From contig NZ_AUIN01000021.1 of NCBI RefSeq assembly GCF_000423725.1, forward strand, positions 1 through 64,000: a stretch of DNA of 64,000 nt, read 5' to 3'. Positions 1 to 64,000 of this stretch are shown here, one piece after another. Below the pieces are notes generated by a model, which saw only the letters and a program-made list of their open reading frames with translations, ran no database searches and was not told the DNA's origin. How positions within the stretch are numbered: position 1 is the first letter of the stretch; every line of letters starts with the position of its first letter. Source of the DNA: Streptococcus devriesei DSM 19639. GTDB taxonomy: Bacteria > Bacillota > Bacilli > Lactobacillales > Streptococcaceae. Both the position numbers and the translations under genes were made by a program.

Positions 1-213
1 CGTTGGCATCCCTGCCTGCTCAAGGAGAGGAATTTTAGAAGGTCTCTGCCAGTCGTATTTGATCATTTTGCCTTGGCAATGAGGGCAAGAAGGAGCGGGA
101 TAATCAAGGGTGGCTTGCACCTCAATGTGAGATTGGTGCTGAGAAGCCAAGATTATTTTGATGTGTGGGTCTTTTATTCCGAGTAATTCTGTGGTATTCT
201 TAAGGTGTCTCAT
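1..213 (-). CDS. ISL3-family transposase, N-terminal part (partial)
   Basis: The frame starts at ATG (213-211) and runs off the left edge after 71 codons. The product begins MRHLKNTTELLGIKD and contains a C-P-x-C zinc-binding pair (SCPHCQGK) around residues 43-46, as in the N-terminal zinc finger of ISL3 transposases. These DDE enzymes move the IS by cutting and joining its ends. The catalytic core lies outside the window, so it is not visible whether the copy is intact. The frame was worked out directly from the sequence; the family call rests on the N-terminal pattern only. Confidence 0.65.
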   Translation of the reverse strand, partial: MRHLKNTTELLGIKDPHIKIILASQHQSHIEVQATLDYPAPSCPHCQGKMIKYDWQRPSKIPLLEQAGMPT

Positions 214-333
214 AAGTTACTTTCTAATGATGGTTTAGGCGCTTTTCATTATAAGTCTTATGAGGCTTTTTGTGTATTCAAAAAGCTCTACAATATCCAA
301 AGTGGCGTTACCCACTACAGATATTATAGAGCC
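1..333 (-). mobile_element. ISL3-family insertion sequence, one end (cut by window edge)
   Basis: The transposase reading frame at 1-213 on the minus strand starts inside this segment. The outer end appears to be the GGCTCTATAATATCTGTAG sequence read on the minus strand from base 333, a typical ISL3-type terminus beginning GGCTCT. Just inside it lies the palindrome AGTGGCGTTACCCACT (301-316). The remainder of the element lies left of the window, so completeness cannot be judged. Confidence 0.65.
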
Positions 334-461
334 AATCTCTCACCTCATTAAGGGGGAGAGATTTTTTAGGCTGTAACTGAGCGCAGATTAAATTCTTGGG
401 GAAAAGAGATGCTTGCTGTTTGCGCTTTAACGCTTACAGCTGTGGCTGCTCTGGAGTAAGG

Positions 462-552
462 CTTTCCTTGCGTGCAAGCACTTAACGTCAAGTTCCTATT
501 TCTCTGTCAGGAATTTTCGCTGAAGCGAATCGTTCCTTTGTATCTTGGTTAA
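462..552. repeat. 91-bp direct repeat, copy 1
   Basis: Near-identical to 589-679, with a start-to-start distance of 127 bp. It runs from CTTTCCTTGCGTGCAAGCA to CTTTGTATCTTGGTTAA and contains a hairpin-forming inverted repeat. Confidence 0.8.
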
Positions 553-588
553 TTGAACACGGAACTAATTCCTTTGGAGAAAAGATGA

Positions 589-679
589 CTTTCCTTGCGT
601 GCAAGCACTCAACGTCAAGTCCCTATTTCTCTGTCAGGAATTTTCGCTGGAGCGAATCGTTCCTTTGTATCTTGGTTAA
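589..679. repeat. 91-bp direct repeat, copy 2
   Basis: Second copy of the 462-552 segment with a few substitutions. It ends directly at the 3' end of the tRNA-Ser gene (681), so the duplicated unit looks like tRNA-downstream sequence. Confidence 0.8.
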
Positions 680-680
680 A

Positions 681-768
681 GGAAAGGACGGGATTTGAAC
701 CCGCGCGTGAACAAAGTCCACTTGCCGGATTTCGAGTCCGGTGCCGTACCAGGCTGGGCCACCTTTCC
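681..768 (-). tRNA. tRNA-Ser (anticodon CGA)
   Basis: Read on the minus strand this 88-nt sequence has a 7-bp acceptor stem GGAAAGG/CCTTTCC. The anticodon arm is CCGGA-CTCGAAA-TCCGG with anticodon CGA, there is a long variable arm as expected for class II tRNASer, and the T-loop is GGTTCAAATCC. The 3' CCA is not encoded. It decodes UCG serine codons. Confidence 0.95.
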
Positions 769-861
769 AAGTGCAGCTCTTTAAAAATCGTTTTAAAGAG
801 CTGTAAAGAGATTAAAAAAGAGCCAGCAGGAAAGCTGACTGAGCTAAAGAGCTCGAAAAAT

Positions 862-944
862 GCGGAGAAAGGGATTTGAACCCTCACGCCCGTTGCGGGC
901 ACATGCGCCTGAAGCATGCGTGTCTGCCGTTCCACCATCTCCGC
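862..944 (-). tRNA. tRNA-Leu (anticodon CAG)
   Basis: Read on the minus strand, the acceptor stem GCGGAGA pairs with TCTCCGC. The anticodon loop TTCAGGC sits on a CATGC/GCATG stem, giving anticodon CAG. A variable arm GTGCCCGCAACGGGCGT and T-arm GGTTCAAATCC follow. No encoded CCA. It lies upstream of tRNA-Ser on the same strand and the two are probably co-transcribed. Confidence 0.95.
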
Positions 945-1061
945 GTAACTTTATAATACATTATACTATTATACGCTTTTTTTGTCATTTGCCAATACCT
1001 AAAAAGAAAAAAGATTATTTTTTTGATATAATGTAGTTAATAAATTTAGCGAGGAGAGCGT

Positions 1062-1934
1062 TTGCAAGGGAAAATTATTAAGTCTTTGGCCGGATTTTAT
1101 TATGTGGAGTCAAAAGGACAGGTTTATCAGACACGGGCACGTGGGAATTTTAGAAAAAAGGGCCATCGGCCCTATGTCGGCGATGAGGTTGATTTTTCGG
1201 CAGAAGAACATTCTGAAGGCTACATTCTGGCTATTCATGAGCGAAAAAACAGCTTGACGAGGCCGCCGATAGTTAATATTGATCAGGCTGTGGTTATCAT
1301 GTCAGCCAAGGAGCCTGATTTGAATACCAATCTGCTGGATCGTTTCTTAATCCTTTTGGAACATAAAAAGATCAAGCCTTTGATCTATATTTCGAAGCTG
1401 GATTTGTTACAAGATTTCAGCTATTTGACTGTCGTCAAGGAGCAGTACCAAAAAATCGGCTATCAGGTTATCTGCCGTTTAGAGGATCTGCTGCCGCTTT
1501 TAAAGGACAATATCACTGTGTTTATGGGGCAGACAGGAGTTGGTAAATCAACCCTGCTCAATAAGATTGCGCCGGATTTGGAGCTTGAAACCGCCGAGAT
1601 TTCAGACAGCTTAGGCCGCGGCCGTCATACAACACGTGCTGTAACACTTTATAATGTCCACGGCGGTAAAATTGCCGATACGCCCGGATTCAGTTCGCTG
1701 GATTACGAAATAACAGATAGTGAAGCTTTAACCGCTGCCTTTCCCGAATTTTTGCAGCTGAGCTCTGCTTGCAAGTTTCGTTCCTGCACCCATACGCATG
1801 AACCGGACTGTGCGGTTAAGGAGGCTTTGGAACATGGCGATATCTGGCAGGAACGCTACCAGCATTATCTGCAATTCCTCAGCGAGATTGAGAATCGTCG
1901 GGAGATTTATAAAAAAACAATTAAGAGAAAGTAG
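1062..1934 (+). CDS. rsgA: Ribosome small-subunit-dependent GTPase A
   Basis: A 290-residue circularly permuted GTPase that aids late 30S subunit maturation in the cytoplasm. An N-terminal OB-fold (about residues 1-70) is followed by the permuted G domain: a G4-like SKLD near residue 110, then the P-loop GQTGVGKST (about 155-163), then DTPGF (about 207-211). The C-terminal zinc-binding region has C-x4-C-x-H-x5-C ([14 protein letters not shown]). The start is TTG, chosen because GAGGAG lies just upstream (1051-1056) and a TATAAT (1027-1032) precedes it. It begins a tightly spaced run with rpe, thiN, rmuC and yhaM. Confidence 0.95.
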
Positions 1935-1942
1935 GTCTTTTT

Positions 1943-2602
1943 ATGTCAACTTACAAAATTGCCCCTTCTATTTTGGCTGCGGATTATGCTAATTTTGAAA
2001 AAGAATTAAAACGTATTGAAGAAACAGGCGTTAAATATGTCCATATTGATATTATGGACGGTCAGTTTGTTCCTAATATCAGCTTTGGTGCAGGTGTAGT
2101 TGCCAGTATGCGTAAGCACAGCAAGTTAGTCTTTGATTGCCACCTTATGGTTGTTAATCCGGAGCGCTATGTTGATGATTTTGCCCAGGCAGGAGCTGAC
2201 ATTATGACGATTCATGCTGAGGCGACTACCCACATTCACGGTGCTTTGCAAAAAATCAAAGCTGCAGGTATGAAAGCAGGCGTTGTCATCAATCCGGGAA
2301 CTCCTTTAACAGCGATTGAGCCGGTGCTGAGTTTGGTTGATCAGGTTTTAATCATGACTGTCAATCCGGGCTTTGGCGGACAAGCCTTTATTCCTGAGTG
2401 CTTGGAAAAAGTAAAATTAGCAGCTCAGCTGCGCAAACAGCGCGGTCTTAGCTATGACATCGAAGTTGACGGCGGAGTAGATAATCAAACAATCGGTGCC
2501 TGCGCCCAAGCAGGAGCCAACGTTTTTGTGGCAGGTTCTTACCTTTTCAAGGAAAATCTGTCAGCTCAAGTTGAAACACTGAAAGCGGCCTTAAATGACT
2601 AG
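1943..2602 (+). CDS. rpe: Ribulose-phosphate 3-epimerase
   Basis: A 219-residue TIM-barrel enzyme interconverting ribulose 5-phosphate and xylulose 5-phosphate in the pentose phosphate pathway. It begins with APSILAADYANF and has the metal/active-site motifs HIDIMDGQFVPNISFG (about 34-49), DCHLMV, MTVNPGFGGQ and the phosphate-binding EVDGGV. Length matches the family. It starts 8 bp after rsgA and overlaps the next gene by 8 bp, so the genes are probably co-translated. This is the housekeeping copy; a second epimerase lies at 29398. Confidence 0.95.
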   Translation: MSTYKIAPSILAADYANFEKELKRIEETGVKYVHIDIMDGQFVPNISFGAGVVASMRKHSKLVFDCHLMVVNPERYVDDFAQAGADIMTIHAEATTHIHGALQKIKAAGMKAGVVINPGTPLTAIEPVLSLVDQVLIMTVNPGFGGQAFIPECLEKVKLAAQLRKQRGLSYDIEVDGGVDNQTIGACAQAGANVFVAGSYLFKENLSAQVETLKAALND

Positions 2603-3227
2603 AGTAGCTCTCTTTACCGGGGGTGATTTGGAGTATTTCACGACGAATTTTGATTATTTTGTAGGAATTGACAGAGGCTGTTTTTTCCTTCTCCAAAATC
2701 ACCTGCCTCTGGATTTGGCTGTTGGCGATTTTGATTCGGTGTCTCATCAAGAGCTGCAAAAAATTAAAACTTCAGCCAAACGGCTTATTACAGCCCCGGC
2801 AGAAAAAGAGGATACGGATACTGAATTGGCTCTCAAAGTGATTTTTCAGCAGTTTGAAAAAGCTGAAGTAACCGTCTTTGGAGCTTTTGGCGGCCGTCTT
2901 GATCATACATTGGCAAATGTTTTTCTGCCGAGCAATCCGGATTTAGCTCCCTTTATGCAGCATTTTCATTTGCGTGACAGGCAAAATCTGGTACAGTTTT
3001 TTCCGCCGGGTCAGCACTGTGTTGAACAGGAAGATGGCATGGCTTATGTTTCTTTTATGGCTGACAATGATGCTCCTTTGACTATTCAGGATGCTAAGTA
3101 TGAGCTCTCTGAAAAGAATTTCTTTCAGAAGAAGATCTACGGCAGCAACGAATTTGTCGGCAAGCCCATCTGTTTTTCTGTTCCATCGGGCTATGTCGTT
3201 GTTATTCAAACCAAAGATAGGATTTAA
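2595..3227 (+). CDS. Thiamine pyrophosphokinase
   Basis: A 210-residue protein transferring pyrophosphate from ATP to thiamine to make thiamine diphosphate. The family motif VGDFDSV appears at about residues 42-48, EKEDTDTELAL at about 70-80 and GGRLDH at about 98-103; these form the substrate pocket in ThiN-type enzymes. The C-terminal half is a beta-rich thiamin-binding region. It overlaps the 3' end of rpe by 8 bp and sits 6 bp before rmuC. The rsgA-rpe-thiN order is common in Firmicutes. Confidence 0.93.
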   Translation: MTRVALFTGGDLEYFTTNFDYFVGIDRGCFFLLQNHLPLDLAVGDFDSVSHQELQKIKTSAKRLITAPAEKEDTDTELALKVIFQQFEKAEVTVFGAFGGRLDHTLANVFLPSNPDLAPFMQHFHLRDRQNLVQFFPPGQHCVEQEDGMAYVSFMADNDAPLTIQDAKYELSEKNFFQKKIYGSNEFVGKPICFSVPSGYVVVIQTKDRI

Positions 3228-3233
3228 TTAATA

Positions 3234-4508
3234 ATGGATATTCTCACTTTATTGCTGGCTTTGAGCGCTTGCTTTATCAGTGTTGCTATTTTCTTGAAGC
3301 TGGATAAAAATAAATCAGACTTGGAAAAAAAGCTGGATAACAATGCTGACAATTTGTCAGACCAAGTTTCTTATCAGCTGGAAATGGCGGATAAAAACCA
3401 GCTGCTCGAAATAAATACGCAGCTGACACGCCTGCAAAATGACCTGTCACAGCAGTTTGCAGATCTAAGGGAGGTTTTATATCAAAATCTCACTGACAGC
3501 CGCGATCGTTCCGATAAACGTTTAGAGCAGATTAACCTTCAGCTAACGCAGTCTGTTAAAGAAATGCAGACTTCAAATGAAAAACGTCTGGAGGAAATGC
3601 GGCAGACTGTTGAGGAAAAGCTGGATCAAACTCTGCACAACCGTCTCAGAACGTCCTTTGAGACAGTTTCTAAACAGTTAGAAAGTGTCAACCAAGGCTT
3701 AGGTGAGATGAAGACAGTAGCGCGTGATGTCGGAACGCTAAACAAAGTTCTCTCCAATACCAAGACACGGGGAATCTTAGGTGAGCTGCAGCTTGGGCAA
3801 ATCATTGAAGACATTATGACTGAAAGTCAGTATGAACGGGAATTTGCTACGGTTAAGGGATCGGCTGAGCGCGTGGAATACGCCATCAAACTTCCGGGCA
3901 ACCATCAGGATGAGCATGTTTATCTGCCTATTGATTCTAAGTTTCCGCTGGAAGATTATTATCGTCTGGAAGATGCCTATGAAACGGGTGATAAAGAGCA
4001 GATTGAGCTTCATCGCAAGGCCCTTTTGGCCGGCCTCAAGCGTTTTGCCAAAGATATTCAAAAGAAATATCTTAATCCGCCGGAAACGACTAATTTTGGC
4101 ATCATGTTCCTGCCGACAGAAGGTCTTTATTCAGAAGTCGTCAGAAATGCAGGCTTCTTTGACAGCCTGCGCCGTGATGAGCACATTGTCGTTGCAGGAC
4201 CGTCAACTCTGTCAGCGCTTCTAAATTCGCTGTCTGTTGGCTTTAAGACCCTGAATATCCAAAAGAATGCGGATGACATCAGTAAAATTTTAGGGAATGT
4301 CAAGTCAGAATTTAATAAATTCGGCGGTCTTCTGCAAACAACTCAGAAGCAGCTGCACCGCGCCAGCAATAATATTGATAAGCTTTTGACAACACGTACC
4401 AACGCCATTGACCGAGTACTTAGAAATATTGAACTATACGAAGATGACAATACTCGCTTGCTTTTAAATGTTGCACCGCTAGAAGATGAGGAACCAGATG
4501 AAAATTAA
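3234..4508 (+). CDS. rmuC: RmuC-family DNA recombination protein
   Basis: A 424-residue protein of the RmuC family, linked in E. coli to limiting recombination at inverted repeats. It has one N-terminal membrane anchor (about residues 3-20), a long charged coiled coil (about 25-160) rich in Gln/Glu/Leu, then the conserved nuclease-like domain. Recognisable blocks include GILGELQLGQIIEDI (about 180-194) and LPIDSKFPLEDY (about 226-237), where the DSK belongs to the PD-(D/E)xK-type core. It overlaps the next gene by 11 bp. Confidence 0.93.
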   Translation: MDILTLLLALSACFISVAIFLKLDKNKSDLEKKLDNNADNLSDQVSYQLEMADKNQLLEINTQLTRLQNDLSQQFADLREVLYQNLTDSRDRSDKRLEQINLQLTQSVKEMQTSNEKRLEEMRQTVEEKLDQTLHNRLRTSFETVSKQLESVNQGLGEMKTVARDVGTLNKVLSNTKTRGILGELQLGQIIEDIMTESQYEREFATVKGSAERVEYAIKLPGNHQDEHVYLPIDSKFPLEDYYRLEDAYETGDKEQIELHRKALLAGLKRFAKDIQKKYLNPPETTNFGIMFLPTEGLYSEVVRNAGFFDSLRRDEHIVVAGPSTLSALLNSLSVGFKTLNIQKNADDISKILGNVKSEFNKFGGLLQTTQKQLHRASNNIDKLLTTRTNAIDRVLRNIELYEDDNTRLLLNVAPLEDEEPDEN

Positions 4509-5442
4509 TCAAATGAAAAAAGATGAGCTTTTTGAAGGATTTTATCTCATTAAGTCAGCAGAACTTCGAAAAACAAGAGCCGGTAAGGATTATCTTGCTT
4601 TTACTTTTCAGGATGATACAGGGGAAATCTCCGGCAACCTTTGGGATGCGCAGCCTTATAATGTTGAGGAATTCACAGCCGGCAAAGTTGTCTTTATGAA
4701 AGGCCGTCGTGAAGTGTACAACGGTATGCCGCAGGTGAATCAAATCAGTTTGCGCCATCCTAAAGACGGGGAGCCTAATAATCCTAAAGATTTTAAGGAA
4801 AAGCCGCCGGTTGATGTCAAGGAAATCAGAGATTATTTGGAGCAGATGCTTTTCAAAATTGAAAATGCCACTTGGCAGCGGATTGTCAGAGCGCTTTACC
4901 GCAAGTACAGCCATGAATTTTTCAGCTTTCCTGCTGCAAAGACCAATCATCATGCTTTTGAAGTCGGTCTGGCCTATCATACAGCAACCATGGTTCATTT
5001 GGCGGACAGCATCGGAGATATCTATCAGGAACTTGACAAGAGCCTCCTTTTTGCCGGGATTATGCTCCATGATTTAGCCAAGGTTCTTGAGCTGTCCGGT
5101 CCTGAAAACACCGAATATACGGTTCGCGGCAATCTGATTGGTCATATTGCCTTGATTGATGAAGAAATTACCAAGACCCTAGCTGAGTTAAACATCGATG
5201 ATACCAAGGAAGATGTTATCGTTTTGCGCCATGTCATCCTCAGCCATCACGGGCTCCTAGAATATGGCAGTCCGGTCAGACCGAGGATTATGGAGGCAGA
5301 GATTATCCACATGATTGATAACCTTGATGCTGAAATGATGATGATGACCTCAGCACTGTCGCGGGTATCCGAAGGCGAAATGACGGGACGTATTTTCGCC
5401 ATGGACAATCGTTCCTTTTATAAGCCTCAAAAAAATCACTAA
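4498..5442 (+). CDS. yhaM: 3'-5' exoribonuclease YhaM (OB-fold plus HD domain)
   Basis: A 314-residue protein starting MKINQMKKDELFEGF. I chose the ATG at 4498 because GAGGAAC precedes it; an upstream in-frame ATG at 4486 lies deeper in rmuC. An N-terminal OB-fold (about 8-95) binds nucleic acid. The HD domain supplies metal ligands in KTNHHAFEVGLAYHT (about 148-162) and LHDLAK (about 190-195), with further His in LSHHG. Homologs shorten RNA 3' ends; the family was also called CBF1. A stem-loop terminator follows at 5441. Confidence 0.92.
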   Translation: MKINQMKKDELFEGFYLIKSAELRKTRAGKDYLAFTFQDDTGEISGNLWDAQPYNVEEFTAGKVVFMKGRREVYNGMPQVNQISLRHPKDGEPNNPKDFKEKPPVDVKEIRDYLEQMLFKIENATWQRIVRALYRKYSHEFFSFPAAKTNHHAFEVGLAYHTATMVHLADSIGDIYQELDKSLLFAGIMLHDLAKVLELSGPENTEYTVRGNLIGHIALIDEEITKTLAELNIDDTKEDVIVLRHVILSHHGLLEYGSPVRPRIMEAEIIHMIDNLDAEMMMMTSALSRVSEGEMTGRIFAMDNRSFYKPQKNH

Positions 5443-5489
5443 AAGACGAAAAAAGATGGATATTAGGATGGTAATGTTCGTCTTTTTGT
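5441..5489 (+). terminator. Terminator of the rsgA-yhaM run
   Basis: The arms AAAAGACGAA and TTCGTCTTTT flank a loop and are followed by a T-rich tract, directly after the yhaM stop codon. Confidence 0.75.
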
Positions 5490-5534
5490 TTTGTTATATG
5501 GTATAATAAAAGTAAACTAATGAATGGTGAGTTT

Positions 5535-6350
5535 ATGAAATTACGACGCAGCGAACGAATGGTTGTTATTTCCAATTATCTGGTCAACAATCCTTATCAA
5601 TTAACAAGTCTTAACACCTTTGCAGAAAAATACGGTGCAGCAAAGTCATCTATTTCAGAAGATATGGCTATTATCAAAAAAGCTTTTTCAGAAAGCGGCA
5701 TCGGCCATATTGAGACGGTAACCGGTGCTAATGGCGGTGTTATTTTTACGCCTAGCATTTCTGCCGCAGAAGGCAAAGCAATCGCCAAAGAACTCTGTCA
5801 GCGCCTTTCAGAGAGCAACCGGATTTTGCCGGGAGGCTATATTTACCTGTCAGATTTACTGAGTACACCCAGTATTTTAAAAAATATCGGCCGGATTATT
5901 GCCAATGCCTTTAAAGGTGAAAAGATTGATACCGTCATGACAGTTGCGACTAAAGGAGTACCTTTGGCTAATGCTGTTGCCAATATTCTCAATGTGCCTT
6001 TTGTCATCGTTCGGCGTGATTTAAAAATCACAGAAGGCTCAACGGTATCTGTCAATTATGCTTCGGGCTCGAGCGATCGTATCGAAAAAATGTTTTTGTC
6101 AAAACGAAGCCTCAAGCCCAACAGTCGGGTTTTGATTGTGGATGATTTCCTTAAAGGAGGCGGCACAGTCAGCGGCATGGTCAGCCTTCTGAGCGAATTT
6201 GACTGTGAGCTGGTCGGTGTAGCTGTTTTTGCTGACAATGCCCAAAGAAAGCCTGAGCGCCTGAGCTATAAGTCCCTTTTGACTGTTACCAATATTGATG
6301 TCAAAGAAAACAAGGTTGATGTTCAGCTGGGAAATATTTTTGATGACTAG
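5535..6350 (+). CDS. purR: Purine operon regulator PurR
   Basis: A 271-residue regulator of purine genes. An N-terminal winged helix (about 1-75, starting MKLRRSERMVVISNYLV) is fused to a phosphoribosyltransferase-like domain carrying the PRPP loop VLIVDDFLKGGGT (about 196-208). The family senses PRPP and binds PurBoxes. I chose ATG 5535 with GGTGAG upstream over the ATG at 5520, which lacks a site. A TATAAT-like box lies at about 5501. It stands alone between terminators. Confidence 0.93.
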   Translation: MKLRRSERMVVISNYLVNNPYQLTSLNTFAEKYGAAKSSISEDMAIIKKAFSESGIGHIETVTGANGGVIFTPSISAAEGKAIAKELCQRLSESNRILPGGYIYLSDLLSTPSILKNIGRIIANAFKGEKIDTVMTVATKGVPLANAVANILNVPFVIVRRDLKITEGSTVSVNYASGSSDRIEKMFLSKRSLKPNSRVLIVDDFLKGGGTVSGMVSLLSEFDCELVGVAVFADNAQRKPERLSYKSLLTVTNIDVKENKVDVQLGNIFDD

Positions 6351-6738
6351 ATAAGATGATAAAATTGTGAAAGTCAGAAATGTCATCGATGTTTCACTAA
6401 TTAACTGTGCAGCAGTAGAACGACAGGTTATTCGGGATAATGGTTTGCCTGTTTTTAATCAGAGTTGCTTGGGTTTGTCAGAAGTAAACCTGTTCTTTAG
6501 AAAAATCTTGGTTTTTAGGTTCTGCTTTTGCTCAGATTATTTATTTTAAAGGGACAGGAACAGTAAAAAACTATTGACAAAACAGTGCCGCTGTGCTATT
6601 ATGATAAGCGGTACTTTTTACTTTTGGTCTCTCAAAAGTGTACAGAGACGTGCTGACAAATGTTGCAAAGTACACACAGGTATAGGCTGTCACCAAGTGC
6701 TATGCCAACCAAAATAAAAATTTTACAGGAGAATGTAG
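6351..6738. other. Spacer before rpsL: promoter and structured leader
   Basis: No gene is supported here. The first 200 bases are unremarkable. A strong promoter lies at 6574-6602, followed by a leader of roughly 130 nt. The leader contains GGTATAG...CTATGCC inverted arms (6680-6707) and the AAAGTGTAC/AAAGTACAC partial repeats. The leader could be a control region for the ribosomal protein operon; that is inference. Confidence 0.6.
6574..6602 (+). promoter_or_regulatory. Promoter of the rpsL-rpsG operon
   Basis: TTGACA (6574-6579) and TATTAT (6597-6602) are separated by 17 bp, the ideal spacing for the housekeeping sigma factor. Confidence 0.85.
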
Positions 6739-7152
6739 ATGCCTACAATTAACCAGTTGGTACGTAAACCACGTAAGTCTAAAGTAGAAAAATCTAAGTC
6801 ACCAGCTTTGAATATTGGTTACAACAGCCATAAAAAAGTTCAAACGAATTTATCTTCACCGCAAAAACGCGGTGTTGCTACCCGTGTTGGGACAATGACG
6901 CCTAAAAAGCCTAACTCAGCCCTTCGTAAATTTGCCCGTGTGCGTTTGAGCAACCTTATTGAAGTAACTGCCTATATTCCAGGTATCGGCCACAACCTGC
7001 AAGAACACAGTGTTGTTCTTATTCGCGGCGGACGTGTTAAAGACCTTCCGGGTGTGCGTTACCATATTGTTCGCGGAGCACTTGATACTGCAGGTGTTGC
7101 TGATCGTAAACAAGGCCGTTCTAAATACGGTGCTAAGAAGCCTAAAGCATAA
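6739..7152 (+). CDS. rpsL: 30S ribosomal protein S12
   Basis: A 137-residue S12 protein of the decoding centre. It contains [11 protein letters not shown] and [13 protein letters not shown], the two loops where streptomycin-resistance substitutions arise. Both key lysines are the wild-type residues, which predicts no S12-based resistance. The start follows ACAGGAGAA. It is the first gene of the str operon, with rpsG 17 bp downstream. Confidence 0.98.
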
Positions 7153-7169
7153 GGAAGGGAGATTAAGAA

Positions 7170-7640
7170 ATGAGTCGTAAAAATCGTGCGCCTAAGCGCG
7201 AAGTATTGCCAGATCCATTGTACAATTCAAAACTTGTAACACGTCTTATCAATCGCGTTATGCTTGATGGTAAGCGCGGTACAGCTGCAAGTATCGTCTA
7301 TGGAGCCTTTGAACAAATCAAAGAAGCAACAGGAAATGACGCTCTCGAAGTTTTTGAAACAGCTATGGAAAATATCATGCCTGTTCTTGAAGTTCGTGCC
7401 CGCCGTGTTGGTGGTTCTAACTACCAAGTTCCCGTTGAAGTTCGTCCGGAACGCCGTACAACACTTGGCCTTCGCTGGCTGGTAACAGCATCACGTGCCC
7501 GTGGTGAACATACAATGAAGGATCGTCTTGCCAAAGAAATCTTAGATGCTTCAAACAATACAGGTGCATCTGTTAAGAGACGTGAAGACACACACCGTAT
7601 GGCAGAAGCCAACCGTGCCTTTGCACACTTCCGCTGGTAA
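7170..7640 (+). CDS. rpsG: 30S ribosomal protein S7
   Basis: A 156-residue S7, a primary 16S rRNA binder that nucleates 30S head assembly. It begins [16 protein letters not shown] and has the family blocks [19 protein letters not shown] and [16 protein letters not shown]. It is preceded by AAGGAAGGGAG. In other bacteria S7 is the translational repressor of this operon; nothing in this sequence proves the same here. Confidence 0.98.
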
Positions 7641-7880
7641 TCTAAGATACGAGAGCGTTAAACAAGTCCTAGACAAAATAGGAAAAGCGACGACGAAGCT
7701 TAGGCTTCTAGGAGATTTTATCTTTTTGTCAGTGACTTGTAGCTCGAGTTCAATTATCTAAGACACGAAGACATATAAAACGGATAGTGAAATTAGAAAA
7801 CTTGACGAAGAAGCTTGAGCTTCTAAGGAGTTCATCATTTTTCACTGAAAGTATGCAACTCGTGCTCAATTTAACGAATA
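7641..7880. repeat. Degenerate tandem repeat between rpsG and fusA (about 117-bp period)
   Basis: Two related units start TCTAAGATACGA (7641) and TCTAAGACACGA (7758). Each contains a GAAGC-n4-GCTTC palindrome, a GGAG, a T-rich stretch and a CTCGAGTTCAATT/CTCGTGCTCAATT block. No ORF is supported. The stretch fills most of the 310-bp spacer. Confidence 0.7.
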
Positions 7881-7888
7881 AATATTAG

Positions 7889-7918
7889 AACGGGTAGGTC
7901 CCTGCCTATCCGTTTTTT
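7889..7918 (+). terminator. Terminator after rpsG
   Basis: GAACGGGTAGG and CCTATCCGTTTTTT form a stem of about 9-10 bp with a T6 tail. It separates rpsLG from fusA, which then needs its own promoter or read-through. Confidence 0.85.
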
Positions 7919-7950
7919 CCAAAAATTATAGACTATAGGAGAAAACCATA

Positions 7951-10032
7951 ATGGCTCGCGAATTTTCACTTGAAAAAACTCGTAATATTGGTATCATGGC
8001 CCACGTTGATGCCGGTAAAACAACTACAACAGAGCGTATTCTTTACTATACTGGTAAAATCCATAAAATTGGTGAAACCCACGAAGGTGCTTCACAAATG
8101 GACTGGATGGAACAAGAGCAAGAACGTGGTATTACCATCACTTCAGCTGCAACAACTGCACAATGGAAAGATCACCGTGTTAATATCATCGACACCCCGG
8201 GGCACGTGGACTTCACTATCGAAGTTCAACGTTCACTGCGTGTTCTTGACGGTGCTGTTACCGTTCTTGATGCCCAATCAGGTGTAGAACCTCAGACAGA
8301 AACTGTTTGGCGTCAAGCAACTGAATACGGTGTTCCGCGTATCGTATTTGCTAACAAAATGGACAAAATCGGTGCTGACTTCCTTTACTCAGTAAGCACT
8401 CTTCATGACCGCCTCCAGGCAAATGCTCACCCAATTCAATTGCCAATCGGTGCTGAAGATGATTTCCAAGGAATTATCGATTTAGTAACAATGAAAGCGG
8501 AAATCTATACCAATGACCTTGGTACAGACATTCTGATTGAAGATATTCCGGCAGAATATGTTGACCAAGCAAACGAATACCGTGAAAAATTGATTGAAGC
8601 AGTTGCTGAAACGGACGAAGACCTCATGATGAAATATCTTGAAGGTGAAGAAATTACAGAAGCAGAATTAAAGGCTGCTATCCGTAAAGCAACTATCAAT
8701 GTTGAATTCTTCCCTGTTCTTGCCGGTTCAGCCTTCAAAAACAAGGGTGTTCAAATGATGCTGGATGCCGTTATTGACTACCTTCCAAGTCCGCTTGATA
8801 TCCCTGCAATCAAAGGTGTAAACCCAGATACAGATGAAGAAGAAGAACGTCCAGCTTCAGATGATGAACCATTTGCAGCACTTGCCTTCAAGATTATGAC
8901 TGACCCATTTGTGGGACGTCTGACCTTCTTCCGTGTTTACTCTGGTGTTCTTAATTCAGGTTCTTACGTTTTGAACACAACCAAAGGCAAACGCGAACGT
9001 ATCGGACGTATTCTGCAAATGCATGCTAACAGCCGTCAGGAAATTGAAACCGTTTATTCTGGTGATATCGCTGCTGCTGTTGGTTTGAAAGAAACGACAA
9101 CTGGTGACTCATTGACAGATGAGAAGGCTAAGATCATTTTGGAATCTATCGAAGTTCCAGAACCGGTTATCCAGTTGATGGTTGAACCTAAATCAAAAGC
9201 TGACCAAGACAAGATGGGTGTTGCCCTGCAAAAACTTGCCGAAGAAGACCCAACCTTCCGTGTTGAAACAAACGTTGAAACTGGTGAAACTGTTATCTCT
9301 GGTATGGGTGAGCTTCACTTGGATGTCCTTGTTGACCGTATGAAACGTGAATTCAAGGTTGAAGCCAATGTAGGTGCTCCTCAAGTATCTTACCGTGAAA
9401 CATTCCGTGCTCCTACACAGGCACGTGGATTCTTCAAACGTCAATCCGGTGGTAAAGGTCAATTCGGTGATGTTTGGATTGAATTTACGCCAAATGAAGA
9501 AGGTAAAGGCTTCGAATTCGAGAACGCTATCGTCGGTGGTGTGGTTCCGCGTGAATTTATTCCAGCCGTTGAAAAAGGTCTTCAAGAGTCTATGGCTAAC
9601 GGTGTTCTTGCCGGCTATCCAATGGTTGACATTAAAGCTAAGCTTTACGATGGTTCTTACCACGATGTTGACTCATCTGAAACAGCCTTCAAGATTGCTG
9701 CATCACTTGCTCTTAAAGAAGCTGCCAAAACAGCACAGCCGGTTATTCTTGAACCAATGATGTTAGTAACCATCACAGTTCCTGAAGAAAACCTCGGTGA
9801 TGTTATGGGACATGTAACAGCTCGCCGCGGACGTGTTGATGGTATGGAAGCACATGGTAACAGCCAAATCGTCCGTGCTTATGTTCCGCTTGCTGAAATG
9901 TTCGGCTATGCAACAGTTCTTCGTTCAGCATCGCAAGGACGCGGTACCTTCATGATGGTCTTTGATCACTATGAAGATGTTCCAAAATCTGTTCAAGAAG
10001 AAATCATCAAGAAAAATGCAGGAGAAGCTTAA
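7951..10032 (+). CDS. fusA: Elongation factor G
   Basis: A 693-residue translational GTPase that drives ribosomal translocation. The G domain shows G1 [15 protein letters not shown] (residues 17-31), the switch sequence [12 protein letters not shown]3 DTPGHVDF and G4 NKMDK. Domains II-V follow, including [14 protein letters not shown]. Length is normal. A good ribosome binding site (TAGGAGAA) precedes ATG 7951. It lies in the str locus but is separated from rpsG by a terminator, and is followed by its own terminator. Confidence 0.98.
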
Positions 10033-10082
10033 GCTGTTTGATAAAGCATCTTAGAGCCGCAAAGACTTGATTCTTTCATAAA

Positions 10083-10137
10083 AAGGAAAACGTGAAATTT
10101 AGCTTGATAAGGCTTAGTTTTCGTTCTCCTTTTTTTC
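10083..10137 (+). terminator. Terminator of fusA
   Basis: AAGGAAAACG and CGTTCTCCTT pair across a loop and are followed by a T7 run. Confidence 0.75.
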
Positions 10138-10299
10138 TTTTCATCAAGGAAAATCGTTTGCAATTTTCTTAAAATAATTATATAATAAGGGTGTTAAAAG
10201 GTTGGTTTATACTTGTGTAAGTTAATCTTTTCACAATTGTCTAAAAGGCTCTGCCTTTTAAAATAAATTTTTTTGATTTTCATAAGGAGGAAATCACTA

Positions 10300-11313
10300 A
10301 TGGTAGTTAAAGTTGGTATTAACGGTTTCGGTCGTATCGGACGTCTTGCTTTCCGTCGTATCCAAAACGTAGAAGGTGTTGAAGTTACACGCATCAATGA
10401 CCTTACAGATCCTAATATGCTTGCACACTTGTTGAAATATGATTCAACTCAAGGTCGCTTCGATGGTAACGTTGAAGTTAAAGAAGGCGGATTCGAAGTT
10501 AACGGCAAATTCGTTAAAGTTTCTGCTGAAGCTGATCCAACAAAAATTGATTGGGCTGCTGACGGTGTAGAAATCGTTCTTGAAGCAACTGGTTTCTTTG
10601 CAACTAAAGAAGCTGCTGAAAAACATTTGCATGCTAATGGCGGTGCTAAGAAAGTTGTTATCACAGCTCCTGGTGGAAGTGATATCAAAACAATCGTTTT
10701 CAACACTAACCATGAAATCCTTGATGGTACTGAAACAGTTATCTCAGGTGCTTCATGTACTACAAACTGTCTTGCTCCAATGGCAAAAGCTTTGCAAGAT
10801 AGCTTTGGTGTAAAACAAGGTTTGATGACTACTATCCACGCTTACACTGGTGACCAAATGGTTCTTGACGGACCACACCGTAAAGGTGACCTTCGTCGTG
10901 CTCGCGCTGCTGCAGCTAACATCGTTCCTAACTCAACAGGTGCTGCAAAAGCTATCGGTCTTGTTATTCCTGAATTGAATGGTAAACTTGACGGTGCTGC
11001 TCAACGTGTTCCTGTTCCAACTGGATCAGTTACTGAATTGGTAGCAGTTCTTGATAAAGAAGTTACTGTTGATGAAGTTAACGCAGCTATGAAAGCAGCT
11101 TCAAATGAATCATACGGATACACTGAAGATCCAATCGTTTCTTCAGATATCGTAGGTATGTCATTCGGTTCATTGTTCGATGCAACTCAAACTAAAGTAC
11201 AAACTGTTGATGGCAAACAATTGGTTAAAGTTGTTTCTTGGTATGATAATGAAATGTCATACACTTCACAACTTGTTCGTACTCTTGAGTACTTTGCAAA
11301 AATCGCTAAATAA
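10300..11313 (+). CDS. gap: Glyceraldehyde-3-phosphate dehydrogenase (glycolytic)
   Basis: A 337-residue NAD-dependent enzyme making 1,3-bisphosphoglycerate. It starts [15 protein letters not shown], the NAD-binding Rossmann motif. The catalytic Cys lies in [13 protein letters not shown] (about residues 149-161) and the base His in [13 protein letters not shown] 10300 is chosen because AAGGAGGAAA precedes it; the upstream in-frame ATG (10273) lies before that site. Its third codon positions are strongly biased to T and A, as in highly expressed streptococcal genes. Confidence 0.98.
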
Positions 11314-11327
11314 TAGTGATTGTAAAA

Positions 11328-11354
11328 GAAGAAGGCTTCGGCCTTCTTTTTTGT
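11328..11354 (+). terminator. Terminator of gap
   Basis: AGAAGGC-TTCG-GCCTTCT with a T6 tail; the UUCG tetraloop is a classic stable hairpin. Confidence 0.92.
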
Positions 11355-11461
11355 TTCAAAAAATGCAGAAGCTGCAGCCATCATTTCAAAATAATAGACT
11401 TTTAAAAAAGCCGATGTTATAATGAAAGAAAGCAGTTTCACAGATAAAAAGGAGAAGAGAT

Positions 11462-12304
11462 ATGGAAGTTTATACGTTGAATAATGGTGTAAAAATCCCA
11501 AAGATTGGTTTTGGAACATGGCAGATTCCTGATGGCGATGAGGCTTATAACAGTGTCAGCCATGCACTTAAAGTAGGCTACCGCCATGTAGACACTGCAC
11601 AGGCATACGGCAATGAGGTCAGTGTCGGAAAAGCAATTGCAGACAGTGGCATAGCGCGTTCTGATATTTTTTTAACAACAAAAGTTTGGAATGACAAACA
11701 TGATTATGAACGGGCCAAAGTTTCTATTGATGAATCGCTTGAAAAACTTGGTGTTGATTATTTAGATCTTCTTTTGATTCACTGGCCTAATCCTAAAGCT
11801 TTGCGGGAGAATGACGCTTGGAAAGCGGGGAATGCCGGTGCTTGGAAGGCTATGGAAGAAGCTTATCAGGCTGGAAAAGTTCGTGCGATTGGTGTTTCAA
11901 ACTTTATGATTCATCACCTGGAAGCACTGTTTGAAACAGCTGAAGTTAAACCGCATGTCAATCAAATTCTTTTAGCCCCAGGCTGTGTTCAGGAAGAATT
12001 AGTTGATTTTTGCCGAGCTAATGATATTCTTTTAGAAGCTTACAGCCCGCTGGGAACCGGAACAATCTTTGGCAATCCGGTGGTGGAAGAAATTGCTGAT
12101 AAATATGATAAATCAGTCGCCCAAGTTGCCCTGCGCTGGTCGCTGCAAAAAGGATTCCTGCCTTTGCCAAAATCAGTGACTCCTAAAAATATTGAGGCTA
12201 ATCTGCATATCTTTGACTTTGATTTGGACGGAGAGGATATCAGCAAATTAGACAAGCTTGAGGGCCTTAAAACCCAGCAAAATCCTGATCAGGTTAACTT
12301 CTAA
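11462..12304 (+). CDS. Aldo/keto reductase (2,5-diketogluconate reductase type)
   Basis: A 280-residue NADPH-dependent carbonyl reductase of the AKR barrel family. The tetrad is visible: Asp in GYRHVDTAQAYGNE, Tyr in the same block, Lys in FLTTKVW and His in LLIHWPNP. The NADPH-binding end has LPLPKSVTPKNIEANL. The start follows AAGGAGAAGAG. The natural substrate cannot be told from sequence. It stands alone between gap and pgk, followed by a terminator at 12337. Confidence 0.9.
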   Translation: MEVYTLNNGVKIPKIGFGTWQIPDGDEAYNSVSHALKVGYRHVDTAQAYGNEVSVGKAIADSGIARSDIFLTTKVWNDKHDYERAKVSIDESLEKLGVDYLDLLLIHWPNPKALRENDAWKAGNAGAWKAMEEAYQAGKVRAIGVSNFMIHHLEALFETAEVKPHVNQILLAPGCVQEELVDFCRANDILLEAYSPLGTGTIFGNPVVEEIADKYDKSVAQVALRWSLQKGFLPLPKSVTPKNIEANLHIFDFDLDGEDISKLDKLEGLKTQQNPDQVNF

Positions 12305-12336
12305 TTATGGCAGCTGCAATCAGCTGTTTGTTCCAT

Positions 12337-12386
12337 AAAAGAGTAAGGCATATCTCTTCAACGTTTTATGACCTTACTCTTTTTTA
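12337..12386 (+). terminator. Terminator of the aldo/keto reductase gene
   Basis: AAAAGAGTAAGG and CCTTACTCTTTTTT form a 12-bp stem with a T tail. Confidence 0.85.
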
Positions 12387-12520
12387 TGCCTGCCGGCTTT
12401 CGCTGTGAGAATGATACTTTATTTTGTAAATTAGGGAATGAAACGGCTTTACGGATTCCACTTTGGGGAAATTTGTGATATAATTAGCATGTATAAAAAT
12501 TTTTTAAGGAGTCTACATTC

Positions 12521-13717
12521 ATGGCTAAATTGACTGTTAAAGACGTTGATTTAAAAGGTAAAAAAGTTCTCGTTCGCGTTGACTTTAATGTACCTTTGAA
12601 AGATGGCGTTATCACTAACGATAACCGTATTACTGCGGCTCTCCCAACCATTAAGTACATCATTGAGCATGGCGGCCGTGCTGTGCTGTTCTCTCACCTT
12701 GGACGTGTGAAAGAAGAAGCTGACAAGGAAGGTAAATCACTTGCTCCTGTAGCTAAGGACTTGGCTGCTAAATTAGGCCAAGATGTTGTTTTCCCAGGTG
12801 TTACACGTGGTGCCGAATTGGAAGCTGCTATCGACGCTTTGAAAGATGGCGAAGTTCTCTTGGTTGAAAACACTCGTTTTGAAGATGTTGATGGCAAGAA
12901 AGAATCTAAAAATGATCCAGAACTTGGCAAATACTGGGCCAGCCTTGGCGACGGTATCTTCGTAAACGATGCCTTTGGTACAGCTCACCGTGCTCACGCT
13001 TCAAATGTCGGTATCTCAGCAAACGTTGAAAAGGCAGTTGCCGGTTTCCTTCTTGAAAACGAAATTGCTTACATCCAAGAAGCTGTTGACAACCCGGTTC
13101 GTCCATTCATCGCTATTCTTGGTGGTTCAAAAGTTTCAGACAAGATCGGTGTTATTGAAAATCTTCTTGAAAAAGCTGACAAAGTTCTTATCGGCGGCGG
13201 TATGACCTATACATTCCTTAAGGCTCAAGGAATTGAAATCGGTGATTCACTTGTCGAAGAAGACAAGCTGGATATCGCTAAAGCTCTTCTTGAAAAATCA
13301 AATGGCAAATTAATCTTGCCGGTTGACTCAAAAGAAGCCAATGCTTTTGCTGACTACACTGAAGTTCGTGATACTGAAGGCGAAGCCATTGATCCAGGAT
13401 TCCTCGGTCTTGATATCGGTCCTAAGTCTATCGCTAAATTTGACCAAGAATTGACTGGTGCCAAAACAGTTGTCTGGAACGGACCTATGGGTGTCTTTGA
13501 AAATCCTGATTTCCAAGCTGGTACTATCGGTGTGATGGATGCTATTGTGAAACAACCAGGTGTTAAATCAATCATCGGCGGCGGCGATTCAGCTGCAGCA
13601 GCTATCAACCTCGGCCGTGCAGACAAATTCTCATGGATTTCAACAGGCGGCGGCGCGTCAATGGAACTCCTTGAAGGTAAAGTGTTGCCAGGTTTAGCAG
13701 CTCTTACTGAAAAATAA
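12521..13717 (+). CDS. pgk: Phosphoglycerate kinase
   Basis: A 398-residue glycolytic kinase making ATP from 1,3-bisphosphoglycerate. It starts [20 protein letters not shown], with the substrate-binding RVDFNVPL, the hinge region [11 protein letters not shown] and the nucleotide-binding GGGDSAAA near the C-terminus. AAGGAG precedes the start. It is intact and ends [11 protein letters not shown]. Remarkably, fragments encoding exactly this tail recur several times downstream (13956-14510). Confidence 0.98.
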
Positions 13718-14280
13718 GCCTTGAAGGCTAGAAAAAAAGAGACATTTGTCTCTTTTTTTCTGTACATTGCTTAGAGTTTCTACGAAGCGGAGCGAGTTAG
13801 AAAATCTAGCAAGGTAAAAAGTACTTCCAGGACTTGCGGCTCTTACTGAGAAATAAAATCTTGCGACGAAAAGAGTTGTGAATACAACTCTTTTCTAGTA
13901 CATACGCTAGATTTTCTGCGAAACAAAGTGAGCATAGAAAATCAGCGGAGGTAAAGGTAAAGTGTTGCCAGGTTTAGCAGCTCTTACTGAAAAATAAGCC
14001 TTGAAGGCTAGAAAAAAGGAGACATTTGTCTCTTTTTTTCTGTACATCGCTTAGAGTTTCTACGAAGCGGAGCGAGTTAGAAAATCTAGCAAGGTAAAAA
14101 GTACTTCCAGGACTTGCGGCTCTTACTGAGAAATAAAATCTTGCGACGAAAAGAGTTGTGAATACAACTCTTTTCTAGTACATACGCTAGATTTTCCGCG
14201 AAACAAAGTGAGCATAGAAAATCAGCGGAGGTAAAGGTAAAGTGTTGCCAGGTTTAGCAGCGCTTACTGAAAAATAGGCG
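13676..14280. repeat. 280-bp tandem repeat echoing the pgk 3' end
   Basis: The sequence GGTAAAGTGTTGCCAGG begins at 13676 (inside pgk), 13956 and 14236, an exact 280-bp period. Units 1 and 2 are nearly identical throughout; unit 3 is cut after about 45 bp. Each full unit contains the last coding stretch of pgk with its stop and the pgk terminator, then a second diverged copy of the same tail (GGTAAAAAGTACTTCCAGG) with another hairpin (AAAAGAGTTGTGAATACAACTCTTTT). A further diverged tail lies at about 14470-14506. The echoed tails have no start codon or ribosome binding site, so they are not genes. Confidence 0.9.
13732..13759 (+). terminator. Terminator of pgk (repeated in the tandem units)
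   Basis: AAAAAAAGAGAC-ATTT-GTCTCTTTTTTT, a near-perfect hairpin 15 bp past the stop. It recurs at about 14013-14039 in the next 280-bp unit. Confidence 0.9.
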
Positions 14281-14747
14281 GTAAGTCAGAAATCTTTGAT
14301 TTCGTAGACGCACCCCGCAAGGCTAAATAGGCTGGTCACAGATGTAATGAGGTGAACTGCCATTCAGCTACTGCGAAATTTGAGAACTCGAAAAAGCACT
14401 GAAAGGTGCTTTTTCTATGCATTGCCAGAGTTTCTGTGAAATGAAGCAAACTAAAAACGATAGCAAAGTATAAAGTACTATTAGGCTTGGCAGCACTGAC
14501 AGATAAGCTGAGTCAGTCTAACATCTGACAGCCGTTTGTGATTTTAAGCTTGTTTCAGGTGAAGTCAGGCGTTTTTCAGACGTATTGAAATCAGAAGCAG
14601 ATGGCTGAAGACCCTATAATATGATAAAATGAAAGAGAAAATTAATATGGAGAAAGCTCTGGGGAAGCTATCTGCATCTCATGCAGGCTGACTGGTAAAC
14701 TCCGATTAATCTTTCAAATCGTAAAAATGATGGTGATATAATAATCT
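14281..14747. other. Gene-free stretch after the pgk echoes
   Basis: It holds one more diverged pgk-tail copy (about 14470-14506, translating K-V-L-L-G-L-A-A-L-T-D-K-stop) and a hairpin AAAAAGCACTGAAAGGTGCTTTTT at 14392-14415. Before the next gene lies a possibly structured leader (about 14645-14705) bounded by GGAG and CTCC. I recognise no known riboswitch in it. Confidence 0.5.
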
Positions 14748-15287
14748 ATGAATAATCTGAAACGTTTTTTAATGCGTTATAAATTTGAAATCAATAACTT
14801 TAAACTAGGCATGCGTACTATAAAGACAGGAATCGCAGTCTTTTTAGTTCTCCTCTTGTTTCATTTTTTTGGCTGGGAAGGTCTGCAAATCGGAACTTTA
14901 ACGGCTGTTTTTAGTTTGCGTGAGGACTTTGATAAAAGTGTCCACTTTGGAACATCCAGAATTGTAGGCAACAGTATCGGCGGCTTTTATTCAATGATTT
15001 TTTTCTTGCTAAACGGCTTGCTGCACTATCAATTCTGGGTGACACTTATTTTTGTTCCTATTTTTACCATGTTAACAATTATGACCAATGTTGCCATGAA
15101 TAATAAAACAGGAATTATCGGCGGTGTTGCAGCCTTGCTTATCATTACACTTTCTATTCCCAAAGATGAAACGATTTTTTATGTGTGTGCCAGAATAGCA
15201 GAAACTTTTGTGGGAGTTTTTATTGCTACTGCGGTAAACACAGATGTTGACAAGCTGCGGGAGATATTTTACAAGAAGGGAACATAA
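14748..15287 (+). CDS. Aromatic acid exporter family (ArAE) membrane protein
   Basis: A 179-residue integral membrane protein of the DUF939/ArAE_1 type. A short basic N-terminus is followed by about five hydrophobic segments (around residues 27-42, 46-58, 73-92, 96-115 and 123-140). The conserved opening block is GMRTIKTGIAVFLVLLLFHFFGW, given here only as positions 22-44. Proteins of this kind are proposed exporters, but the substrate is unknown. It is shorter than family members with a C-terminal cytoplasmic domain. It precedes glnRA, a common streptococcal order. Confidence 0.8.
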   Translation: MNNLKRFLMRYKFEINNFKLGMRTIKTGIAVFLVLLLFHFFGWEGLQIGTLTAVFSLREDFDKSVHFGTSRIVGNSIGGFYSMIFFLLNGLLHYQFWVTLIFVPIFTMLTIMTNVAMNNKTGIIGGVAALLIITLSIPKDETIFYVCARIAETFVGVFIATAVNTDVDKLREIFYKKGT

Positions 15288-15300
15288 TTTTGATATTTTG

Positions 15301-15317
15301 TGTCATAAAATATGACA
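15301..15317. promoter_or_regulatory. GlnR operator upstream of glnRA
   Basis: TGTCATAAAATATGACA matches the GlnR box pattern TGTNA-N7-TNACA exactly and is a near-perfect palindrome. It lies just upstream of the -35 box of the glnR promoter, consistent with nitrogen-dependent autoregulation of the operon. Confidence 0.9.
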
Positions 15318-15323
15318 TAAGGG

Positions 15324-15352
15324 TTGACACTCCCTTATTTTCAGAATATAAT
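15324..15352 (+). promoter_or_regulatory. glnRA promoter
   Basis: TTGACA (15324-15329) and TATAAT (15347-15352), both consensus, with a 17-bp spacer. The GlnR box ends 6 bp upstream. Confidence 0.92.
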
Positions 15353-15374
15353 AGACAATGAAAGGAGGGAAATC

Positions 15375-15746
15375 GTGAAAGAAAAAGAACTAAGACGGTC
15401 AATGGCAGTATTTCCTATTGGTACCGTTATGAAATTAACAGATTTGACAGCTCGTCAAATTCGATATTATGAAGATCAAGGGTTGCTAACACCGGATCGT
15501 AGTTCAGGCAATCGTCGGCTTTATTCTTTAAATGACATGGATACCTTGCTTGAAATCAAAGATTTCTTAGATGAAGGTTTAAATATTGCGGCTATCAAGA
15601 GAGAATATGCTGATCGCAAAGACAGGGCTTTGAAGAAAAAGAAGACTCTTACAGATGCGGACGTTCGCCGTATCTTGCATGATGAACTCCGAAATCAGGG
15701 CCGTTTTTCCAGCCCGACGCAACCCCTTGGCGGTTTACGTATGTAA
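15375..15746 (+). CDS. glnR: Nitrogen regulator GlnR (MerR family)
   Basis: A 123-residue MerR-type repressor of glutamine synthesis and uptake genes. The winged helix reads MKLTDLTARQIRYYEDQGLL (about 19-38) with the usual NRRLYS wing. The C-terminal tail (FSSPTQPLGGLRM) resembles the autoinhibitory tail that responds to feedback-inhibited glutamine synthetase. I chose GTG 15375 because AAAGGAGGG sits 5 bp upstream. Its own operator is at 15301. glnA follows after 53 bp. Confidence 0.94.
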   Translation: MKEKELRRSMAVFPIGTVMKLTDLTARQIRYYEDQGLLTPDRSSGNRRLYSLNDMDTLLEIKDFLDEGLNIAAIKREYADRKDRALKKKKTLTDADVRRILHDELRNQGRFSSPTQPLGGLRM

Positions 15747-15799
15747 TAGCATGCGTAGCATCATTTTTTATTTATTTCATATTTTAAAAGGAGGCCTTT

Positions 15800-17143
15800 A
15801 TGGCAATCACAGCAGCTGACATTCGTCGTGAAGTTAAAGAGAAAAATGTTACCTTCCTTCGCTTAATGTTTACAGACATTTTGGGAATTATGAAGAATGT
15901 GGAGATTCCAGCTACTGACGAGCAACTAGAAAAAATACTTTCAAATAAGGCAATGTTTGACGGTTCTTCAATTGAAGGATTTGTCCGTATCAACGAATCT
16001 GACATGTATCTTTATCCGGATTTGAATACGTGGACAGTCTTTCCTTGGGGAGACGAGAACGGTGCTGTTGCAGGTCTTATTTGTGATATTTACACATCAG
16101 AAGGAGAACCTTTCCCGGGTGATCCGCGCGGTAACCTCAAAAAAGCGCTTCGCCACATGGAGAAAATTGGTTATAAATCATTTAATTTAGGACCAGAACC
16201 AGAATTTTTCCTTTTCAAGATGGACAATCTTGGCAATCCGACAACTGAGGTTAATGATAAAGGCGGTTATTTTGATTTGGCACCGACCGATCTTGCCGAT
16301 AATACACGCCGTGAAATTGTAAATGTCTTGACCAAGATGGGCTTTGAAGTAGAAGCCAGTCATCACGAAGTAGCTGTTGGGCAGCATGAAATTGACTTTA
16401 AATATGCCGATGTTTTAACTGCTTGTGATAAAATCCAGCTCTTTAAATTAGTTGTAAAAACGATTGCTCGTAAACACGGTCTCTATGCAACCTTTATGGC
16501 CAAACCTAAATATGGTATTGCAGGATCCGGTATGCATTGTAATATGTCACTGTTCGGCAAAGACGGCAATGCTTTCTTTGATCCGAAAGATCCGCGCGGT
16601 ATGCAGCTGTCACAGGATGCCTATTATTTCTTGGGCGGTTTAATGAGACATGCCTATAGCTACACTGCCATCATGAATCCGACAGTTAATTCCTACAAGC
16701 GCTTGGTTCCTGGTTATGAAGCACCGGTTTATATCGCTTGGGCCGGCCGCAATCGCTCGCCTTTGATTCGTGTTCCTGCATCGCGCGGTGTCAGCACACG
16801 TTTGGAGCTGCGTTCAGTTGACCCGACAGCCAACCCTTACTTAGCGCTTGCCGTTCTTTTGGAATCAGGTCTTGATGGTATTGAAAATAAAATTGAAGCG
16901 CCGGCGCCTGTTGAGTCTAACATTTATATTATGACAGCAGAAGAACGTAAAGAAGCAGGAATACTTGATCTTCCATCAACTCTTCACAACGCTCTTAAAG
17001 CTCTTCAGGAAGATGAGGTTGTTAAAGCGGCTCTTGGTGAACACATTTACGTCAATTTCTTAGAGGCTAAGCGCATTGAATGGTCGAGCTATGCAGCCTT
17101 TGTTTCACAGTGGGAAGTAGATAATTACCTCGATCTTTATTAA
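15800..17143 (+). CDS. glnA: Glutamine synthetase, type I
   Basis: A 447-residue GSI-alpha type enzyme joining ammonia to glutamate using ATP. Visible blocks are [12 protein letters not shown] (binding loop), GPEPEFFLF (metal ligands), [26 protein letters not shown] and [17 protein letters not shown]. It lacks the adenylylation-loop insertion of the beta type, as expected in Firmicutes. A strong AAAGGAGG precedes the ATG. It shares the GlnR-controlled promoter with glnR and ends at a terminator (17161). Confidence 0.97.
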
Positions 17144-17160
17144 GAAAAAACAATATATTA

Positions 17161-17187
17161 AAAGCCAGAATGACTATTTCTGGCTTC
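17161..17187 (+). terminator. Terminator of glnA, first copy
   Basis: AAGCCAGAA-TGACTA-TTTCTGGCTT hairpin just after the stop codon, but with a poor T tail. A near-identical hairpin with a better T tail lies at 17476. Confidence 0.75.
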
Positions 17188-17233
17188 AGACTGAAGAAAA
17201 AGTCTATTTTCTTAAAAAGTAATATTTTGTTAT

Positions 17234-17368
17234 GATACTTTCCTTAGGTAGCACGGACGGTAGCGACTTCCTTCGGAATTCCAAACCTAGATTTTGAGCC
17301 TAGGTCTCAAAATCTCCGAGAGGCAGAAACTCACTGTTCCTGCCTCTTTTGCTACATCGGAAAGTATC
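17234..17368. repeat. 135-bp closed-stem element (MITE-like or structured RNA)
   Basis: The ends GATACTTTCC (17234-17243) and GGAAAGTATC (17359-17368) are perfect 10-bp inverted repeats, continued by GGTAGCA against TGCTAC. Inside are two more hairpins: AGATTTTGAG/CTCAAAATCT (about 17289-17318) and GAGGCAG/CTGCCTC (about 17319-17347). The whole folds as a closing stem with internal arms. No ORF is present. It could be a miniature inverted-repeat element or an RNA; the two glnA-terminator copies on either side favour insertion. Confidence 0.6.
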
Positions 17369-17475
17369 GGATCAGGCTTCGCTCATTTCTACATCATCTT
17401 ATAAAAACGAAAAGTGATACGATTCTATGTTGGAATTTTAGAGAGAATTTAGTTTTGGGAGTTTGTCTACAACCT

Positions 17476-17505
17476 GAAGCCAGAATGACAATTTCTGGCT
17501 TTTTT
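17476..17505 (+). terminator. Second copy of the glnA terminator
   Basis: GAAGCCAGAATGACAATTTC followed by TGGCTTTTTTG repeats the 17161 hairpin with one change in the loop and adds a T6 tail. The two copies flank the 17234-17368 element. Confidence 0.8.
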
Positions 17506-17622
17506 GTGGAAAATGTTATTTTTAGACGATAAGAATTGTTGTTTTCTTAACTTAGCCTTAAAACAGCTGAAATATTTGTAGGTTATCATGATTATATCAC
17601 TTTTCGGAGGTTATATATTGTC

Positions 17623-18252
17623 ATGATAAAAGAGAGTACAACAGCTAAATTTTTAGGGAAGGCTGCCTTAGCAGTAGCTGTGACAGCAGCGGCAGGCTTT
17701 TTAGGAGATCAAGTAACTAAAGCTGATGAGTATGTTCTTCAAGAAGGAGATTCCTTCTTTAGTGTTGCCCAAAAGTACAATATGGATGTATATGAGTTAG
17801 CAGCACTTAACGGAAAAGATATTACAAGTCTCATTTTACCAGGACAAACCTTAACTGTTAACGGTCCTGCAGCACCAGCGCCTGCAGACAATAGTCAGGC
17901 ACAAGCACCGGCTGCTGATGGCAATACTTACCCTGTTGGCCAATGTACCTGGGGAGTTAAAGAAGTAGCGACTTGGGCCGGCGACTGGTGGGGCAACGGC
18001 GGTGACTGGGCTGCCTCTGCAGCAGCACAAGGTTACAGTGTTGGTAATATTCCAGCAGTAGGCTCTATCATGTGCTGGACAGATGGTGGTTATGGACATG
18101 TTGCCTATGTAACAGCTGTTGGTGCAGACGGCAAAATTCAAGTTCTGGAATCAAATTATAAAGATCAGCAATGGCTTGATAACTACCGCGGTTGGTTCGA
18201 TCCGAATAATAGCGGTACTCCGGGAACTGTCAGCTATATTTATGCGAATTAA
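17623..18252 (+). CDS. Secreted LysM-CHAP cell-wall protein
   Basis: A 209-residue exported protein. A basic N-terminus and hydrophobic segment (about residues 12-27) followed by Asp/Lys/Ala look like a signal peptide cut near residue 35. One LysM domain (about 36-80, EYVLQEGDSFFSVAQKYN) binds peptidoglycan. An Ala/Pro linker leads to a CHAP amidase/endopeptidase domain (about 105-209) with catalytic Cys in GQCTWG and His in YGHVAYV. A likely role is peptidoglycan remodelling in division or lysis. CGGAGG precedes the start. Confidence 0.92.
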   Translation: MIKESTTAKFLGKAALAVAVTAAAGFLGDQVTKADEYVLQEGDSFFSVAQKYNMDVYELAALNGKDITSLILPGQTLTVNGPAAPAPADNSQAQAPAADGNTYPVGQCTWGVKEVATWAGDWWGNGGDWAASAAAQGYSVGNIPAVGSIMCWTDGGYGHVAYVTAVGADGKIQVLESNYKDQQWLDNYRGWFDPNNSGTPGTVSYIYAN

Positions 18253-18265
18253 AAATCAAACATTC

Positions 18266-18296
18266 AAGAGTTTGGGACAAAAGTCTCAAACTCTTT
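18266..18296 (+). terminator. Terminator of the LysM-CHAP gene
   Basis: AAGAGTTTGGGAC and GTCTCAAACTCTTT form a long stem 14 bp past the stop codon. Confidence 0.85.
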
Positions 18297-18324
18297 AGTA
18301 TTATTCCAGATTTACTAGATTGAC

Positions 18325-18600
18325 GCAGTGGTTGGGAGTAAGACTTGTCGACTTAGCCGACTTAGTCTTACCCCTGCACAGTTCATTAGGTGCTTTAGCA
18401 CCAATGAACCACTGCTGGCTGGCTTTCCTTTTGCCACAAGGCCAAAGCGGAAAACCTAGCCAACTGTGCGGGGGTGGGAGTGAAACGGTCTGGGGAGAGA
18501 CCGTTTCAGGTCACCACCTTGAAACTAGGGAGTGGTGGGAACCAAAATTTTCAATTTTTGGGTTCTTTCCCACTCCCATTTTTGTTCCACTCTCTTTTCT
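18325..18600. repeat. Hairpin-rich intergenic element
   Basis: Five successive inverted repeats occupy this spacer: GTAAGACT/AGTCTTAC, CAGTTCATTAGGTGC/GCACCAATGAACCACTG, GGCTGGCTTTCC/GGAAAACCTAGCC, GAAACGGTCT/AGACCGTTTC and GGGAGTGGTGGGAACC/GGGTTCTTTCCCACTCCC. Streptococci carry multi-copy structured intergenic repeats of this style (BOX/RUP are examples), but I cannot assign it to a named family. The open frame across it (18320-18631) is low-complexity and not believable as a gene. Confidence 0.6.
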
Positions 18601-18621
18601 GTTTGCAAAATACTATCAAAA

Positions 18622-18657
18622 AAACACTTAAGTTTTTTGTTTAGCTTAAGTGTTTTT
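18622..18657 (-). terminator. Terminator of rpoY-rnjA
   Basis: AAAACACTTAAG and CTTAAGTGTTTTT pair; read on the minus strand the hairpin ends in T runs just past the rnjA stop. Confidence 0.8.
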
Positions 18658-18665
18658 GGATGGTT

Positions 18666-20348
18666 TTAATGTTTATCGGGAGTTAAAATCATAGGGATAA
18701 TAATAGGCTCGCGCTCAGTCTTTTCATAAAGGTAAGGTCTGAGTGCGTTGACAATAGCTCCGTTGATAGATTGGATGCTGGCCTCTTTATTTTTCAGAGC
18801 AATGCGGATAGCATTGAAAAGAATCCTCTGACTGCTGCGAATTAAATCGCCGGATTCCCGCATGTAAATAAACCCGCGGCTGAGGATATCCGGACCAGCT
18901 AAAATCATTTTCGTCTTAAAATCAACAGTGGCAACGGCCAAAACAACACCGTCCTCAGACAGATCGTGACGATCGCGCAGAACTGCTGCACCAATATCGC
19001 CGATTCCGTTTCCGTCAACATAAATGTCCTGAGCATTGAAATGACCAGCTCTTCTGGCAGAGTTTTTAGTCAAAGCCAAGACATCACCGTTTTCCATGAT
19101 GAAGATATTGTCCTTAGGAACACCGGTATCAATAGCCAGTCCGGCATGGACTTTCTGCATGCGATATTCACCGTGAACAGGCATGAAGAATTTTGGCTTG
19201 ATCAAGCGCAGCATCAGTTTTTGTTCCTGCTGTCCGCCGTGACCGGATGTGTGGATGTTATTGACTTTACCGTGGATGACCTCAACGCCGGCTTCCTGAA
19301 TGGTATTAATCAGCTTATTGACGCTGGTTGTGTTACCAGGGATTGGGCTGGATGAGAAAATGACAGTGTCGCCGGGCTGCAGCTGGACTTGTCTGTGTGT
19401 TCCATTAGCAATCCGAGACAGGGCTGCCATCGATTCACCCTGGCTGCCGGTACACATAATCAGAATTTCACCAGCGTGGTACTCTTTGATCTCGTTGGGT
19501 TCGATAAAGGTTCCCTTAGGTACCTTGATATAGCCCAATTCGATTCCGTTGGCAATAGCTTTTTCCATAGAACGGCCAAAGACAGCGATTTTGCGTCCTG
19601 TTTTTACGGCAGCCTCAGCAGCTTGCTGTAAACGAAAAATATTGGAAGCAAAAGAGGCAAAAATAATCCGTCCATGAATACCTTCAATGATATTCATGAT
19701 GGACTGCCCGACAACCTTCTCAGAATTAGTAAAGGTTGGAACCTCTGCATTGGTCGAGTCTGACAGCAGACAAAGGACGCCGTCCTCGCCAAGAGCAGCC
19801 ATACGGTGAAGATCTGCCGGCTCACCAACTGGCGTAAAGTCAAACTTGAAGTCTCCGGTACAGACGATTTTTCCTTGAGGTGTGTGGATAACAACCCCCA
19901 AGGGTTCCGGTATAGAGTGAGTGGTTCTAAAGAAAGTAACACTAAGATTTTTAAAGGTCAGCTCAGTATTATGGTTAATTTCGTATAATTTAGCATCGCG
20001 CAAAAGGCCATGCTCTTCCAATTTACCGCGAATCAATGCAAGAGCCAAGGGGCCTGCATAAATAGGAATATTGACCTGCTTTAAAAGAAAGGGAATGCCG
20101 CCGATATGATCTTCGTGACCATGTGTGATGACGAGCGCCTTGATGCGGTCAATATTGTCCACAATATAAGAATAATCTGGGATAACGTAGTCAATGCCAA
20201 GGAGATCATCCTCAGGAAATTTAATGCCTGCATCAACAATGATAATCTCATCTTGGTATTCAATGCCGTAGGTATTTTTACCGATTTCTCCCAATCCGCC
20301 AATAGCATAAACGCCGACTTCTTCGGCTTTTAAATTAATATTTGCCAT
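18666..20348 (-). CDS. rnjA: Ribonuclease J1
   Basis: A 560-residue metallo-beta-lactamase/beta-CASP ribonuclease with 5'-3' exo- and endonuclease activity in mRNA decay. The metal motif HGHEDHIGG (about residues 75-83), TGDFKFD, and the beta-CASP blocks ([22 protein letters not shown]) are all present, so the active site is complete. It follows rpoY with a 1-bp gap on the minus strand, the standard arrangement that distinguishes J1 from J2 in streptococci. Confidence 0.94.
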
Positions 20349-20349
20349 T

Positions 20350-20580
20350 TTAAAGCTCCGTTAGTTCAAAGGCACCTGTCTCTTTTTCATATTCCAGGTG
20401 TCTGTCTGAAAGAAGCTCGATGAATTCAATATTGTAAGCTGTTTTTTCCTCAACTGTTTGGCGGGCTTTGATGCGTCCTTCAAGTTCATCCTTAGCATCA
20501 ATATCGAGGTAGAGAGCTTTTGTTTGTTCGCGGCGCGGACTGCGGTCTTTGGTTTCTTGATAGAAAACTTTGTAAATCAT
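20350..20580 (-). CDS. rpoY: RNA polymerase epsilon subunit
   Basis: A 76-residue small RNA polymerase subunit (DUF1447) of Firmicutes. It starts [20 protein letters not shown], the family signature, and matches the usual length. It is co-transcribed with rnjA. A minus-strand TATAAT (20723-20718) with TTTACT 17 bp upstream forms a plausible promoter. Confidence 0.93.
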
Positions 20581-20932
20581 TTTATTCCTTTCTGCTATAT
20601 CCTGATTAATCCAAACTACAAAAAATCGGTCAAATATAAAACCTTGCTATATTTGACAGGAGATTATGAAATTTTTATGAGTAGTAGATTTAACCTTAAT
20701 TCGTTGCAATTATTAAAATTATACCATAATTTAAGACGTTAGTAAAAGCATTAGGATAAAATTCTCAATCCATCAGATGTTAAAATTCAAGTTGAAAGTT
20801 CTAAAATGAAGTTAGCCAGTTGAGAGTATCCTTCACTAGAAGTATGATTTTAGTGAGGGCTTTTGTGATTGATTCTGGGAGAGCAAACTGATTTATTCTA
20901 CTAATGGAGTAAACTTGGATTAGGTATAGATG
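20581..20932. other. Spacer upstream of rpoY
   Basis: It holds the probable rpoY promoter (TATAAT on the minus strand at 20718-20723) and a CTTCACTAGAAG/TTTAGTGAGGG hairpin-like sequence (about 20830-20860). No gene is visible. The sequence between looks like worn intergenic DNA. Confidence 0.5.
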
Positions 20933-21145
20933 TCAGAGTATCTGGGTATTACTGTGTTTTATTATATAATCTAGTTTTTCTTGCCGTGTTTTCTGTTTAA
21001 AGAGACTTTCTGCTTTCATGACAGCATTTTTATGGTCGAAAGTTTCAGAATAAAGGAGTTTGACTGGCAGGTGCGATTTGGTGTATTTAGCCCCGTTACC
21101 AGCATTGTGAGTTGCGATTCGCTTGTTCAAATCGGTTGATAATAG
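20933..21145 (-). pseudogene. Truncated GIY-YIG endonuclease-domain gene
   Basis: The frame translates to [20 protein letters not shown] followed by [11 protein letters not shown], matching the middle and C-terminal part of small GIY-YIG (YhbQ/UPF0213-type) proteins. The catalytic GIY-YIG strand that should precede it is missing: going upstream the frame reaches TAA codons at once. The remnant keeps about 65 codons to a normal stop. Its 5' end abuts the bacteriocin gene region, suggesting a deletion or insertion joined there. Confidence 0.75.
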
Positions 21146-21165
21146 TATAATTTATAATAGATTTT

Positions 21166-21414
21166 ATGAATACACTAGTATTAGATTCAACCGCATTTGA
21201 TAATTTTAAAACAGTAAATGAGGACAACCTTTCCATCGTTGAAGGAGGGATAAATGGACTTGGATTTGCAACTTCATATCTTGGGGAATGGGGTTTTGCA
21301 CTAGGAGCAATAACTGCTGCTACTCCTGTCGGAGCAGCTCTTTATGGGGGGCGGCTGTTTTTATGGCTGGTGCCGCTGTATATTATGCATTCGAAGAATA
21401 AGAACGGGAACTGA
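21166..21414 (+). pseudogene. Bacteriocin precursor with double-glycine leader, frameshifted at a poly-G run
   Basis: The product starts MNTLVLDSTAFDNFKTVNED and reaches a leader ending SIVEGG (residues 23-28), the double-glycine site for ABC-transporter processing. The mature part is small, hydrophobic and rich in Gly/Ala, as in two-peptide class IIb bacteriocins. A run of six G's (about 21343-21348) puts the rest out of frame. With one extra G it would end AAVFMAGAAVYYAFEE, with GxxxG-like helix packing. The encoded 82-residue form instead ends in an odd basic tail. It is either a mutation or a slippery phase-variable run. Confidence 0.7.
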
Positions 21415-21415
21415 T

Positions 21416-21592
21416 ATGTTATTTAATACTAAGTTTAGAAGATGGTATACGCTATTCCTATTTCTAGTAGTAGCTATAATATGGGCGATAACTTTTTGGT
21501 CTTATAGTAAACTGTTTGCAGTTTTATCTTTTATCGCAATTACGGCTGTCAATCTTCTTGCCTTTTTTGCAGTAAAGGGCTCAGATAACTAA
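21416..21592 (+). CDS. Small two-helix membrane protein, possible bacteriocin immunity
   Basis: A 58-residue protein starting MLFNTKFRRWYTLFLFL, with two predicted membrane helices (about 11-28 and 32-52). It lies 2 bp after the bacteriocin frame, and if the bacteriocin frame is restored the spacing is about 20 bp. Class II bacteriocin genes are usually followed by a small membrane immunity gene, so that role is inferred from position. I recognise no specific family. Confidence 0.6.
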   Translation: MLFNTKFRRWYTLFLFLVVAIIWAITFWSYSKLFAVLSFIAITAVNLLAFFAVKGSDN

Positions 21593-21624
21593 CGTCAATA
21601 ATTTTGTACTTTATAACTAAGTTA

Positions 21625-21656
21625 AACACGAGAGAGGATCATAGCTCTCTCGTGTT
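21625..21656 (+). terminator. Terminator of the bacteriocin unit
   Basis: ACACGAGAGAG and CTCTCTCGTGT form a perfect 11-bp stem. It is followed by TTGTCATTCTT rather than a pure T run. Confidence 0.75.
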
Positions 21657-21770
21657 GTCATTCTTGAGTTTTTAGTAGACAAGTTAAAATGAACAGCTGC
21701 TAGGTCGTTTTACTACTCAAAGCAAGAAGAATTTTGTCTTATTTTAGAGTTATTGAAATGGCAAAGGAAT

Positions 21771-22048
21771 GGATACTTTCGGAGCTATTGCAGGTGGTGT
21801 TACTGAGGGAGTGAGTGGTGCAGTTTTAGATTTTAGAGTGCTGCCAATAAATGTTTCTGAGTTGCCATGCCCATAATACTCAGCAGTATCAAGCCAGTTA
21901 ATTCCGCCTTGCAAAGAGGCCTTAATGATATCATAAACAGAATGACTGGTGACTGTTTTCCACCAGTTTTTTCCTTGATTGCTGAATTGCCAAGTTCCTA
22001 GTCCGATAGGAGAAAGTTTGAGTGACCTAAAGGTCTTAAGTTTTCCAT
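21771..22048 (-). pseudogene. Aldo/keto reductase, 5' remnant
   Basis: From ATG 22048 the frame reads MENLRPLGHS and then shifts. The continuation KLSPIGLGTWQFSNQGKNWW and later GGINWLDTAEYYGHGNSETF is clearly the N-terminal third of an aldo/keto reductase, including the catalytic Asp and Tyr block. A frameshift early on and loss of the last two thirds make it dead. A ribosome binding site AAGGAGC remains. Distinct from the intact reductase at 11462. Confidence 0.8.
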
Positions 22049-22067
22049 AGAAAAGCTCCTTTTAATA

Positions 22068-23123
22068 TTAGTTCAAATAGCTGTGATTGCGGTACCAGCG
22101 AACAGTATCTAACAAGGTTTCTTCAAAGGGTCTGAAATGTCCGCCAAGTTCCTGCTCAGTTTTTTCATGGTTAAAATATGTTCGAAGATATTCTTCGGCT
22201 GTAATGTCTGCTACCTCTTTACTGACTAGAACAGGCTTACCCGTTACCCTGTGATAAAGCTCATTCCATTGTGCTAAAATTTGAACCAGGAAACTTGGAA
22301 TATGGCGTTTTGGGGCAGGAATACCTGTCACTTTTTCCAAGGTTTTGACAATCGTTTCCATAGTCATATGACGCCCCGCTGCCAAATAACGCTCACCTCT
22401 GCGTCCGTATTTTTAGGCTGAAATATGAATGGCGGCAACATCTCTGGCATCGACGACACTGTAGCTGGCTTTGGTGATAAGACCCGGTAATTTTTGTTGC
22501 ATATAGTCCAAAATCAGCTGTCCGGTAGCAGTTGGTCCCATATCTCCCGGACCATACATCGAACCGGGCAGAACATAGCAAATAAAAAGATCGGGATGCT
22601 TGTTAAGGAAATCATCTACAGCCTTCTCGCTTAAAATTTTGCTGCGGTAGTAATTGAGCTTAGTATCAGGATTTCGTGACATAGTCTCATCAATAGGCTG
22701 ATTGCGTTCACCTTTTAGTACGGCAATAGATGAAGTGTGCACTATTTGACGGATACCGGCGTCATAAGCAGCCTGCATCAGATTAATAGTTCCTGTAATA
22801 TTAGTATCATAAAGTTCCTGCCAATGTTTTCCACCTTTATGGTTGTCTCGGAAGAAAGCTGCTGTATGAAAAAGACTGTCGCAGTCGGCTAAGTAGGATC
22901 GGTAGCTTTCCGGCTCAAGAATATCTCCTTTGACGTATCGGATTGGTAAATTCCTAAATTGCAGCTTAGCTTTTTCCTCGGAACGCACTAAAGCAGTGAC
23001 TTTTATACCTTGATCAAGCAAAGCACGAACAAGATTATTGCCTAAAAGTCCTGTAGCGCCGGTTACAAAGGCGTGTTTAACAGTTCTGGGATTTTTTGAT
23101 GCAGCAGTATTGATATCTGTCAT
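22068..23123 (-). pseudogene. NAD-dependent epimerase/dehydratase with an in-frame stop
   Basis: From ATG 23123 the product has a Rossmann motif HAFVTGATGLLGNNLVRALL (about residues 17-36) and the Y-x3-K pair in YYRSKILSEK. It then meets TAA at 22415-22413 after DARDVAAIHISA. Reading through in the same frame continues KYGRRGERYLAAGRHMTMET to a normal stop, giving about 350 residues, the family length (dihydroflavonol reductase-like SDR). One nonsense change thus splits it. It is divergent from marR, with an operator-like palindrome between. Confidence 0.85.
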
Positions 23124-23171
23124 AATAGCTTCCTTTTCTTAATTGAATGACTTATAAAACGAGTTACCCAT

Positions 23172-23197
23172 AAAATAGATGACACGTCATCTATTTT
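23172..23197. promoter_or_regulatory. Palindromic operator between the epimerase and marR
   Basis: Arms AAAATAGATGAC and GTCATCTATTTT (12 bp each, perfect) flank a central AC. It lies between divergent genes next to a MarR-family regulator, so MarR binding is the natural inference. Confidence 0.8.
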
Positions 23198-23298
23198 TAA
23201 AGTCATTTTATATTTTTAATAGTTAATTGTCAACAATTTAGGTAAACTAGTGTAAAATAGAAAAGAGATTAATCTGATTTTTAAAAGGGAAGTACATA

Positions 23299-23760
23299 AT
23301 GTCATTAAAAGGTTCTCAATTTAGGTATTTATTTAGAAGTGCTGAAAAACGTGCAACAAAGGAGTTGGGCAGGCTGCTGGACCCTTTGGGAATAACGCCT
23401 AATCAGGGAGAAGTCATTGTCGTATTAGGAAAGCACGCTCCCTTGTCTTTGAAAGAGTTAGGAAATTTGCTTATCTGTGAAGAAAAGAGCCCCAGCAGGC
23501 TGGTGCAATCACTTATTAAAAAAGGCTTGGTAACTAAAGAAAAATCTGCCAGTGATGGCCGCAGTTCTCTCTTATCTCTAACGATGGCAGGTCAAAAATT
23601 GCTTCCTAAAATTGAAGAATGCGAGAGTGTCTTTGATCAAAAATTAGAGAAGGACTATCCAGAAATTGAAATACTCAATCAAGCCTTAAAATCCTATATT
23701 ACAGGCAGCTCTTACGAAGAAAAACTCAAGCGCCGTTTACTCTGGGATGAGAAGAAATAA
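23299..23760 (+). CDS. MarR-family transcriptional regulator
   Basis: A 153-residue winged-helix regulator. The recognition region LSLKELGNLLICEEKSPSRL (about 50-69) and the wing KEKSASDGRSSLLSLT (about 82-97) are typical MarR. It faces the broken epimerase gene, with the palindrome at 23172 between them, suggesting it controlled that gene and itself. Its ligand is unknown. It overlaps nothing essential; tsaB starts 10 bp after its stop. Confidence 0.88.
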   Translation: MSLKGSQFRYLFRSAEKRATKELGRLLDPLGITPNQGEVIVVLGKHAPLSLKELGNLLICEEKSPSRLVQSLIKKGLVTKEKSASDGRSSLLSLTMAGQKLLPKIEECESVFDQKLEKDYPEIEILNQALKSYITGSSYEEKLKRRLLWDEKK

Positions 23761-23770
23761 AGGAAAAGTC

Positions 23771-24457
23771 ATGAAAATTTTAGCATTTGATACGTCAAGT
23801 AAAACGATGTCCGTTGCTCTTTTAGAGGAGGATCATCTTTTGGCATCTATGACCTTAAATATTAAAAAAAATCACAGTGTCAGTCTGATGCCTGCGATTG
23901 ATTTTCTGTTGCAATCAGCAGATTTGAAACCAGCCGATTTAGACCGTATTGTGGTTGCGGAAGGGCCCGGTTCTTACACGGGACTGCGCGTGGCTGCAGC
24001 TACCGCTAAAACGCTGGCTTATGCACTTGCTATTGACTTAGTGGGCGTCTCCAGTTTGCAGGCACTTGCTCTCAGCAGTCATTCGAAGGGTTTGGTTATT
24101 CCTATTATGGATGCCAGACGCCGCAATGTCTATGCTGGTTTCTATGAAAATGGCAAAGCAGTAGAAGCTGATAGGCATGCCTCATTTCAGGATGTTTTAG
24201 AACATTTGCAGGGAAGGCAGGAGCTTACTTTTGTAGGAGAGGTGGCCGCCTTTCGTGAAGATATTCAGCAGTTCTTTCCACAGGCACAAGCAGCAGAAAC
24301 TTTGCCGTCAGCCTATGAGATTGGCAAAGTCGGCCGGCTGATGCCTGTGTCTGATGTCAATGCCTTTGTACCGAACTATCTGAAACGCGTGGAGGCAGAG
24401 GAAAATTGGCTTAAAGACCACGAAGAAACATCGGATTCTTACATTAAGCGGGTGTAG
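23771..24457 (+). CDS. tsaB: tRNA threonylcarbamoyladenosine biosynthesis protein TsaB
   Basis: A 228-residue ASKHA-fold partner of TsaD in making t6A37 on ANN-decoding tRNAs. It starts MKILAFDTSSKTMSVAL, with GPGSYTGLRVA at about 69-79. I chose ATG 23771 (AGGAAAAG upstream) over the in-frame ATG at 23747, which lies inside marR. The tsaB-rimI-tsaD order is a standard operon. TsaB itself is non-catalytic and structural. Confidence 0.95.
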   Translation: MKILAFDTSSKTMSVALLEEDHLLASMTLNIKKNHSVSLMPAIDFLLQSADLKPADLDRIVVAEGPGSYTGLRVAAATAKTLAYALAIDLVGVSSLQALALSSHSKGLVIPIMDARRRNVYAGFYENGKAVEADRHASFQDVLEHLQGRQELTFVGEVAAFREDIQQFFPQAQAAETLPSAYEIGKVGRLMPVSDVNAFVPNYLKRVEAEENWLKDHEETSDSYIKRV

Positions 24458-24461
24458 TTTA

Positions 24462-24899
24462 ATGAAAGACGAAAAGAATGAAGAACTTGCAGCGGTACTT
24501 TTTGACATCTTAGCAGATGTTTATCCTCAGTCTCCCTGGAGTCAGGCACAGCTTTTAGCTGATATGAACCGAGCAGAAGCAGACTACTTTTTCGCCTATG
24601 AGGACAGAGAAATTGTCGGTTTTTTGTCCATACAGCACTTAGTAGGCGAACTTGAAGTCACTAATATTGCTGTTAAGAATGCTTATCAAGGGAAAGGGCT
24701 GGGCAGTCAGCTTATGAGCACCTTCATAAAAGATGAACAGCTGCCTGTCTTTTTGGAAGTTAGAGCTTCCAATCGAGCTGCGCAGAGTCTTTATCAAAAA
24801 TTTGGCTTTAAAGCTGTTGCCAAGCGAAAAAACTACTATCGCAATCCATCTGAAGATGCTATTTTGATGAAGCGGGAAGGACGCTTTGCAGGTTTTTAA
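24462..24899 (+). CDS. rimI: Ribosomal protein S18-alanine N-acetyltransferase
   Basis: A 145-residue GNAT acetyltransferase. The acetyl-CoA loop [13 protein letters not shown] (about 71-83) follows LEVTNIAV, and the C-terminal [25 protein letters not shown] is the usual GNAT end, given here as positions 105-129. In its homologs it acetylates the N-terminus of S18. It begins 4 bp after tsaB, with tsaD 26 bp downstream. Confidence 0.93.
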
Positions 24900-24925
24900 A
24901 CAAGGTAAAAAAAGAAAGTAAGATA

Positions 24926-25936
24926 ATGACAGACAGATATATTTTAGCCATTGAATCGTCTTGTGATGAGACCAGCGTGGCCGTTTTAAAAAATGACAAT
25001 CAGCTTTTAAGTAACGTTATTGCCAGTCAGGTGGAAAGTCACAAACGTTTTGGCGGAGTTGTGCCTGAGGTGGCCAGCCGTCATCATGTAGAGGTTATTA
25101 CACTGTGTATTCAAGATGCCTTAAAAGAAGCTGACACTAAAGCAGAAGATTTATCAGCTGTTGCGGTGACTTACGGTCCCGGGCTTGTTGGAGCTCTGCT
25201 GGTTGGAATGGCAGCGGCTAAGGCTTTTGCCTGGGCACACGGTTTGCCCTTGATTCCGGTTAATCACATGGCGGGCCACTTGATGGCAGCCCAGAGCACT
25301 GCTGACTTGCAGTATCCGCTTTTGGCTCTTCTGGTGTCGGGGGGGCATACCGAGCTGGTTTATGTAGCAGAAGCAGGCCAGTACAAGATTATCGGGGAAA
25401 CGCGTGATGATGCGGTAGGAGAGGCTTATGACAAGGTCGGACGTGTGATGGGCTTAAGCTATCCTGCAGGGCGCGAGATTGATCAGCTGGCTCATAAAGG
25501 GCAGGACATTTATAATTTCCCAAGAGCAATGATCAAAGAAGACAACCTGGAATTTTCTTTTTCCGGATTAAAATCGGCCTTTATTAACCTTCATCACAAT
25601 GCCAAACAAAAGGGAGAAGAGCTGCCTGTTGAAGACCTGTGTGCATCTTTTCAGGCTGCTGTCTTAGATATTCTTTTGGCAAAAACGAAAAAAGCTTTGG
25701 AGCAATATCCTGTCAAAACGCTGGTGGTAGCAGGAGGAGTTGCGGCTAATCAGGGACTGCGGGAACGTCTGAAAGAGGAAATATCAGATGTTAATGTTAT
25801 TATCCCGCCCTTGCGGCTTTGCGGAGATAATGCCGGCATGATAGCCTATGCTGCTGCTGTAGAATATCAGAAAGGGCATTTTGCAGATTTGGATTTAAAT
25901 GCTCGGCCAAGCTTAGCTTTTGACAGTTTAGAATAG
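24926..25936 (+). CDS. tsaD: tRNA threonylcarbamoyladenosine transferase TsaD
   Basis: A 336-residue catalytic subunit that transfers the threonylcarbamoyl group to A37. It starts [15 protein letters not shown], with metal-binding His in [10 protein letters not shown] (about 112-121), the nucleotide motif [10 protein letters not shown] and [13 protein letters not shown]. Length is normal. It is the last gene of the marR-tsaB-rimI-tsaD run, followed by a strong terminator. Confidence 0.96.
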
Positions 25937-25948
25937 ATGTGTCATCAA

Positions 25949-26006
25949 GAAGTAAGACCAAAACGGAATTTTTAAAAGTTTTGTTTTGGTCTTACTTCTA
26001 TTTTTT
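25949..26006 (+). terminator. Terminator of tsaD
   Basis: GAAGTAAGACCAAAAC and GTTTTGGTCTTACTTC form a 16-bp stem with a T6 tail. Confidence 0.92.
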
Positions 26007-26070
26007 AGCCTCAAAGCGGCAAAATCCGAAAATAATTGAAAAAATATTAAAAAAAATGATAAAAAATGAT

Positions 26071-26098
26071 TGAAAACGCTTAACAAAAAGATTATAAT
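26071..26098 (+). promoter_or_regulatory. Promoter with cre-like site for the sugar cluster
   Basis: TGAAAACGCTTAACA (26071-26085) differs from the catabolite-response consensus TGWAANCGNTNWCA at one position near its 3' end. TATAAT (26093-26098) lies just downstream, so CcpA bound here would overlap the promoter. This suggests glucose repression of the sugar genes that follow. Confidence 0.65.
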
Positions 26099-26128
26099 AC
26101 AGTTGTAGCTACACAGAAAGGAAATATT

Positions 26129-27061
26129 ATGAAATTAGCAACACGCATCAATTCATTCCTGCCGGTCAATAACAATGATATCAAGGAGGTTTTCAAACGT
26201 TTCAAAGAATTAGGTCTGGGCTATGTTGACCTCAACTATCCAGAGCATGTCAAGGGCTATGAGGCAGAAGAAATGAAGTCTCTCCTGGCTGACAATGACT
26301 TAGCTTTAAACGGGGTTGCCCTGCGTTTTAGAGAACAGTTTATCAATGGTGAACTGGGAAATGCTAATCCTCAGCTTGCTCAGGAGGCTCTGCAGCTGTG
26401 TAAGGACGCTGTTGATTACTGCCGGCAGGCAGGAGGACATGTTATTACGATTTGGCTGGGCTTTGATGGTTTTGACTACAGTTTTCAAATCAACTATCAA
26501 AAAGTTTGGGAACAGCTGAGGGCTGCCTATCAAACAATTGCAGACTATGCTCCGGATCTGCAAATCAGCATAGAATACAAGCCTTTTCAGCCGCGGGCTT
26601 ATGCCTTTATTGACAGCATGGGTGTGACTGGTATGATGCTGCATGATGTCAACAGAAAAAACGTAGGTGTAACACTGGATTACTGTCACATGCTGATGAA
26701 GCATGAAAATCCGGCCTTTGCTGCGGATCTTTTTGGCAGCCAAAGCAAGCTTTACGGTATCCATCTTAATGATGGCTACGGTCTTAATGATGATGGGCTT
26801 ATGATTGGGACTTCTTCACCTTTCAAGACGCTGGAGCTGCTTTATTATTTGAAGAAGCATCATTTTGATGGAGTTATTTACTTTGACACTTTCCCTGTTA
26901 TTGAGGATGCTTCAAAGGAATGTGAGCAAAATATACAGATGATCCGGCATTTTGAACAGTTGATCAATAAGACCGGGCTGGAATATATCCAGTCTGTTAT
27001 TGATAAAAATGATGCAGTAGCAGCAAGTCAGCTGATGCTTGAGTTTTTTAAGGGAAGTTAA
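26129..27061 (+). CDS. Sugar isomerase/epimerase-like TIM-barrel protein
   Basis: A 310-residue protein of the xylose-isomerase-like/AP-endonuclease-2 superfamily. Likely metal ligands are Glu in ISIEYKPF (about 149-156), Asp/His in LDYCHML (about 188-194) and His in YGIHLNDGYG (about 211-220). Such proteins isomerise or epimerise free sugars or sugar acids. It is the first gene of a cluster with a PTS transporter, a DeoR regulator, an epimerase and an RpiB homolog, so a role in entry of an unusual sugar is likely. The exact substrate is not known. Confidence 0.8.
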   Translation: MKLATRINSFLPVNNNDIKEVFKRFKELGLGYVDLNYPEHVKGYEAEEMKSLLADNDLALNGVALRFREQFINGELGNANPQLAQEALQLCKDAVDYCRQAGGHVITIWLGFDGFDYSFQINYQKVWEQLRAAYQTIADYAPDLQISIEYKPFQPRAYAFIDSMGVTGMMLHDVNRKNVGVTLDYCHMLMKHENPAFAADLFGSQSKLYGIHLNDGYGLNDDGLMIGTSSPFKTLELLYYLKKHHFDGVIYFDTFPVIEDASKECEQNIQMIRHFEQLINKTGLEYIQSVIDKNDAVAASQLMLEFFKGS

Positions 27062-27089
27062 ACCTTCCTTCAAACTAAAGGAGAATAAA

Positions 27090-28460
27090 ATGGTCGATTA
27101 CAAAAAAACAGCCAAAGATATTTTAAACCATATTGGCGGCTCTGAAAATATTCTGAATATGACGCACTGCGCAACCAGACTGCGTTTAAATTTAAAAGAC
27201 AGCTCCAAAGCAGATGACCAAGCTGTTAAAAATGTTGAGGGAGTTGTCGATGTCATCAACAAGGCCGGCCAATATCAGATTTTAATCGGCACAGAAGTTC
27301 CTCATGTCTATGATGAATTTGAAATTCTGGTTAAGGGAAATGCCAATAACAGCCTTGATGAAGGGGGAGAAGAAGGCGGCAGTCTCATCAGTAAGATCTT
27401 CTCAGCTATTTCTGGTATTTTTGCTCCTCTTTTGCCGGCTTTGGCAGGTTCTGGTATTTTAAGAGGTCTGCTCATTCTTGCGGTACAGCTGGGGTTAGTC
27501 AGTGAAAAAAGCGGGACTTATGCTATCTTATTTGCTGCGTCCATGAGTGTTTTTTACTTCCTGCCTGTTTTGCTGGCCTTCACATCTGCCCGGCGTTTCG
27601 GTGCCAGTCCTTATATTTCAGCTTTGATTGGCGCTGCATTGCTGCATCCGGATTTCATTGCCTTACTGGGGAAGACAGGAAATGGGGCAATGACTAATTT
27701 CTTTGGCATTCCGGTTGTTTTGATGAATTATAATTCAACGGTTGTTCCCATCATTTTAACCATCTGGGCTTATTCTTACCTTTATAAATGGCTGGATAAG
27801 CATATTCCTGAAACACTGAAATTGGTTATGGTTCCTTTGATTTCCCTCTTAATTATGGTGCCTTTAACGGTTATTGTTATCGGACCTATCGGTGTCTATG
27901 GCGGCGAATTGATTGCCAATGCTGTTAACTGGCTGATTGAAAGAAGCGGTCTCTTGACCGGCATTGTCATCGGCGGCGGCTGGAGTGTGCTGGTCAGCTT
28001 TGGTATTCACTGGGCAGTCAATCCGATTATGATCAATAATATCTCTCAAAATGGTTTTGACTATATCTGTCCTCTCACCTTTGCCTGTAATTTTGCTGTT
28101 ATTGGAACAGCCATGGGTGTTTATCTCAAAGGAAAAGATAAAAATCTGAAAAATTTCGCCCTGACTGGCGTGGTAACCATTGCTTTATCGGCTATCATTG
28201 AGCCAACGTTATTTGGTCTCTTGGTCAAAAATAAAAAACTGTTTCTGGCTCAAATTATCGGAGGTGCCGTTGGCGGAGCTTACTTAGGCTTTACCAAAGT
28301 CGTAACGAATGCCTTTGTTTTTGGCAGTGTAACAACTTTTCCGGCTTTCATTGCAGGTAATGCCAATGTTATCAATGGTATCATCGGTCTTGCCATTTCG
28401 GTAGTTGTCGGTGGTATTTTAGGCTATATTTTCACGACGAAGGAAGATAAATTAGCCTAA
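27090..28460 (+). CDS. PTS sugar transporter, EIIBC (glucose/beta-glucoside class)
   Basis: A 456-residue membrane permease. The IIB domain (about 1-85) has the phosphorylated Cys in MTHCATRLRL (about residue 25). After a linker the IIC domain (about 105-456) has about ten hydrophobic segments. No IIA domain is attached, so the phosphate must come from another IIA. I chose ATG 27090 with AAGGAGAA before it; the upstream in-frame ATG lies in the previous gene. It imports and phosphorylates the cluster's sugar. Confidence 0.9.
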   Translation: MVDYKKTAKDILNHIGGSENILNMTHCATRLRLNLKDSSKADDQAVKNVEGVVDVINKAGQYQILIGTEVPHVYDEFEILVKGNANNSLDEGGEEGGSLISKIFSAISGIFAPLLPALAGSGILRGLLILAVQLGLVSEKSGTYAILFAASMSVFYFLPVLLAFTSARRFGASPYISALIGAALLHPDFIALLGKTGNGAMTNFFGIPVVLMNYNSTVVPIILTIWAYSYLYKWLDKHIPETLKLVMVPLISLLIMVPLTVIVIGPIGVYGGELIANAVNWLIERSGLLTGIVIGGGWSVLVSFGIHWAVNPIMINNISQNGFDYICPLTFACNFAVIGTAMGVYLKGKDKNLKNFALTGVVTIALSAIIEPTLFGLLVKNKKLFLAQIIGGAVGGAYLGFTKVVTNAFVFGSVTTFPAFIAGNANVINGIIGLAISVVVGGILGYIFTTKEDKLA

Positions 28461-28516
28461 ATGAAAATGTAGGGCAAATATGGTATCATTATTACTATAA
28501 AGTGAAGGTGACTATA

Positions 28517-29254
28517 ATGATTCCATATGAGAGACAGCAAAAGATATTAAGAATTATTGAAGATAAGGAAATTGTAAAAATTGACCAGCTGCAAGAATTG
28601 ATCAGCGGCGTATCAATGTCAACCTTGAGACGGGATTTAAAAGAATTGGAGAAAGCTCGCAAGATAGAAGCTTTGTCAGGAGGAGCGGTGAAGCTTAACT
28701 CAACAGTCAGGGAGATACCGATTTCGCAAAAAAGCACTCTCAACAGTGATAAAAAGGCGAAAATTGCTCAGCTGGCTGCCAGAGAAATCACAGACGGTGA
28801 TGTGATTTATCTGGATTCAGGTTCGACCTGCTCAGCTCTTTTTGAGCAGATTTTTGACAAGAAGATAACGATTTATACGACCAACACGGATATTTTGGCT
28901 TTTCATGAACCGATTGCAGCTAAAATTATTCTGCTGGGCGGTGAATACAATCCCAAAACATCTTCTTTGAAAGGAAGCCTGACCGAGGAAAATTTAGGAA
29001 ATTTGTATTTTGACAAGGCTTTCTTAGGGATAAACGGCCTGTCAAAAGCCAGCGGCGGAACAACACCGACACTGGCAGAAGCTGTTAAAAAGAGGATTGT
29101 TAAGGAACACTCCAACCAGTTATTTCTGCTGTGTGACAGCTCAAAATTCCACAAGACCTCCAATGTTAAAGCCTTTGATTTGAAGCACCTGACGGTGATT
29201 TCTGATCAGTTTGATGCTTCCATTAATGATATTGTCTCTTTAAAGGTAAAATGA
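28517..29254 (+). CDS. DeoR-family transcriptional regulator
   Basis: A 245-residue regulator: an N-terminal helix-turn-helix (IPYERQQKILRIIEDKEIVK, about 2-21, then GVSMSTLRRDLKELE), followed by a sugar-phosphate-sensing domain with YLDSGSTCSALFE and TNTDILAF. The family binds phosphorylated sugars. ATG 28517 is chosen with GAAGGTGA upstream. It lies inside the sugar cluster and probably controls it. Confidence 0.88.
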   Translation: MIPYERQQKILRIIEDKEIVKIDQLQELISGVSMSTLRRDLKELEKARKIEALSGGAVKLNSTVREIPISQKSTLNSDKKAKIAQLAAREITDGDVIYLDSGSTCSALFEQIFDKKITIYTTNTDILAFHEPIAAKIILLGGEYNPKTSSLKGSLTEENLGNLYFDKAFLGINGLSKASGGTTPTLAEAVKKRIVKEHSNQLFLLCDSSKFHKTSNVKAFDLKHLTVISDQFDASINDIVSLKVK

Positions 29255-29273
29255 TAGCTGCTTAGTAATGGTC

Positions 29274-29313
29274 AAGATCCAATTTCTGATATTTTTCGGG
29301 AATTGGATTTTTT
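29274..29313 (+). terminator. Terminator-like hairpin after deoR-type gene
   Basis: ATCCAATTTC and GAATTGGATTTTTT pair across a loop, with T6 following; it is nearly symmetrical, so it could act on both strands. The epimerase and rpiB genes downstream may need their own promoter or partial read-through. Confidence 0.7.
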
Positions 29314-29397
29314 ATACACTTTGACAATCAAACCACTGCTTTGCCGTCAGGTCGGTGTTTGATTATCCTTAGTTATCCTTTGGAAAGGAGAGTAAGT

Positions 29398-30048
29398 ATG
29401 GCAAAATTATTGTGTCCAAGTATGATGTGTGCTGACTTTGGGAACCTTAAAAAAGAGGTGACAGAGCTTGATCTGGCCGGGGCAGATAGTTTTCACTGCG
29501 ATGTGATGGACGGCAGTTTTGTGCCAAATATAGCAATGGGAGTCATGGATATTGAAGCTGTCCGACAGCATACCAATAAAATGGTGGACTGTCATCTTAT
29601 GATTGAAAATCCCAGCAGTAAGATTGACTGGTTTATCAACGCCGGGGCTGATTTGATTTACATTCATCCTGAGAGTGAACGCTATGTTTCAAAGACACTG
29701 GCCTACATCAAAAGCAGAGGAAAGCTGGCCGGTCTGGCCATTAATCCTGATACGAATCCTTTGGTTGTGTCAGAAGTTTTAGGTTTGTGCGATTACCTGT
29801 TAGTCATGACGGTTAATCCGGGCTTTGCCGGTCAAGCATTTCTGCCAACAGTCAAAGAAAAAATCAAAGTTTTGCTTGATATGAAAGAAAACTATCATTA
29901 CAAGATCATCATTGACGGAGCCTGCAGTCCGCAAATCATAGCCGAACTGTCAAAAATGGGCTGTGATGGATTTGTTTTAGGGACCAGCGCGCTTTTCGGA
30001 CAGAAAAAAACATACCAAGATATAATGAAGGAGCTGCAAAGATTATGA
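29398..30048 (+). CDS. Ribulose-phosphate/allulose-6-phosphate 3-epimerase
   Basis: A 216-residue second copy of the Rpe fold. It has FHCDVMDGSFVPNIAMG (about 31-47), DCHLMIENP and VMTVNPGFAGQAFL. It diverges clearly from the housekeeping Rpe at 1943: Cys replaces Ile in HIDIMDG, and GACSPQ replaces the GGVDNQ type of block. Together with RpiB and a PTS this suggests a dedicated 3-epimerase for a hexulose phosphate such as allulose 6-phosphate, by analogy with AlsE. ATG 29398 has GGAAAGGAG upstream. It overlaps rpiB by 4 bp. Confidence 0.85.
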   Translation: MAKLLCPSMMCADFGNLKKEVTELDLAGADSFHCDVMDGSFVPNIAMGVMDIEAVRQHTNKMVDCHLMIENPSSKIDWFINAGADLIYIHPESERYVSKTLAYIKSRGKLAGLAINPDTNPLVVSEVLGLCDYLLVMTVNPGFAGQAFLPTVKEKIKVLLDMKENYHYKIIIDGACSPQIIAELSKMGCDGFVLGTSALFGQKKTYQDIMKELQRL

Positions 30049-30494
30049 AAATCGGAATTGGCAATGACCATGTTGCTGTTGCCTACAAAAAGGCCATCAG
30101 TGATTACATCAGAGAAGCCTACGGCTATGAAGTCGTTAATTTTGGGACAGACAGCTCAGAGCGCTTTGACTATCCCCTATCGGGCAAGGCAGTAGCTCAG
30201 GCCGTTGTCAGCAGTCAGGTTGATAAAGGAATCTTAATCTGCGGAACAGGTGTCGGAATCGGTATCTCAGCCAACAAGGTTAAGGGCGTTCGCTGTGTAA
30301 TCTGCAGTGAGCCTTATTCGGCTAAGCTGTCCCGCGAGCACAACAACACCAATATTCTGGCCTTTGGTGCGCGTGTTGTGGGGATTGAACTGGCAAAGAT
30401 GATTGTAGACAGCTGGCTGACAGCAGAATATGAAGGCGGCCGCCATCAAAAAAGGCTGGATATGATTGAAGAGATCGAAGACGACAATTTATAA
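30045..30494 (+). CDS. RpiB-family sugar-phosphate isomerase
   Basis: A 149-residue RpiB/LacAB-type isomerase. It has GIGNDHVAVAYK at the N-terminus and the Cys-containing ILICGTGVGIGISANKVKGV (about 65-84), the active site of this family. Members isomerise ribose 5-phosphate or allose 6-phosphate. The 4-bp overlap with the epimerase gene points to the consecutive steps allose-6-P to allulose-6-P to fructose-6-P, but this is inference from context. Confidence 0.87.
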   Translation: MKIGIGNDHVAVAYKKAISDYIREAYGYEVVNFGTDSSERFDYPLSGKAVAQAVVSSQVDKGILICGTGVGIGISANKVKGVRCVICSEPYSAKLSREHNNTNILAFGARVVGIELAKMIVDSWLTAEYEGGRHQKRLDMIEEIEDDNL

Positions 30495-30507
30495 AAGTAA
30501 ATGGATA

Positions 30508-30544
30508 AAAATGCTCTTGTTCCCGTGTTCAAGAGTATTTTTGT
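30508..30544 (+). terminator. Terminator of the sugar cluster
   Basis: AAAATGCTCTTG and CAAGAGTATTTTTG pair around TTCCCGTGTT, 14 bp after the rpiB-like gene stop. Confidence 0.85.
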
Positions 30545-30586
30545 GTGCTATAATGAAACTACTAGTCATTGATTGTGAGGGATTTG

Positions 30587-31285
30587 ATGCAGGAAAAGGG
30601 ATTTCGGGAAGGGATGAGAGACGCTGCGCCGACAGCTTTAGGTTACATTTCAATCGGACTTGCCTTTGGCATTGTGGCAGCTGCTGCCGGTCTGTCTCCT
30701 TTGGAAGTTGGCTTGATGAGCCTTTTGATTTACGGAGGTTCTGCCCAATTTGCTCTGGTTGCCATGTTTGTTTCCGTCGCTGATTTGGGGAGCATTACAC
30801 TGACTGTTTTCTTGGTTAACTTGCGCAATATGCTGATGAGCCTGCATGCAACGACAATTTTCACCAAGTCCAGCCTCTGGCAGAATATCGGCATCGGCAC
30901 ACTGATTACCGATGAAAGCTACGGTGTCCTGCTGGGGGAAAATGTTCACAATAAAAATATCCAACCAAGCTGGATGCACGGCAATAATCTTCTCAGCTAC
31001 TCAGCCTGGGTATCAGCCACTGTTGCAGGAACGTTGCTGGGCAACACTATTCCAAGCCCAGAAAACTTCGGCCTTGATTTTGCCTTGATTGCTATGTTTA
31101 TCGGGCTTTTAGTCAGTCAGTTTGATGCTATGACTGTGTCAGACAGCGCCAAAAAAGTTGTTCTTGTTTTGTCAGCCGTTGCAGGAAGTTTTTTGTTGCT
31201 GTCGATGCTGCTTTCAGAAGCTTTGGCAGTGCTTTTTTCAACTTTGATTGGCTGCGGGGTGGGGGTGATGCTGGATGAGCCTTGA
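30587..31285 (+). CDS. azlC: Branched-chain amino acid exporter large subunit AzlC
   Basis: A 232-residue membrane protein. It has FREGMRDAAPTALGYISIGL near the start and the core LMSLLIYGGSAQFALVAMF (about 46-64), the AzlC signature. About six to seven hydrophobic segments. With AzlD it forms a branched-chain amino acid (leucine/azaleucine) efflux pair. ATG 30587 is chosen with GAGGG upstream. azlD overlaps its 3' end by 11 bp. Confidence 0.92.
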   Translation: MQEKGFREGMRDAAPTALGYISIGLAFGIVAAAAGLSPLEVGLMSLLIYGGSAQFALVAMFVSVADLGSITLTVFLVNLRNMLMSLHATTIFTKSSLWQNIGIGTLITDESYGVLLGENVHNKNIQPSWMHGNNLLSYSAWVSATVAGTLLGNTIPSPENFGLDFALIAMFIGLLVSQFDAMTVSDSAKKVVLVLSAVAGSFLLLSMLLSEALAVLFSTLIGCGVGVMLDEP

Positions 31286-31601
31286 TTCTTATGTTTTCAC
31301 TGCAATCTTACTGGGCTTTGCGGTCAGCTGGCTGCCTCGGATTGCTCCTTTTATTTTAGTCAAATATAAGGGCCTGCCTGATATTGTGGTGCGTTTTTTG
31401 AAGTATCTGCCGGTATCTATCCTTTTTGCCCTGACTTTTTCAAGCTTTCTTGATGAAAGGATTGGACGGCTCCCTCAGGTGCACTGGCTGGAAGTTTTAG
31501 CCAGTCTTCCTGTTTTTTACATTGCCTATAAATCCAAAAATTTACTCTATGCTGTTTTAACAGGAATTGCGGCCATGGCCGTAATTCGTCTGCTGTTTTA
31601 A
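31275..31601 (+). CDS. azlD: Branched-chain amino acid exporter small subunit AzlD
   Basis: A 108-residue membrane protein with four hydrophobic segments. The blocks SWLPRIAPFILVKYKGLPD (about 19-37) and FLKYLPVSILFALTFSS are typical of AzlD. It overlaps azlC and is presumably made by translational coupling. Confidence 0.92.
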   Translation: MSLDSYVFTAILLGFAVSWLPRIAPFILVKYKGLPDIVVRFLKYLPVSILFALTFSSFLDERIGRLPQVHWLEVLASLPVFYIAYKSKNLLYAVLTGIAAMAVIRLLF

Positions 31602-31647
31602 TGATAGCGAGCCCTAATGTTCACTAAAGAAATTGTTGAGGTATCTT

Positions 31648-32169
31648 ATGTTAAAAATTATTCAAGGAGACATTACCAAGGTCAAAAACGTTGATGCTAT
31701 TGTCAATGCGGCCAATCAGACATTATTAGGAGGCGGCGGTGTAGATGGCGCCATTCATCGGGCTGCGGGCAAAGAGCTGCTAAAAGAGTGCCGTCAGCTT
31801 GGCGGCTGTAAGACTGGTCAGGCTAAGCTGACCAAGGCTTATAATCTTCCTTGCCGCTACATTATTCATACAGTTGGTCCGGTGTGGCAGGGCGGCGGGA
31901 AAAATGAAGCTGAGCTCTTGGCATCCTGCTATCGTGAGTCTTTAAAATTGGCAGCTCAGCATGGCATTCGCAAGATTGCTTTTCCCTCAATCGCAACAGG
32001 CGTCTATCATTTTCCGGTTGACAAGGCTGCTCAGATTGCCTGCGCTGAGGCTTCCGGCTATATCCAAGAACATCCAGATGACTTTGACCTTATTGAGTGG
32101 GTCTTGTTTGATGAGAGAACTTATGCTGCTTATGATAACTGCGTTAATAAATCTGTACAAGAAAAATGA
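31648..32169 (+). CDS. Macrodomain protein (O-acetyl-ADP-ribose deacetylase type)
   Basis: A 173-residue stand-alone macrodomain. It starts [20 protein letters not shown], then [21 protein letters not shown] (positions 21-41) and [11 protein letters not shown], the ADP-ribose-binding loops of the YmdB/MacroD class. Such enzymes remove O-acetyl-ADP-ribose or ADP-ribose from proteins. ATG 31648 is preferred over TTG 31633 because GAGGT sits between them. A terminator follows at 32191. No linked ADP-ribosyltransferase is visible. Confidence 0.93.
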
Positions 32170-32190
32170 GTGAGAACCAAGTTTTAAATA

Positions 32191-32219
32191 AGTTCCGGCA
32201 AAAAGCCGGTTCTTTTTGC
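32191..32219 (+). terminator. Terminator of the macrodomain gene
   Basis: CCGGC-AAAAA-GCCGG hairpin extended by GTT/TTC, followed by TTTTT. Confidence 0.8.
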
Positions 32220-32276
32220 TTGGCCTTGAAAAATTATGCTAGAATAATGTCATAAACACTTAGGAAAGGAAACGTT

Positions 32277-33050
32277 ATGACCTACCGTAAGCTCACCTTT
32301 AATACCACGATTGCCAGTCAGAAGCCCAGCAACAAGGATACTTGCCCTTTTTGTGAGCAGACGGAGCTTGGCAAAATTTTAGATAGAAAAAAGGACATGA
32401 TTTGGGTGGAGAATAAGTTTCCTGTCTTGCAAGACAGTTATCAAACCCTGATCATTGAGTCCAGCTGGCATGAGGGAGATATTTCAGCTTACGATTCAGC
32501 AGCTAACCGGCAGCTTTTTGCTTTTATGTTTGAAAAATGGGCAGAGCTTGAGGTCTGCAAGGATTACCGCAGTGTTGTTCTCTTTCGCAATTTTGGTCCC
32601 TTATCCGGAGGGAGCCTCAGGCACCCTCATTCACAGCTTGTGGGCTTTAAAGATCTAGATGCTTATGCAGCCTTGGACAGGAAAACTTTTGCAGGTCTGG
32701 AAGTTTATAAAGAGTCAAAACATGCGGCTGAAATTACCATATCGTCGTATCCCTTACAGGACTTTACAGAGTTTAATGTCAGAATTGCTGATATCAGTGA
32801 TTTAGACCGCCTGGCAGACAGTGTGCAGCTGCTCAGTGATTATGTGCTCAATGAATTTGCCGGCGGTCGCTGCAGCTCCTATAATTTGTTCTTTTATCGT
32901 TTTGAGCGAGAAATTTGCTGCAAGGTCGTACCGCGTTTTGTGACCTCGGCTTACAATATTGCTTATGGCATTCATCAGGTCAATCAGCTAAAACGCTTGG
33001 AAACGATCAGAGATGATCTAAGGCACAAATTTCTTGAAAAAATCAAATAA
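32277..33050 (+). CDS. HIT/GalT-like protein (DUF4931 type)
   Basis: A 257-residue protein resembling the galactose-1-phosphate uridylyltransferase branch of the HIT superfamily. Cys pair CPFC (about 22-25) and Cys-type knuckle near the N-terminus; the active-site motif SLRHPHSQLVG (about 121-131) has the H-x-H-x-Q of nucleotidyl transferases. A second RYDV-like half is weak. Substrate unknown; assignment to the DUF4931 family is from memory of similar streptococcal proteins. It stands alone with its own terminator. Confidence 0.75.
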   Translation: MTYRKLTFNTTIASQKPSNKDTCPFCEQTELGKILDRKKDMIWVENKFPVLQDSYQTLIIESSWHEGDISAYDSAANRQLFAFMFEKWAELEVCKDYRSVVLFRNFGPLSGGSLRHPHSQLVGFKDLDAYAALDRKTFAGLEVYKESKHAAEITISSYPLQDFTEFNVRIADISDLDRLADSVQLLSDYVLNEFAGGRCSSYNLFFYRFEREICCKVVPRFVTSAYNIAYGIHQVNQLKRLETIRDDLRHKFLEKIK

Positions 33051-33111
33051 AACTCTATAGCCAAGCCTCCTGCTGTGAAGTCATCTGGCAGAGTGACTGT
33101 AGGCACTAGGA

Positions 33112-33140
33112 AAAAGCTGGGTGAAAATCCCAGCTTTCTT
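33112..33140 (+). terminator. Terminator after the HIT/GalT-like gene
   Basis: AAAGCTGGG-TGAAAAT-CCCAGCTTTC hairpin followed by TTAATTT. Confidence 0.75.
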
Positions 33141-33233
33141 AATTTATGGAAAGAACAAGAAGATTTAAAGCTTTGCTGGCACTTGTCCTGCGCAGCGGTC
33201 AAAATAACCTTATCTGTTTTGGCATCCTTTGAA

Positions 33234-34415
<1,182 letters not shown>

Positions 34416-34539
34416 CTAGCATAATTTTACCGGCTTTGACAGATTTCTTAAAAACCTTGCTTTTCCTGCCATAAATTGACAGATTAAGGGTGATATGATA
34501 CTATTTTCATAGTATAAATTCTGTAAAAATGAGGATATT

Positions 34540-35052
34540 ATGGCAATTGAAAAGACAGTCAGCGAATTGGCTGAAATTCTGGGAGTGAGCCGACAAGCGG
34601 TTAATAACCGCGTTAAATCTTTTCCTGAAGAATATGTTGAAAAAAATGACAAGGGGGTTACGGTTGTCAACCGTGCCGGCCTTATCAAATTAGAGGAAAT
34701 TTATAAAAAGACAATCTTTGAAGACGAGCCAGTCAGCGAGGAAGTTAAGCAGCGGGAATTTCTTGAAATTTTGATTGATGAAAAAAACACTGAAATTACG
34801 CGCCTTTATGAGCAGCTTAAAGCAAAAGACAGCCAGCTGGATTCAAAAGATGAACAGCTGCGGATCAAGGATGTGCAGATTGCTGAAAAAGACAAGCAAA
34901 TAGACCAGCAGCAGCAGCTGACCCTGACCGCCATGCAAGATAAGGAACAGCTCAAGCTGGAACTTGATGAGGCTAAGGCAGAGGTCGAAGAGATTCAAAA
35001 TCAGCAAGAGGGCGTCAAAAAAGGATTTTTTGCCCGTTTGTTTGGTAAATAA
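34540..35052 (+). CDS. rocS: Chromosome segregation regulator RocS
   Basis: A 170-residue protein matching pneumococcal RocS in layout. The N-terminal helix-turn-helix (KTVSELAEILGVSRQAVNNR, residues 5-24) is followed by a linker (about 50-75), a coiled coil rich in Lys/Asp/Gln (about 80-155) and a C-terminal amphipathic membrane-binding helix GVKKGFFARLFGK. In S. pneumoniae RocS links chromosome segregation to capsule and division proteins at the membrane. Adjacent to ebfC, another DNA-binding protein. Confidence 0.88.
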   Translation: MAIEKTVSELAEILGVSRQAVNNRVKSFPEEYVEKNDKGVTVVNRAGLIKLEEIYKKTIFEDEPVSEEVKQREFLEILIDEKNTEITRLYEQLKAKDSQLDSKDEQLRIKDVQIAEKDKQIDQQQQLTLTAMQDKEQLKLELDEAKAEVEEIQNQQEGVKKGFFARLFGK

Positions 35053-35082
35053 AAAAGGCCGGAACAACGTGTCCCGGCCTTG
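35051..35082. terminator. Terminator of rocS
   Basis: AAGGCCGG-n-CCGGCCTT hairpin right after the rocS stop, preceded by A6. Confidence 0.8.
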
Positions 35083-35109
35083 AATCTTATATTGCGCTAA
35101 TAGATTAAC

Positions 35110-35137
35110 AAAGCGGCTGATTGAGCAGCCGTTTTTT
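35110..35137 (+). terminator. Second hairpin terminator between rocS and ebfC
   Basis: CGGCTG-ATTGAG-CAGCCG followed by TTTTTT. Confidence 0.75.
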
Positions 35138-35224
35138 GCTTTTCCAGTCCATCCTTGCCGAACTCCGTCAGACTGTTTGAACTTGATGAATTAGCCGTAT
35201 GGAGGCTTCTCTCCTTTTTCAATT

Positions 35225-35524
35225 TTAAAAAGGCAGTTTCCCAGCAAAGGCACCCATCGTTTTTTGCGTGGCATCTTCAATTTGGCTGAGGGCATCGTTT
35301 ACGGCTTGAGCGGTCATATCCTGCAGTGTTTCAATATCTTCGGGATCAACAACGGCCTCTTTGAAATCAATAGAAACCAGCTTTTTATCACCTGTAAAAG
35401 TAGCAACAACCAATTCTTGAGCAGATTTGCCAACAAAAGTAGCAGCGGCCAGTTCAGCCTGCTTTTTCTCCATTTGTTTTTGCAGTTTTTGCGCCTGTTT
35501 CATCATGTTTTGCATATTCATCAT
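35225..35524 (-). CDS. ebfC: Nucleoid-associated protein EbfC/YbaB family
   Basis: A 99-residue DNA-binding protein. It starts [20 protein letters not shown] and has the conserved middle [20 protein letters not shown] (about 46-65). Homologs are small dimeric 'tweezers' that bind DNA broadly. The ribosome binding site GAAAGGAATC and first codons fall inside the 59-bp repeat at 35505-35563, the attachment site of the integrated element. The gene is intact, but everything upstream of its ribosome binding site now belongs to the element. Confidence 0.93.
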
Positions 35525-35563
35525 AAGATTTTCTAGATTCCTTTCGTATCAAGGGTTTAGACC
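35505..35563. repeat. Attachment-site direct repeat, ebfC copy
   Basis: This 59-bp sequence is identical to 62143-62201, with 7 more matching bases after one mismatch. It covers the first codons, the start codon and the ribosome binding site of ebfC. The integrase gene ends 39 bp to its right, the normal arrangement for an integrated element. Confidence 0.92.
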
Positions 35564-35580
35564 CTGTTTGTAAATTTTCG

Positions 35581-35600
35581 TTGCCTTATTTTGCCTTATT
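35581..35600. repeat. Paired TTGCCTTATT direct repeat by the integrase end
   Basis: TTGCCTTATT occurs twice in tandem between the attachment repeat and the integrase stop codon. Tandem 10-bp repeats here are good candidates for integrase arm-binding sites. Confidence 0.55.
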
Positions 35601-35601
35601 G

Positions 35602-36753
35602 TTAAAAATTTTCAAAAGCAGAAGCAACTTCTTTTTGTTGTGTTGGAAATAAATGTGAGTAAACATTTATAGTAGTGTTTATAGAACTATGTCCTAAGCG
35701 TTTCATCAAGGTAAAGAAGATATAATCTCTCCCCTCACCGTTTCGTAAGCCTTGTGAAATAAGAAAGGCTGCATGAGAGTGTCTGAAATCATGATTGCGA
35801 ATTAACTTGAGATTATCAGGCATTCTCTTTTTTAGGATTACTCTAAAATTTGAAATATTAGGACCTGTGAGCAACTCAGGACTTGTTTGAAAAATTTGAA
35901 GATTATCCGAGTCATCTGTAAATTCACCTAATAAATCAAACTGTTTTGCCTTCCATAATTTCAATTCTTCTATAAAGGCATTGTGAATATAAATTCTACG
36001 ATTTGATTGAGTTGTTTTTACAGTACCGATATGAACTTGTCCATTACGATAATAAGCAGAGTATTTAATATCAATATATTTTTCGTCAAGATTGACTTGC
36101 TTCCAAGTTAAAGCTAATGCTTCTCCTATACGAATTCCGGTATACATCAATATTCTGTAAAACAGCTGATATTGGTATTCTGTTTTTTTAAAAAGCGAGT
36201 CGAATTGTTTGAATTGTTCAGGCGTATAGTAATTCATTTCTTTGTATGGTTGAGGTAATTGCCGCAAACCATCGCAGGGATTATCTATACGAAGCTGATT
36301 TGAAATCGCAACATCAAACATTTTATGAAGAAAAATCATTTGTTGATTGATGTGAGTATTAGATAGCGTACCACCCTTTACACTAGGTTGGCTCTTAAGC
36401 CAATTTCTATAATCCTTAATATCAGCAATGGATACTGCTCGCATATTTGCATTTTTAAAATATTGTGAGACATATACTCGGAAATAGGACTCTTGACTAT
36501 CAATTGTACCTCGTTTATTACCACGAAGTTCATCTTCTTCTCGAACCAAAGAATACAAATAGTCTACACTGATTTTGTCTTGGTATCCTACTTGATAAAG
36601 CTTATTGATTCGATAGTCCGCCTCATATCTTTCTGCTTCTTTGCGTGACTTGAAATCTGTTTTTCTATGACGCTTTTGTTTCCCTGTTACAGGATCATAA
36701 CCGTCACTGATATCCACCCTCCATTTCTTATTTTTTTGTCTCGTTACTGTCAT
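35602..36753 (-). CDS. int: Tyrosine site-specific integrase (element 1)
   Basis: A 383-residue phage-type integrase. An N-terminal AP2-like DNA-binding region (about 1-55, KNKKWRVDISDGYDP), a SAM-like core-binding domain (about 60-165), then the catalytic domain: Arg in YTGIRIGEALAL, HDFRHSHAAF (H-x-x-R), LGHSSI and the Tyr nucleophile in INVYSHLFP. I chose ATG 36753 because GGGAG precedes it; 15 extra upstream residues are possible. Over half its residues appear identical to the integrase at 62241, and both sit at the same attachment sequence. Confidence 0.93.
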   Translation of the reverse strand: MTVTRQKNKKWRVDISDGYDPVTGKQKRHRKTDFKSRKEAERYEADYRINKLYQVGYQDKISVDYLYSLVREEDELRGNKRGTIDSQESYFRVYVSQYFKNANMRAVSIADIKDYRNWLKSQPSVKGGTLSNTHINQQMIFLHKMFDVAISNQLRIDNPCDGLRQLPQPYKEMNYYTPEQFKQFDSLFKKTEYQYQLFYRILMYTGIRIGEALALTWKQVNLDEKYIDIKYSAYYRNGQVHIGTVKTTQSNRRIYIHNAFIEELKLWKAKQFDLLGEFTDDSDNLQIFQTSPELLTGPNISNFRVILKKRMPDNLKLIRNHDFRHSHAAFLISQGLRNGEGRDYIFFTLMKRLGHSSINTTINVYSHLFPTQQKEVASAFENF

Positions 36754-37000
36754 TTGAAACTCCCTTTTCAAAAACAGTATCTTCTTGCACACTATCAATT
36801 ATACCATCTTTAGGTGAGAGCTCAAAACCTAGAATTCGTTCAATTGATTTTCTAGGAACACGACCTACCCTCTTATTATTATAAAAGAGAAAACCATGTT
36901 GTACTAGGTCTTCTTTTGCCATTCGTATAATTTTTTTTGCTTGAGATTCTGAGTAGCCTGTTAATGTGATAATCTCTTCTTTTGATAATAAATCGATCAT
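36728..37000 (-). CDS. Excisionase-like helix-turn-helix protein (element 1)
   Basis: A 90-residue protein starting MIDLLSKEEIITLTGYSESQ. It has the pattern of a small winged-helix protein with the KRVGRVPRKSIERILGF block, and it overlaps the integrase start by 26 bp. Gene position directly upstream of int suggests an excisionase or directionality factor. The homolog at 63389 shares the LTGYSxSQ and NKRVGRVP blocks. The function is inferred from context. Confidence 0.75.
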   Translation of the reverse strand: MIDLLSKEEIITLTGYSESQAKKIIRMAKEDLVQHGFLFYNNKRVGRVPRKSIERILGFELSPKDGIIDSVQEDTVFEKGVSNDSNETKK

Positions 37001-37042
37001 AATTTTCTCCTCATGTATTATTTTATAGTTGCTTTCTTTAGA

Positions 37043-38191
37043 CTAAATCCACGGTTCTTTTGTGCCTTTAAGCTCGTGTTGATACTTATTAAGCCAACTC
37101 AGATGGTCTTTGTTTGGCTTGAATGTATTTTTGTAAATCTGGTAAAAATGGCCTAATAATTTTGGGGAACTTCTCTGTCCATAGATTTGGTCAACTTTCC
37201 ACAAAAGTGCTAACAATCCAGAGCCTCTTATAAGATATTGAATACTTTTTTCTAAGCTATTATCAGTGATTTTTGATGTAGTAAAAGAAAATGCCCCACT
37301 CTCAAGTTGTTCTAACATTAACTTTGATATTTTATGAAGTCTGTTAGATTTAGTATAGAAAAATAAATATTTATCAAGAACAGCTGATAGTATAATATTT
37401 TTGGCTTCGTTATCTGATTGACAATCAAGAAGAGCTAAGGTTAACTGATGTGCAAATTTTTCTTTAAACTCAACTTCAAATCGAACCCAATCTTCCACAT
37501 TTTTATCTATATTTCTTTCTTGCAATTCTCTTTTTTTATCATAAATACGTACTATAGCCTTACTGTTTTTAGAACGAGATCCGAGATAGATTGTCTCTGT
37601 CTTAAAATCCTTTGAAATATCATTGATTTGAGAAGTATTTCTGGGATATGGCTTTTTTAAGTTATCTTCTTGAATATGTTGGAGATTTATTTTATTAGAG
37701 TTTTTGTATTTTCCGTATCTTAACTCTGTTCGCCCACTTTCTAGTGAACGTTTCAGTTTCGAGATATTAATTTTTTCATTGATAAAATCAACACAAATAT
37801 CTATTCGACTCAATCTTATATTGAGAGAAGAAAATTGTAGCTCTTGTAATAACGTGTGGACATTAATAGATTTGCCAAACTTTTCTTGAAATGCTTGTTG
37901 ATAGTTATCCCATGCTTTAGCTGAGAAATATATGATGATCCCTATTTGTAGATTGTCAGGATGATATGCAATTGATAACTGGAAGGTCGCATTGTCTATA
38001 TTGAAACCGACTGTATATCCCCGCGGTAATTTTACGTTCTCATCAGTAAAACTATATAATTCAGAAAGTTTGCTTAGGTGCAATAATTTTTGAATATTTT
38101 TTTGGGCTCGTTCCTGCCAAAATGTATGTTCGTGCTGAGAATTATTATCAAATACAACTAAAGTAACTTGATCAACTTTTATGTCTATCAT
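37043..38191 (-). CDS. Rep_trans/MobT-like initiator protein
   Basis: A 382-residue protein resembling the replication initiation factor family that includes plasmid Rep_trans proteins and the MobT relaxases of Tn916-type elements. Recognisable blocks are RLSRIDICVDFIN (about 124-136), ETIYLGSRSKNSKAIVRIYD (about 197-216, with a candidate catalytic Tyr) and VRFEVEFK (about 232-239). It would nick at the element origin to start rolling-circle replication or transfer. Next to int-xis as in streptococcal mobilisable elements. Start follows AAGGAGATA. Confidence 0.78.
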   Translation of the reverse strand: MIDIKVDQVTLVVFDNNSQHEHTFWQERAQKNIQKLLHLSKLSELYSFTDENVKLPRGYTVGFNIDNATFQLSIAYHPDNLQIGIIIYFSAKAWDNYQQAFQEKFGKSINVHTLLQELQFSSLNIRLSRIDICVDFINEKINISKLKRSLESGRTELRYGKYKNSNKINLQHIQEDNLKKPYPRNTSQINDISKDFKTETIYLGSRSKNSKAIVRIYDKKRELQERNIDKNVEDWVRFEVEFKEKFAHQLTLALLDCQSDNEAKNIILSAVLDKYLFFYTKSNRLHKISKLMLEQLESGAFSFTTSKITDNSLEKSIQYLIRGSGLLALLWKVDQIYGQRSSPKLLGHFYQIYKNTFKPNKDHLSWLNKYQHELKGTKEPWI

Positions 38192-38682
38192 AAATATCTC
38201 CTTTTTAAAATTTTTAAATAATTGGAAAGACTATCCTTAAAGGACTTCTTTTGGTTGGTACGACCGGTCGAGAGGGGGTATATTACTCTCCTCTATGTAT
38301 TTGTGAATGCTTGAAAATTAATCTTTAGAAAATTGTTTGTATTTTAGAGCTCTAAGTAAATCATTTTGATATAATTTATGTTAGATTTATTTTCTCGCAT
38401 AGATAGTATGCCATGAACAGCTAGGATTTCTTTAAAAATCGTCGTAAAAACCTATGTTGTTTTTGGCAACTATATTATGCCACGAAAAAATTTAGTCTCA
38501 TTCAAAAATTCATTTTTTTTAGGGATAAATAATTTTTCAAGTATTTATCTACTAATATTTGTAAATGTTAAAGAATACTCTATTGATAGTTTTTCAATAT
38601 TATCTATGGATATAACAAAAGGAGTAAGCGATAACGCCTACTCCTTTTGTTCATATATATAATTTAATTGCTATTAGGTACT
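38192..38682. other. AT-rich spacer upstream of the initiator gene, candidate origin
   Basis: It contains a compact GC-rich island CGACCGGTCGAGAGGGGG (about 38262-38279) near a GAGAG/CTCTC pair, standing out from AT-rich surroundings just upstream of the Rep/MobT gene. That is the usual location of oriT or the replication nick site. A symmetric terminator closes the stretch (38614-38651). No gene is visible. Confidence 0.45.
38614..38651. terminator. Bidirectional terminator
   Basis: AACAAAAGGAGTA and TACTCCTTTTGTT are perfect 13-bp inverted arms around AGCGATAACGCC, between the initiator region and the end of the UmuC cassette. Confidence 0.85.
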
Positions 38683-38979
38683 TCAAGAGAAGAGATGAAG
38701 AGTTGTTTTTAAATAGACAAACTTTCGAATTAGCTTTTCTTCCTCTACAGGTTTAATATCAAAGATGAAGTAGTGGTCCCTATTATCCTTAGCATTCTCT
38801 TTATTGAGCTTAAAGTAGTTATGTTGGGATTTGGACATGGCCAAGAGAATATCATCTGTTAAGAACGTTAAGGGGATATCTAAGGCAGAGTAGCGGTAGA
38901 AGTCTATCTCAAAGCGACGATAGCTATCGCTAAAATAATCCATTTGTAACTCATTGTGATGAAAGTCAAGCTGATTCAT
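38683..38979 (-). CDS. UmuC-associated hypothetical protein (DUF5960-like)
   Basis: A 98-residue protein when started at MNQLDFHHNELQMDYF (ATG 38979, GGAGG just upstream); an upstream in-frame start would give 120. It ends KFVYLKTTLHLFS. I recall proteins like it directly downstream of umuC in streptococcal elements, but its function is unknown. It overlaps the preceding gene by 14 bp, so it is the last member of the four-gene SOS-type cassette. Confidence 0.65.
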   Translation of the reverse strand: MNQLDFHHNELQMDYFSDSYRRFEIDFYRYSALDIPLTFLTDDILLAMSKSQHNYFKLNKENAKDNRDHYFIFDIKPVEEEKLIRKFVYLKTTLHLFS

Positions 38980-39337
38980 GCAGGGGCACCTCCTCCAAAA
39001 GTTCAATAGCAAGCATATCTTCGAGTGCGATAGTGATATGCCCATCAGTTGATTTCACTAAAACATGGTCACTTGTGAGCGTTAGGACGCTACCAATGAC
39101 ATAGTTTAAATTGTTCTTTTCTTCTATTGTGATTCGTGCAGTCAATTGATTCACATACAACTGGTTTAGCAGCAGATGTTTCATCTCTACGGTTAATTCA
39201 GACTGGTAAGTCCTTCTACTCGCATCATTAGAAAGAGCAGAAGTGTGTTCTGATAAGAAAAATCCCACCCATTTTTGCATCCCAGCATCTTGATATTCCC
39301 TTGCTGATTGAAAAGGTAAATAAGAACGATCTATCAT
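38966..39337 (-). CDS. UmuC-associated hypothetical protein (YolD-like position)
   Basis: A 123-residue soluble protein starting MIDRSYLPFQSAREYQDAGM and containing MQKWVGFFLSEHTSAL. It overlaps umuC by 4 bp and occupies the place of the small YolD-like gene that accompanies UmuC-type polymerases in Gram-positive mobile elements. No catalytic motif is seen. Role in translesion synthesis is inferred from linkage only. Confidence 0.65.
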   Translation of the reverse strand: MIDRSYLPFQSAREYQDAGMQKWVGFFLSEHTSALSNDASRRTYQSELTVEMKHLLLNQLYVNQLTARITIEEKNNLNYVIGSVLTLTSDHVLVKSTDGHITIALEDMLAIELLEEVPLHESA

Positions 39338-40749
39338 TTTAGTCCCTCTAATCCTCCAGCGGAGTGACCGCCGATGAGTTTACTTCTTTCAATATTTCTG
39401 GAACCTTCTGTAAGGACGGTTCCTTTTTGTATAGCCAAAAAACCAAATTGTTCCCTAACAGTATCAATGGCTGCTTGGAGTCTTTCTTCCTTTTCTATCG
39501 TTTCAACATCATCGAAAAGTGATAGGAGTCCAATGCTTTCATCGACAAAGCCACTGTAGAATACGCCGATATTTCTCACGGCCCCAGAGTTATATTTACT
39601 GCGGAATAACTCCAGTACATGATTCACCATTGTTTTTGTTAGATTGGCAGGCTCAATTTTCTTTTGCGCCATAATAGGTCGCTTCCTCTCTATTTTTGAG
39701 TAACCGACTTGGATAGATACTACCGTGGCCTTTTTGTGGGCCGCTCTTAATCGATTCGCTACCTGTTCTGCCATTTCCGATAAGACAGTCTCAATCTCTC
39801 GTTTTGAGTAATAGTCACGAGGTAAAACCTGAGAATTACCTAGACCGTGAGACTTAGGTTTGTAAGGCTTGTGAACGTTACTTTCATCTACACCGTTGGC
39901 ATGGAACCACAATTCAACGCCGACTTTTCCAAATTCTTTTTGAAGTGTATCTGGATTAGCATTAGCCAGTTCTTTGATAGAGGGGATGCCCAATTTATGG
40001 AGTCGTTTCTCTGTACGTCTGCCAATACCCCAGAAGTCAGTTAGGTGTGGAAGAGACCAAAGTTTTGATTCGACATCTTCATAAGACCAATTGGCTCGCA
40101 TGGTCGGTGTCTTTTTCGCTTCATTATCAAGAGCTAATTTAGCTAATAATGGGTTAGCGTTGCTCATACCAACAGTTGAATAGATCCCTGTCTTTTTCCA
40201 AATGTCATGTTGTAATTTGGAAGATAGCACATCCAGTTTCTGCTTTCGATTCAATGAGTTATCTCTGATGAAGTAGTTGAGAGAAGAGGTTAGATCAATA
40301 AAGCCCTCATCAATAGAGTAGGGAAGAATGTCATCAGGTGCAGCATAGTCTTGAAAGATATGCTGAATTTCGATGTTTTTCTCAATATAGCGATCCATCC
40401 GGGGAGGGACAATCAGTGTTCTTTTAGCCCAGCTTTCAATATAAGAGATGTACCTGGGTGAGATATCAAGTCCTTGGCGTTTAGCATTATAGTAATTGAA
40501 CTTTCTTGTCTGAATATCAAAGGGTAAATCGTAAGCACGTCCGACATTGTTTTTTCCAAAGACTTTTTTAAACATAGGAGACGATGCTAAAATTAACCCC
40601 GCAGCGTTTTCAGCTCTACTCATAACGCACAGAGAAGTGTGCAAGGGATTTAATCCACGGTCAACACATTCTACACTGGCATAGAAAGACTTCATATCAA
40701 CGAAAGCTATATCAGATTGAGGTTCTTTGGAATAATCAATATAGCCCAT
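39334..40749 (-). CDS. Y-family DNA polymerase (UmuC/ImpB type)
   Basis: A 471-residue translesion DNA polymerase. It begins with FVDMKSFYASVECVDRG (about residues 16-32; catalytic Asp) and has LPYSIDEGFIDLTS (about 142-155), the SIDE catalytic motif. The finger, thumb and little-finger blocks follow: GIGRRTEKRLHKLGI and HGLGNSQVLPRDY. It copies damaged DNA with low fidelity. Its LexA/S24-type repressor is encoded just upstream in the same direction, implying damage induction. Confidence 0.92.
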   Translation of the reverse strand: MGYIDYSKEPQSDIAFVDMKSFYASVECVDRGLNPLHTSLCVMSRAENAAGLILASSPMFKKVFGKNNVGRAYDLPFDIQTRKFNYYNAKRQGLDISPRYISYIESWAKRTLIVPPRMDRYIEKNIEIQHIFQDYAAPDDILPYSIDEGFIDLTSSLNYFIRDNSLNRKQKLDVLSSKLQHDIWKKTGIYSTVGMSNANPLLAKLALDNEAKKTPTMRANWSYEDVESKLWSLPHLTDFWGIGRRTEKRLHKLGIPSIKELANANPDTLQKEFGKVGVELWFHANGVDESNVHKPYKPKSHGLGNSQVLPRDYYSKREIETVLSEMAEQVANRLRAAHKKATVVSIQVGYSKIERKRPIMAQKKIEPANLTKTMVNHVLELFRSKYNSGAVRNIGVFYSGFVDESIGLLSLFDDVETIEKEERLQAAIDTVREQFGFLAIQKGTVLTEGSRNIERSKLIGGHSAGGLEGLK

Positions 40750-40774
40750 GGTTTTAGTTCCTCCTTATCTCCTT

Positions 40775-40882
40775 CTAACTTTCCAGTTCATCAATATGAT
40801 CTGTTATCTCATATTCAATATGCTGTGGTGCAATGTAAATATGCTCTTTACTACAAATGATAGTTTTAGCAGGTGGTATCAC
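40775..40882 (-). CDS. Small protein between the repressor and umuC
   Basis: A 35-codon frame starting GTG 40882, two bases after the repressor stop: VIPPAKTIICSKEHIYIAPQ then HIEYEITDHIDELES. It runs in the same direction and fills the gap before umuC. Similar tiny genes often precede umuC in such cassettes. Support is the close packing and lack of other content; the start is uncertain. Confidence 0.4.
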   Translation of the reverse strand: MIPPAKTIICSKEHIYIAPQHIEYEITDHIDELES

Positions 40883-40884
40883 AA

Positions 40885-41577
40885 TCAGCTTCTTATAGTG
40901 GGCATGAAGTGACTAACGACTAATCCAACAATACGAGGTTCATCCTCATAGGGGATAAATCGATTAGGATAATCATCGTTTAGAGATACCATTCGAAACC
41001 CATTTTCTTCTCGATAAAGTTTCTTGATATAGACGGACTCATTCCATGACAGTGCATAGACGGCTCCGTCATAATCAAAACCACTGGCACGAATAAGAGC
41101 GACTTCACCATCCAGGTATATAGGCTCCATAGAGTCTCCTTTAATCCAAGCAGCAACATCGTAGCCATATTGTTCTTCGTCTGAATAAACGGTTTCTGTC
41201 TCGTATTCATCAAAGAGAGATTCACCAAGACCAGCAGAAAGAGCCACATCAGATAGGACTTCCACAGAAAACAGTGGAACAATGTTATCATGTGATTGTT
41301 GTGCTTGAAGCAATTCTTCGGCATAGCCATCAACCTTTTTTTGATTATCCGAAGAGAGCTGGAGGTAAGTACTAACAATCTTGTATTCAGATTCAAAGTA
41401 AGTCTCTGGAACTTTTAAGATGGTGGCCAGTTGTTGGAGATTCTTTTGATTTGGCTTTGTTTTTCCATTTTCCCAATTGAAGTAGGAGGAACGGTTGATA
41501 CGAAGTTTATCTGCCACAGCAGACTGCGAATAACCTAGAGACATCCGCCTTTCTTTTAAACGATTTCCCGAAAACAT
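40885..41577 (-). CDS. S24/LexA-like repressor (XRE helix-turn-helix)
   Basis: A 230-residue repressor. The N-terminal XRE domain (MFSGNRLKERRMSLGYSQSA, residues 1-20, to about 62) is joined to an S24 peptidase domain. The probable self-cleavage site Ala-Gly is in LSAGLGE (about 113-119), catalytic Ser in IKGDSMEPI (about 147-155) and Lys in VYIKKLY. After DNA damage RecA would trigger self-cleavage and release the umuC cassette. ATG 41577 is chosen with GGGAGG upstream. Confidence 0.9.
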   Translation of the reverse strand: MFSGNRLKERRMSLGYSQSAVADKLRINRSSYFNWENGKTKPNQKNLQQLATILKVPETYFESEYKIVSTYLQLSSDNQKKVDGYAEELLQAQQSHDNIVPLFSVEVLSDVALSAGLGESLFDEYETETVYSDEEQYGYDVAAWIKGDSMEPIYLDGEVALIRASGFDYDGAVYALSWNESVYIKKLYREENGFRMVSLNDDYPNRFIPYEDEPRIVGLVVSHFMPTIRS

Positions 41578-41666
41578 AAAACCTCCCGAATCATCTGTTG
41601 TTTTATAAACTAACAAAAGTATACCAGATTTTTTGAGTAAGAGCAATGGGGAAAAGTTTATTTTCT

Positions 41667-42479
41667 TTACCGATCCTGTTGATTGAATTTCTGATTCTGT
41701 TCAATTTGTTTAAGCACCTTATTTTCATACTCCCGACTGGTAATGTAACGGATATATGCCTCTTTTGACATGTGCGGACGTTTGCTGTGTTCAACATCAA
41801 TGTTAAAGCCCATTTCAATAGCCAGGCGTTCCCCTTCTTCACGAATAAGACGAGTATAGGTCATTAAGCGGTTGTTATACTGGCCTTCAGGTTTTTCAGG
41901 ATTCGGAAGTGGCAATCCCAATTCTATCATAGCTTTTCTTTTCCCAATCTTGAGGAGCTCTTTTCCATCCTCATTTTTATCATGATATACCCAAACTTGT
42001 CGGATATGTGCATGAGGGGTTGCTTCATCGTTGTGAATAGCACCATCAAGGATAAATAAGTTTTCTTTGGTTAATTTCGACTGATATTTTATCAGTTCAT
42101 TGTTCCATATACGAAATTCAGTTGAAGTAGGAGCTATATCTTTGTTTCCAATTTGATAAATAACTTCTTGTGGCTTAGTATTCCGTCCTTTTCTTAAATC
42201 TTCACTCGTTTTTTTGCGTTCTGGATGGTATTGTTTGATTGCTTTTGCATTAATATCTTTAAGCCAATCCGAAAAATTAACTCGATAAAATCGTTTTTCC
42301 GTTTCAACGAAATTATATTTTAAATCGGGATAGGTAGAAATGTAATGATTTAGGTGAGACCGACTTTCATCAATATGAGAAGCAGATATTATATTAAAAT
42401 TTCTTGAGTTATGAGAAGGACTTCCTGTATTTCCAATTTGAACAGTAACCTTCATAGGCTTGTTTGCTTTATTTGTCAT
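41667..42479 (-). CDS. MobV-type relaxase, short form
   Basis: A 270-residue protein of the plasmid recombination/mobilisation (Pre/MobV) family. SHNSRNFNI (about 22-30) and HIDESRSHLN match motif I, and HNDEATPHAHI (149-159) is the metal-binding H-x-D-E-x-T-P-H-x-H motif. It would nick at oriT and lead DNA during mobilisation. It is shorter than the usual 350-500 residues, ending after the catalytic domain without the long helical C-terminus. Start follows AGGAATATGACA, a weak site. Confidence 0.85.
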   Translation of the reverse strand: MTNKANKPMKVTVQIGNTGSPSHNSRNFNIISASHIDESRSHLNHYISTYPDLKYNFVETEKRFYRVNFSDWLKDINAKAIKQYHPERKKTSEDLRKGRNTKPQEVIYQIGNKDIAPTSTEFRIWNNELIKYQSKLTKENLFILDGAIHNDEATPHAHIRQVWVYHDKNEDGKELLKIGKRKAMIELGLPLPNPEKPEGQYNNRLMTYTRLIREEGERLAIEMGFNIDVEHSKRPHMSKEAYIRYITSREYENKVLKQIEQNQKFNQQDR

Positions 42480-42878
42480 GTCATATTCCTAAAAATGTAT
42501 TCATTAATATCATGCCATATAATTAAAAAAATAAAAACTTGATAATGAAATGTCGTTGAATCTAGGGTTGGAGATATTAATTTTTCCTGATGCAAATAAA
42601 GAAAAAATAGGCACAGGCTGTTCATTTTTCTTTGACTAACAGCGCTGTATACACGCTAAGATTGTGGAGTAGTCAAGAATGAAAAAGACATCCGAAATGG
42701 ATGTCTAGGTAAATACTTTGAGCAGATGGATAGCTATTTCATATGGTTTATCTTTGCCAGTTGTAACTTTATGCGCGTGGAGGCATACAGGATGATGAAC
42801 AAGCTAGGAGTACTCTCCTCAGTTGGTGTTGTAACATTATTCTTAGCTTCACAATGGCTTGAAGATAAATTTATTTCT
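42480..42878. other. Spacer upstream of the MobV gene, candidate oriT
   Basis: No gene is seen. It holds AACAGCGCTGTATACACGC (about 42642-42660) with an AGCGCT palindrome, and AACTTTATGCGCG (about 42765-42777), GC-richer spots in AT-rich DNA. MobV oriTs lie directly upstream of mob, so this is the place to look; no exact nick consensus was recognised. Confidence 0.35.
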
Positions 42879-43205
42879 CTATTTTAGAGACTTAATCAGA
42901 ATTGATAGAGCCTTCGTGAATTCATGGCGTTTTTGTTTGGGAAGTTCGGCTAAGAGTAGTAATAGATCTTCGGTTTCCTCATCAATACCTTGCTTCATAT
43001 CGAAAAAAGTGGGTATATCTACTTCAAGGGCTTCTATAATTTTGTAAAGTGTACTGATAGTAATATTACTAGGTTTATTTTCTAGTTTGTAAATATAATT
43101 AAAACCTAAGCCAGCTTTTTCTTCGAGCTCCATTTGTGTCATACCAGCTTGTTTCCGTAGAATTCTGATGCGCTGAGCAATAAATTTCTGTAGTTTATTT
43201 TCCAT
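42879..43205 (-). CDS. XRE-family helix-turn-helix regulator
   Basis: A 108-residue regulator with the XRE fold at residues 8-65: IRILRKQAGMTQMELEEKAG then FNYIYKLENKPSNITISTL. The C-terminal part (70-108) is helical and charged. It is divergent from the zinc-ribbon gene at 43330, with only 124 bp between them, so it may control that three-gene unit. Confidence 0.88.
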   Translation of the reverse strand: MENKLQKFIAQRIRILRKQAGMTQMELEEKAGLGFNYIYKLENKPSNITISTLYKIIEALEVDIPTFFDMKQGIDEETEDLLLLLAELPKQKRHEFTKALSILIKSLK

Positions 43206-43329
43206 AAACCTATCATACAGGTATTAATTTTTCAAAGAACCACTATAAAAAACTGAAAATAAATTTAACAGTCACAAAAGACTGAAAATGTGGTAAAATA
43301 GCTTTATATATAAGAACTAGGAGAATACT

Positions 43330-44454
43330 ATGACAAAAGAAGAATGGTTAGAAGCTTTTGAAGCTATAAATGGAAGAAGAGCTACTGAGGAAGAAATGAC
43401 TTCCGCGAAATTCAGTGGAGAGTTCATAGAAAATACCACTGCAGCAATGAGTCAATCAAATCTTCAAGAAGATGCCGAAAATAATCTAAATGAACCAACT
43501 AAAGCCATGATGTTTTGTACTTCTTGTGGTAGTCAAGCTATAGAAGGAACTCAGTTTTGTCAAAACTGTGGTCAGAGATTGAAAGGTGAAAACCACTCAA
43601 GTGACATGTCTGCTCAATTTCAGAAAACTTCAATAATAGACTATTTGACGAGTTGCATACAGCATAAAAGATGGATCTTATTAATTTATTTAGCGATAAC
43701 CAGTTCTTTTCAATATGGGATACCGATTCTTTTGATGATGTTTGCGATATCAAAAACAGGGCAGGGGCTAGTGTGTCGGATTATTGGTGCCAGAAAGATT
43801 GAACGTCAAGAACAAATAGAATATTTAAAAGTCCCCATAGATAATATGATAGCCAAAGCTAGGTCTGAAGGTTTGTTATTGCCTGAGACAATTGATATTC
43901 ATATTATTAATAGTGACGTACCAGTTACTTATGCGGTTGGGATGAACAAACTTGTTGTATCAGAATCACTGGCTCAGCACCCAGAAATTTTTGAATCTAA
44001 AGTGATGTTTGAATTGCATCGAATTAGCGATATGGCCCCGAATTTATTATTAGTTGTTATTTCTGCCAACATTATCGTCGTATTAGCAGCAATTGCTATT
44101 TTAATCTGGAGCGGATTCAATAAAAATTATGGAGATAGAAGAACATCATTTTGGTCTGATACGTCGCAAAGTAAGAACGGAGCTATCATCTTTTATGTTT
44201 CTTTAGCAATAATTGCGACTTGGGTAGGACTAACTTATTTATTTGTTAGAAGCACGATTCAAAAAGATGTTTTAGCTGCTGATCAATATGTGGCTGAGCA
44301 CAACCTAGGAGAAGTGTACTGTTACTATCTAGACAATATAACATCAGTTGATAATTCTAGAATTAAGAAATTTTTTGAAAGAGGTTTCCCAGCAGTGAGC
44401 CAACGTATTGGTTTTATGCAAAATATGGGAGTTGCTTATAATAAAGCTTATTAG
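43330..44454 (+). CDS. Zinc-ribbon membrane protein with a degenerate M48-like domain
   Basis: A 374-residue protein. The N-terminus (MTKEEWLEAFEAINGRRATE) resembles that of the next gene's product. A zinc ribbon CTSCG-x10-CQNCG (about 62-81) follows. Hydrophobic segments lie near 115-145, 240-260 and 287-307. Between them VTYAVGMNKLVVSESL and MFELHRISDMAPNLLLVV align by eye with the core of M48 metalloproteases, where HExxH is expected; here it reads FELHR, so the zinc protease site is lost. This comparison is my inference. Confidence 0.55.
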   Translation: MTKEEWLEAFEAINGRRATEEEMTSAKFSGEFIENTTAAMSQSNLQEDAENNLNEPTKAMMFCTSCGSQAIEGTQFCQNCGQRLKGENHSSDMSAQFQKTSIIDYLTSCIQHKRWILLIYLAITSSFQYGIPILLMMFAISKTGQGLVCRIIGARKIERQEQIEYLKVPIDNMIAKARSEGLLLPETIDIHIINSDVPVTYAVGMNKLVVSESLAQHPEIFESKVMFELHRISDMAPNLLLVVISANIIVVLAAIAILIWSGFNKNYGDRRTSFWSDTSQSKNGAIIFYVSLAIIATWVGLTYLFVRSTIQKDVLAADQYVAEHNLGEVYCYYLDNITSVDNSRIKKFFERGFPAVSQRIGFMQNMGVAYNKAY

Positions 44455-44479
44455 ACGATTTGAAAAGGAATGAATAGCT

Positions 44480-45118
44480 ATGTTTAAAGATGAATGGATT
44501 GAGTCTTTTGAAAAAGAAAAAGGCCGCAAACCAACACCAAAAGAATTTATTGAGGCTAAGAATGCTGGATTGTTTTTAACTGAAGATGCTAAAGGTAGTT
44601 CTGATTCTATTGAAAATCCAGAACAAATTCTAAATAGTCCAATCATACCGATGATGGCAGATGGGATAGAACATGGTGAGAAAATTGAACTGACAACTTC
44701 ACCTCTATCTAACTCTAATCATTCTCAGAAAGAGCAGCCGTTAAAAAAATTCTGCTATAAATGTGGAAATCAGTTACAAATAGATAGTGATTATTGTCCA
44801 AAATGTGGAGCAAAGTTTGGATCAACAGATGGGGAGCATTCCTTTTTGACAGATATTACAGAGAAGATATCAGATGTCAGTTCTTTAGCTTCAAAAAAGA
44901 CAAAAGAGTTGACAAGTAACGTAAGGACTAATATTGAGGTCAGTTTAGAAAAAAGGAAACTTGATGCGCTGTTTAAGCAATTAGGCGAGGCTTATTATAG
45001 TAAGTTTGCTAACGATTGGGATTCGGAGTTTCAATCATTAGTCAGTCAAATCAAAGAATATGAAGAAAAGATCAATCAATTAGATCCTAGTTATAAGAAA
45101 TCGAAAGGACGTGTGTAG
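44480..45118 (+). CDS. Zinc-ribbon protein with coiled-coil tail
   Basis: A 212-residue cytoplasmic protein. The first 33 residues (MFKDEWIESFEKEKGRKPTP) repeat the N-terminal pattern of the previous gene's product. A zinc ribbon CYKCGNQ-x9-CPKCGAKF lies at about 92-111. The C-terminal half (120-205) is helical and charged. It is 26 bp after the preceding gene and touches the next one. I do not recognise a specific family. Confidence 0.6.
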   Translation: MFKDEWIESFEKEKGRKPTPKEFIEAKNAGLFLTEDAKGSSDSIENPEQILNSPIIPMMADGIEHGEKIELTTSPLSNSNHSQKEQPLKKFCYKCGNQLQIDSDYCPKCGAKFGSTDGEHSFLTDITEKISDVSSLASKKTKELTSNVRTNIEVSLEKRKLDALFKQLGEAYYSKFANDWDSEFQSLVSQIKEYEEKINQLDPSYKKSKGRV

Positions 45119-46012
45119 ATGATGAATAAATTTAAATATTTTTTTATCTTAATAATTTGTGGAATGCTATTAGTTGGCTGTGGAAAAGGAAAAAACGGAT
45201 CAGTAGAGAATAAAAGTTCAGATACAACAAGTGGTAAAACTATTTCTGCTGATGTCGTGCACAACTTTGAAACTTATGAGTCGCCAGAGGGTAAATTGGA
45301 CGATGAGGGAATCTACCGTTATAGTTTTTTGAAAAATGATGATTCTGTATATGATGCAATGTCATACCTAGATATTGACCAAATACTACCAGTTCATAAT
45401 CAAAAGAAGATAAACGTAACTCTTGGAACAAATTTTGTAATTGACTCTTATCATTTTAATCTGCCTAATACTGTTAGAAAAATTTGGGAAACTGTTGAGG
45501 GCGAAGAGATGGAAGGTAACGATGGAGCAATGACTGAAATAGATAATGGAAAGACAGCAACACCATTTGAGTCTATCTCAGCAAAAAATCGAAAAAACTC
45601 AACAACCTTCTTTCTTTCTGCAAATGTTATTAACACAAAAAGACGTAGTGCCCAGGCTGTTGATTCGGATATTAACATTCTTACTTTCCAATATAAAGGC
45701 AGTGTCAATAGTGCAATTAAGCCAAATGAAAATGCAGGAAATAGATTATCGTACGAAGGGATTAATTTAGGAATTACAAGAAATCAATTTTTAGATAATG
45801 TCAAAATTAAGAACCCTATATATAAAGATGAGTATTTCAGATATGACAGAGAGTATGATAAGAATGATACACGCTGCTTCATAAGTTACATATTAGATGG
45901 GCGTGAAGAAAATGACCGTCCTTCTTATGTAGAGTTCACTTTTGATAATGAAATTCTTACTCAAATTAATATACATTGTACAAATGAATACCTTGGCATT
46001 GAAGTTCAGTAA
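45119..46012 (+). CDS. Predicted lipoprotein
   Basis: A 297-residue secreted protein. A basic start, a hydrophobic segment (about residues 8-21) and lipobox LLVGC (Cys 22) followed by Gly/Lys indicate a lipoprotein signal peptide. The mature part has no recognised domain. It directly follows the stop of the zinc-ribbon gene (TAG then ATG), so the three genes are one translational unit. A strong terminator lies 19 bp after the stop. Function unknown. Confidence 0.7.
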   Translation: MMNKFKYFFILIICGMLLVGCGKGKNGSVENKSSDTTSGKTISADVVHNFETYESPEGKLDDEGIYRYSFLKNDDSVYDAMSYLDIDQILPVHNQKKINVTLGTNFVIDSYHFNLPNTVRKIWETVEGEEMEGNDGAMTEIDNGKTATPFESISAKNRKNSTTFFLSANVINTKRRSAQAVDSDINILTFQYKGSVNSAIKPNENAGNRLSYEGINLGITRNQFLDNVKIKNPIYKDEYFRYDREYDKNDTRCFISYILDGREENDRPSYVEFTFDNEILTQINIHCTNEYLGIEVQ

Positions 46013-46030
46013 TGATTATATGGTATAAAA

Positions 46031-46070
46031 TTAGAGAGGGTCTGGAGCAGTAGTTCCAGCCCCTCTCTAG
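46031..46070 (+). terminator. Terminator of the zinc-ribbon/lipoprotein unit
   Basis: TAGAGAGGG/CCCTCTCTA with an inner TCTGGA/TTCCAG stem. A long hairpin of about 40 bases with little T tail. Confidence 0.8.
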
Positions 46071-46130
46071 TGTATATGCTTTTTATTTCATAGGAAATGT
46101 GGTTACACAAAGACCGATTTTTTACTAACT

Positions 46131-47052
46131 ATGATCTACATATAAAATTCATACTATCATTCTTTCATGAGCTTATTTAACAATTCATAAATCAGCAAAA
46201 GATGGGCTAGTGTAGAAGAGCGCTTATATAAGGTGGTATGGGCTTCTATACTAGGATGCAAATTTTCAAATAATGGGCAACTACTGTAGAACATAAAAAA
46301 TTAAATCGAGTGCTACTATACGAGATCATAAAATTTCCCCATTTTGGTACTCTATATTGGCCCATTATTTAGTTATTGGTAATTAACTATAGTCGACCAT
46401 GAATTAAAGAAACGAGGCACACTACATAAGACCATTATTTGTTATTTTATGAGGCGCTATACTGTACCATGAATATCTCAATAATGGGTTACATATAAAG
46501 CCCATATTTTTGTTAAACATGGGCATCTATATTAGGATGTAAATTTTCAAATAATGGTCAACTATAGTGGAACATAAAAAGTTAAATCGTGTGCTTCTAT
46601 ACAAGACCATAAAATTCCTCATTTGGCTACTCTATACCGGCCCATTATTTAGTCATTGGTGGTTAGCTATAGTTGACCATGAATTAAAGGAACATGGCCC
46701 GCTATATTAGACCATCATTTATTATCTTTATGAGGTACTATACTGTACCACGAATATCTCAATAATGGATTACATATAAGGCTCATATTTTGTTAAACAT
46801 GGGCTTCTATATCACACCGTTGTTTTAAAAAACATGGCTCACTATAGTTATCTGTATTTTTAAATTTCATGGTCTACTATATAAGGCCATGAATGAAAGA
46901 AAAGTGGGCTAATATAGTAGGGTAATATAAGCGATAGCATGGACTTCTGTAGTGAAACATAATCATAATTTCAATGGGTCTCCATAGTAGACCACGAATA
47001 AGACCCATTATGGACATCTATACTATATACAGATATCCACATCACGCGCCAT
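46131..47052. repeat. Array of about 26 imperfect 22-bp palindromes, 35-bp period
   Basis: Palindromes with left arm like ATGGGCTACTA and right arm like TAGTAGACCAT begin at 46131, 46167, 46202, 46238, 46273, 46308, 46344, 46379, 46414, 46449, 46484, 46519, 46554, 46589, 46624, 46659, 46694, 46730, 46764, 46799, 46834, 46869, 46904, 46939, 46974 and 47010. Steps are 35 bp, rarely 34 or 36. The 13-bp spacers are AT-rich. The arms vary with either side often changed, so the family is degenerate. Extra units lie at 47094, 47130, 47223, 47259 and one at about 61482. A 35-bp period is not a multiple of three and stops occur in all frames, so it is not coding. Confidence 0.88.
46238..46800. repeat. 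281-bp higher-order tandem duplication within the array
   Basis: The segment from 46238 to 46518 is repeated from 46519 to about 46799 with some 85-90% identity by eye, spacers included. The step (281, then 280) equals eight 35-bp units. The palindrome array thus grew partly by block duplication. Confidence 0.85.
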
Positions 47053-47053
47053 A

Positions 47054-47088
47054 AGAAAAGAGAGAAAGCTACGCTTGTTATCTTTTAA
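47054..47088. repeat. Terminator-like hairpin, family member 1
   Basis: AAGAAAAGAGAGAAAGC-TAC-GCTTGTTATCTTTT. Purine-rich left arm, GC pairs at the tip, T-rich right arm. The same design recurs at 47163-47198, 47425-47457, 47577-47614, 47779-47810, 48050-48080 and 61443-61477. Confidence 0.7.
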
Positions 47089-47162
47089 TAATCATGGGCT
47101 TCTATACTGTACCGTGTTTTCTAACTGTTATGGGCTTTTATAGTGAGCCGTGATATAAAGGC

Positions 47163-47198
47163 GAAAGAAAAGCAAAAGGCAGTGCCATATTTCTTTTA
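47163..47198. repeat. Terminator-like hairpin, family member 2
   Basis: GAAAGAAAAGCAAAAGGCAG followed by TGCCATATTTCTTTT; GGC-AGT-GCC tip. Confidence 0.65.
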
Positions 47199-47424
47199 TA
47201 AGGGATAGCGTTTGCCTTATAAATGGGGTTCTATATAAAGGCATTCTTTAATATCATTATGGGCTTATTTAGTGTCTTTTTTATCTTTGTCCTTTCGGCC
47301 TATTTTCTTAGGTTATTGCGCGTGATTTATTGCTATTTTAAATTATTAACATGTGGATAATCCTTGATATTATACGCTTCGTGGGTGTTTTCCACATTGT
47401 GTTACTACCTTAATTGCGGGAAGA

Positions 47425-47457
47425 ATAGAGAGAAGGCTACGCCATTTTTCTATTACA
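47425..47457. repeat. Terminator-like hairpin, family member 3
   Basis: AATAGAGAGAAGGC-TAC-GCCATTTTTCTATT. The arms pair over about 14 positions with mismatches. Preceded by GCGGGAAG, as in member 4. Confidence 0.65.
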
Positions 47458-47576
47458 ATTCATGTTTTTATCTTTGTTCATATAATTTAACCCTTGATAT
47501 AAATGGGTTTATTAAAGCTTCAGGGGGGGATATCCTTCTTTTTCTTTCTCTCTTCTTAGCTCTATCCGAAGTGGCG

Positions 47577-47614
47577 GGAGAATAGAAAGGAAATAGCATT
47601 GTTTTTCTATTATT
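47577..47614. repeat. Terminator-like hairpin, family member 4
   Basis: GGAGAATAGAAAGGAAATAG then CATTGTTTTTCTATTATT; arms AATAGAAA and TTTCTATT-like. Confidence 0.5.
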
Positions 47615-47767
47615 TATTATTAGTTGAATGTTTCTAAACGTTGTTTTAATGCGGTTCTTTGTGTGGCGTACTGTGGATTCATCTTTGATTTTTCATTTCT
47701 TTTTCTTAGATTATTGGGTATGAGATTGAAATATCATTTTATTGGTTAATATTCAGTTAGATGACAG

Positions 47768-48200
47768 ATTGTTGTGAGAAAAGAGAGAAAGCTTCGCTAT
47801 TTTTCTTTTGTGTTACCGAATGCTTTACTAGCAAGGGTTTTAGTTTAAATCCGCAACTACATAAACGCAATACCACTTAGCGGAAAATTACTTAACAAAT
47901 CTGTTTGCGCAACTACATAAACGCAATACATAGTTGAGCAAATATTTACAAATTTCCTTCTGCTAACCCTTGTCTGAGAATATAGCCATGTATTTTTAGA
48001 TAATAGTATAAGAAGGGCATTATTATTTCATAAGTAGATTGTTTTGAAAACGAGAGAAAGCTTCGCTGTTTTTCTTTTATTTTATCAAATGCCTTGCTAT
48101 CAAGAGTTACAGTTATTTTCTGCTAGTTGGTAAACGCAATACCAACTTGCGCAAATTTTACTAATTTCTTTCTGCTAACGCATGACTGATGTGAAAAATA
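47768..48200. repeat. Imperfect 269-bp-offset duplication with hairpins
   Basis: AGATTGTT-n-GAGAGAAAGCTTCGCT-n-TTTTTCTTTT occurs at 47767-47810 and 48037-48080. Each copy continues with a TGC-TTGCTA(G/T)CAAG block, constant-loop hairpin(s), and then TTTC(C/T)TTCTGCTAAC. Copy A carries two loop hairpins, copy B one. Members 5 and 6 of the terminator-like hairpin family are part of it. Confidence 0.7.
47851..48155. repeat. Three hairpins with constant loop TAAACGCAATAC and changing stems
   Basis: At 47851-47883 the loop sits between CCG..CTA and TAG-CGG. At 47909-47940 it sits between GCGCAACTA and TAGTTGAGC. At 48125-48153 GTTGGT pairs with ACCAAC around AAACGCAAT. The loop core AAACGCAATAC is identical while stem sequences differ but still pair, which suggests selection for structure. 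Confidence 0.65.
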
Positions 48201-48290
48201 ATTTAGAAGAACTTATGTTGTAGAAACTCAACTTGTTATATTTATGGAAAATACCGTTATGCAGTTTTAGATGATAACATAAAAAACTAC

Positions 48291-48355
48291 TATTATTCCG
48301 CAAATCTCTAAATATTGTTCCGAAAACAGACCTATTATTCCGAAAATGCTATAAT
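48291..48355 (+). promoter_or_regulatory. fic promoter with three TATTATTCCGAAAA-type direct repeats
   Basis: TATTATTCCGCAAA (48291-48304), TATTGTTCCGAAAA (48313-48326) and TATTATTCCGAAAA (48333-48346) are spaced 22 and 20 bp apart, two helical turns. They precede and overlap the -35 zone of a TATAAT (48350-48355), 25 bp before the fic start. They look like operator sites, perhaps for the Fic protein's own DNA-binding N-terminus. Confidence 0.7.
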
Positions 48356-48380
48356 AGAAGTCAGAAAAGAGGTGGAATAG

Positions 48381-49274
48381 ATGTATATTACAGCAAAAGA
48401 AGCTGCTAAACGCTGGGGAATCTCTGATAGGCGCGTGCGTACTTTGTGTGCACAAGGGAAAGTTGAAGGAGCCTACCGTGATGGGAAAATTTGGAGAATC
48501 CCAGCGGATGCAGCACAGCCAAGTGACGGTCGTTATAAAAAGGCTTCTAGCTTACTATCAGTGATTGAAGAGAAGAAATCACTCTTAGCAACAAGGAGGC
48601 CCTTGACTAGTGGTGAGCTAGATCGACTAAATGAGGAATTTCTTGTAGAGTACACCTATAATTCTAATGCGATTGAAGGAAATACCTTGACTCTTCGGGA
48701 AACCGATATGGTGCTAAGAGGGTTAACCATTGATCAGAAACCTTTGAAGGATCATCTTGAAGCCATTGGTCACAAGGAAGCCTTTCAATTCGTTCAAACA
48801 CTGGTTTCAGAAAATCGTCCCTTAACGGAGCAAGTCATTAAAGATATTCATTACCTTGTTCTGTCAGATAAAAAAGAAGATAGAGGTGTTTATAGAAAAG
48901 TTCCTGTTAGAATCATGGGGGCTGCCAATGAACCAGCTCCGCCTTATATGATTCGTCCCAAGATGGAGCAGCTCTTGCAAGATTATCAAAAGGATACAAG
49001 CTCAATCATTACTAAGCTAGCTAAATTTCATATTGATTTTGAAAGTATCCACCCCTTTATTGATGGAAACGGCCGAACAGGCCGGCTTTTGGTTAATCTT
49101 GAGTTGATGAAAGCAGGATTTCCGCCGATTGATATTAAATTTACAGATCGTGTATCCTATTATAAAGCTTTTGATGACTTTCATGCTAAAGGCCAAGTGT
49201 CTAGCATGGAAGATTTGTTTGCTAAGTATGTCAATGAACGTCTGGATGAGTATCTAGCAATTTTGGCAGAGTAA
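48381..49274 (+). CDS. Fic-domain AMPylator with N-terminal helix-turn-helix
   Basis: A 297-residue Fic protein. An N-terminal MerR-like helix-turn-helix (MYITAKEAAKRWGISDRRVR, residues 1-20, to about 45) precedes the Fic fold. The inhibitory motif SNAIEGN is at 95-101, before the core, making it a class with built-in alpha-inh. The catalytic motif HPFIDGNGRTGR is intact (224-235), so it should transfer AMP, or another NMP, to a protein hydroxyl. AGAGGTGG precedes the start. It is monocistronic next to operator-like repeats, suggesting autoregulation. Confidence 0.9.
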   Translation: MYITAKEAAKRWGISDRRVRTLCAQGKVEGAYRDGKIWRIPADAAQPSDGRYKKASSLLSVIEEKKSLLATRRPLTSGELDRLNEEFLVEYTYNSNAIEGNTLTLRETDMVLRGLTIDQKPLKDHLEAIGHKEAFQFVQTLVSENRPLTEQVIKDIHYLVLSDKKEDRGVYRKVPVRIMGAANEPAPPYMIRPKMEQLLQDYQKDTSSIITKLAKFHIDFESIHPFIDGNGRTGRLLVNLELMKAGFPPIDIKFTDRVSYYKAFDDFHAKGQVSSMEDLFAKYVNERLDEYLAILAE

Positions 49275-49564
49275 AAGAGAGAAAAATAATGAGGTATATT
49301 ATGTCCATTTTAGTTGCTAACAGTTACATGAGTTGAACTGGCATGATTTTATCAAAGGCAGAGTAGTATGACAAGCTGACGGAGGATGTGCAAGAAAGTG
49401 TAAGTCTGGTTCAAAAAAAGTACGTTCTTTATTGATTAGAAGAGAGAAATCAACTAACCTATTATATTTTATGAGTATCTTAAGGATTAATGGTTAATTT
49501 GGTATAACAAAGAAAGTGGAGATTGGCTATCTATAGCTAAAAACAAGTAATGGAAAGGACAATG

Positions 49565-50341
49565 ATGGTAGAATTTTTTAATGGAAAAATTGTTTATCTT
49601 GACGAACAAGCTGTTTTTGACTATTTAGAATTACATCAAGAGGGCGAACAGTCTGATATTATAAAGAAAGTTTCAAAGACTGTGATTGGGGCAGATACTG
49701 AGGGAAAAGTTGGTATGAATTTTTTATCTAGACTTAAAGTAGGTTTTTCTGGGAATGCTTCATATCAGCGTAGTGGTGTTGTAGAATCACAAATAACTTC
49801 TACATTATTAAGTAACTTTAAGAAGATTGTGACTGAAAAGGTAAGTAAAGAAAATGAGACAAATGAGCCAGAAATTGTAATTTTAGAAAATATCAAGATG
49901 TCAATTGAAAAAGACTCTCCGGCATTTTATCGGAATATTACCCCAGTTCTTGATATGATAAAAGATATTGACCAAGTACGTAGTATAACAATAGATGATA
50001 AAAACAATTTTAAGGGATTTGAAATTAAAAATTTTGAAAGAACTTTAGATAGATTGTCTGGTTATTACGAGATCAAAGGTATTGATTCAAATGATAAGGA
50101 AATGATTATAAGATTCAATATATCAGGTTTGCGTAATAATTATACTTTGAGTGATTTAACCAAGATGGATGTCAAACTTTATGGAATTAAGGTTGGAGAA
50201 GTGGATTCAATTGATTTAAGTTTTAATACGATGATAGATAGATTATCAAATCAGGGACAATCGCAACTAGGAGTTGATTTTGATGAAGAACAAGATAATG
50301 AGAAAATTCCGATATATGATGTTCTAGTGGCAGGGGTGTAA
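49565..50341 (+). CDS. DUF6414-like protein partnered with an AAA+ ATPase
   Basis: A 258-residue soluble protein starting MVEFFNGKIVYLDEQAVFDYL. The opening IVYLDEQAVFDYLE and the later repetitive beta-rich region are reminiscent of the DUF6414 family. No catalytic residues are recognised. AAAGGA lies upstream and ATG 49565 gives the best spacing; ATG 49550 and 49562 are alternatives. The stop overlaps the next start (TAATG), so the two proteins are translationally coupled and probably act together. Confidence 0.6.
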   Translation: MVEFFNGKIVYLDEQAVFDYLELHQEGEQSDIIKKVSKTVIGADTEGKVGMNFLSRLKVGFSGNASYQRSGVVESQITSTLLSNFKKIVTEKVSKENETNEPEIVILENIKMSIEKDSPAFYRNITPVLDMIKDIDQVRSITIDDKNNFKGFEIKNFERTLDRLSGYYEIKGIDSNDKEMIIRFNISGLRNNYTLSDLTKMDVKLYGIKVGEVDSIDLSFNTMIDRLSNQGQSQLGVDFDEEQDNEKIPIYDVLVAGV

Positions 50342-51459
50342 TGGGAACATTTAATATTTTTTTTGAGCCAGTTCAAAAGTTTAATGAACGAGTTACTAAA
50401 TTAGATAACCATGTTTCGTTTAATGAAGTACTTATAAATTGGCCAAATGGAGCTGGGATTCAGGACATAGCAGAACCTCTTAAGGAAAAAGATATTTGTA
50501 TTTTCAGAATGGACTCATATTCATTATCAACAAGTTTAGTTTTTGAGAATATTGATTTATTAGTAAAAATTTTTGAAACTGCTAATATTTTAGAAGTCTA
50601 CCTTCATAATCCTCCAAAAAAGTTTTTCCACTTAATTAGACAACGAATTTCCTCGGAAAGTATATTTGTTGAGCAAAGTTCTTTTGAAAAGGTTAACGAA
50701 AAGCAACTCCAAGATGTAACACAAGACTTAAATGAACATATAATTGGTCAAGGAAAAGCTAAGCAAAGTTTATTGAGAAAACTGGTTGCTCAGCTAATAC
50801 GTCCGAGTGCAAAACCATTAGTCCTAATGTTTTACGGTGAACCAGGAATCGGAAAAACTGAAACAGCAAAACAACTATCAACTACACTATATGGAAATGA
50901 CAATATTATCAGAGAACAAATGTCGATGGTTGGTGGTGAATCAAGTGTAAAATATTTTAAATCAACAAACCATAGCGAAGACTCATTTTCTAAAACATTA
51001 CTAAACAGAGAATCTAATGTTATTTTGCTTGATGAGTTCGCTTTAGCTCCTGCATTTTTTCATAGCACCTTCTTTCAAATGTTTGATGAAGGTATCTATG
51101 AAGACCAAAATTATAAAGTAGATTTAAGTAACTCAATTATTATTTGCACATCTAATTTTAAAAGTCGGTCAGAAATGGAGAAAAATGTTGATGTAGCATT
51201 ATTAAGTCGATTCGATGGTTTTATCAAATTTTTTCCTTTATCTTTTGACGAGAAAAGACAAATTTCAAAGATAGTATATTCAAAAATTATTAACTCAGAA
51301 TCTATAACTAAGGAATATGAGGAATATTTAGATGAAGTTGAGATTCTAGAAAGCGTTGAATCTAAATTAAATTTTCTTCCTAATGTTAGAGCGATAAGAA
51401 AGTATGTTGAGGACGTAATTTCTGATAAATTATTAGAAATAATATTAAACTCTAAATAA
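50341..51459 (+). CDS. AAA+ ATPase (Clp-like AAA_2 domain)
   Basis: A 372-residue protein. The N-terminal 120 residues are a unique adaptor-like domain. Then DLNEHIIGQGKAKQSLLRKL (about 130-149), Walker A GEPGIGKT (166-173), Walker B VILLDEF (227-233), and sensor/arginine-finger regions around SNSIIICTSNF and LLSRFDGFIKF. The pattern is that of the second AAA module of ClpA/B-type unfoldases, without a ClpP-binding or M-domain. Coupled to the DUF6414-like gene. A defence or remodelling role is possible, but unproven. Confidence 0.8.
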   Translation: MGTFNIFFEPVQKFNERVTKLDNHVSFNEVLINWPNGAGIQDIAEPLKEKDICIFRMDSYSLSTSLVFENIDLLVKIFETANILEVYLHNPPKKFFHLIRQRISSESIFVEQSSFEKVNEKQLQDVTQDLNEHIIGQGKAKQSLLRKLVAQLIRPSAKPLVLMFYGEPGIGKTETAKQLSTTLYGNDNIIREQMSMVGGESSVKYFKSTNHSEDSFSKTLLNRESNVILLDEFALAPAFFHSTFFQMFDEGIYEDQNYKVDLSNSIIICTSNFKSRSEMEKNVDVALLSRFDGFIKFFPLSFDEKRQISKIVYSKIINSESITKEYEEYLDEVEILESVESKLNFLPNVRAIRKYVEDVISDKLLEIILNSK

Positions 51460-51741
51460 TTGAATGCTATGATTAAAGAAAATCTTATTGCAGATAGATT
51501 ATTGAGCATAGTTGCTTATATTTATTAAGCAAGCTAGTGGATCCGTTGTACATCTTACTTTTTGGTTAGTGTTAGTATAATGATTAACTGTTTATGTAGA
51601 AACAATAATGCTATAAAAGAAAATAGAATAAGGTTGAAAATAGGACAAAACAATGGACTTATTTAGGATAGTTGAGTCATACTATGAAATTTCTATAGTG
51701 TCTAACACATCTACTTCAAATAATCCAGATGGAAATCTGAA

Positions 51742-51782
51742 AATCAAAAAACGCTACACATATAGTGAAGCGTTTTTTGATT
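51742..51782. terminator. Bidirectional terminator
   Basis: AATCAAAAAACGCT and AGCGTTTTTTGATT are perfect 14-bp inverted arms. Confidence 0.88.
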
Positions 51783-51876
51783 GCAAGAAAAATACTGACT
51801 TTGGCTATTTTTGCTCTTATTAAATAGCAGCATAGCAGCGACTTAGTTCACTATCTGGTTGGTTTTACCAAACTAA

Positions 51877-51913
51877 AAGGATTGAAACCTGTGTAATACA
51901 GAATTCAATCCTT
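51877..51913. terminator. Hairpin, possible terminator
   Basis: AAGGATTGAA and TTCAATCCTT flank ACCTGTGTAATACAGA-type loop with a small CTGTG/CACAG-like inner stem. No T tail. Confidence 0.45.
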
Positions 51914-52110
51914 GGCATAAATTTATAATCAAACTTTTAGAGTCCGTACATTATTTTCTGGTGGGGAATTTGGTGGGAAACCAAATCAATTTAGTTCTAT
52001 TTTCACATTTTATAACATTTAGAAATGCTGTTAAACCAACCATTTCATTTCAAATTAGTTTAGTCATTTATTCCCACTCAATTTAATAGCTTTTAGTTCG
52101 ATTTAGTAAA

Positions 52111-52640
52111 TTAAGAAGGTTTTAAATCAATATTTCTGACGATTACAAGACTTAAAGAAACGTGGAATCCTGTAATTATGTTACTGCTAGTTCGAATTTG
52201 TATGTCCCTGTGCCCTTCTCCATCAATATGAGGGTCATACTTTGTTTCTATTTGTTCAAATTTCAAATGTTCTAGTGAAATACTATTGCCTGATGAATCT
52301 GTTTCTAAATTCATTGTATATGGAAATGATTCCATTCATTGGTCTGTTTACGAGAGAGTTTGAGATGATAGCTAGATTTAATCCCATACTTTCCATCTTT
52401 AATTCTCATGATATAGCCCTATTGCTTTTCTTGGTAATGATCCATGAGATTATAACTTTCATAGCCTCTATCCATAACGAGTAAAGCTGTTTCAAAAGGG
52501 AGAGGCCTGCAACATTTGAATGATACCAGCCTGTTCATTAGCTTGTCGTTTATATTGAGAGCACACATCAATATAAATCTTTCTATGGAGGTCAAATTTT
52601 TCTTTTGCTTCATCAAGAGTTAAAGTAGAGAATAAATCCG
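52111..52640 (-). pseudogene. Decayed DDE transposase (IS4-like)
   Basis: Minus-strand pieces in shifting frames read TLDEAKEKFDLHRKIYIDVC, then after a frameshift ETALLVMDRGYESYNLMDHY, a stop, GYIMRIKDGKYGIKSS, another stop and further C-terminal scraps. MDRGYESYN is the usual block around the second catalytic Asp of IS4-type transposases. Several stops and shifts make it dead. It lies directly left of the NRPS cluster. Confidence 0.75.
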
Positions 52641-52825
52641 CAAGGATATAAAATGAAATATATGGTTGTGCAGAAGATTAGTTTGTAATAAATCGGAAGG
52701 GCATGTTGCCACCTTATACAGATTAAAATATCCCGTTTGCTTAGCAGACCAGTATGGAGTAGCTTAGGAAATCTTATGAAAAAATAGTAAAACAATTTAT
52801 TGTGTTAATCACAAGCACTTAGTAA

Positions 52826-53608
52826 CTAGGAACTAGTTTTATATAAGTATCTTAATTCTAAATGTGGCTTTGTAAAATTATAGGGACATTCCAAAGTCTC
52901 TATTATTAAAAGTTCTTGAACATTAAACTCAGCATCAAGTTCTTTTATTCTAATCGGTATATTTTTCTGATCAATATGTTCGCCATGAATATGGCTGTTT
53001 TTTAAACATATGGTATCAAAATCAATGTACTCTTTAGAATGGTCTATTTTACATGCTATATATTGTTTCCATGTGTTTCCTATTTTCTTGTAGTAACAAC
53101 CAACACGTTGTTCAAAGGATATTTTTGATACTGATAGAGAAATAAGCAATTTATATACCTCTCTATAGTAAGCATCAGATAATATTTCACCTACGAAGGG
53201 TAAAATGAGGTAGTCTTCATCGCCAGTTTCAATGTGGTGGTAGGAAGTGTAGTCCAATTGTTTAGAAAGATTGATTTGAGATTTAAATTGTTCAATGTGA
53301 TTTTTATCCTGTTGTAATGCTTCTTCTTTTTCCTTGATGATATCTTGAGCTATTTGGAGAATCTCACTAATCATAATCTCATTATTATCATTAATAAAAT
53401 TGTTGAATTTTTTTAATGGAATACCATAATCAGCACAAATTTTAATTACTTTAACATATGGTATTGCTGAATAAGTGTAATAACGATAAGAATTAATAGG
53501 ATCAACATAAGCAGGTTTTAGTATATTAATACTTTCATAGTACCGAAGTGCTTTTGTATGAATACCTGATAATTTACTAAGTTGGCCGATAGTTAAGAAT
53601 GACTTCAT
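52826..53608 (-). CDS. MerR-family regulator with effector-binding domain, divergent from the NRPS cluster
   Basis: A 260-residue activator-type regulator. The MerR winged helix (FLTIGQLSKLSGIHTKALRY, residues 3-22, then the wing NSYRYYTYSA) is followed by a long dimerisation helix (about 80-115) and a C-terminal domain of about 150 residues resembling GyrI-like ligand-binding domains. ATG 53608 is chosen, with GGGGGGAA upstream. It faces the PPTase-NRPS-ABC genes, so product sensing and control of the cluster is the likely role. Confidence 0.82.
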   Translation of the reverse strand: MKSFLTIGQLSKLSGIHTKALRYYESINILKPAYVDPINSYRYYTYSAIPYVKVIKICADYGIPLKKFNNFINDNNEIMISEILQIAQDIIKEKEEALQQDKNHIEQFKSQINLSKQLDYTSYHHIETGDEDYLILPFVGEILSDAYYREVYKLLISLSVSKISFEQRVGCYYKKIGNTWKQYIACKIDHSKEYIDFDTICLKNSHIHGEHIDQKNIPIRIKELDAEFNVQELLIIETLECPYNFTKPHLELRYLYKTSS

Positions 53609-53626
53609 GTGTTCCCCCCTTGACAT

Positions 53627-53639
53627 TACCTTAACGGTA
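53627..53639. promoter_or_regulatory. MerR-type operator in the divergent region
   Basis: TACCTTAACGGTA has inverted TACC/GGTA arms, the ACC-n-GGT core usual for MerR operators. It lies 19 bp upstream of the merR-like start. A TTGACA (53620-53625) borders it on the plus strand. Confidence 0.6.
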
Positions 53640-53774
53640 TAGTTTACAATTTAAGTGTATCAAATATCATCAATAATATCAAAATGCTTACTTAAAAAGG
53701 AAATCATGCTAGTAGTGTGGCAACTATAGTCAATGATAGGTATATTTTAATAAAAGAGTAGGGGTGGCTTGATA

Positions 53775-53846
53775 ATGTTGAAAGTGACATCTGCAAATAG
53801 TTGGTATTGTCATAACAGTAATTATTACTCAGTGATAATCGTATGA
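53775..53846 (+). CDS. Possible 23-residue leader peptide before the PPTase gene
   Basis: ATG 53775 with AGGGGTGG upstream opens a 23-codon frame (MLKVTSANSWYCHNSNYYSV-IIV) whose stop TGA overlaps the PPTase start (ATGA). The PPTase has no clear ribosome binding site of its own, so coupled translation from this frame would explain its expression. Alternatively it is the PPTase N-terminus separated by a frameshift. Confidence 0.35.
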   Translation: MLKVTSANSWYCHNSNYYSVIIV

Positions 53847-54382
53847 ATGAGAGAATAAAGGCTAAGCACTGCCAAGGAAAACGTTTCGCGAATTACGTAG
53901 ATTATATAGGCACTATTATGCATTCAAAATTAATTATTTTAAACTTTCCAAGTGATAAGAAGGAACAGCAAAGATTGGCAAATAAGATAATTTTATCTGA
54001 AAAAAACCTCTTGTATCATTCTAAATCATATTCAAAAGAATTTGTAGCAATTATTTTTTCATCTGAGTTTTGTTCAGTTGATATTGAATATAAGAGGGAA
54101 TTATCTTGCAGGGAAAGGAAGGTGCTTTTTGATTTTATTCATAACGAGAATGATGATGTAGACTTTGATAATACAGATATTTCAAATTATATTCTCAAAA
54201 TATGGACACTGAAAGAAGCATATTCTAAATATCTTCAAAGAGGTCTATATTTAAATTTATCTGAAATTATCGTACATTCAACTAATATAGATGGGAAATA
54301 TAGTTTAGGAATACAAGGTTATAACACAAAAGAAGCGGTATTATTAGAGGATTCGGATTACTTTACGAGTTTTATTATATGA
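53843..54382 (+). CDS. 4'-phosphopantetheinyl transferase (Sfp type)
   Basis: A 179-residue enzyme that loads the phosphopantetheine arm of coenzyme A onto the carrier-protein serine of the NRPS. The diagnostic motifs are FCSVDIEYKR (about 76-85, Mg-binding Asp and Glu) and IWTLKEAYSKYLQRGL (about 124-139, the W-x-x-K-E-A-x-x-K motif). The N-terminal subdomain is shorter than in Sfp (about 225 residues in total). It begins the operon; the NRPS starts 12 bp after its stop. Confidence 0.85.
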   Translation: MNERIKAKHCQGKRFANYVDYIGTIMHSKLIILNFPSDKKEQQRLANKIILSEKNLLYHSKSYSKEFVAIIFSSEFCSVDIEYKRELSCRERKVLFDFIHNENDDVDFDNTDISNYILKIWTLKEAYSKYLQRGLYLNLSEIIVHSTNIDGKYSLGIQGYNTKEAVLLEDSDYFTSFII

Positions 54383-54393
54383 GGTGAATTTAT

Positions 54394-57300
54394 ATGAAAT
54401 TACAAATGACAGAAGTTCAAAAAGCTTATTTATTAGGTCGCAATGAGACATTTGATGGAAAAACTGGTACTCATATGTATCTTGAAATGAGTTACAAGGG
54501 TTCTATAAAACAGTTTGAATTAGCATTTAATTACTTAATTGAAAAACAACCAATGCTGCGGGCGAAGGTGGAATCATTTGGTTATTTTGAGATCCTTCCC
54601 GAATATTCTTATGAAATTGAGGTAACAGAATGTAGCACCGATAATATTGAGGAAGTTAAAAGTCAAAAGCGTCAAAATTTATCTCAAAAACTTTATAGAC
54701 GAGATGATTTTCCATTCTATACAATTGAAGCTTTGTCAATCACTGAAAGTGAGTACGAGAATATCATACTTTTTAGTATTGATCTTTTAATCGCTGATGG
54801 AATGAGTCTTTTTTATCTTTTTGATTGCCTTAATAAGTTATTAAATAATGAATTAGATAATGGCTTCTATTTAGAAGATAGAACTGTTGAACTCATGGAA
54901 ATAAATGAAGCATATTTAAAAGAAAAGGTAAGTAATAGATATTTAAAAGATAAAGAATATTGGCAAAATAAAATTTTAGATCTACCAGCATCACCTTCTT
55001 TGCTCCTTCATGAAGAAAATGCTATAAATAGTAAATTTTCACGTAAAGAATTTAACTTTTCGGAGAAAGAATTATTGAAGCTACAGAAAATAGCTCAAGA
55101 AAGAGATATTTCTCTTAGTACATTGCTTTTGACACTTTATGGTATCACCTTAAGACGATGGTCAGAATTAGATGAGTTTACTATTAATATGACAACATTT
55201 AAACGACCTCGTAAGAATAAGAAATATTTAGAGGTGATAGGAGATTTTACTAGTACTACGTTGGTTGACCTAAATATAAATTTAAATCAGTCAGTAATAG
55301 AAAATACTAGATCAGCTCATCACAAAGTTTTTCAAGCAATGAAGCATTCTAAATTTGAAGGGGTAGAAGTTTTACGTGAATTAGGTAAGAGCAATAAGAG
55401 TAACTTAATGCCTTTTGTATTCACTTCTATGTTATTTGAATTTGATGATTTTAATAGTTTGGGAGCTATAGAATATTGGATATCTGAGACCCCACAGGTG
55501 TTTTTAGATTGTCAAATAAAAATTATTAATGGGGAATTAAATATTAGCTGGGATTTTTTAGAGGATATTTTTGATCCTATTCAAATTAAAGAGATGTTTG
55601 ATTTTTATCTTAAACAGATTAAGTTGTTCTTAACAAATCCTGAAACTTGTATGGAGGAATCTAATTTATATATTAATCAAAATATTTTAGAGAATTTTAA
55701 AGATTATAACAAGAGAGAAAGTATTATTCTATCTCCAACAATTTCAGTTTTAGAAAAATTTAATGAGATTGCTCTATCTTTACCTAAATCAGTTTCATTT
55801 TCTGATGGGGAAAATGAGTTAACTTTCGAAGAATTAAGACAGTCAAGTTCAGACTTATACCAAAGAATTGTAAAAATAAAAAAGGATAATTCCTATAAAA
55901 AAATTCGTATTGGGATAAAAGGGAATAAAACAATTGAAAGTGTTATAGAAATGATGGCTGTTATAATGCTAGGTGATTCATTTTGCTTTATTCCAAATGA
56001 TATATCCCCTAACAGAATGGATAAGTTATTAAAAAATAATAGTATTACTTTGTTGATTCAGGATAATCAGATTATTGATACAAATCAAATTCCATTAGAA
56101 AAGGTACCCAAAGATGAGCTTTATAGTATTTTTACTTCAGGAACAACAGGAGAGCCGAAGGGAATTTCGATTTCTGAAGCAGCTGTTTTGAATACAATAG
56201 ACGATATAATTGAAAGAACCTCTTTATCAAGAGAAGACACAATTTTTAATGTATCTAATTTGACTTTTGATTTATCAATATTCGATTTACTTGCACCATT
56301 AGTGATTGGTTGTAGTACATACCTAAGTAGCGATATTGATTTGAAGAAGCATAGAGAACAAATTATTCAGTCTAGTTTTTGGAATTCTACTCCCGGATTA
56401 GTCCAATTGTTATTAAACGAAATTGATATTGAGAATTCAAAATTACGAAATATTTTGATGAGTGGCGATTTTATTTCTAGTCAGTTGGTTCAAGATATTG
56501 AAAAGAAATTTATAAATAAAGACATCAATATTTTTAGCTTAGGAGGAGCTACAGAAGCTTCTATATGGTCAATTTATTTTCCACTAAATAATTTCGACGG
56601 ACATAAAATTCCATATGGCTATCCTTTAAGTAATCAGGCTTTCTACGTCGTTGATTTTGAAGATAACTTAGTAAATATGAACACCTTGGGTGAATTAGTA
56701 ATTTCTGGGAAAGGAGTAGCTAATGGTTATATAAATAATAAAGATTCGACTTCTGTCTTCTATAAGCATCCGAAGTTAGGTTATATATATAAGACAGGTG
56801 ATAAAGGATATCTAGCTAGTGATGGGAAGTTGTACATTACAGGACGAATGAAATCAGAAATGAAACTGAATGGATATCGTATCGATTTAGTCGAGGTTCA
56901 AAATTCTTTGCTTTTAGATGATTGTATTGATAAAGCTAAGGTCGTGATTGAAAAAAATTCCAATGGTAAGGACTATTTGATAGCCTACTGTGTTTCTAGT
57001 GAACCTGAAATTTCAGGAAGTGAAATTAGAAATCGTATGAAAGATCATCTACCGAGTTACATGATTCCTACATCATTCGTATTTATTGAATCATTTCCAC
57101 TTACGAATAATGGTAAGATTGATATGAGGCAGCTTAAAAACCTATATTTGAACTATCATAAAGAGCAGGAATTAAATGATAAAGAAAAGGAGTTGCTTAG
57201 CGTTTGGAAAGAAGTATTGGATATAGATAGTAATGATGTATCAAGAATGCGTACATTTTTCGAGTTAGGCGGAGATTCAATAAAACTTCCGGAATTATTG

Positions 57301-58245
57301 TATTTAATTAATCAAAAATATGGTGTTTCATTAAGTATAGAAGAGTTGTTAAATAAATTTACACTTCATGAGCAAGCACAGTACATTGAAGAGTTAGTGA
57401 ATCTGATAAATAAATCAACGATCCGTCTTAATAAAAATATAGTACAGTTAAAGAAGGGAACAAGCAATAAAAATGTGATTCTTATCCATGCGGGTAGCGG
57501 AGAAATTGGGATCTATAATAACCTGTCAAAAAATATAGATGATACTTATAATGTATATGCTATTAAATTTGATAAAGATACGAATGTCCTTCATCCCAGA
57601 ACATTAGAGTTTGATGAGTTAGCTAAGCTATATAATAGTTACTTAGAGGTATTTGAAAACATTGAAATTTTAGGTGGTTGGTGTATTGGAGGGACTATTG
57701 GCTATGAGATTTGTAAATTTAATAAAAAGGTAAAAAATTTATTATTAATCAATTCCCTTCCGCCGGTTGATAAAAAAGAGCATGTATTTGATTTCACTTT
57801 ATTTTCAGAAAGGAATCTTATATATCAGTCATTTGGGTATAAAGATACAAAAGCAAATAATTTATTAGAATTATGGGAAGATGTAGTTTCAACAATTGAA
57901 GGAAATTCTCGACTGTTAGAAAGTTTAATATCTATTGTTCCTCGTGAATTATCACGTCTTATCCCATTTTTTGGAGAGAATAACCCTAACCCGAAAGAAC
58001 TTATTTATTACATTAATTTATTTAGAAGCTTTGAATTAGCTAGAAAGATATACCAGTCCGATTTCATTATAAATCAAAACATTTATTATCTTGGAGCTAG
58101 TAAGGAACAGGTTGAAAATTATCAAAAATGGAAGACCTTAAGCAAAGGTGAATGGAATGAAGGCTTGGTTTCTGGAGATCATACAACTATTTTTGATAAG
58201 GATAATGTTGCTAAGATGGCTGAATACATAAATGAGGTGAAATAA
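54394..58245 (+). CDS. Single-module NRPS: Cy-A(Cys)-T-TE
   Basis: A 1283-residue peptide synthetase. Heterocyclisation-type condensation domain (about 1-430) with DLLIAD (130-135), the Cy D-x4-D motif rather than HHxxxD. Adenylation domain (about 440-930) with TSGTTGEPKG near 582-591, GGATEASIW (717-725), YKTGDKGY and NNGKID. Pocket residues read D626 L627 F630 N664 L688 S690 L716 I724 W725 K908, i.e. DLFNLSLIWK, one change from the known cysteine code DLYNLSLIWK. Carrier Ser962 in LGGDSI. Thioesterase (about 1040-1283) with GWCIG: nucleophile Cys1097. Predicted to make a thiazoline-containing product from cysteine. GAGGTGA precedes the start. Confidence 0.9.
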   Translation: MKLQMTEVQKAYLLGRNETFDGKTGTHMYLEMSYKGSIKQFELAFNYLIEKQPMLRAKVESFGYFEILPEYSYEIEVTECSTDNIEEVKSQKRQNLSQKLYRRDDFPFYTIEALSITESEYENIILFSIDLLIADGMSLFYLFDCLNKLLNNELDNGFYLEDRTVELMEINEAYLKEKVSNRYLKDKEYWQNKILDLPASPSLLLHEENAINSKFSRKEFNFSEKELLKLQKIAQERDISLSTLLLTLYGITLRRWSELDEFTINMTTFKRPRKNKKYLEVIGDFTSTTLVDLNINLNQSVIENTRSAHHKVFQAMKHSKFEGVEVLRELGKSNKSNLMPFVFTSMLFEFDDFNSLGAIEYWISETPQVFLDCQIKIINGELNISWDFLEDIFDPIQIKEMFDFYLKQIKLFLTNPETCMEESNLYINQNILENFKDYNKRESIILSPTISVLEKFNEIALSLPKSVSFSDGENELTFEELRQSSSDLYQRIVKIKKDNSYKKIRIGIKGNKTIESVIEMMAVIMLGDSFCFIPNDISPNRMDKLLKNNSITLLIQDNQIIDTNQIPLEKVPKDELYSIFTSGTTGEPKGISISEAAVLNTIDDIIERTSLSREDTIFNVSNLTFDLSIFDLLAPLVIGCSTYLSSDIDLKKHREQIIQSSFWNSTPGLVQLLLNEIDIENSKLRNILMSGDFISSQLVQDIEKKFINKDINIFSLGGATEASIWSIYFPLNNFDGHKIPYGYPLSNQAFYVVDFEDNLVNMNTLGELVISGKGVANGYINNKDSTSVFYKHPKLGYIYKTGDKGYLASDGKLYITGRMKSEMKLNGYRIDLVEVQNSLLLDDCIDKAKVVIEKNSNGKDYLIAYCVSSEPEISGSEIRNRMKDHLPSYMIPTSFVFIESFPLTNNGKIDMRQLKNLYLNYHKEQELNDKEKELLSVWKEVLDIDSNDVSRMRTFFELGGDSIKLPELLYLINQKYGVSLSIEELLNKFTLHEQAQYIEELVNLINKSTIRLNKNIVQLKKGTSNKNVILIHAGSGEIGIYNNLSKNIDDTYNVYAIKFDKDTNVLHPRTLEFDELAKLYNSYLEVFENIEILGGWCIGGTIGYEICKFNKKVKNLLLINSLPPVDKKEHVFDFTLFSERNLIYQSFGYKDTKANNLLELWEDVVSTIEGNSRLLESLISIVPRELSRLIPFFGENNPNPKELIYYINLFRSFELARKIYQSDFIINQNIYYLGASKEQVENYQKWKTLSKGEWNEGLVSGDHTTIFDKDNVAKMAEYINEVK

Positions 58246-58950
58246 ATGACATATATCAGTTTTAAAAATGTTAAAAAAGTATATAAAGTGAGTGGCGAAG
58301 TAAAAGTGACCGCAATTCAGGATGTAAGTTTTGAAATAAATGTTGGTGAGTTTGTAGTTATATTGGGAAGCAGTGGGGCAGGAAAAACGACACTTTTAAA
58401 TCTTCTTGGAGGTATGGAGGGTGCAACTTCTGGCGAAATTATGGTAGATAATACACAAGTATCTTCCCTTAATTCAAGCAAACTGACACAATATAGATGT
58501 GACTCAGTCGGATTCGTATTTCAATTTTACAATCTTATTCCAGATCTAACTGCATTAGAGAATATTGAATTAGCTACTCAAATTTGTAACGAACCACTTA
58601 ATGCTATGGATGTATTGGAAAGTGTTGGATTAAAAAATAGGAGTCAGAATTTTCCGAGCCAATTGTCTGGTGGCGAGCAGCAACGTATTTCTATCGCAAG
58701 AGCAATAGCAAAAAATCCAAAGATTTTACTTTGTGATGAGCCAACAGGAGCTTTGGATTCTGAAACCGGGAAAAATATTTTAAAATTGCTTCATCAAACT
58801 GCAAAAGAAAATAATAAAACGACAATAGTAGTAACCCATAATCCTGAATTTGCTAAGATAGCAGACCGAGTTATCAAAATGAAAAATGGTCGAATCGAGG
58901 AAATTCTTGTACAAGATCATCCTTTGAAAGTTGAGGATTTGATATGGTAA
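58246..58950 (+). CDS. ABC transporter ATP-binding protein (MacB/LolD type)
   Basis: A 234-residue ATPase. Walker [10 protein letters not shown] (about 42-50), signature [10 protein letters not shown] (about 138-147) and Walker [14 protein letters not shown] (about 162-174) are intact. It begins at the base after the NRPS stop codon and overlaps the permease gene by 7 bp. With the FtsX-type permease it would export or give self-protection against the NRPS product. Confidence 0.94.
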
Positions 58951-61268
58951 AGAATGTATTTTATATAAGATTTTTAAGAGGCTTTCGAAAGAATATCATT
59001 CAATTTTGCTCTATCTTACTTATGTTAGTCTTAGGTATTTCAATATATATAGGGGTAGATAGTACTTGGAGGAGTCTTTCAGAGTATAAAAATAAGGTTT
59101 ACCAAAAAGAGAATAAAGCGGATTTAGAGTTGTATTTGACTAATCCAACTTTAATTGATGATGGTACTCAAAATCGATTAGACAATTTAAAAAATATAAA
59201 GTCAATCGAAACATCCCTTCAGACAAGAGCTAAAGTTGATGAAATTTCTTCAGCGGAGCTTTTAGTAAATGCCGTAGATGAGGACTTTTCCGTCAATAAA
59301 TTTACGGTTATTGATGGGAAATCAAGCTTACGAGACAAAATGTGCATCTTAGATGCTACGTTTGCAAAAAAAAATAAGCTTAATGTAGGAGATTCACTTA
59401 CATTAAGTGTTAACGGACAGAAATCCAAATTTAAAATTGCTGGATTATGTAAGAGTTCTTCCTATGTTTATATAACCCCTGATTCAACAACGGTTATACC
59501 AAATCATAGAAATTATGGATATATCTATATTGGTAAAAATGATGCTGCATTTTTTACTAGAAAAAGCTCAGTTATTAATAAGCTATCAATTGTAGCAGAT
59601 AGCAAGGTTGATCTACAAGATTTAAAGTTAGAAGTTGAACAAATTTTTGATGGTAATATTAATAGCTTGGCAAGTATTGATGAAACACTGAATGACCTTG
59701 CTATATCTCAAAAAATTTCACAATATAAAACAATAGGAGCCCTATTTCCAATTGTATTCTTTTCAATAGTTATCCTAATGAGTTTTACTACCATGTACCG
59801 AATAATAAAGAGCGAGAGAATTATAATTGGAATAATGAAGTCAGTTGGTGTTAATAATCTAACAATCTTGAGAAACTATATTTTGTATGCATTTGTAATT
59901 AGTGTGACAGCCATCATTATTGGGATTTTTATAGGTTGGAAGATAATACCTAATTATATTTGGAGATTTTTTGAAGAATTATTTGTATTTAATGATGCAA
60001 AAATTATATTAAATCAAAATCAAGTAGTTATTATTTCTATTATTTCAATTATCAGTACTTGCTCAGCAACTATTTTTGCTTTTTATAAATTGATAAACGA
60101 ATCGCCTGCTAGCTTATTGCAAGGAGAAGGAGTTAAGTCAACTCATCACTCCAAAGTGAAAAGTAGTAAGACCAGATCTTTTATAAAAGTAAATCCCAAA
60201 ACAGTTTTAGTCGTACGACAATTATTAAATGGTAAGATAAAGGCTATAACTACAATAATTGGTATTATTGGATGCACTAGCTTATTGCTCACTGCGTTAG
60301 GAATCCGTGATACAATTAATAGTGTAGCAAACTCTGTTTATGACAAGACCTATTTATATGACTATAAAGCATATTTGGATACAGGATTAACGAAAAATAA
60401 TTTGAATACCCTTGAGAAAATCTACAATGGTGAATTCATTGAAGAAACTAGCCTGTATGCTTCTTCGAAGTCAATATCGAAGAACATGATTTTTCATATT
60501 ATTGATGAAGATAGTCAGTTTATAAAATTACATCGGGATAATAAAGAAGTTAAATTAAAAAGGGGAGAGGTAGCTATTACACAAAAAGCTGCAGATATAT
60601 ATAAACTAAAATTGAATGATACCATCAAATATAGAGATAATCAAAATCGATCTATTTCATTAAAAGTTAATAAAATTATTTCTTTAAACATTGGACAAGG
60701 TATTTATATGACAAAAGGTACTTGGGAAGGATTACAACAAAGATTTCTTCCGACTGCTTTAATGACCAATAACTCGTCCGTTAAGACAAGCAAAGATAAT
60801 CGTTTTATTAAAGTAACAGAAACACAAAATCAAAAAGATAATTTTATCAGCAGTATGAATAGTACTTTATCAATGTCTATGCTATTAATTTTATCAGCAG
60901 GATTACTTGTAACAGTTGTTCTATACAATTTAGGTATACTAAATTTTTCTGATAGAGAACGTAATTTAGCAACTTTATCAGTTTTAGGTTTTAAATATCG
61001 CGACTTAGAGATATTTTTATCTTTAGAAAACCTTGTATTGACCCTTGTTGGAATTGCCTTAGGCTTGCCTACAGGAATTTATTTACATCGTAAAATCTTT
61101 GAAAAAGCAGGTATGGGAGATGAATTGGACTTTACTCCAATTTTATCAAATAATAGCTATATATATACAATAGTTTTTACCGTATTTATGAGTATTGTTG
61201 TTACTTATATACTAAATAAAAAAATCAAAACAATTAAGATTACAGAAGCTTTAAAGAGCGTTGAATAA
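58944..61268 (+). CDS. ABC transporter permease, FtsX/MacB family
   Basis: A 774-residue membrane protein with a helix near residues 17-35, a large extracellular region (about 45-260), a group of three helices (about 267-395), a second helix and extracellular region (about 430-650), and three C-terminal helices (about 652-765). This duplicated FtsX layout is typical of Gram-positive antimicrobial-peptide or small-molecule exporters. The last gene of the operon, followed by a terminator at 61361. Confidence 0.92.
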   Translation: MVKNVFYIRFLRGFRKNIIQFCSILLMLVLGISIYIGVDSTWRSLSEYKNKVYQKENKADLELYLTNPTLIDDGTQNRLDNLKNIKSIETSLQTRAKVDEISSAELLVNAVDEDFSVNKFTVIDGKSSLRDKMCILDATFAKKNKLNVGDSLTLSVNGQKSKFKIAGLCKSSSYVYITPDSTTVIPNHRNYGYIYIGKNDAAFFTRKSSVINKLSIVADSKVDLQDLKLEVEQIFDGNINSLASIDETLNDLAISQKISQYKTIGALFPIVFFSIVILMSFTTMYRIIKSERIIIGIMKSVGVNNLTILRNYILYAFVISVTAIIIGIFIGWKIIPNYIWRFFEELFVFNDAKIILNQNQVVIISIISIISTCSATIFAFYKLINESPASLLQGEGVKSTHHSKVKSSKTRSFIKVNPKTVLVVRQLLNGKIKAITTIIGIIGCTSLLLTALGIRDTINSVANSVYDKTYLYDYKAYLDTGLTKNNLNTLEKIYNGEFIEETSLYASSKSISKNMIFHIIDEDSQFIKLHRDNKEVKLKRGEVAITQKAADIYKLKLNDTIKYRDNQNRSISLKVNKIISLNIGQGIYMTKGTWEGLQQRFLPTALMTNNSSVKTSKDNRFIKVTETQNQKDNFISSMNSTLSMSMLLILSAGLLVTVVLYNLGILNFSDRERNLATLSVLGFKYRDLEIFLSLENLVLTLVGIALGLPTGIYLHRKIFEKAGMGDELDFTPILSNNSYIYTIVFTVFMSIVVTYILNKKIKTIKITEALKSVE

Positions 61269-61360
61269 ATAACTGCCCTATACTATAAAAATTTTTGTAA
61301 AAGAACTTTATTCTTAGAATTCTTTTTTGAGAGTAAGAGGAATAACTCCCAATAAGTGAA

Positions 61361-61391
61361 AAAGCAACGGTATGAAAAACCGTTGTTTTTG
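61361..61391 (+). terminator. Terminator of the NRPS operon
   Basis: AGCAACGGT-ATGAAAA-ACCGTTG followed by TTTTTG. Confidence 0.88.
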
Positions 61392-61435
61392 TTTATGAGT
61401 CTTATCCCTTCATAATTATACTGTTACATATACCA

Positions 61436-61640
61436 TACGCCATAAGAAAAGAGAGAGCTCTGCTTATTATCTTTTAATAGCCACGGGCTTGTATATTGTT
61501 ACGTATTTTATAGTCAATCATGATACGGAGGTGGAAGAAAAAAGAGAGGTCAATTTCTACAGTTCTTTTATAAAAGATGGGATATATTTTATGAATGAGT
61601 ATCTATATAAGGATATACTTTGATATAACCATATTTTAGA
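61436..61640. repeat. Diverged copy of the 47045-47260 repeat segment
   Basis: It contains one terminator-like hairpin of the family (61443-61477), one palindrome unit (about 61482-61503) and the same downstream words as the left copy. Identity is partial and best judged by alignment. Confidence 0.6.
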
Positions 61641-61668
61641 AGAAATTAGAAGAGAGTTTAGAAACAGA

Positions 61669-61926
61669 TTGGAATTTAAGAAAAAAGAACCTAAACTTTC
61701 TGAGCGTTTAAAAATCTGTTTGATTCAAATAGAAGAGCTTAATCGGACTAAAATTTTTTCTAAATGCACTGATAGAGAATTGTTAATAAAAAAGTTAGTT
61801 CAGACTCGTAATTATCATACTCATGGCGATTCCAAAGATAAATATCCAGAAATGATAACAGATGTACATGAGATGTATGAAACAAAATTGTTTCTTCAAG
61901 AGGTCCTGAGATATTATATCTTTTAA
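61669..61926 (+). pseudogene. C-terminal fragment of a HEPN-domain (ApeA-like) protein
   Basis: An open frame runs from 61624 to 61926 with no ATG; the first possible start is TTG 61669 (85 residues). It ends QTRNYHTHGDSKDKYPEM..LFLQEVLRYYIF. TRNYHTHG contains the R-x4-H motif of HEPN ribonuclease-type domains and matches the end of ApeA-like proteins in style. The large N-terminal part is missing, so this is a remnant of what may have been an anti-phage gene. Confidence 0.55.
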
Positions 61927-61970
61927 GAATTGGATCTGTTTCGTATTTTTTGCTTTACTATTTAAAATAT

Positions 61971-62004
61971 AAAATAGCTTCCTTCAAAAGAGGGAAGCTA
62001 TTTT
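61971..62004. terminator. Bidirectional terminator near the element end
   Basis: AAAATAGCTTCC and GGAAGCTATTTT are perfect 12-bp inverted arms. Confidence 0.88.
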
Positions 62005-62142
62005 GGTGCAATTCAGATACTGCTATTGCCTATTTTTTGTCTTATTAAAATGATTTTTTGTGATTTTAAACAAAGTTATTGAAAGATTAGTCCAGTAAAA
62101 TCGATGTTTTTGATGATAACGGAATTTAAAAAACCGTGAAGT

Positions 62143-62201
62143 ATGTTTTGCATATTCATCATAAGATTTTCTAGATTCCTTTCGTATCAAGGGTTTAGAC
62201 C
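62143..62201. repeat. Attachment-site direct repeat, second copy
   Basis: Identical over 59 bp to 35505-35563. Here the ebfC start codons are followed by unrelated sequence (reading leftwards), so this is a junction site and not a second ebfC gene. The next integrase gene ends 40 bp to its right, the same spacing as at the first copy. Confidence 0.92.
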
Positions 62202-62240
62202 TTGTTTGTTTTGAAACGGTGACCAATCGTGACCACTTTT

Positions 62241-63392
62241 TTAGAAGTTGTCAAAGGCATTGGCCACCTCTTTTTGTTGTGACGGGAAAAGATGGGAGTA
62301 AACATTGATGGTTGTGTTAATGGATGAATGTCCCAAACGCTTCATGAGAGTGAAGAAGATATAATCTTTTCCTTCTCCATTTCGTAGACCTTGACTGATT
62401 AAAAACGCTGCATGTGAGTGTCTGAAGTCATGATTGCGAATCATATTCATATTCTCAGGTAGTCGCTTTTTCAGTTTTGTCTTGAAATTGGTGACATTGG
62501 CAGAAGTCAGGCTTTCAGGAGAGTCTTGAAAGATTTGAAGACTTTCAAGGTCCTCTGTGAACTCTGAAAGGAGTTCTCCTTGTTGCTCTTTCCATTGTTT
62601 CAACTCTTCAGCAAAGGCAGAATGAATGTAAATCCGTCTTCGTGATTGAGTTGTTTTCACTGTTCCAATATGAACTTGATTTTTACGATAGTATGCACTA
62701 TAAACAATATCAATGTAATGTTCAGTAAGATTTACATTATTCCAAGTAAGAGCCAAGGCTTCACCAAGCCGTGCACCTGTGAACATCAATACCCGATAAA
62801 GTAGCTGATAGCGATATTCACCTTCGGTAAAACAACTATCAAAGATTTTAAACTGTTCAGGTGTGTAGTAGGACATTTCCTTGTGTTGCTCAGGCAAACG
62901 CTTGAGTCCACTACAAGGGTTATCATTTCTGAATCGTTTAGCAATCGCTACCTCAAACAGCTTATGAATGAAAATCATCTGTTGATTGATATGACTGTTT
63001 GACAATGTTCCTCCTTTTACGCTTGGTGTCTGGATGAGCCAGTCACGATATTCCTTAATATCGTTGACGGTGACCAGTTTCATATCAGCATTAGCGAAGA
63101 ATTTGGAAACATATTGGGTATAATAGGATTCTTGTGTATCAACTGTTCCTCTTTTGTTTCCTCTCAATTCATCTTCTTGACGAACCAGAGAATAGAGGTA
63201 GTCGATACTCAGACGGTCTTTCGTTTTAAACTGATGAAGCTGATTGATTCGATAATCGGCTTCATATCGTTCAGCTTCCTTGCGAGTCCTAAATCCTTTT
63301 TTACGGTGACGAATGCGGTCGCCTGTTAAGTGACTGTAACCATCACTTATATCTACAAGCCATTTTCCGTTTTTAAGTTTTGTAACTGTCAT
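62241..63392 (-). CDS. int: Tyrosine site-specific integrase (element 2)
   Basis: A 383-residue integrase the same length as the one at 35602 and sharing long blocks: HSHAAFLISQGLRNGEG, FTLMKRLGHSSINTT and INVYSHLFPSQQKEVA. Catalytic Arg in FTGARLGEALAL, HDFRH and Tyr in NVYSHLF are present. The N-terminus MTVTKLKNGKWLVDISDGYS parallels the other too. The C-terminal catalytic domains look more alike than the middle. Overlaps the excisionase-like gene by 4 bp. Confidence 0.94.
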   Translation of the reverse strand: MTVTKLKNGKWLVDISDGYSHLTGDRIRHRKKGFRTRKEAERYEADYRINQLHQFKTKDRLSIDYLYSLVRQEDELRGNKRGTVDTQESYYTQYVSKFFANADMKLVTVNDIKEYRDWLIQTPSVKGGTLSNSHINQQMIFIHKLFEVAIAKRFRNDNPCSGLKRLPEQHKEMSYYTPEQFKIFDSCFTEGEYRYQLLYRVLMFTGARLGEALALTWNNVNLTEHYIDIVYSAYYRKNQVHIGTVKTTQSRRRIYIHSAFAEELKQWKEQQGELLSEFTEDLESLQIFQDSPESLTSANVTNFKTKLKKRLPENMNMIRNHDFRHSHAAFLISQGLRNGEGKDYIFFTLMKRLGHSSINTTINVYSHLFPSQQKEVANAFDNF

Positions 63393-63646
63393 TGCTGTTC
63401 TCCTGTATCATGTAGACCAGCATTTTGAAGTACATCATAAATTATATCATTTTTCTGAGATAACCGAAAGCCGAGAATGTCTTCAATAGTCTTGAGTGGA
63501 ACACGTCCAACACGCTTATTATCATACCAAGAGAAACCCTCTGAAACCAACTTGATTTTTGCGGTTCTAATCAATTTCGCGCACTGACTTTGTGAATAGC
63601 CGGTTAATGTCATTAGGTCGTTTTTGTCTACAATATCAATCATCAT
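63389..63646 (-). CDS. Excisionase-like helix-turn-helix protein (element 2)
   Basis: An 85-residue protein starting MMIDIVDKNDLMTLTGYSQS, with KRVGRVPLKTIEDILGF, parallel to the small gene next to the first integrase. Its start overlaps the end of the upstream rep gene, and its end overlaps int, so the three genes form a compact unit. ATG 63643 would serve equally. The role as excision factor is inferred. Confidence 0.75.
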   Translation of the reverse strand: MMIDIVDKNDLMTLTGYSQSQCAKLIRTAKIKLVSEGFSWYDNKRVGRVPLKTIEDILGFRLSQKNDIIYDVLQNAGLHDTGEQQ

Positions 63647-64000
63647 ACTCTCCTTTAATTGCTTGTTTCTGCTGAGAGCTATGTCGCCGTGAATCCAAAT
63701 ACTTAGCGAAGAAGTAAGTTTTATTCATAATTAAGTTAAGGAGTTGAGGATTCTCAGTTCTTGCATACCTGACTAAATTGTTAAACTCTGTAAAGTTATG
63801 TTTTTCAATGATGTCAATAACAGTTGTGAGGAATTGATTATTGTTATTGCTGAGGAGAAATTTATCTAATTCAAACCCGCAGCCGAATTCAATGTCATTG
63901 ATGTCATAGAGGGTCTTTTCTGGATTTTCCGCATGGGTGAAATAATCATACATGCCTTTAGGACTCATCACAATTTCTACGTGTGCTGGAGTGTTCAAGT
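63636..64000 (-). CDS. Rolling-circle replication protein, Rep_2 type (partial)
   Basis: The frame enters from the right edge; the Leu codon at 63998 is internal, not a start. Visible residues: NTPAHVEIVMSPKGMYDYFT, HAENPEKTLYDINDIEFGCGF (positions 20-40), then NLIMNKTYFFAKYLDSRRH. This matches the C-terminal half of pMV158-type (Rep_2) initiators, with the TH-x-NPEK block. The catalytic region is outside the window. It indicates autonomous rolling-circle replication of element 2 after excision. Confidence 0.75.
   Translation of the reverse strand, partial: LNTPAHVEIVMSPKGMYDYFTHAENPEKTLYDINDIEFGCGFELDKFLLSNNNNQFLTTVIDIIEKHNFTEFNNLVRYARTENPQLLNLIMNKTYFFAKYLDSRRHSSQQKQAIKGEYDD

Follow-up and report, generated by a model that had tools for sequence, protein, structure and literature searches.

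The stretch of Streptococcus devriesei DNA analysed here (64,000 nucleotides; hereafter, the window) contains a long tandem array of short, imperfectly palindromic DNA sites. Such arrays recur beside the transfer genes of other streptococcal plasmids and elements, and it is therefore probable that the array is a docking strip for a DNA-binding protein. More specifically, we tentatively interpret it, with confidence slightly short of even, as a cis-acting protein-docking array of streptococcal mobilization modules that would serve transfer or maintenance. A limited literature search, weak evidence in itself, recognised no published description of such an array; we regard the arrays as a real family of DNA sites, unrecognised in the literature searched and apparently under selection.

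The motif and its spacing were observed directly. An earlier note on this DNA had claimed palindromes repeated every ~35 bp, and period analysis gave a clear peak: identity at lag 35 was 0.433 over positions 46131-47052, compared with at most 0.340 at the best lag (20-60) of 1000 dinucleotide-preserving shuffles, and further peaks appeared at multiples of 35 up to 280. A fitted position matrix placed 29 units of a 22-bp dyad site at 46167-47280. The array and the lone copies of the site are arranged as follows:

38462..38483, plus strand: lone, weaker site located upstream of Rep_trans (matrix)
46167..47031, plus strand: regular part of the array, 25 units with ATGG ends, a TATA centre and CCAT ends (position matrix)
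46238..46798, plus strand: tandemly doubled block of eight units (~280 bp), 86% matching (Tandem Repeats Finder 46238-46812, period 281)
47094..47151, plus strand: two extra units (47094, 47130) past the first interruption (position matrix)
47223..47280, plus strand: final two units (47223, 47259) past the second interruption (position matrix)
61483..61504, plus strand: lone, weaker site close to the element's right end (matrix)
61595-61616: another lone weaker copy in the right-end region of the element (matrix)

The ~26 units originally counted within 46131-47052 were correctly located, and their extent was underestimated, four of the 29 units lying beyond that end. The constant step of 34-36 bp described in the earlier note holds for all 24 steps of the regular part (35 bp in 19, 36 bp in four and 34 bp in one), where the spacers are AT-rich and ~13 bp long. 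The two-fold symmetry is likewise real and imperfect: of the 18.2 bits in the 22 positions, most fall in the conserved ATGG....CCAT ends and in the TATA centre, and an asymmetric C occupies position 9 in 24 of the 29 units, the partner position being G in 11 of 29. The array had also been called the reverse of a CRISPR. It is indeed no CRISPR, with diverged repeats and short spacers instead of near-identical repeats and longer, unrelated spacers; the likeness of spacers between blocks is more simply explained by the tandem duplication of the 280-bp, eight-unit stretch. A matrix derived from ten other loci found 20 sites of at least 9 bits within 46131-47280 (shuffles: mean 0.25, maximum 2, n = 200) and four more elsewhere in the window; its 87 units had themselves been located with the window matrix, which makes this a consistency check and not an independent discovery. 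Elsewhere in the window, ~2.2 copies of a 280-bp tandem repeat (98%) at 13674-14276 are seemingly unrelated to the array.

The array lies within an integrative element, whose relevant features are listed below together with an adjacent host gene:

34540..35052, plus strand: host DUF536 (RocS-type) gene next to the element, a candidate host binding protein
35505..62201, no strand assigned: integrative element holding the array, 26.7 kb, between 59-bp exact direct repeats (35505-35563 and 62143-62201)
35602..36798, minus strand: tyrosine integrase of the element (PF00589, PF14657)
37043..38191, minus strand: Rep_trans protein of the MobT / rolling-circle initiator type (PF02486)
41667..42479, minus strand: MOBV-type relaxase, 270 aa, with matches below curated cut-offs, 3.7 kb from the array
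42879..43205, minus strand: XRE regulator, sharing 64% identity with one encoded near the two-unit array of locus L056
43330..46012, plus strand: immediately preceding the array, two zinc-ribbon proteins plus a protein whose start resembles that of a lipoprotein, with homologues in L096
48381..49274, plus strand: Fic/DOC protein after the array, a remnant of which adjoins the array of L053

The left 59-bp repeat lies at the beginning of a gene on the minus strand; we infer this gene to be ebfC, which is among the known targets of streptococcal integrative mobilizable elements (IMEs) according to the accessible part of PMC5357655. The same source describes an IME_Class_10 that combines a tyrosine integrase, MobT/Rep_trans and MobV in one element, as the window does, a likeness limited by the sub-threshold MobV match in the latter. 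In that class, both relaxase genes lie far upstream of the integrase gene in the opposite orientation and a repA_N gene is named as a feature, whereas the window element has Rep_trans directly beside the integrase gene and encodes all three proteins on the minus strand; the accessible part of the source mentions no palindrome array for the class. A search of 227 genus genomes for relatives of the window relaxase (E 1e-20) returned only the relaxase itself, and no oriT belonging to it was identified in the window. Nor did the DNA of 46050-48380 match plasmids or phages at E 1e-5. The largest listed ORF between 46012 and 48381 encodes 73 aa. Homologues of the zinc-ribbon and lipoprotein-like genes occupy 8024-10317 of L096, a contig that also has an array and a gene for a tyrosine-recombinase-like protein.

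Several other observations were made in and around the element. After the array, at 47054-48078, there are four 33-bp hairpin-like repeats (AGAAAAGAGAGAAAGC...GCTT...TCTTTT), of which at least the one at 47422 shows changes on both stem sides, and a similar stretch occurs at ~61448, towards the element's right end. At 47779-48158, in a region devoid of likely genes, a pair of 111-bp direct repeats (76%) contains TAAACGCAATAC motifs. The cargo at 52826-61268 comprises a MerR regulator, a phosphopantetheinyl transferase, a 1283-aa nonribosomal peptide synthetase and ABC transporter proteins. A second tyrosine integrase at 62241-63392, just past the right repeat, suggests two elements in tandem at the same site.

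Is the array peculiar to this element, or does it belong to a wider group? The earlier note had proposed searching this genome and other streptococcal elements with a position matrix; units could be placed in this way, and the array was found to recur. A sequence-only covariance model of two units built from the window units alone (R1) matched 25 of 284 genus genomes at E 0.01, one of which (G244) had no array on inspection. A second model (R2), built from 72 dimers from 14 other loci and the window, matched 24 of the 284 streptococcal genomes at E 1e-4, and 22 genomes hold an array under a cluster rule of at least three units with a matrix score of at least 5.5. When R2 was applied to 395 genomes drawn from the order (E 0.001), 14 matched: seven from Streptococcus, six with single weak matches, and G355, from another family, with several matches, a short, weakening array and a neighbour gene split over two frames. 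An exact two-unit pattern occurred in 22 stretches in a collection of 84,980 species, eight of them from Streptococcus; by the cluster rule, six of the 22 are arrays, all in Streptococcus (three in S. infantis, and one each in S. suis 10581, S. hyovaginalis and Streptococcus sp. HMSC074B11). In viral contigs, the pattern was present in 12 stretches, none of which held an array. Of 170 distinct steps across loci, 132 measure exactly 35 bp and 156 fall within 33-37 bp. Unit number is variable, at 3 to 11 in five plasmids or contigs with ~96% identical relaxases and at 5 to 29 among five S. suis plasmids, whereas the step keeps to 34-36 bp in both sets.

The neighbourhood of the array links it to mobilization. 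In 17 of the 24 genomes, it adjoins a MOBV relaxase gene or a remnant of one (G017, G030, G068, G101, G116, G120, G122, G150, G191, G196, G201, G247, G251, G276, G286, G289 and G295); the array of G201 comprises only two or three units, as does that of G105, which is considered below. A clade of MOBV relaxases is present in 18 of the 284 genomes, 15 of which have the array, compared with 9 of the 266 other genomes (Fisher p 3e-16, uncorrected for relatedness). Among the three clade genomes without an R2 match, G059 has no array, G099 has a relaxase fragment only, and G275 has a degenerate array visible by eye, with few weak matrix matches and irregular steps. On pFW213, a complete plasmid from S. 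parasanguinis, seven units lie a short way upstream of the MOBV gene.

The position of the array in these relatives, beside a putative oriT and the relaxase gene, was observed directly. By putative oriT we mean a conserved motif that also lies upstream of the relaxase in array-less MOBV loci. A 52-bp stretch beside the motif of L035 was hit by 24 of the 40 plasmid matches listed, of 323 records (307 from Enterococcus), and such broad matching fits a shared transfer origin, as expected. The order putative oriT, array, relaxase gene was found in all 15 placeable MOBV loci (13 plus L163 and L040), several of which are close relatives and three of which (L046, L047 and L048) are near-identical, so that the 15 do not count as independent events; no placement was possible for L045, L051, L054 and L055. 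In 14 loci, 196-254 bp separate the motif from the array. The array stops upstream of the presumed relaxase start, 29-204 bp short of it in 13 loci and 288 bp short of it in L163. In three array-less relatives, the motif is 169-199 bp from the relaxase gene. Since the order is kept and array-less loci retain the motif near the gene, the array looks like a cassette inserted between two old neighbours, the putative oriT and the relaxase gene.

Such closeness to the presumed relaxase start is also what an operator array repressing or activating the neighbouring relaxase or recombinase gene would show, and a one-domain XRE regulator is encoded near the array both in L056 and in the window element. 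This explanation nevertheless appears improbable. The array of plasmid pD20_2 faces the 3' end of its tyrosine-recombinase-like gene, the next likely gene in the window begins 1.1 kb downstream of the array, and up to 29 operators exceed the need of any autoregulated mob promoter known to us.

The mobilization interpretation has its own difficulties. MOBV loci without the array exist (L064, L065 and L161), so the array is dispensable for that relaxase. The site at the oriT and relaxase gene that would be expected of an oriT accessory was found in relatives and not in the window copy, which is an outlying or rearranged example, since its relaxase is 3.7 kb away. Neither a MOBV nor a tyrosine-recombinase-like gene lies beside the array in the window's genome (G000) or in G112, and the ten-unit array of S. 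hyovaginalis (L049) has neither enzyme within the 20 kb fetched.

One additional piece of evidence for an association with strand-transfer enzymes comes from six genomes (G023, G105, G108, G279, G287 and G196) in which the array, or part of it, lies beside a gene for a tyrosine-recombinase-like protein; in G279, the array is split over two contigs and the gene is on the one with the shorter piece. The protein is ~340 aa long with a basic N-terminus, and its alignment shows the tyrosine-recombinase pattern ATGLR, TKG, HxxR, LGH, Y. Members of the family had no match in Pfam (four scanned), NCBIfam (three) or PDB sequences (one). Tyrosine-recombinase-like relaxases are known, namely TcpM, MobK and MpsA (accessible part of PMC8152469), and this neighbour may be one. 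The family occurs in 45 of the 284 genomes at E 1e-10. A whole or partial array was present at six of its 30 fetched loci, namely those of the five best-scoring members and of one truncated relative; the 24 without it, three of which contain runs of N, count against the mobilization interpretation. Five S. suis plasmids typed as Inc18 bear very regular arrays of 28, 29, 25, 24 and 5 units, and the neighbour protein of the 5-unit plasmid is 98.8% identical to that of the 28-unit plasmid. The two contexts also mix, since a unit of the pD20_2 type adjoins a MOBV fragment in G201; G196 has both, a MOBV array and a second array beside a tyrosine-recombinase-like gene. We also considered whether the units are core sites of the tyrosine recombinase, in which case the family should accompany the sites; this was rejected, as no member of the family was matched on pFW213, which bears the array.

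Repeats close to transfer origins are known from other systems. Relaxosome oriT accessory regions, such as the stbDRs of R388 and the SmpO sites of pWBG749, are repeats located by oriT and mobilization genes that serve as protein sites. The present array resembles them in lying between or beside oriT and mobilization genes, and differs in reaching 29 units of 35 bp and in being common to elements with unrelated strand-transfer enzymes. Like the MOBV1 oriT of pMV158, it is found just upstream of a MOBV relaxase gene; that oriT, however, consists of three overlapping inverted repeats at the nick, with no array mentioned in the accessible part of PMC5863519, whereas the array is separate from the putative oriT.

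Another important question is whether the units are under selection and, if so, as DNA or as hairpins. Across nine alignments, in overlapping and hence not independent sets, of arrays that are orthologous or duplicated, 53 of 949 cells differed at the motif positions (1-4, 9-13 and 19-22), 75 of 657 in the rest of the arms and 110 of 945 in the spacers, so that the motif changes about half as fast as the remainder (Fisher p 3e-7); the test is partly circular, since the motif positions were named from the units themselves. The TATA centre (positions 10-13) differed in 5 of 292 cells. Column frequencies correlate with their own reverse complement at 0.88 (permutation maximum 0.75, n = 2000), a value flattered by the symmetrised matrix with which the units were picked; Tandem Repeats Finder, which is blind to dyads, returned consensus units with the same arms. 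The earlier suggestion that spacing and two-fold symmetry are selected agrees with the slower change of the motif and the retained step, and judged from the alignments both motif and spacing look to be under selection.

Hairpin-type covariation, on the other hand, was lacking. Among 160 distinct units, complementarity at most paired positions does not rise above expectation (z up to 1.7), and at 6/17 and 9/14 it falls below the level seen in shuffles (z -4.7 each). An excess was seen at 10/13, where the columns hardly vary (z 6.5), and a weak one at 5/18 (z 2.2). Of three two-unit stretches, two folded better than shuffles (z -2.8 and -2.6), as palindromes tend to, and the third, on the other strand, folded no better; Rfam returned no family at gathering score over 43000-49500. 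Hairpins in RNA or in single-stranded transferred DNA would account for the better folding and for the excess at these two pairs, and they are nonetheless a very unlikely explanation given the depleted pairs, the lack of excess at the others, the third stretch and the Rfam result. The suggestion of hairpins in a long RNA thus finds no support. Because general compensatory change is absent, the simplest reading of the arms is as double-stranded DNA whose centre is directional, and the array behaves as the array of DNA-binding sites that the earlier options implied.

Which protein would bind these sites? The first candidate is a replication initiator, as in an iteron-type array controlling replication or copy number through Rep. 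Some carriers do have a Rep3-type replication gene (L035 and L037), and the 22-bp repeat of pFW213 has ATGGnnTAC in common with the array unit. However, array plasmids carry separate 21-22-bp repeats near rep, which we take for iterons; those of pFW213 are direct repeats at 4795-4912, upstream of rep, and score at most 3.3 bits with the array matrix. Near-identical arrays (L035/L060 and L037/L044) accompany different 22-bp repeats, which makes Rep proteins unlikely binders, and the iteron explanation, raised in the earlier note, is hardly credible.

No gene family (ORFs of at least 40 aa, all-against-all) was common to the 18 loci compared, and the complete plasmids pFW213 and pD20_2 had no such ORF in common at E 1e-3. 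The largest family, the relaxase, reached 11 of 18 loci. Families that cross both context groups are AbiE-type proteins, an ABC transporter family and XRE/S24 regulators, in addition to unidentified ORF families that L056 shares with L043, L047, G120 and pFW213. The XRE, MerR and zinc-ribbon proteins that had been suggested as partners proved not to be general ones, no such family being common to the carriers: relatives of the window XRE regulator were found among the compared loci in L049, L056 and its overlap L121, and those of the zinc-ribbon proteins in L096. As the carriers compared have no family in common, a protein supplied by the host, RocS being one candidate, or by a helper is the likely binder.

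The main rival to a mobilization docking array is a centromere-like partition site, at which a plasmid- or host-encoded segregation protein would tether the element to the membrane or nucleoid; we consider this explanation doubtful. Tandem palindromes on a fixed step are a usual form of plasmid centromeres, as in the 43-bp repeats of F sopC, and this speaks for partition. The array resembles sopC, tubC and the pSK1 par site, which we take to be tandem short palindromes or repeats on a fixed step, in its tandem dyad sites and constant step. It differs from them in that a cognate binding-protein gene, adjacent or always present, was not found among the compared carriers, and in that it lies at the putative oriT and relaxase gene in many relatives and occurs in integrated elements as well.

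Two candidate partition proteins were examined. The first is a plasmid protein with a ribbon-helix-helix (RHH) start, a coiled coil and a tryptophan-rich tail, WWQRLF or WWKFWE in most members. It was present in eight of nine MOBV array plasmids or plasmid-sized contigs (L035, L037-L040, L042, L044 and L060, the exception being the 4.3-kb contig L036) and in L100, a frequency that fits segregation as well as it fits mobilization. Against its role, it was found neither in the fetched stretches of integrated arrays (L043, L045-L050, L052, L053 and the window) nor in the complete plasmid pD20_2 (L098), yet it does occur on plasmids without a detected array (L061, L062 and L067). In layout the family resembles the Par/RocS partition proteins, from which it differs in its DNA-binding fold, and six members scanned had no match to Pfam DUF536.

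The second candidate is the host protein RocS, a winged-helix-turn-helix, coiled-coil, membrane-binding segregation protein that has domains in common with pSK1 Par, to which it is akin (accessible part of PMC11500499). A DUF536 (RocS-type) gene was detected in all 17 streptococcal array genomes tested (17 of the 24), and G355, the one non-streptococcal carrier, had no match. According to the same part of that source, RocS is widespread across the family, so finding it in carriers is scarcely informative.

A search for the strict 22-bp motif (at most one mismatch) matched 7 of 147 genus genomes, four with arrays (G000, G112, G150 and G247) and three with single sites and no array in the fetched stretch (G206, G269 and G298); a backward-read control matched two (G015 and G107). 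Ten drawn array genomes gave no match (G017, G023, G030, G068, G105, G122, G196, G251, G276 and G279), so that degenerate chromosomal sites could have escaped the search. On this weak test, we did not retain the idea that the sites form a host regulon. Almost no single chromosomal sites were thus seen, in a search that also missed most arrays, which tells against partition, as does the persistence of the array beside transfer genes.

Returning to the mobilization docking array, we envisage that a dimeric, sequence-specific DNA-binding protein, supplied in trans by the host or a helper element, would dock on the sites. With a step of 35 bp, or ~3.33 helical turns, successive dimers would be rotated by about one third of a turn, and the filled sites would build a regular multimeric nucleoprotein body beside oriT. 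Such a body could assist whichever strand-transfer enzyme is present, a MOBV relaxase or a tyrosine-recombinase-like one, or could keep the DNA in place for transfer and maintenance; we presume transfer to be the purpose served. The array may also titrate a DNA-binding protein. A further possibility, rather unlikely, is that unrelated streptococcal elements bear one cis-acting address label, read by a host protein such as RocS for segregation or membrane placement in elements without a partition gene of their own; if so, plasmids and excised elements would ride host segregation or sit at the membrane for transfer.

Taken as a cis-element, the array can be recognised in roughly one of every twelve streptococcal genomes searched (24 of 284) and is tied to mobilization genes both on plasmids and in integrated elements, its carriers including bacteriocin plasmids and an element with a cadmium-resistance transporter. 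It offers a clean handle for protein pull-down and, since the carriers compared have no common gene, the identity of its reader could bring to light a factor, from the host or from a helper, that acts in gene transfer or in the upkeep of plasmids.
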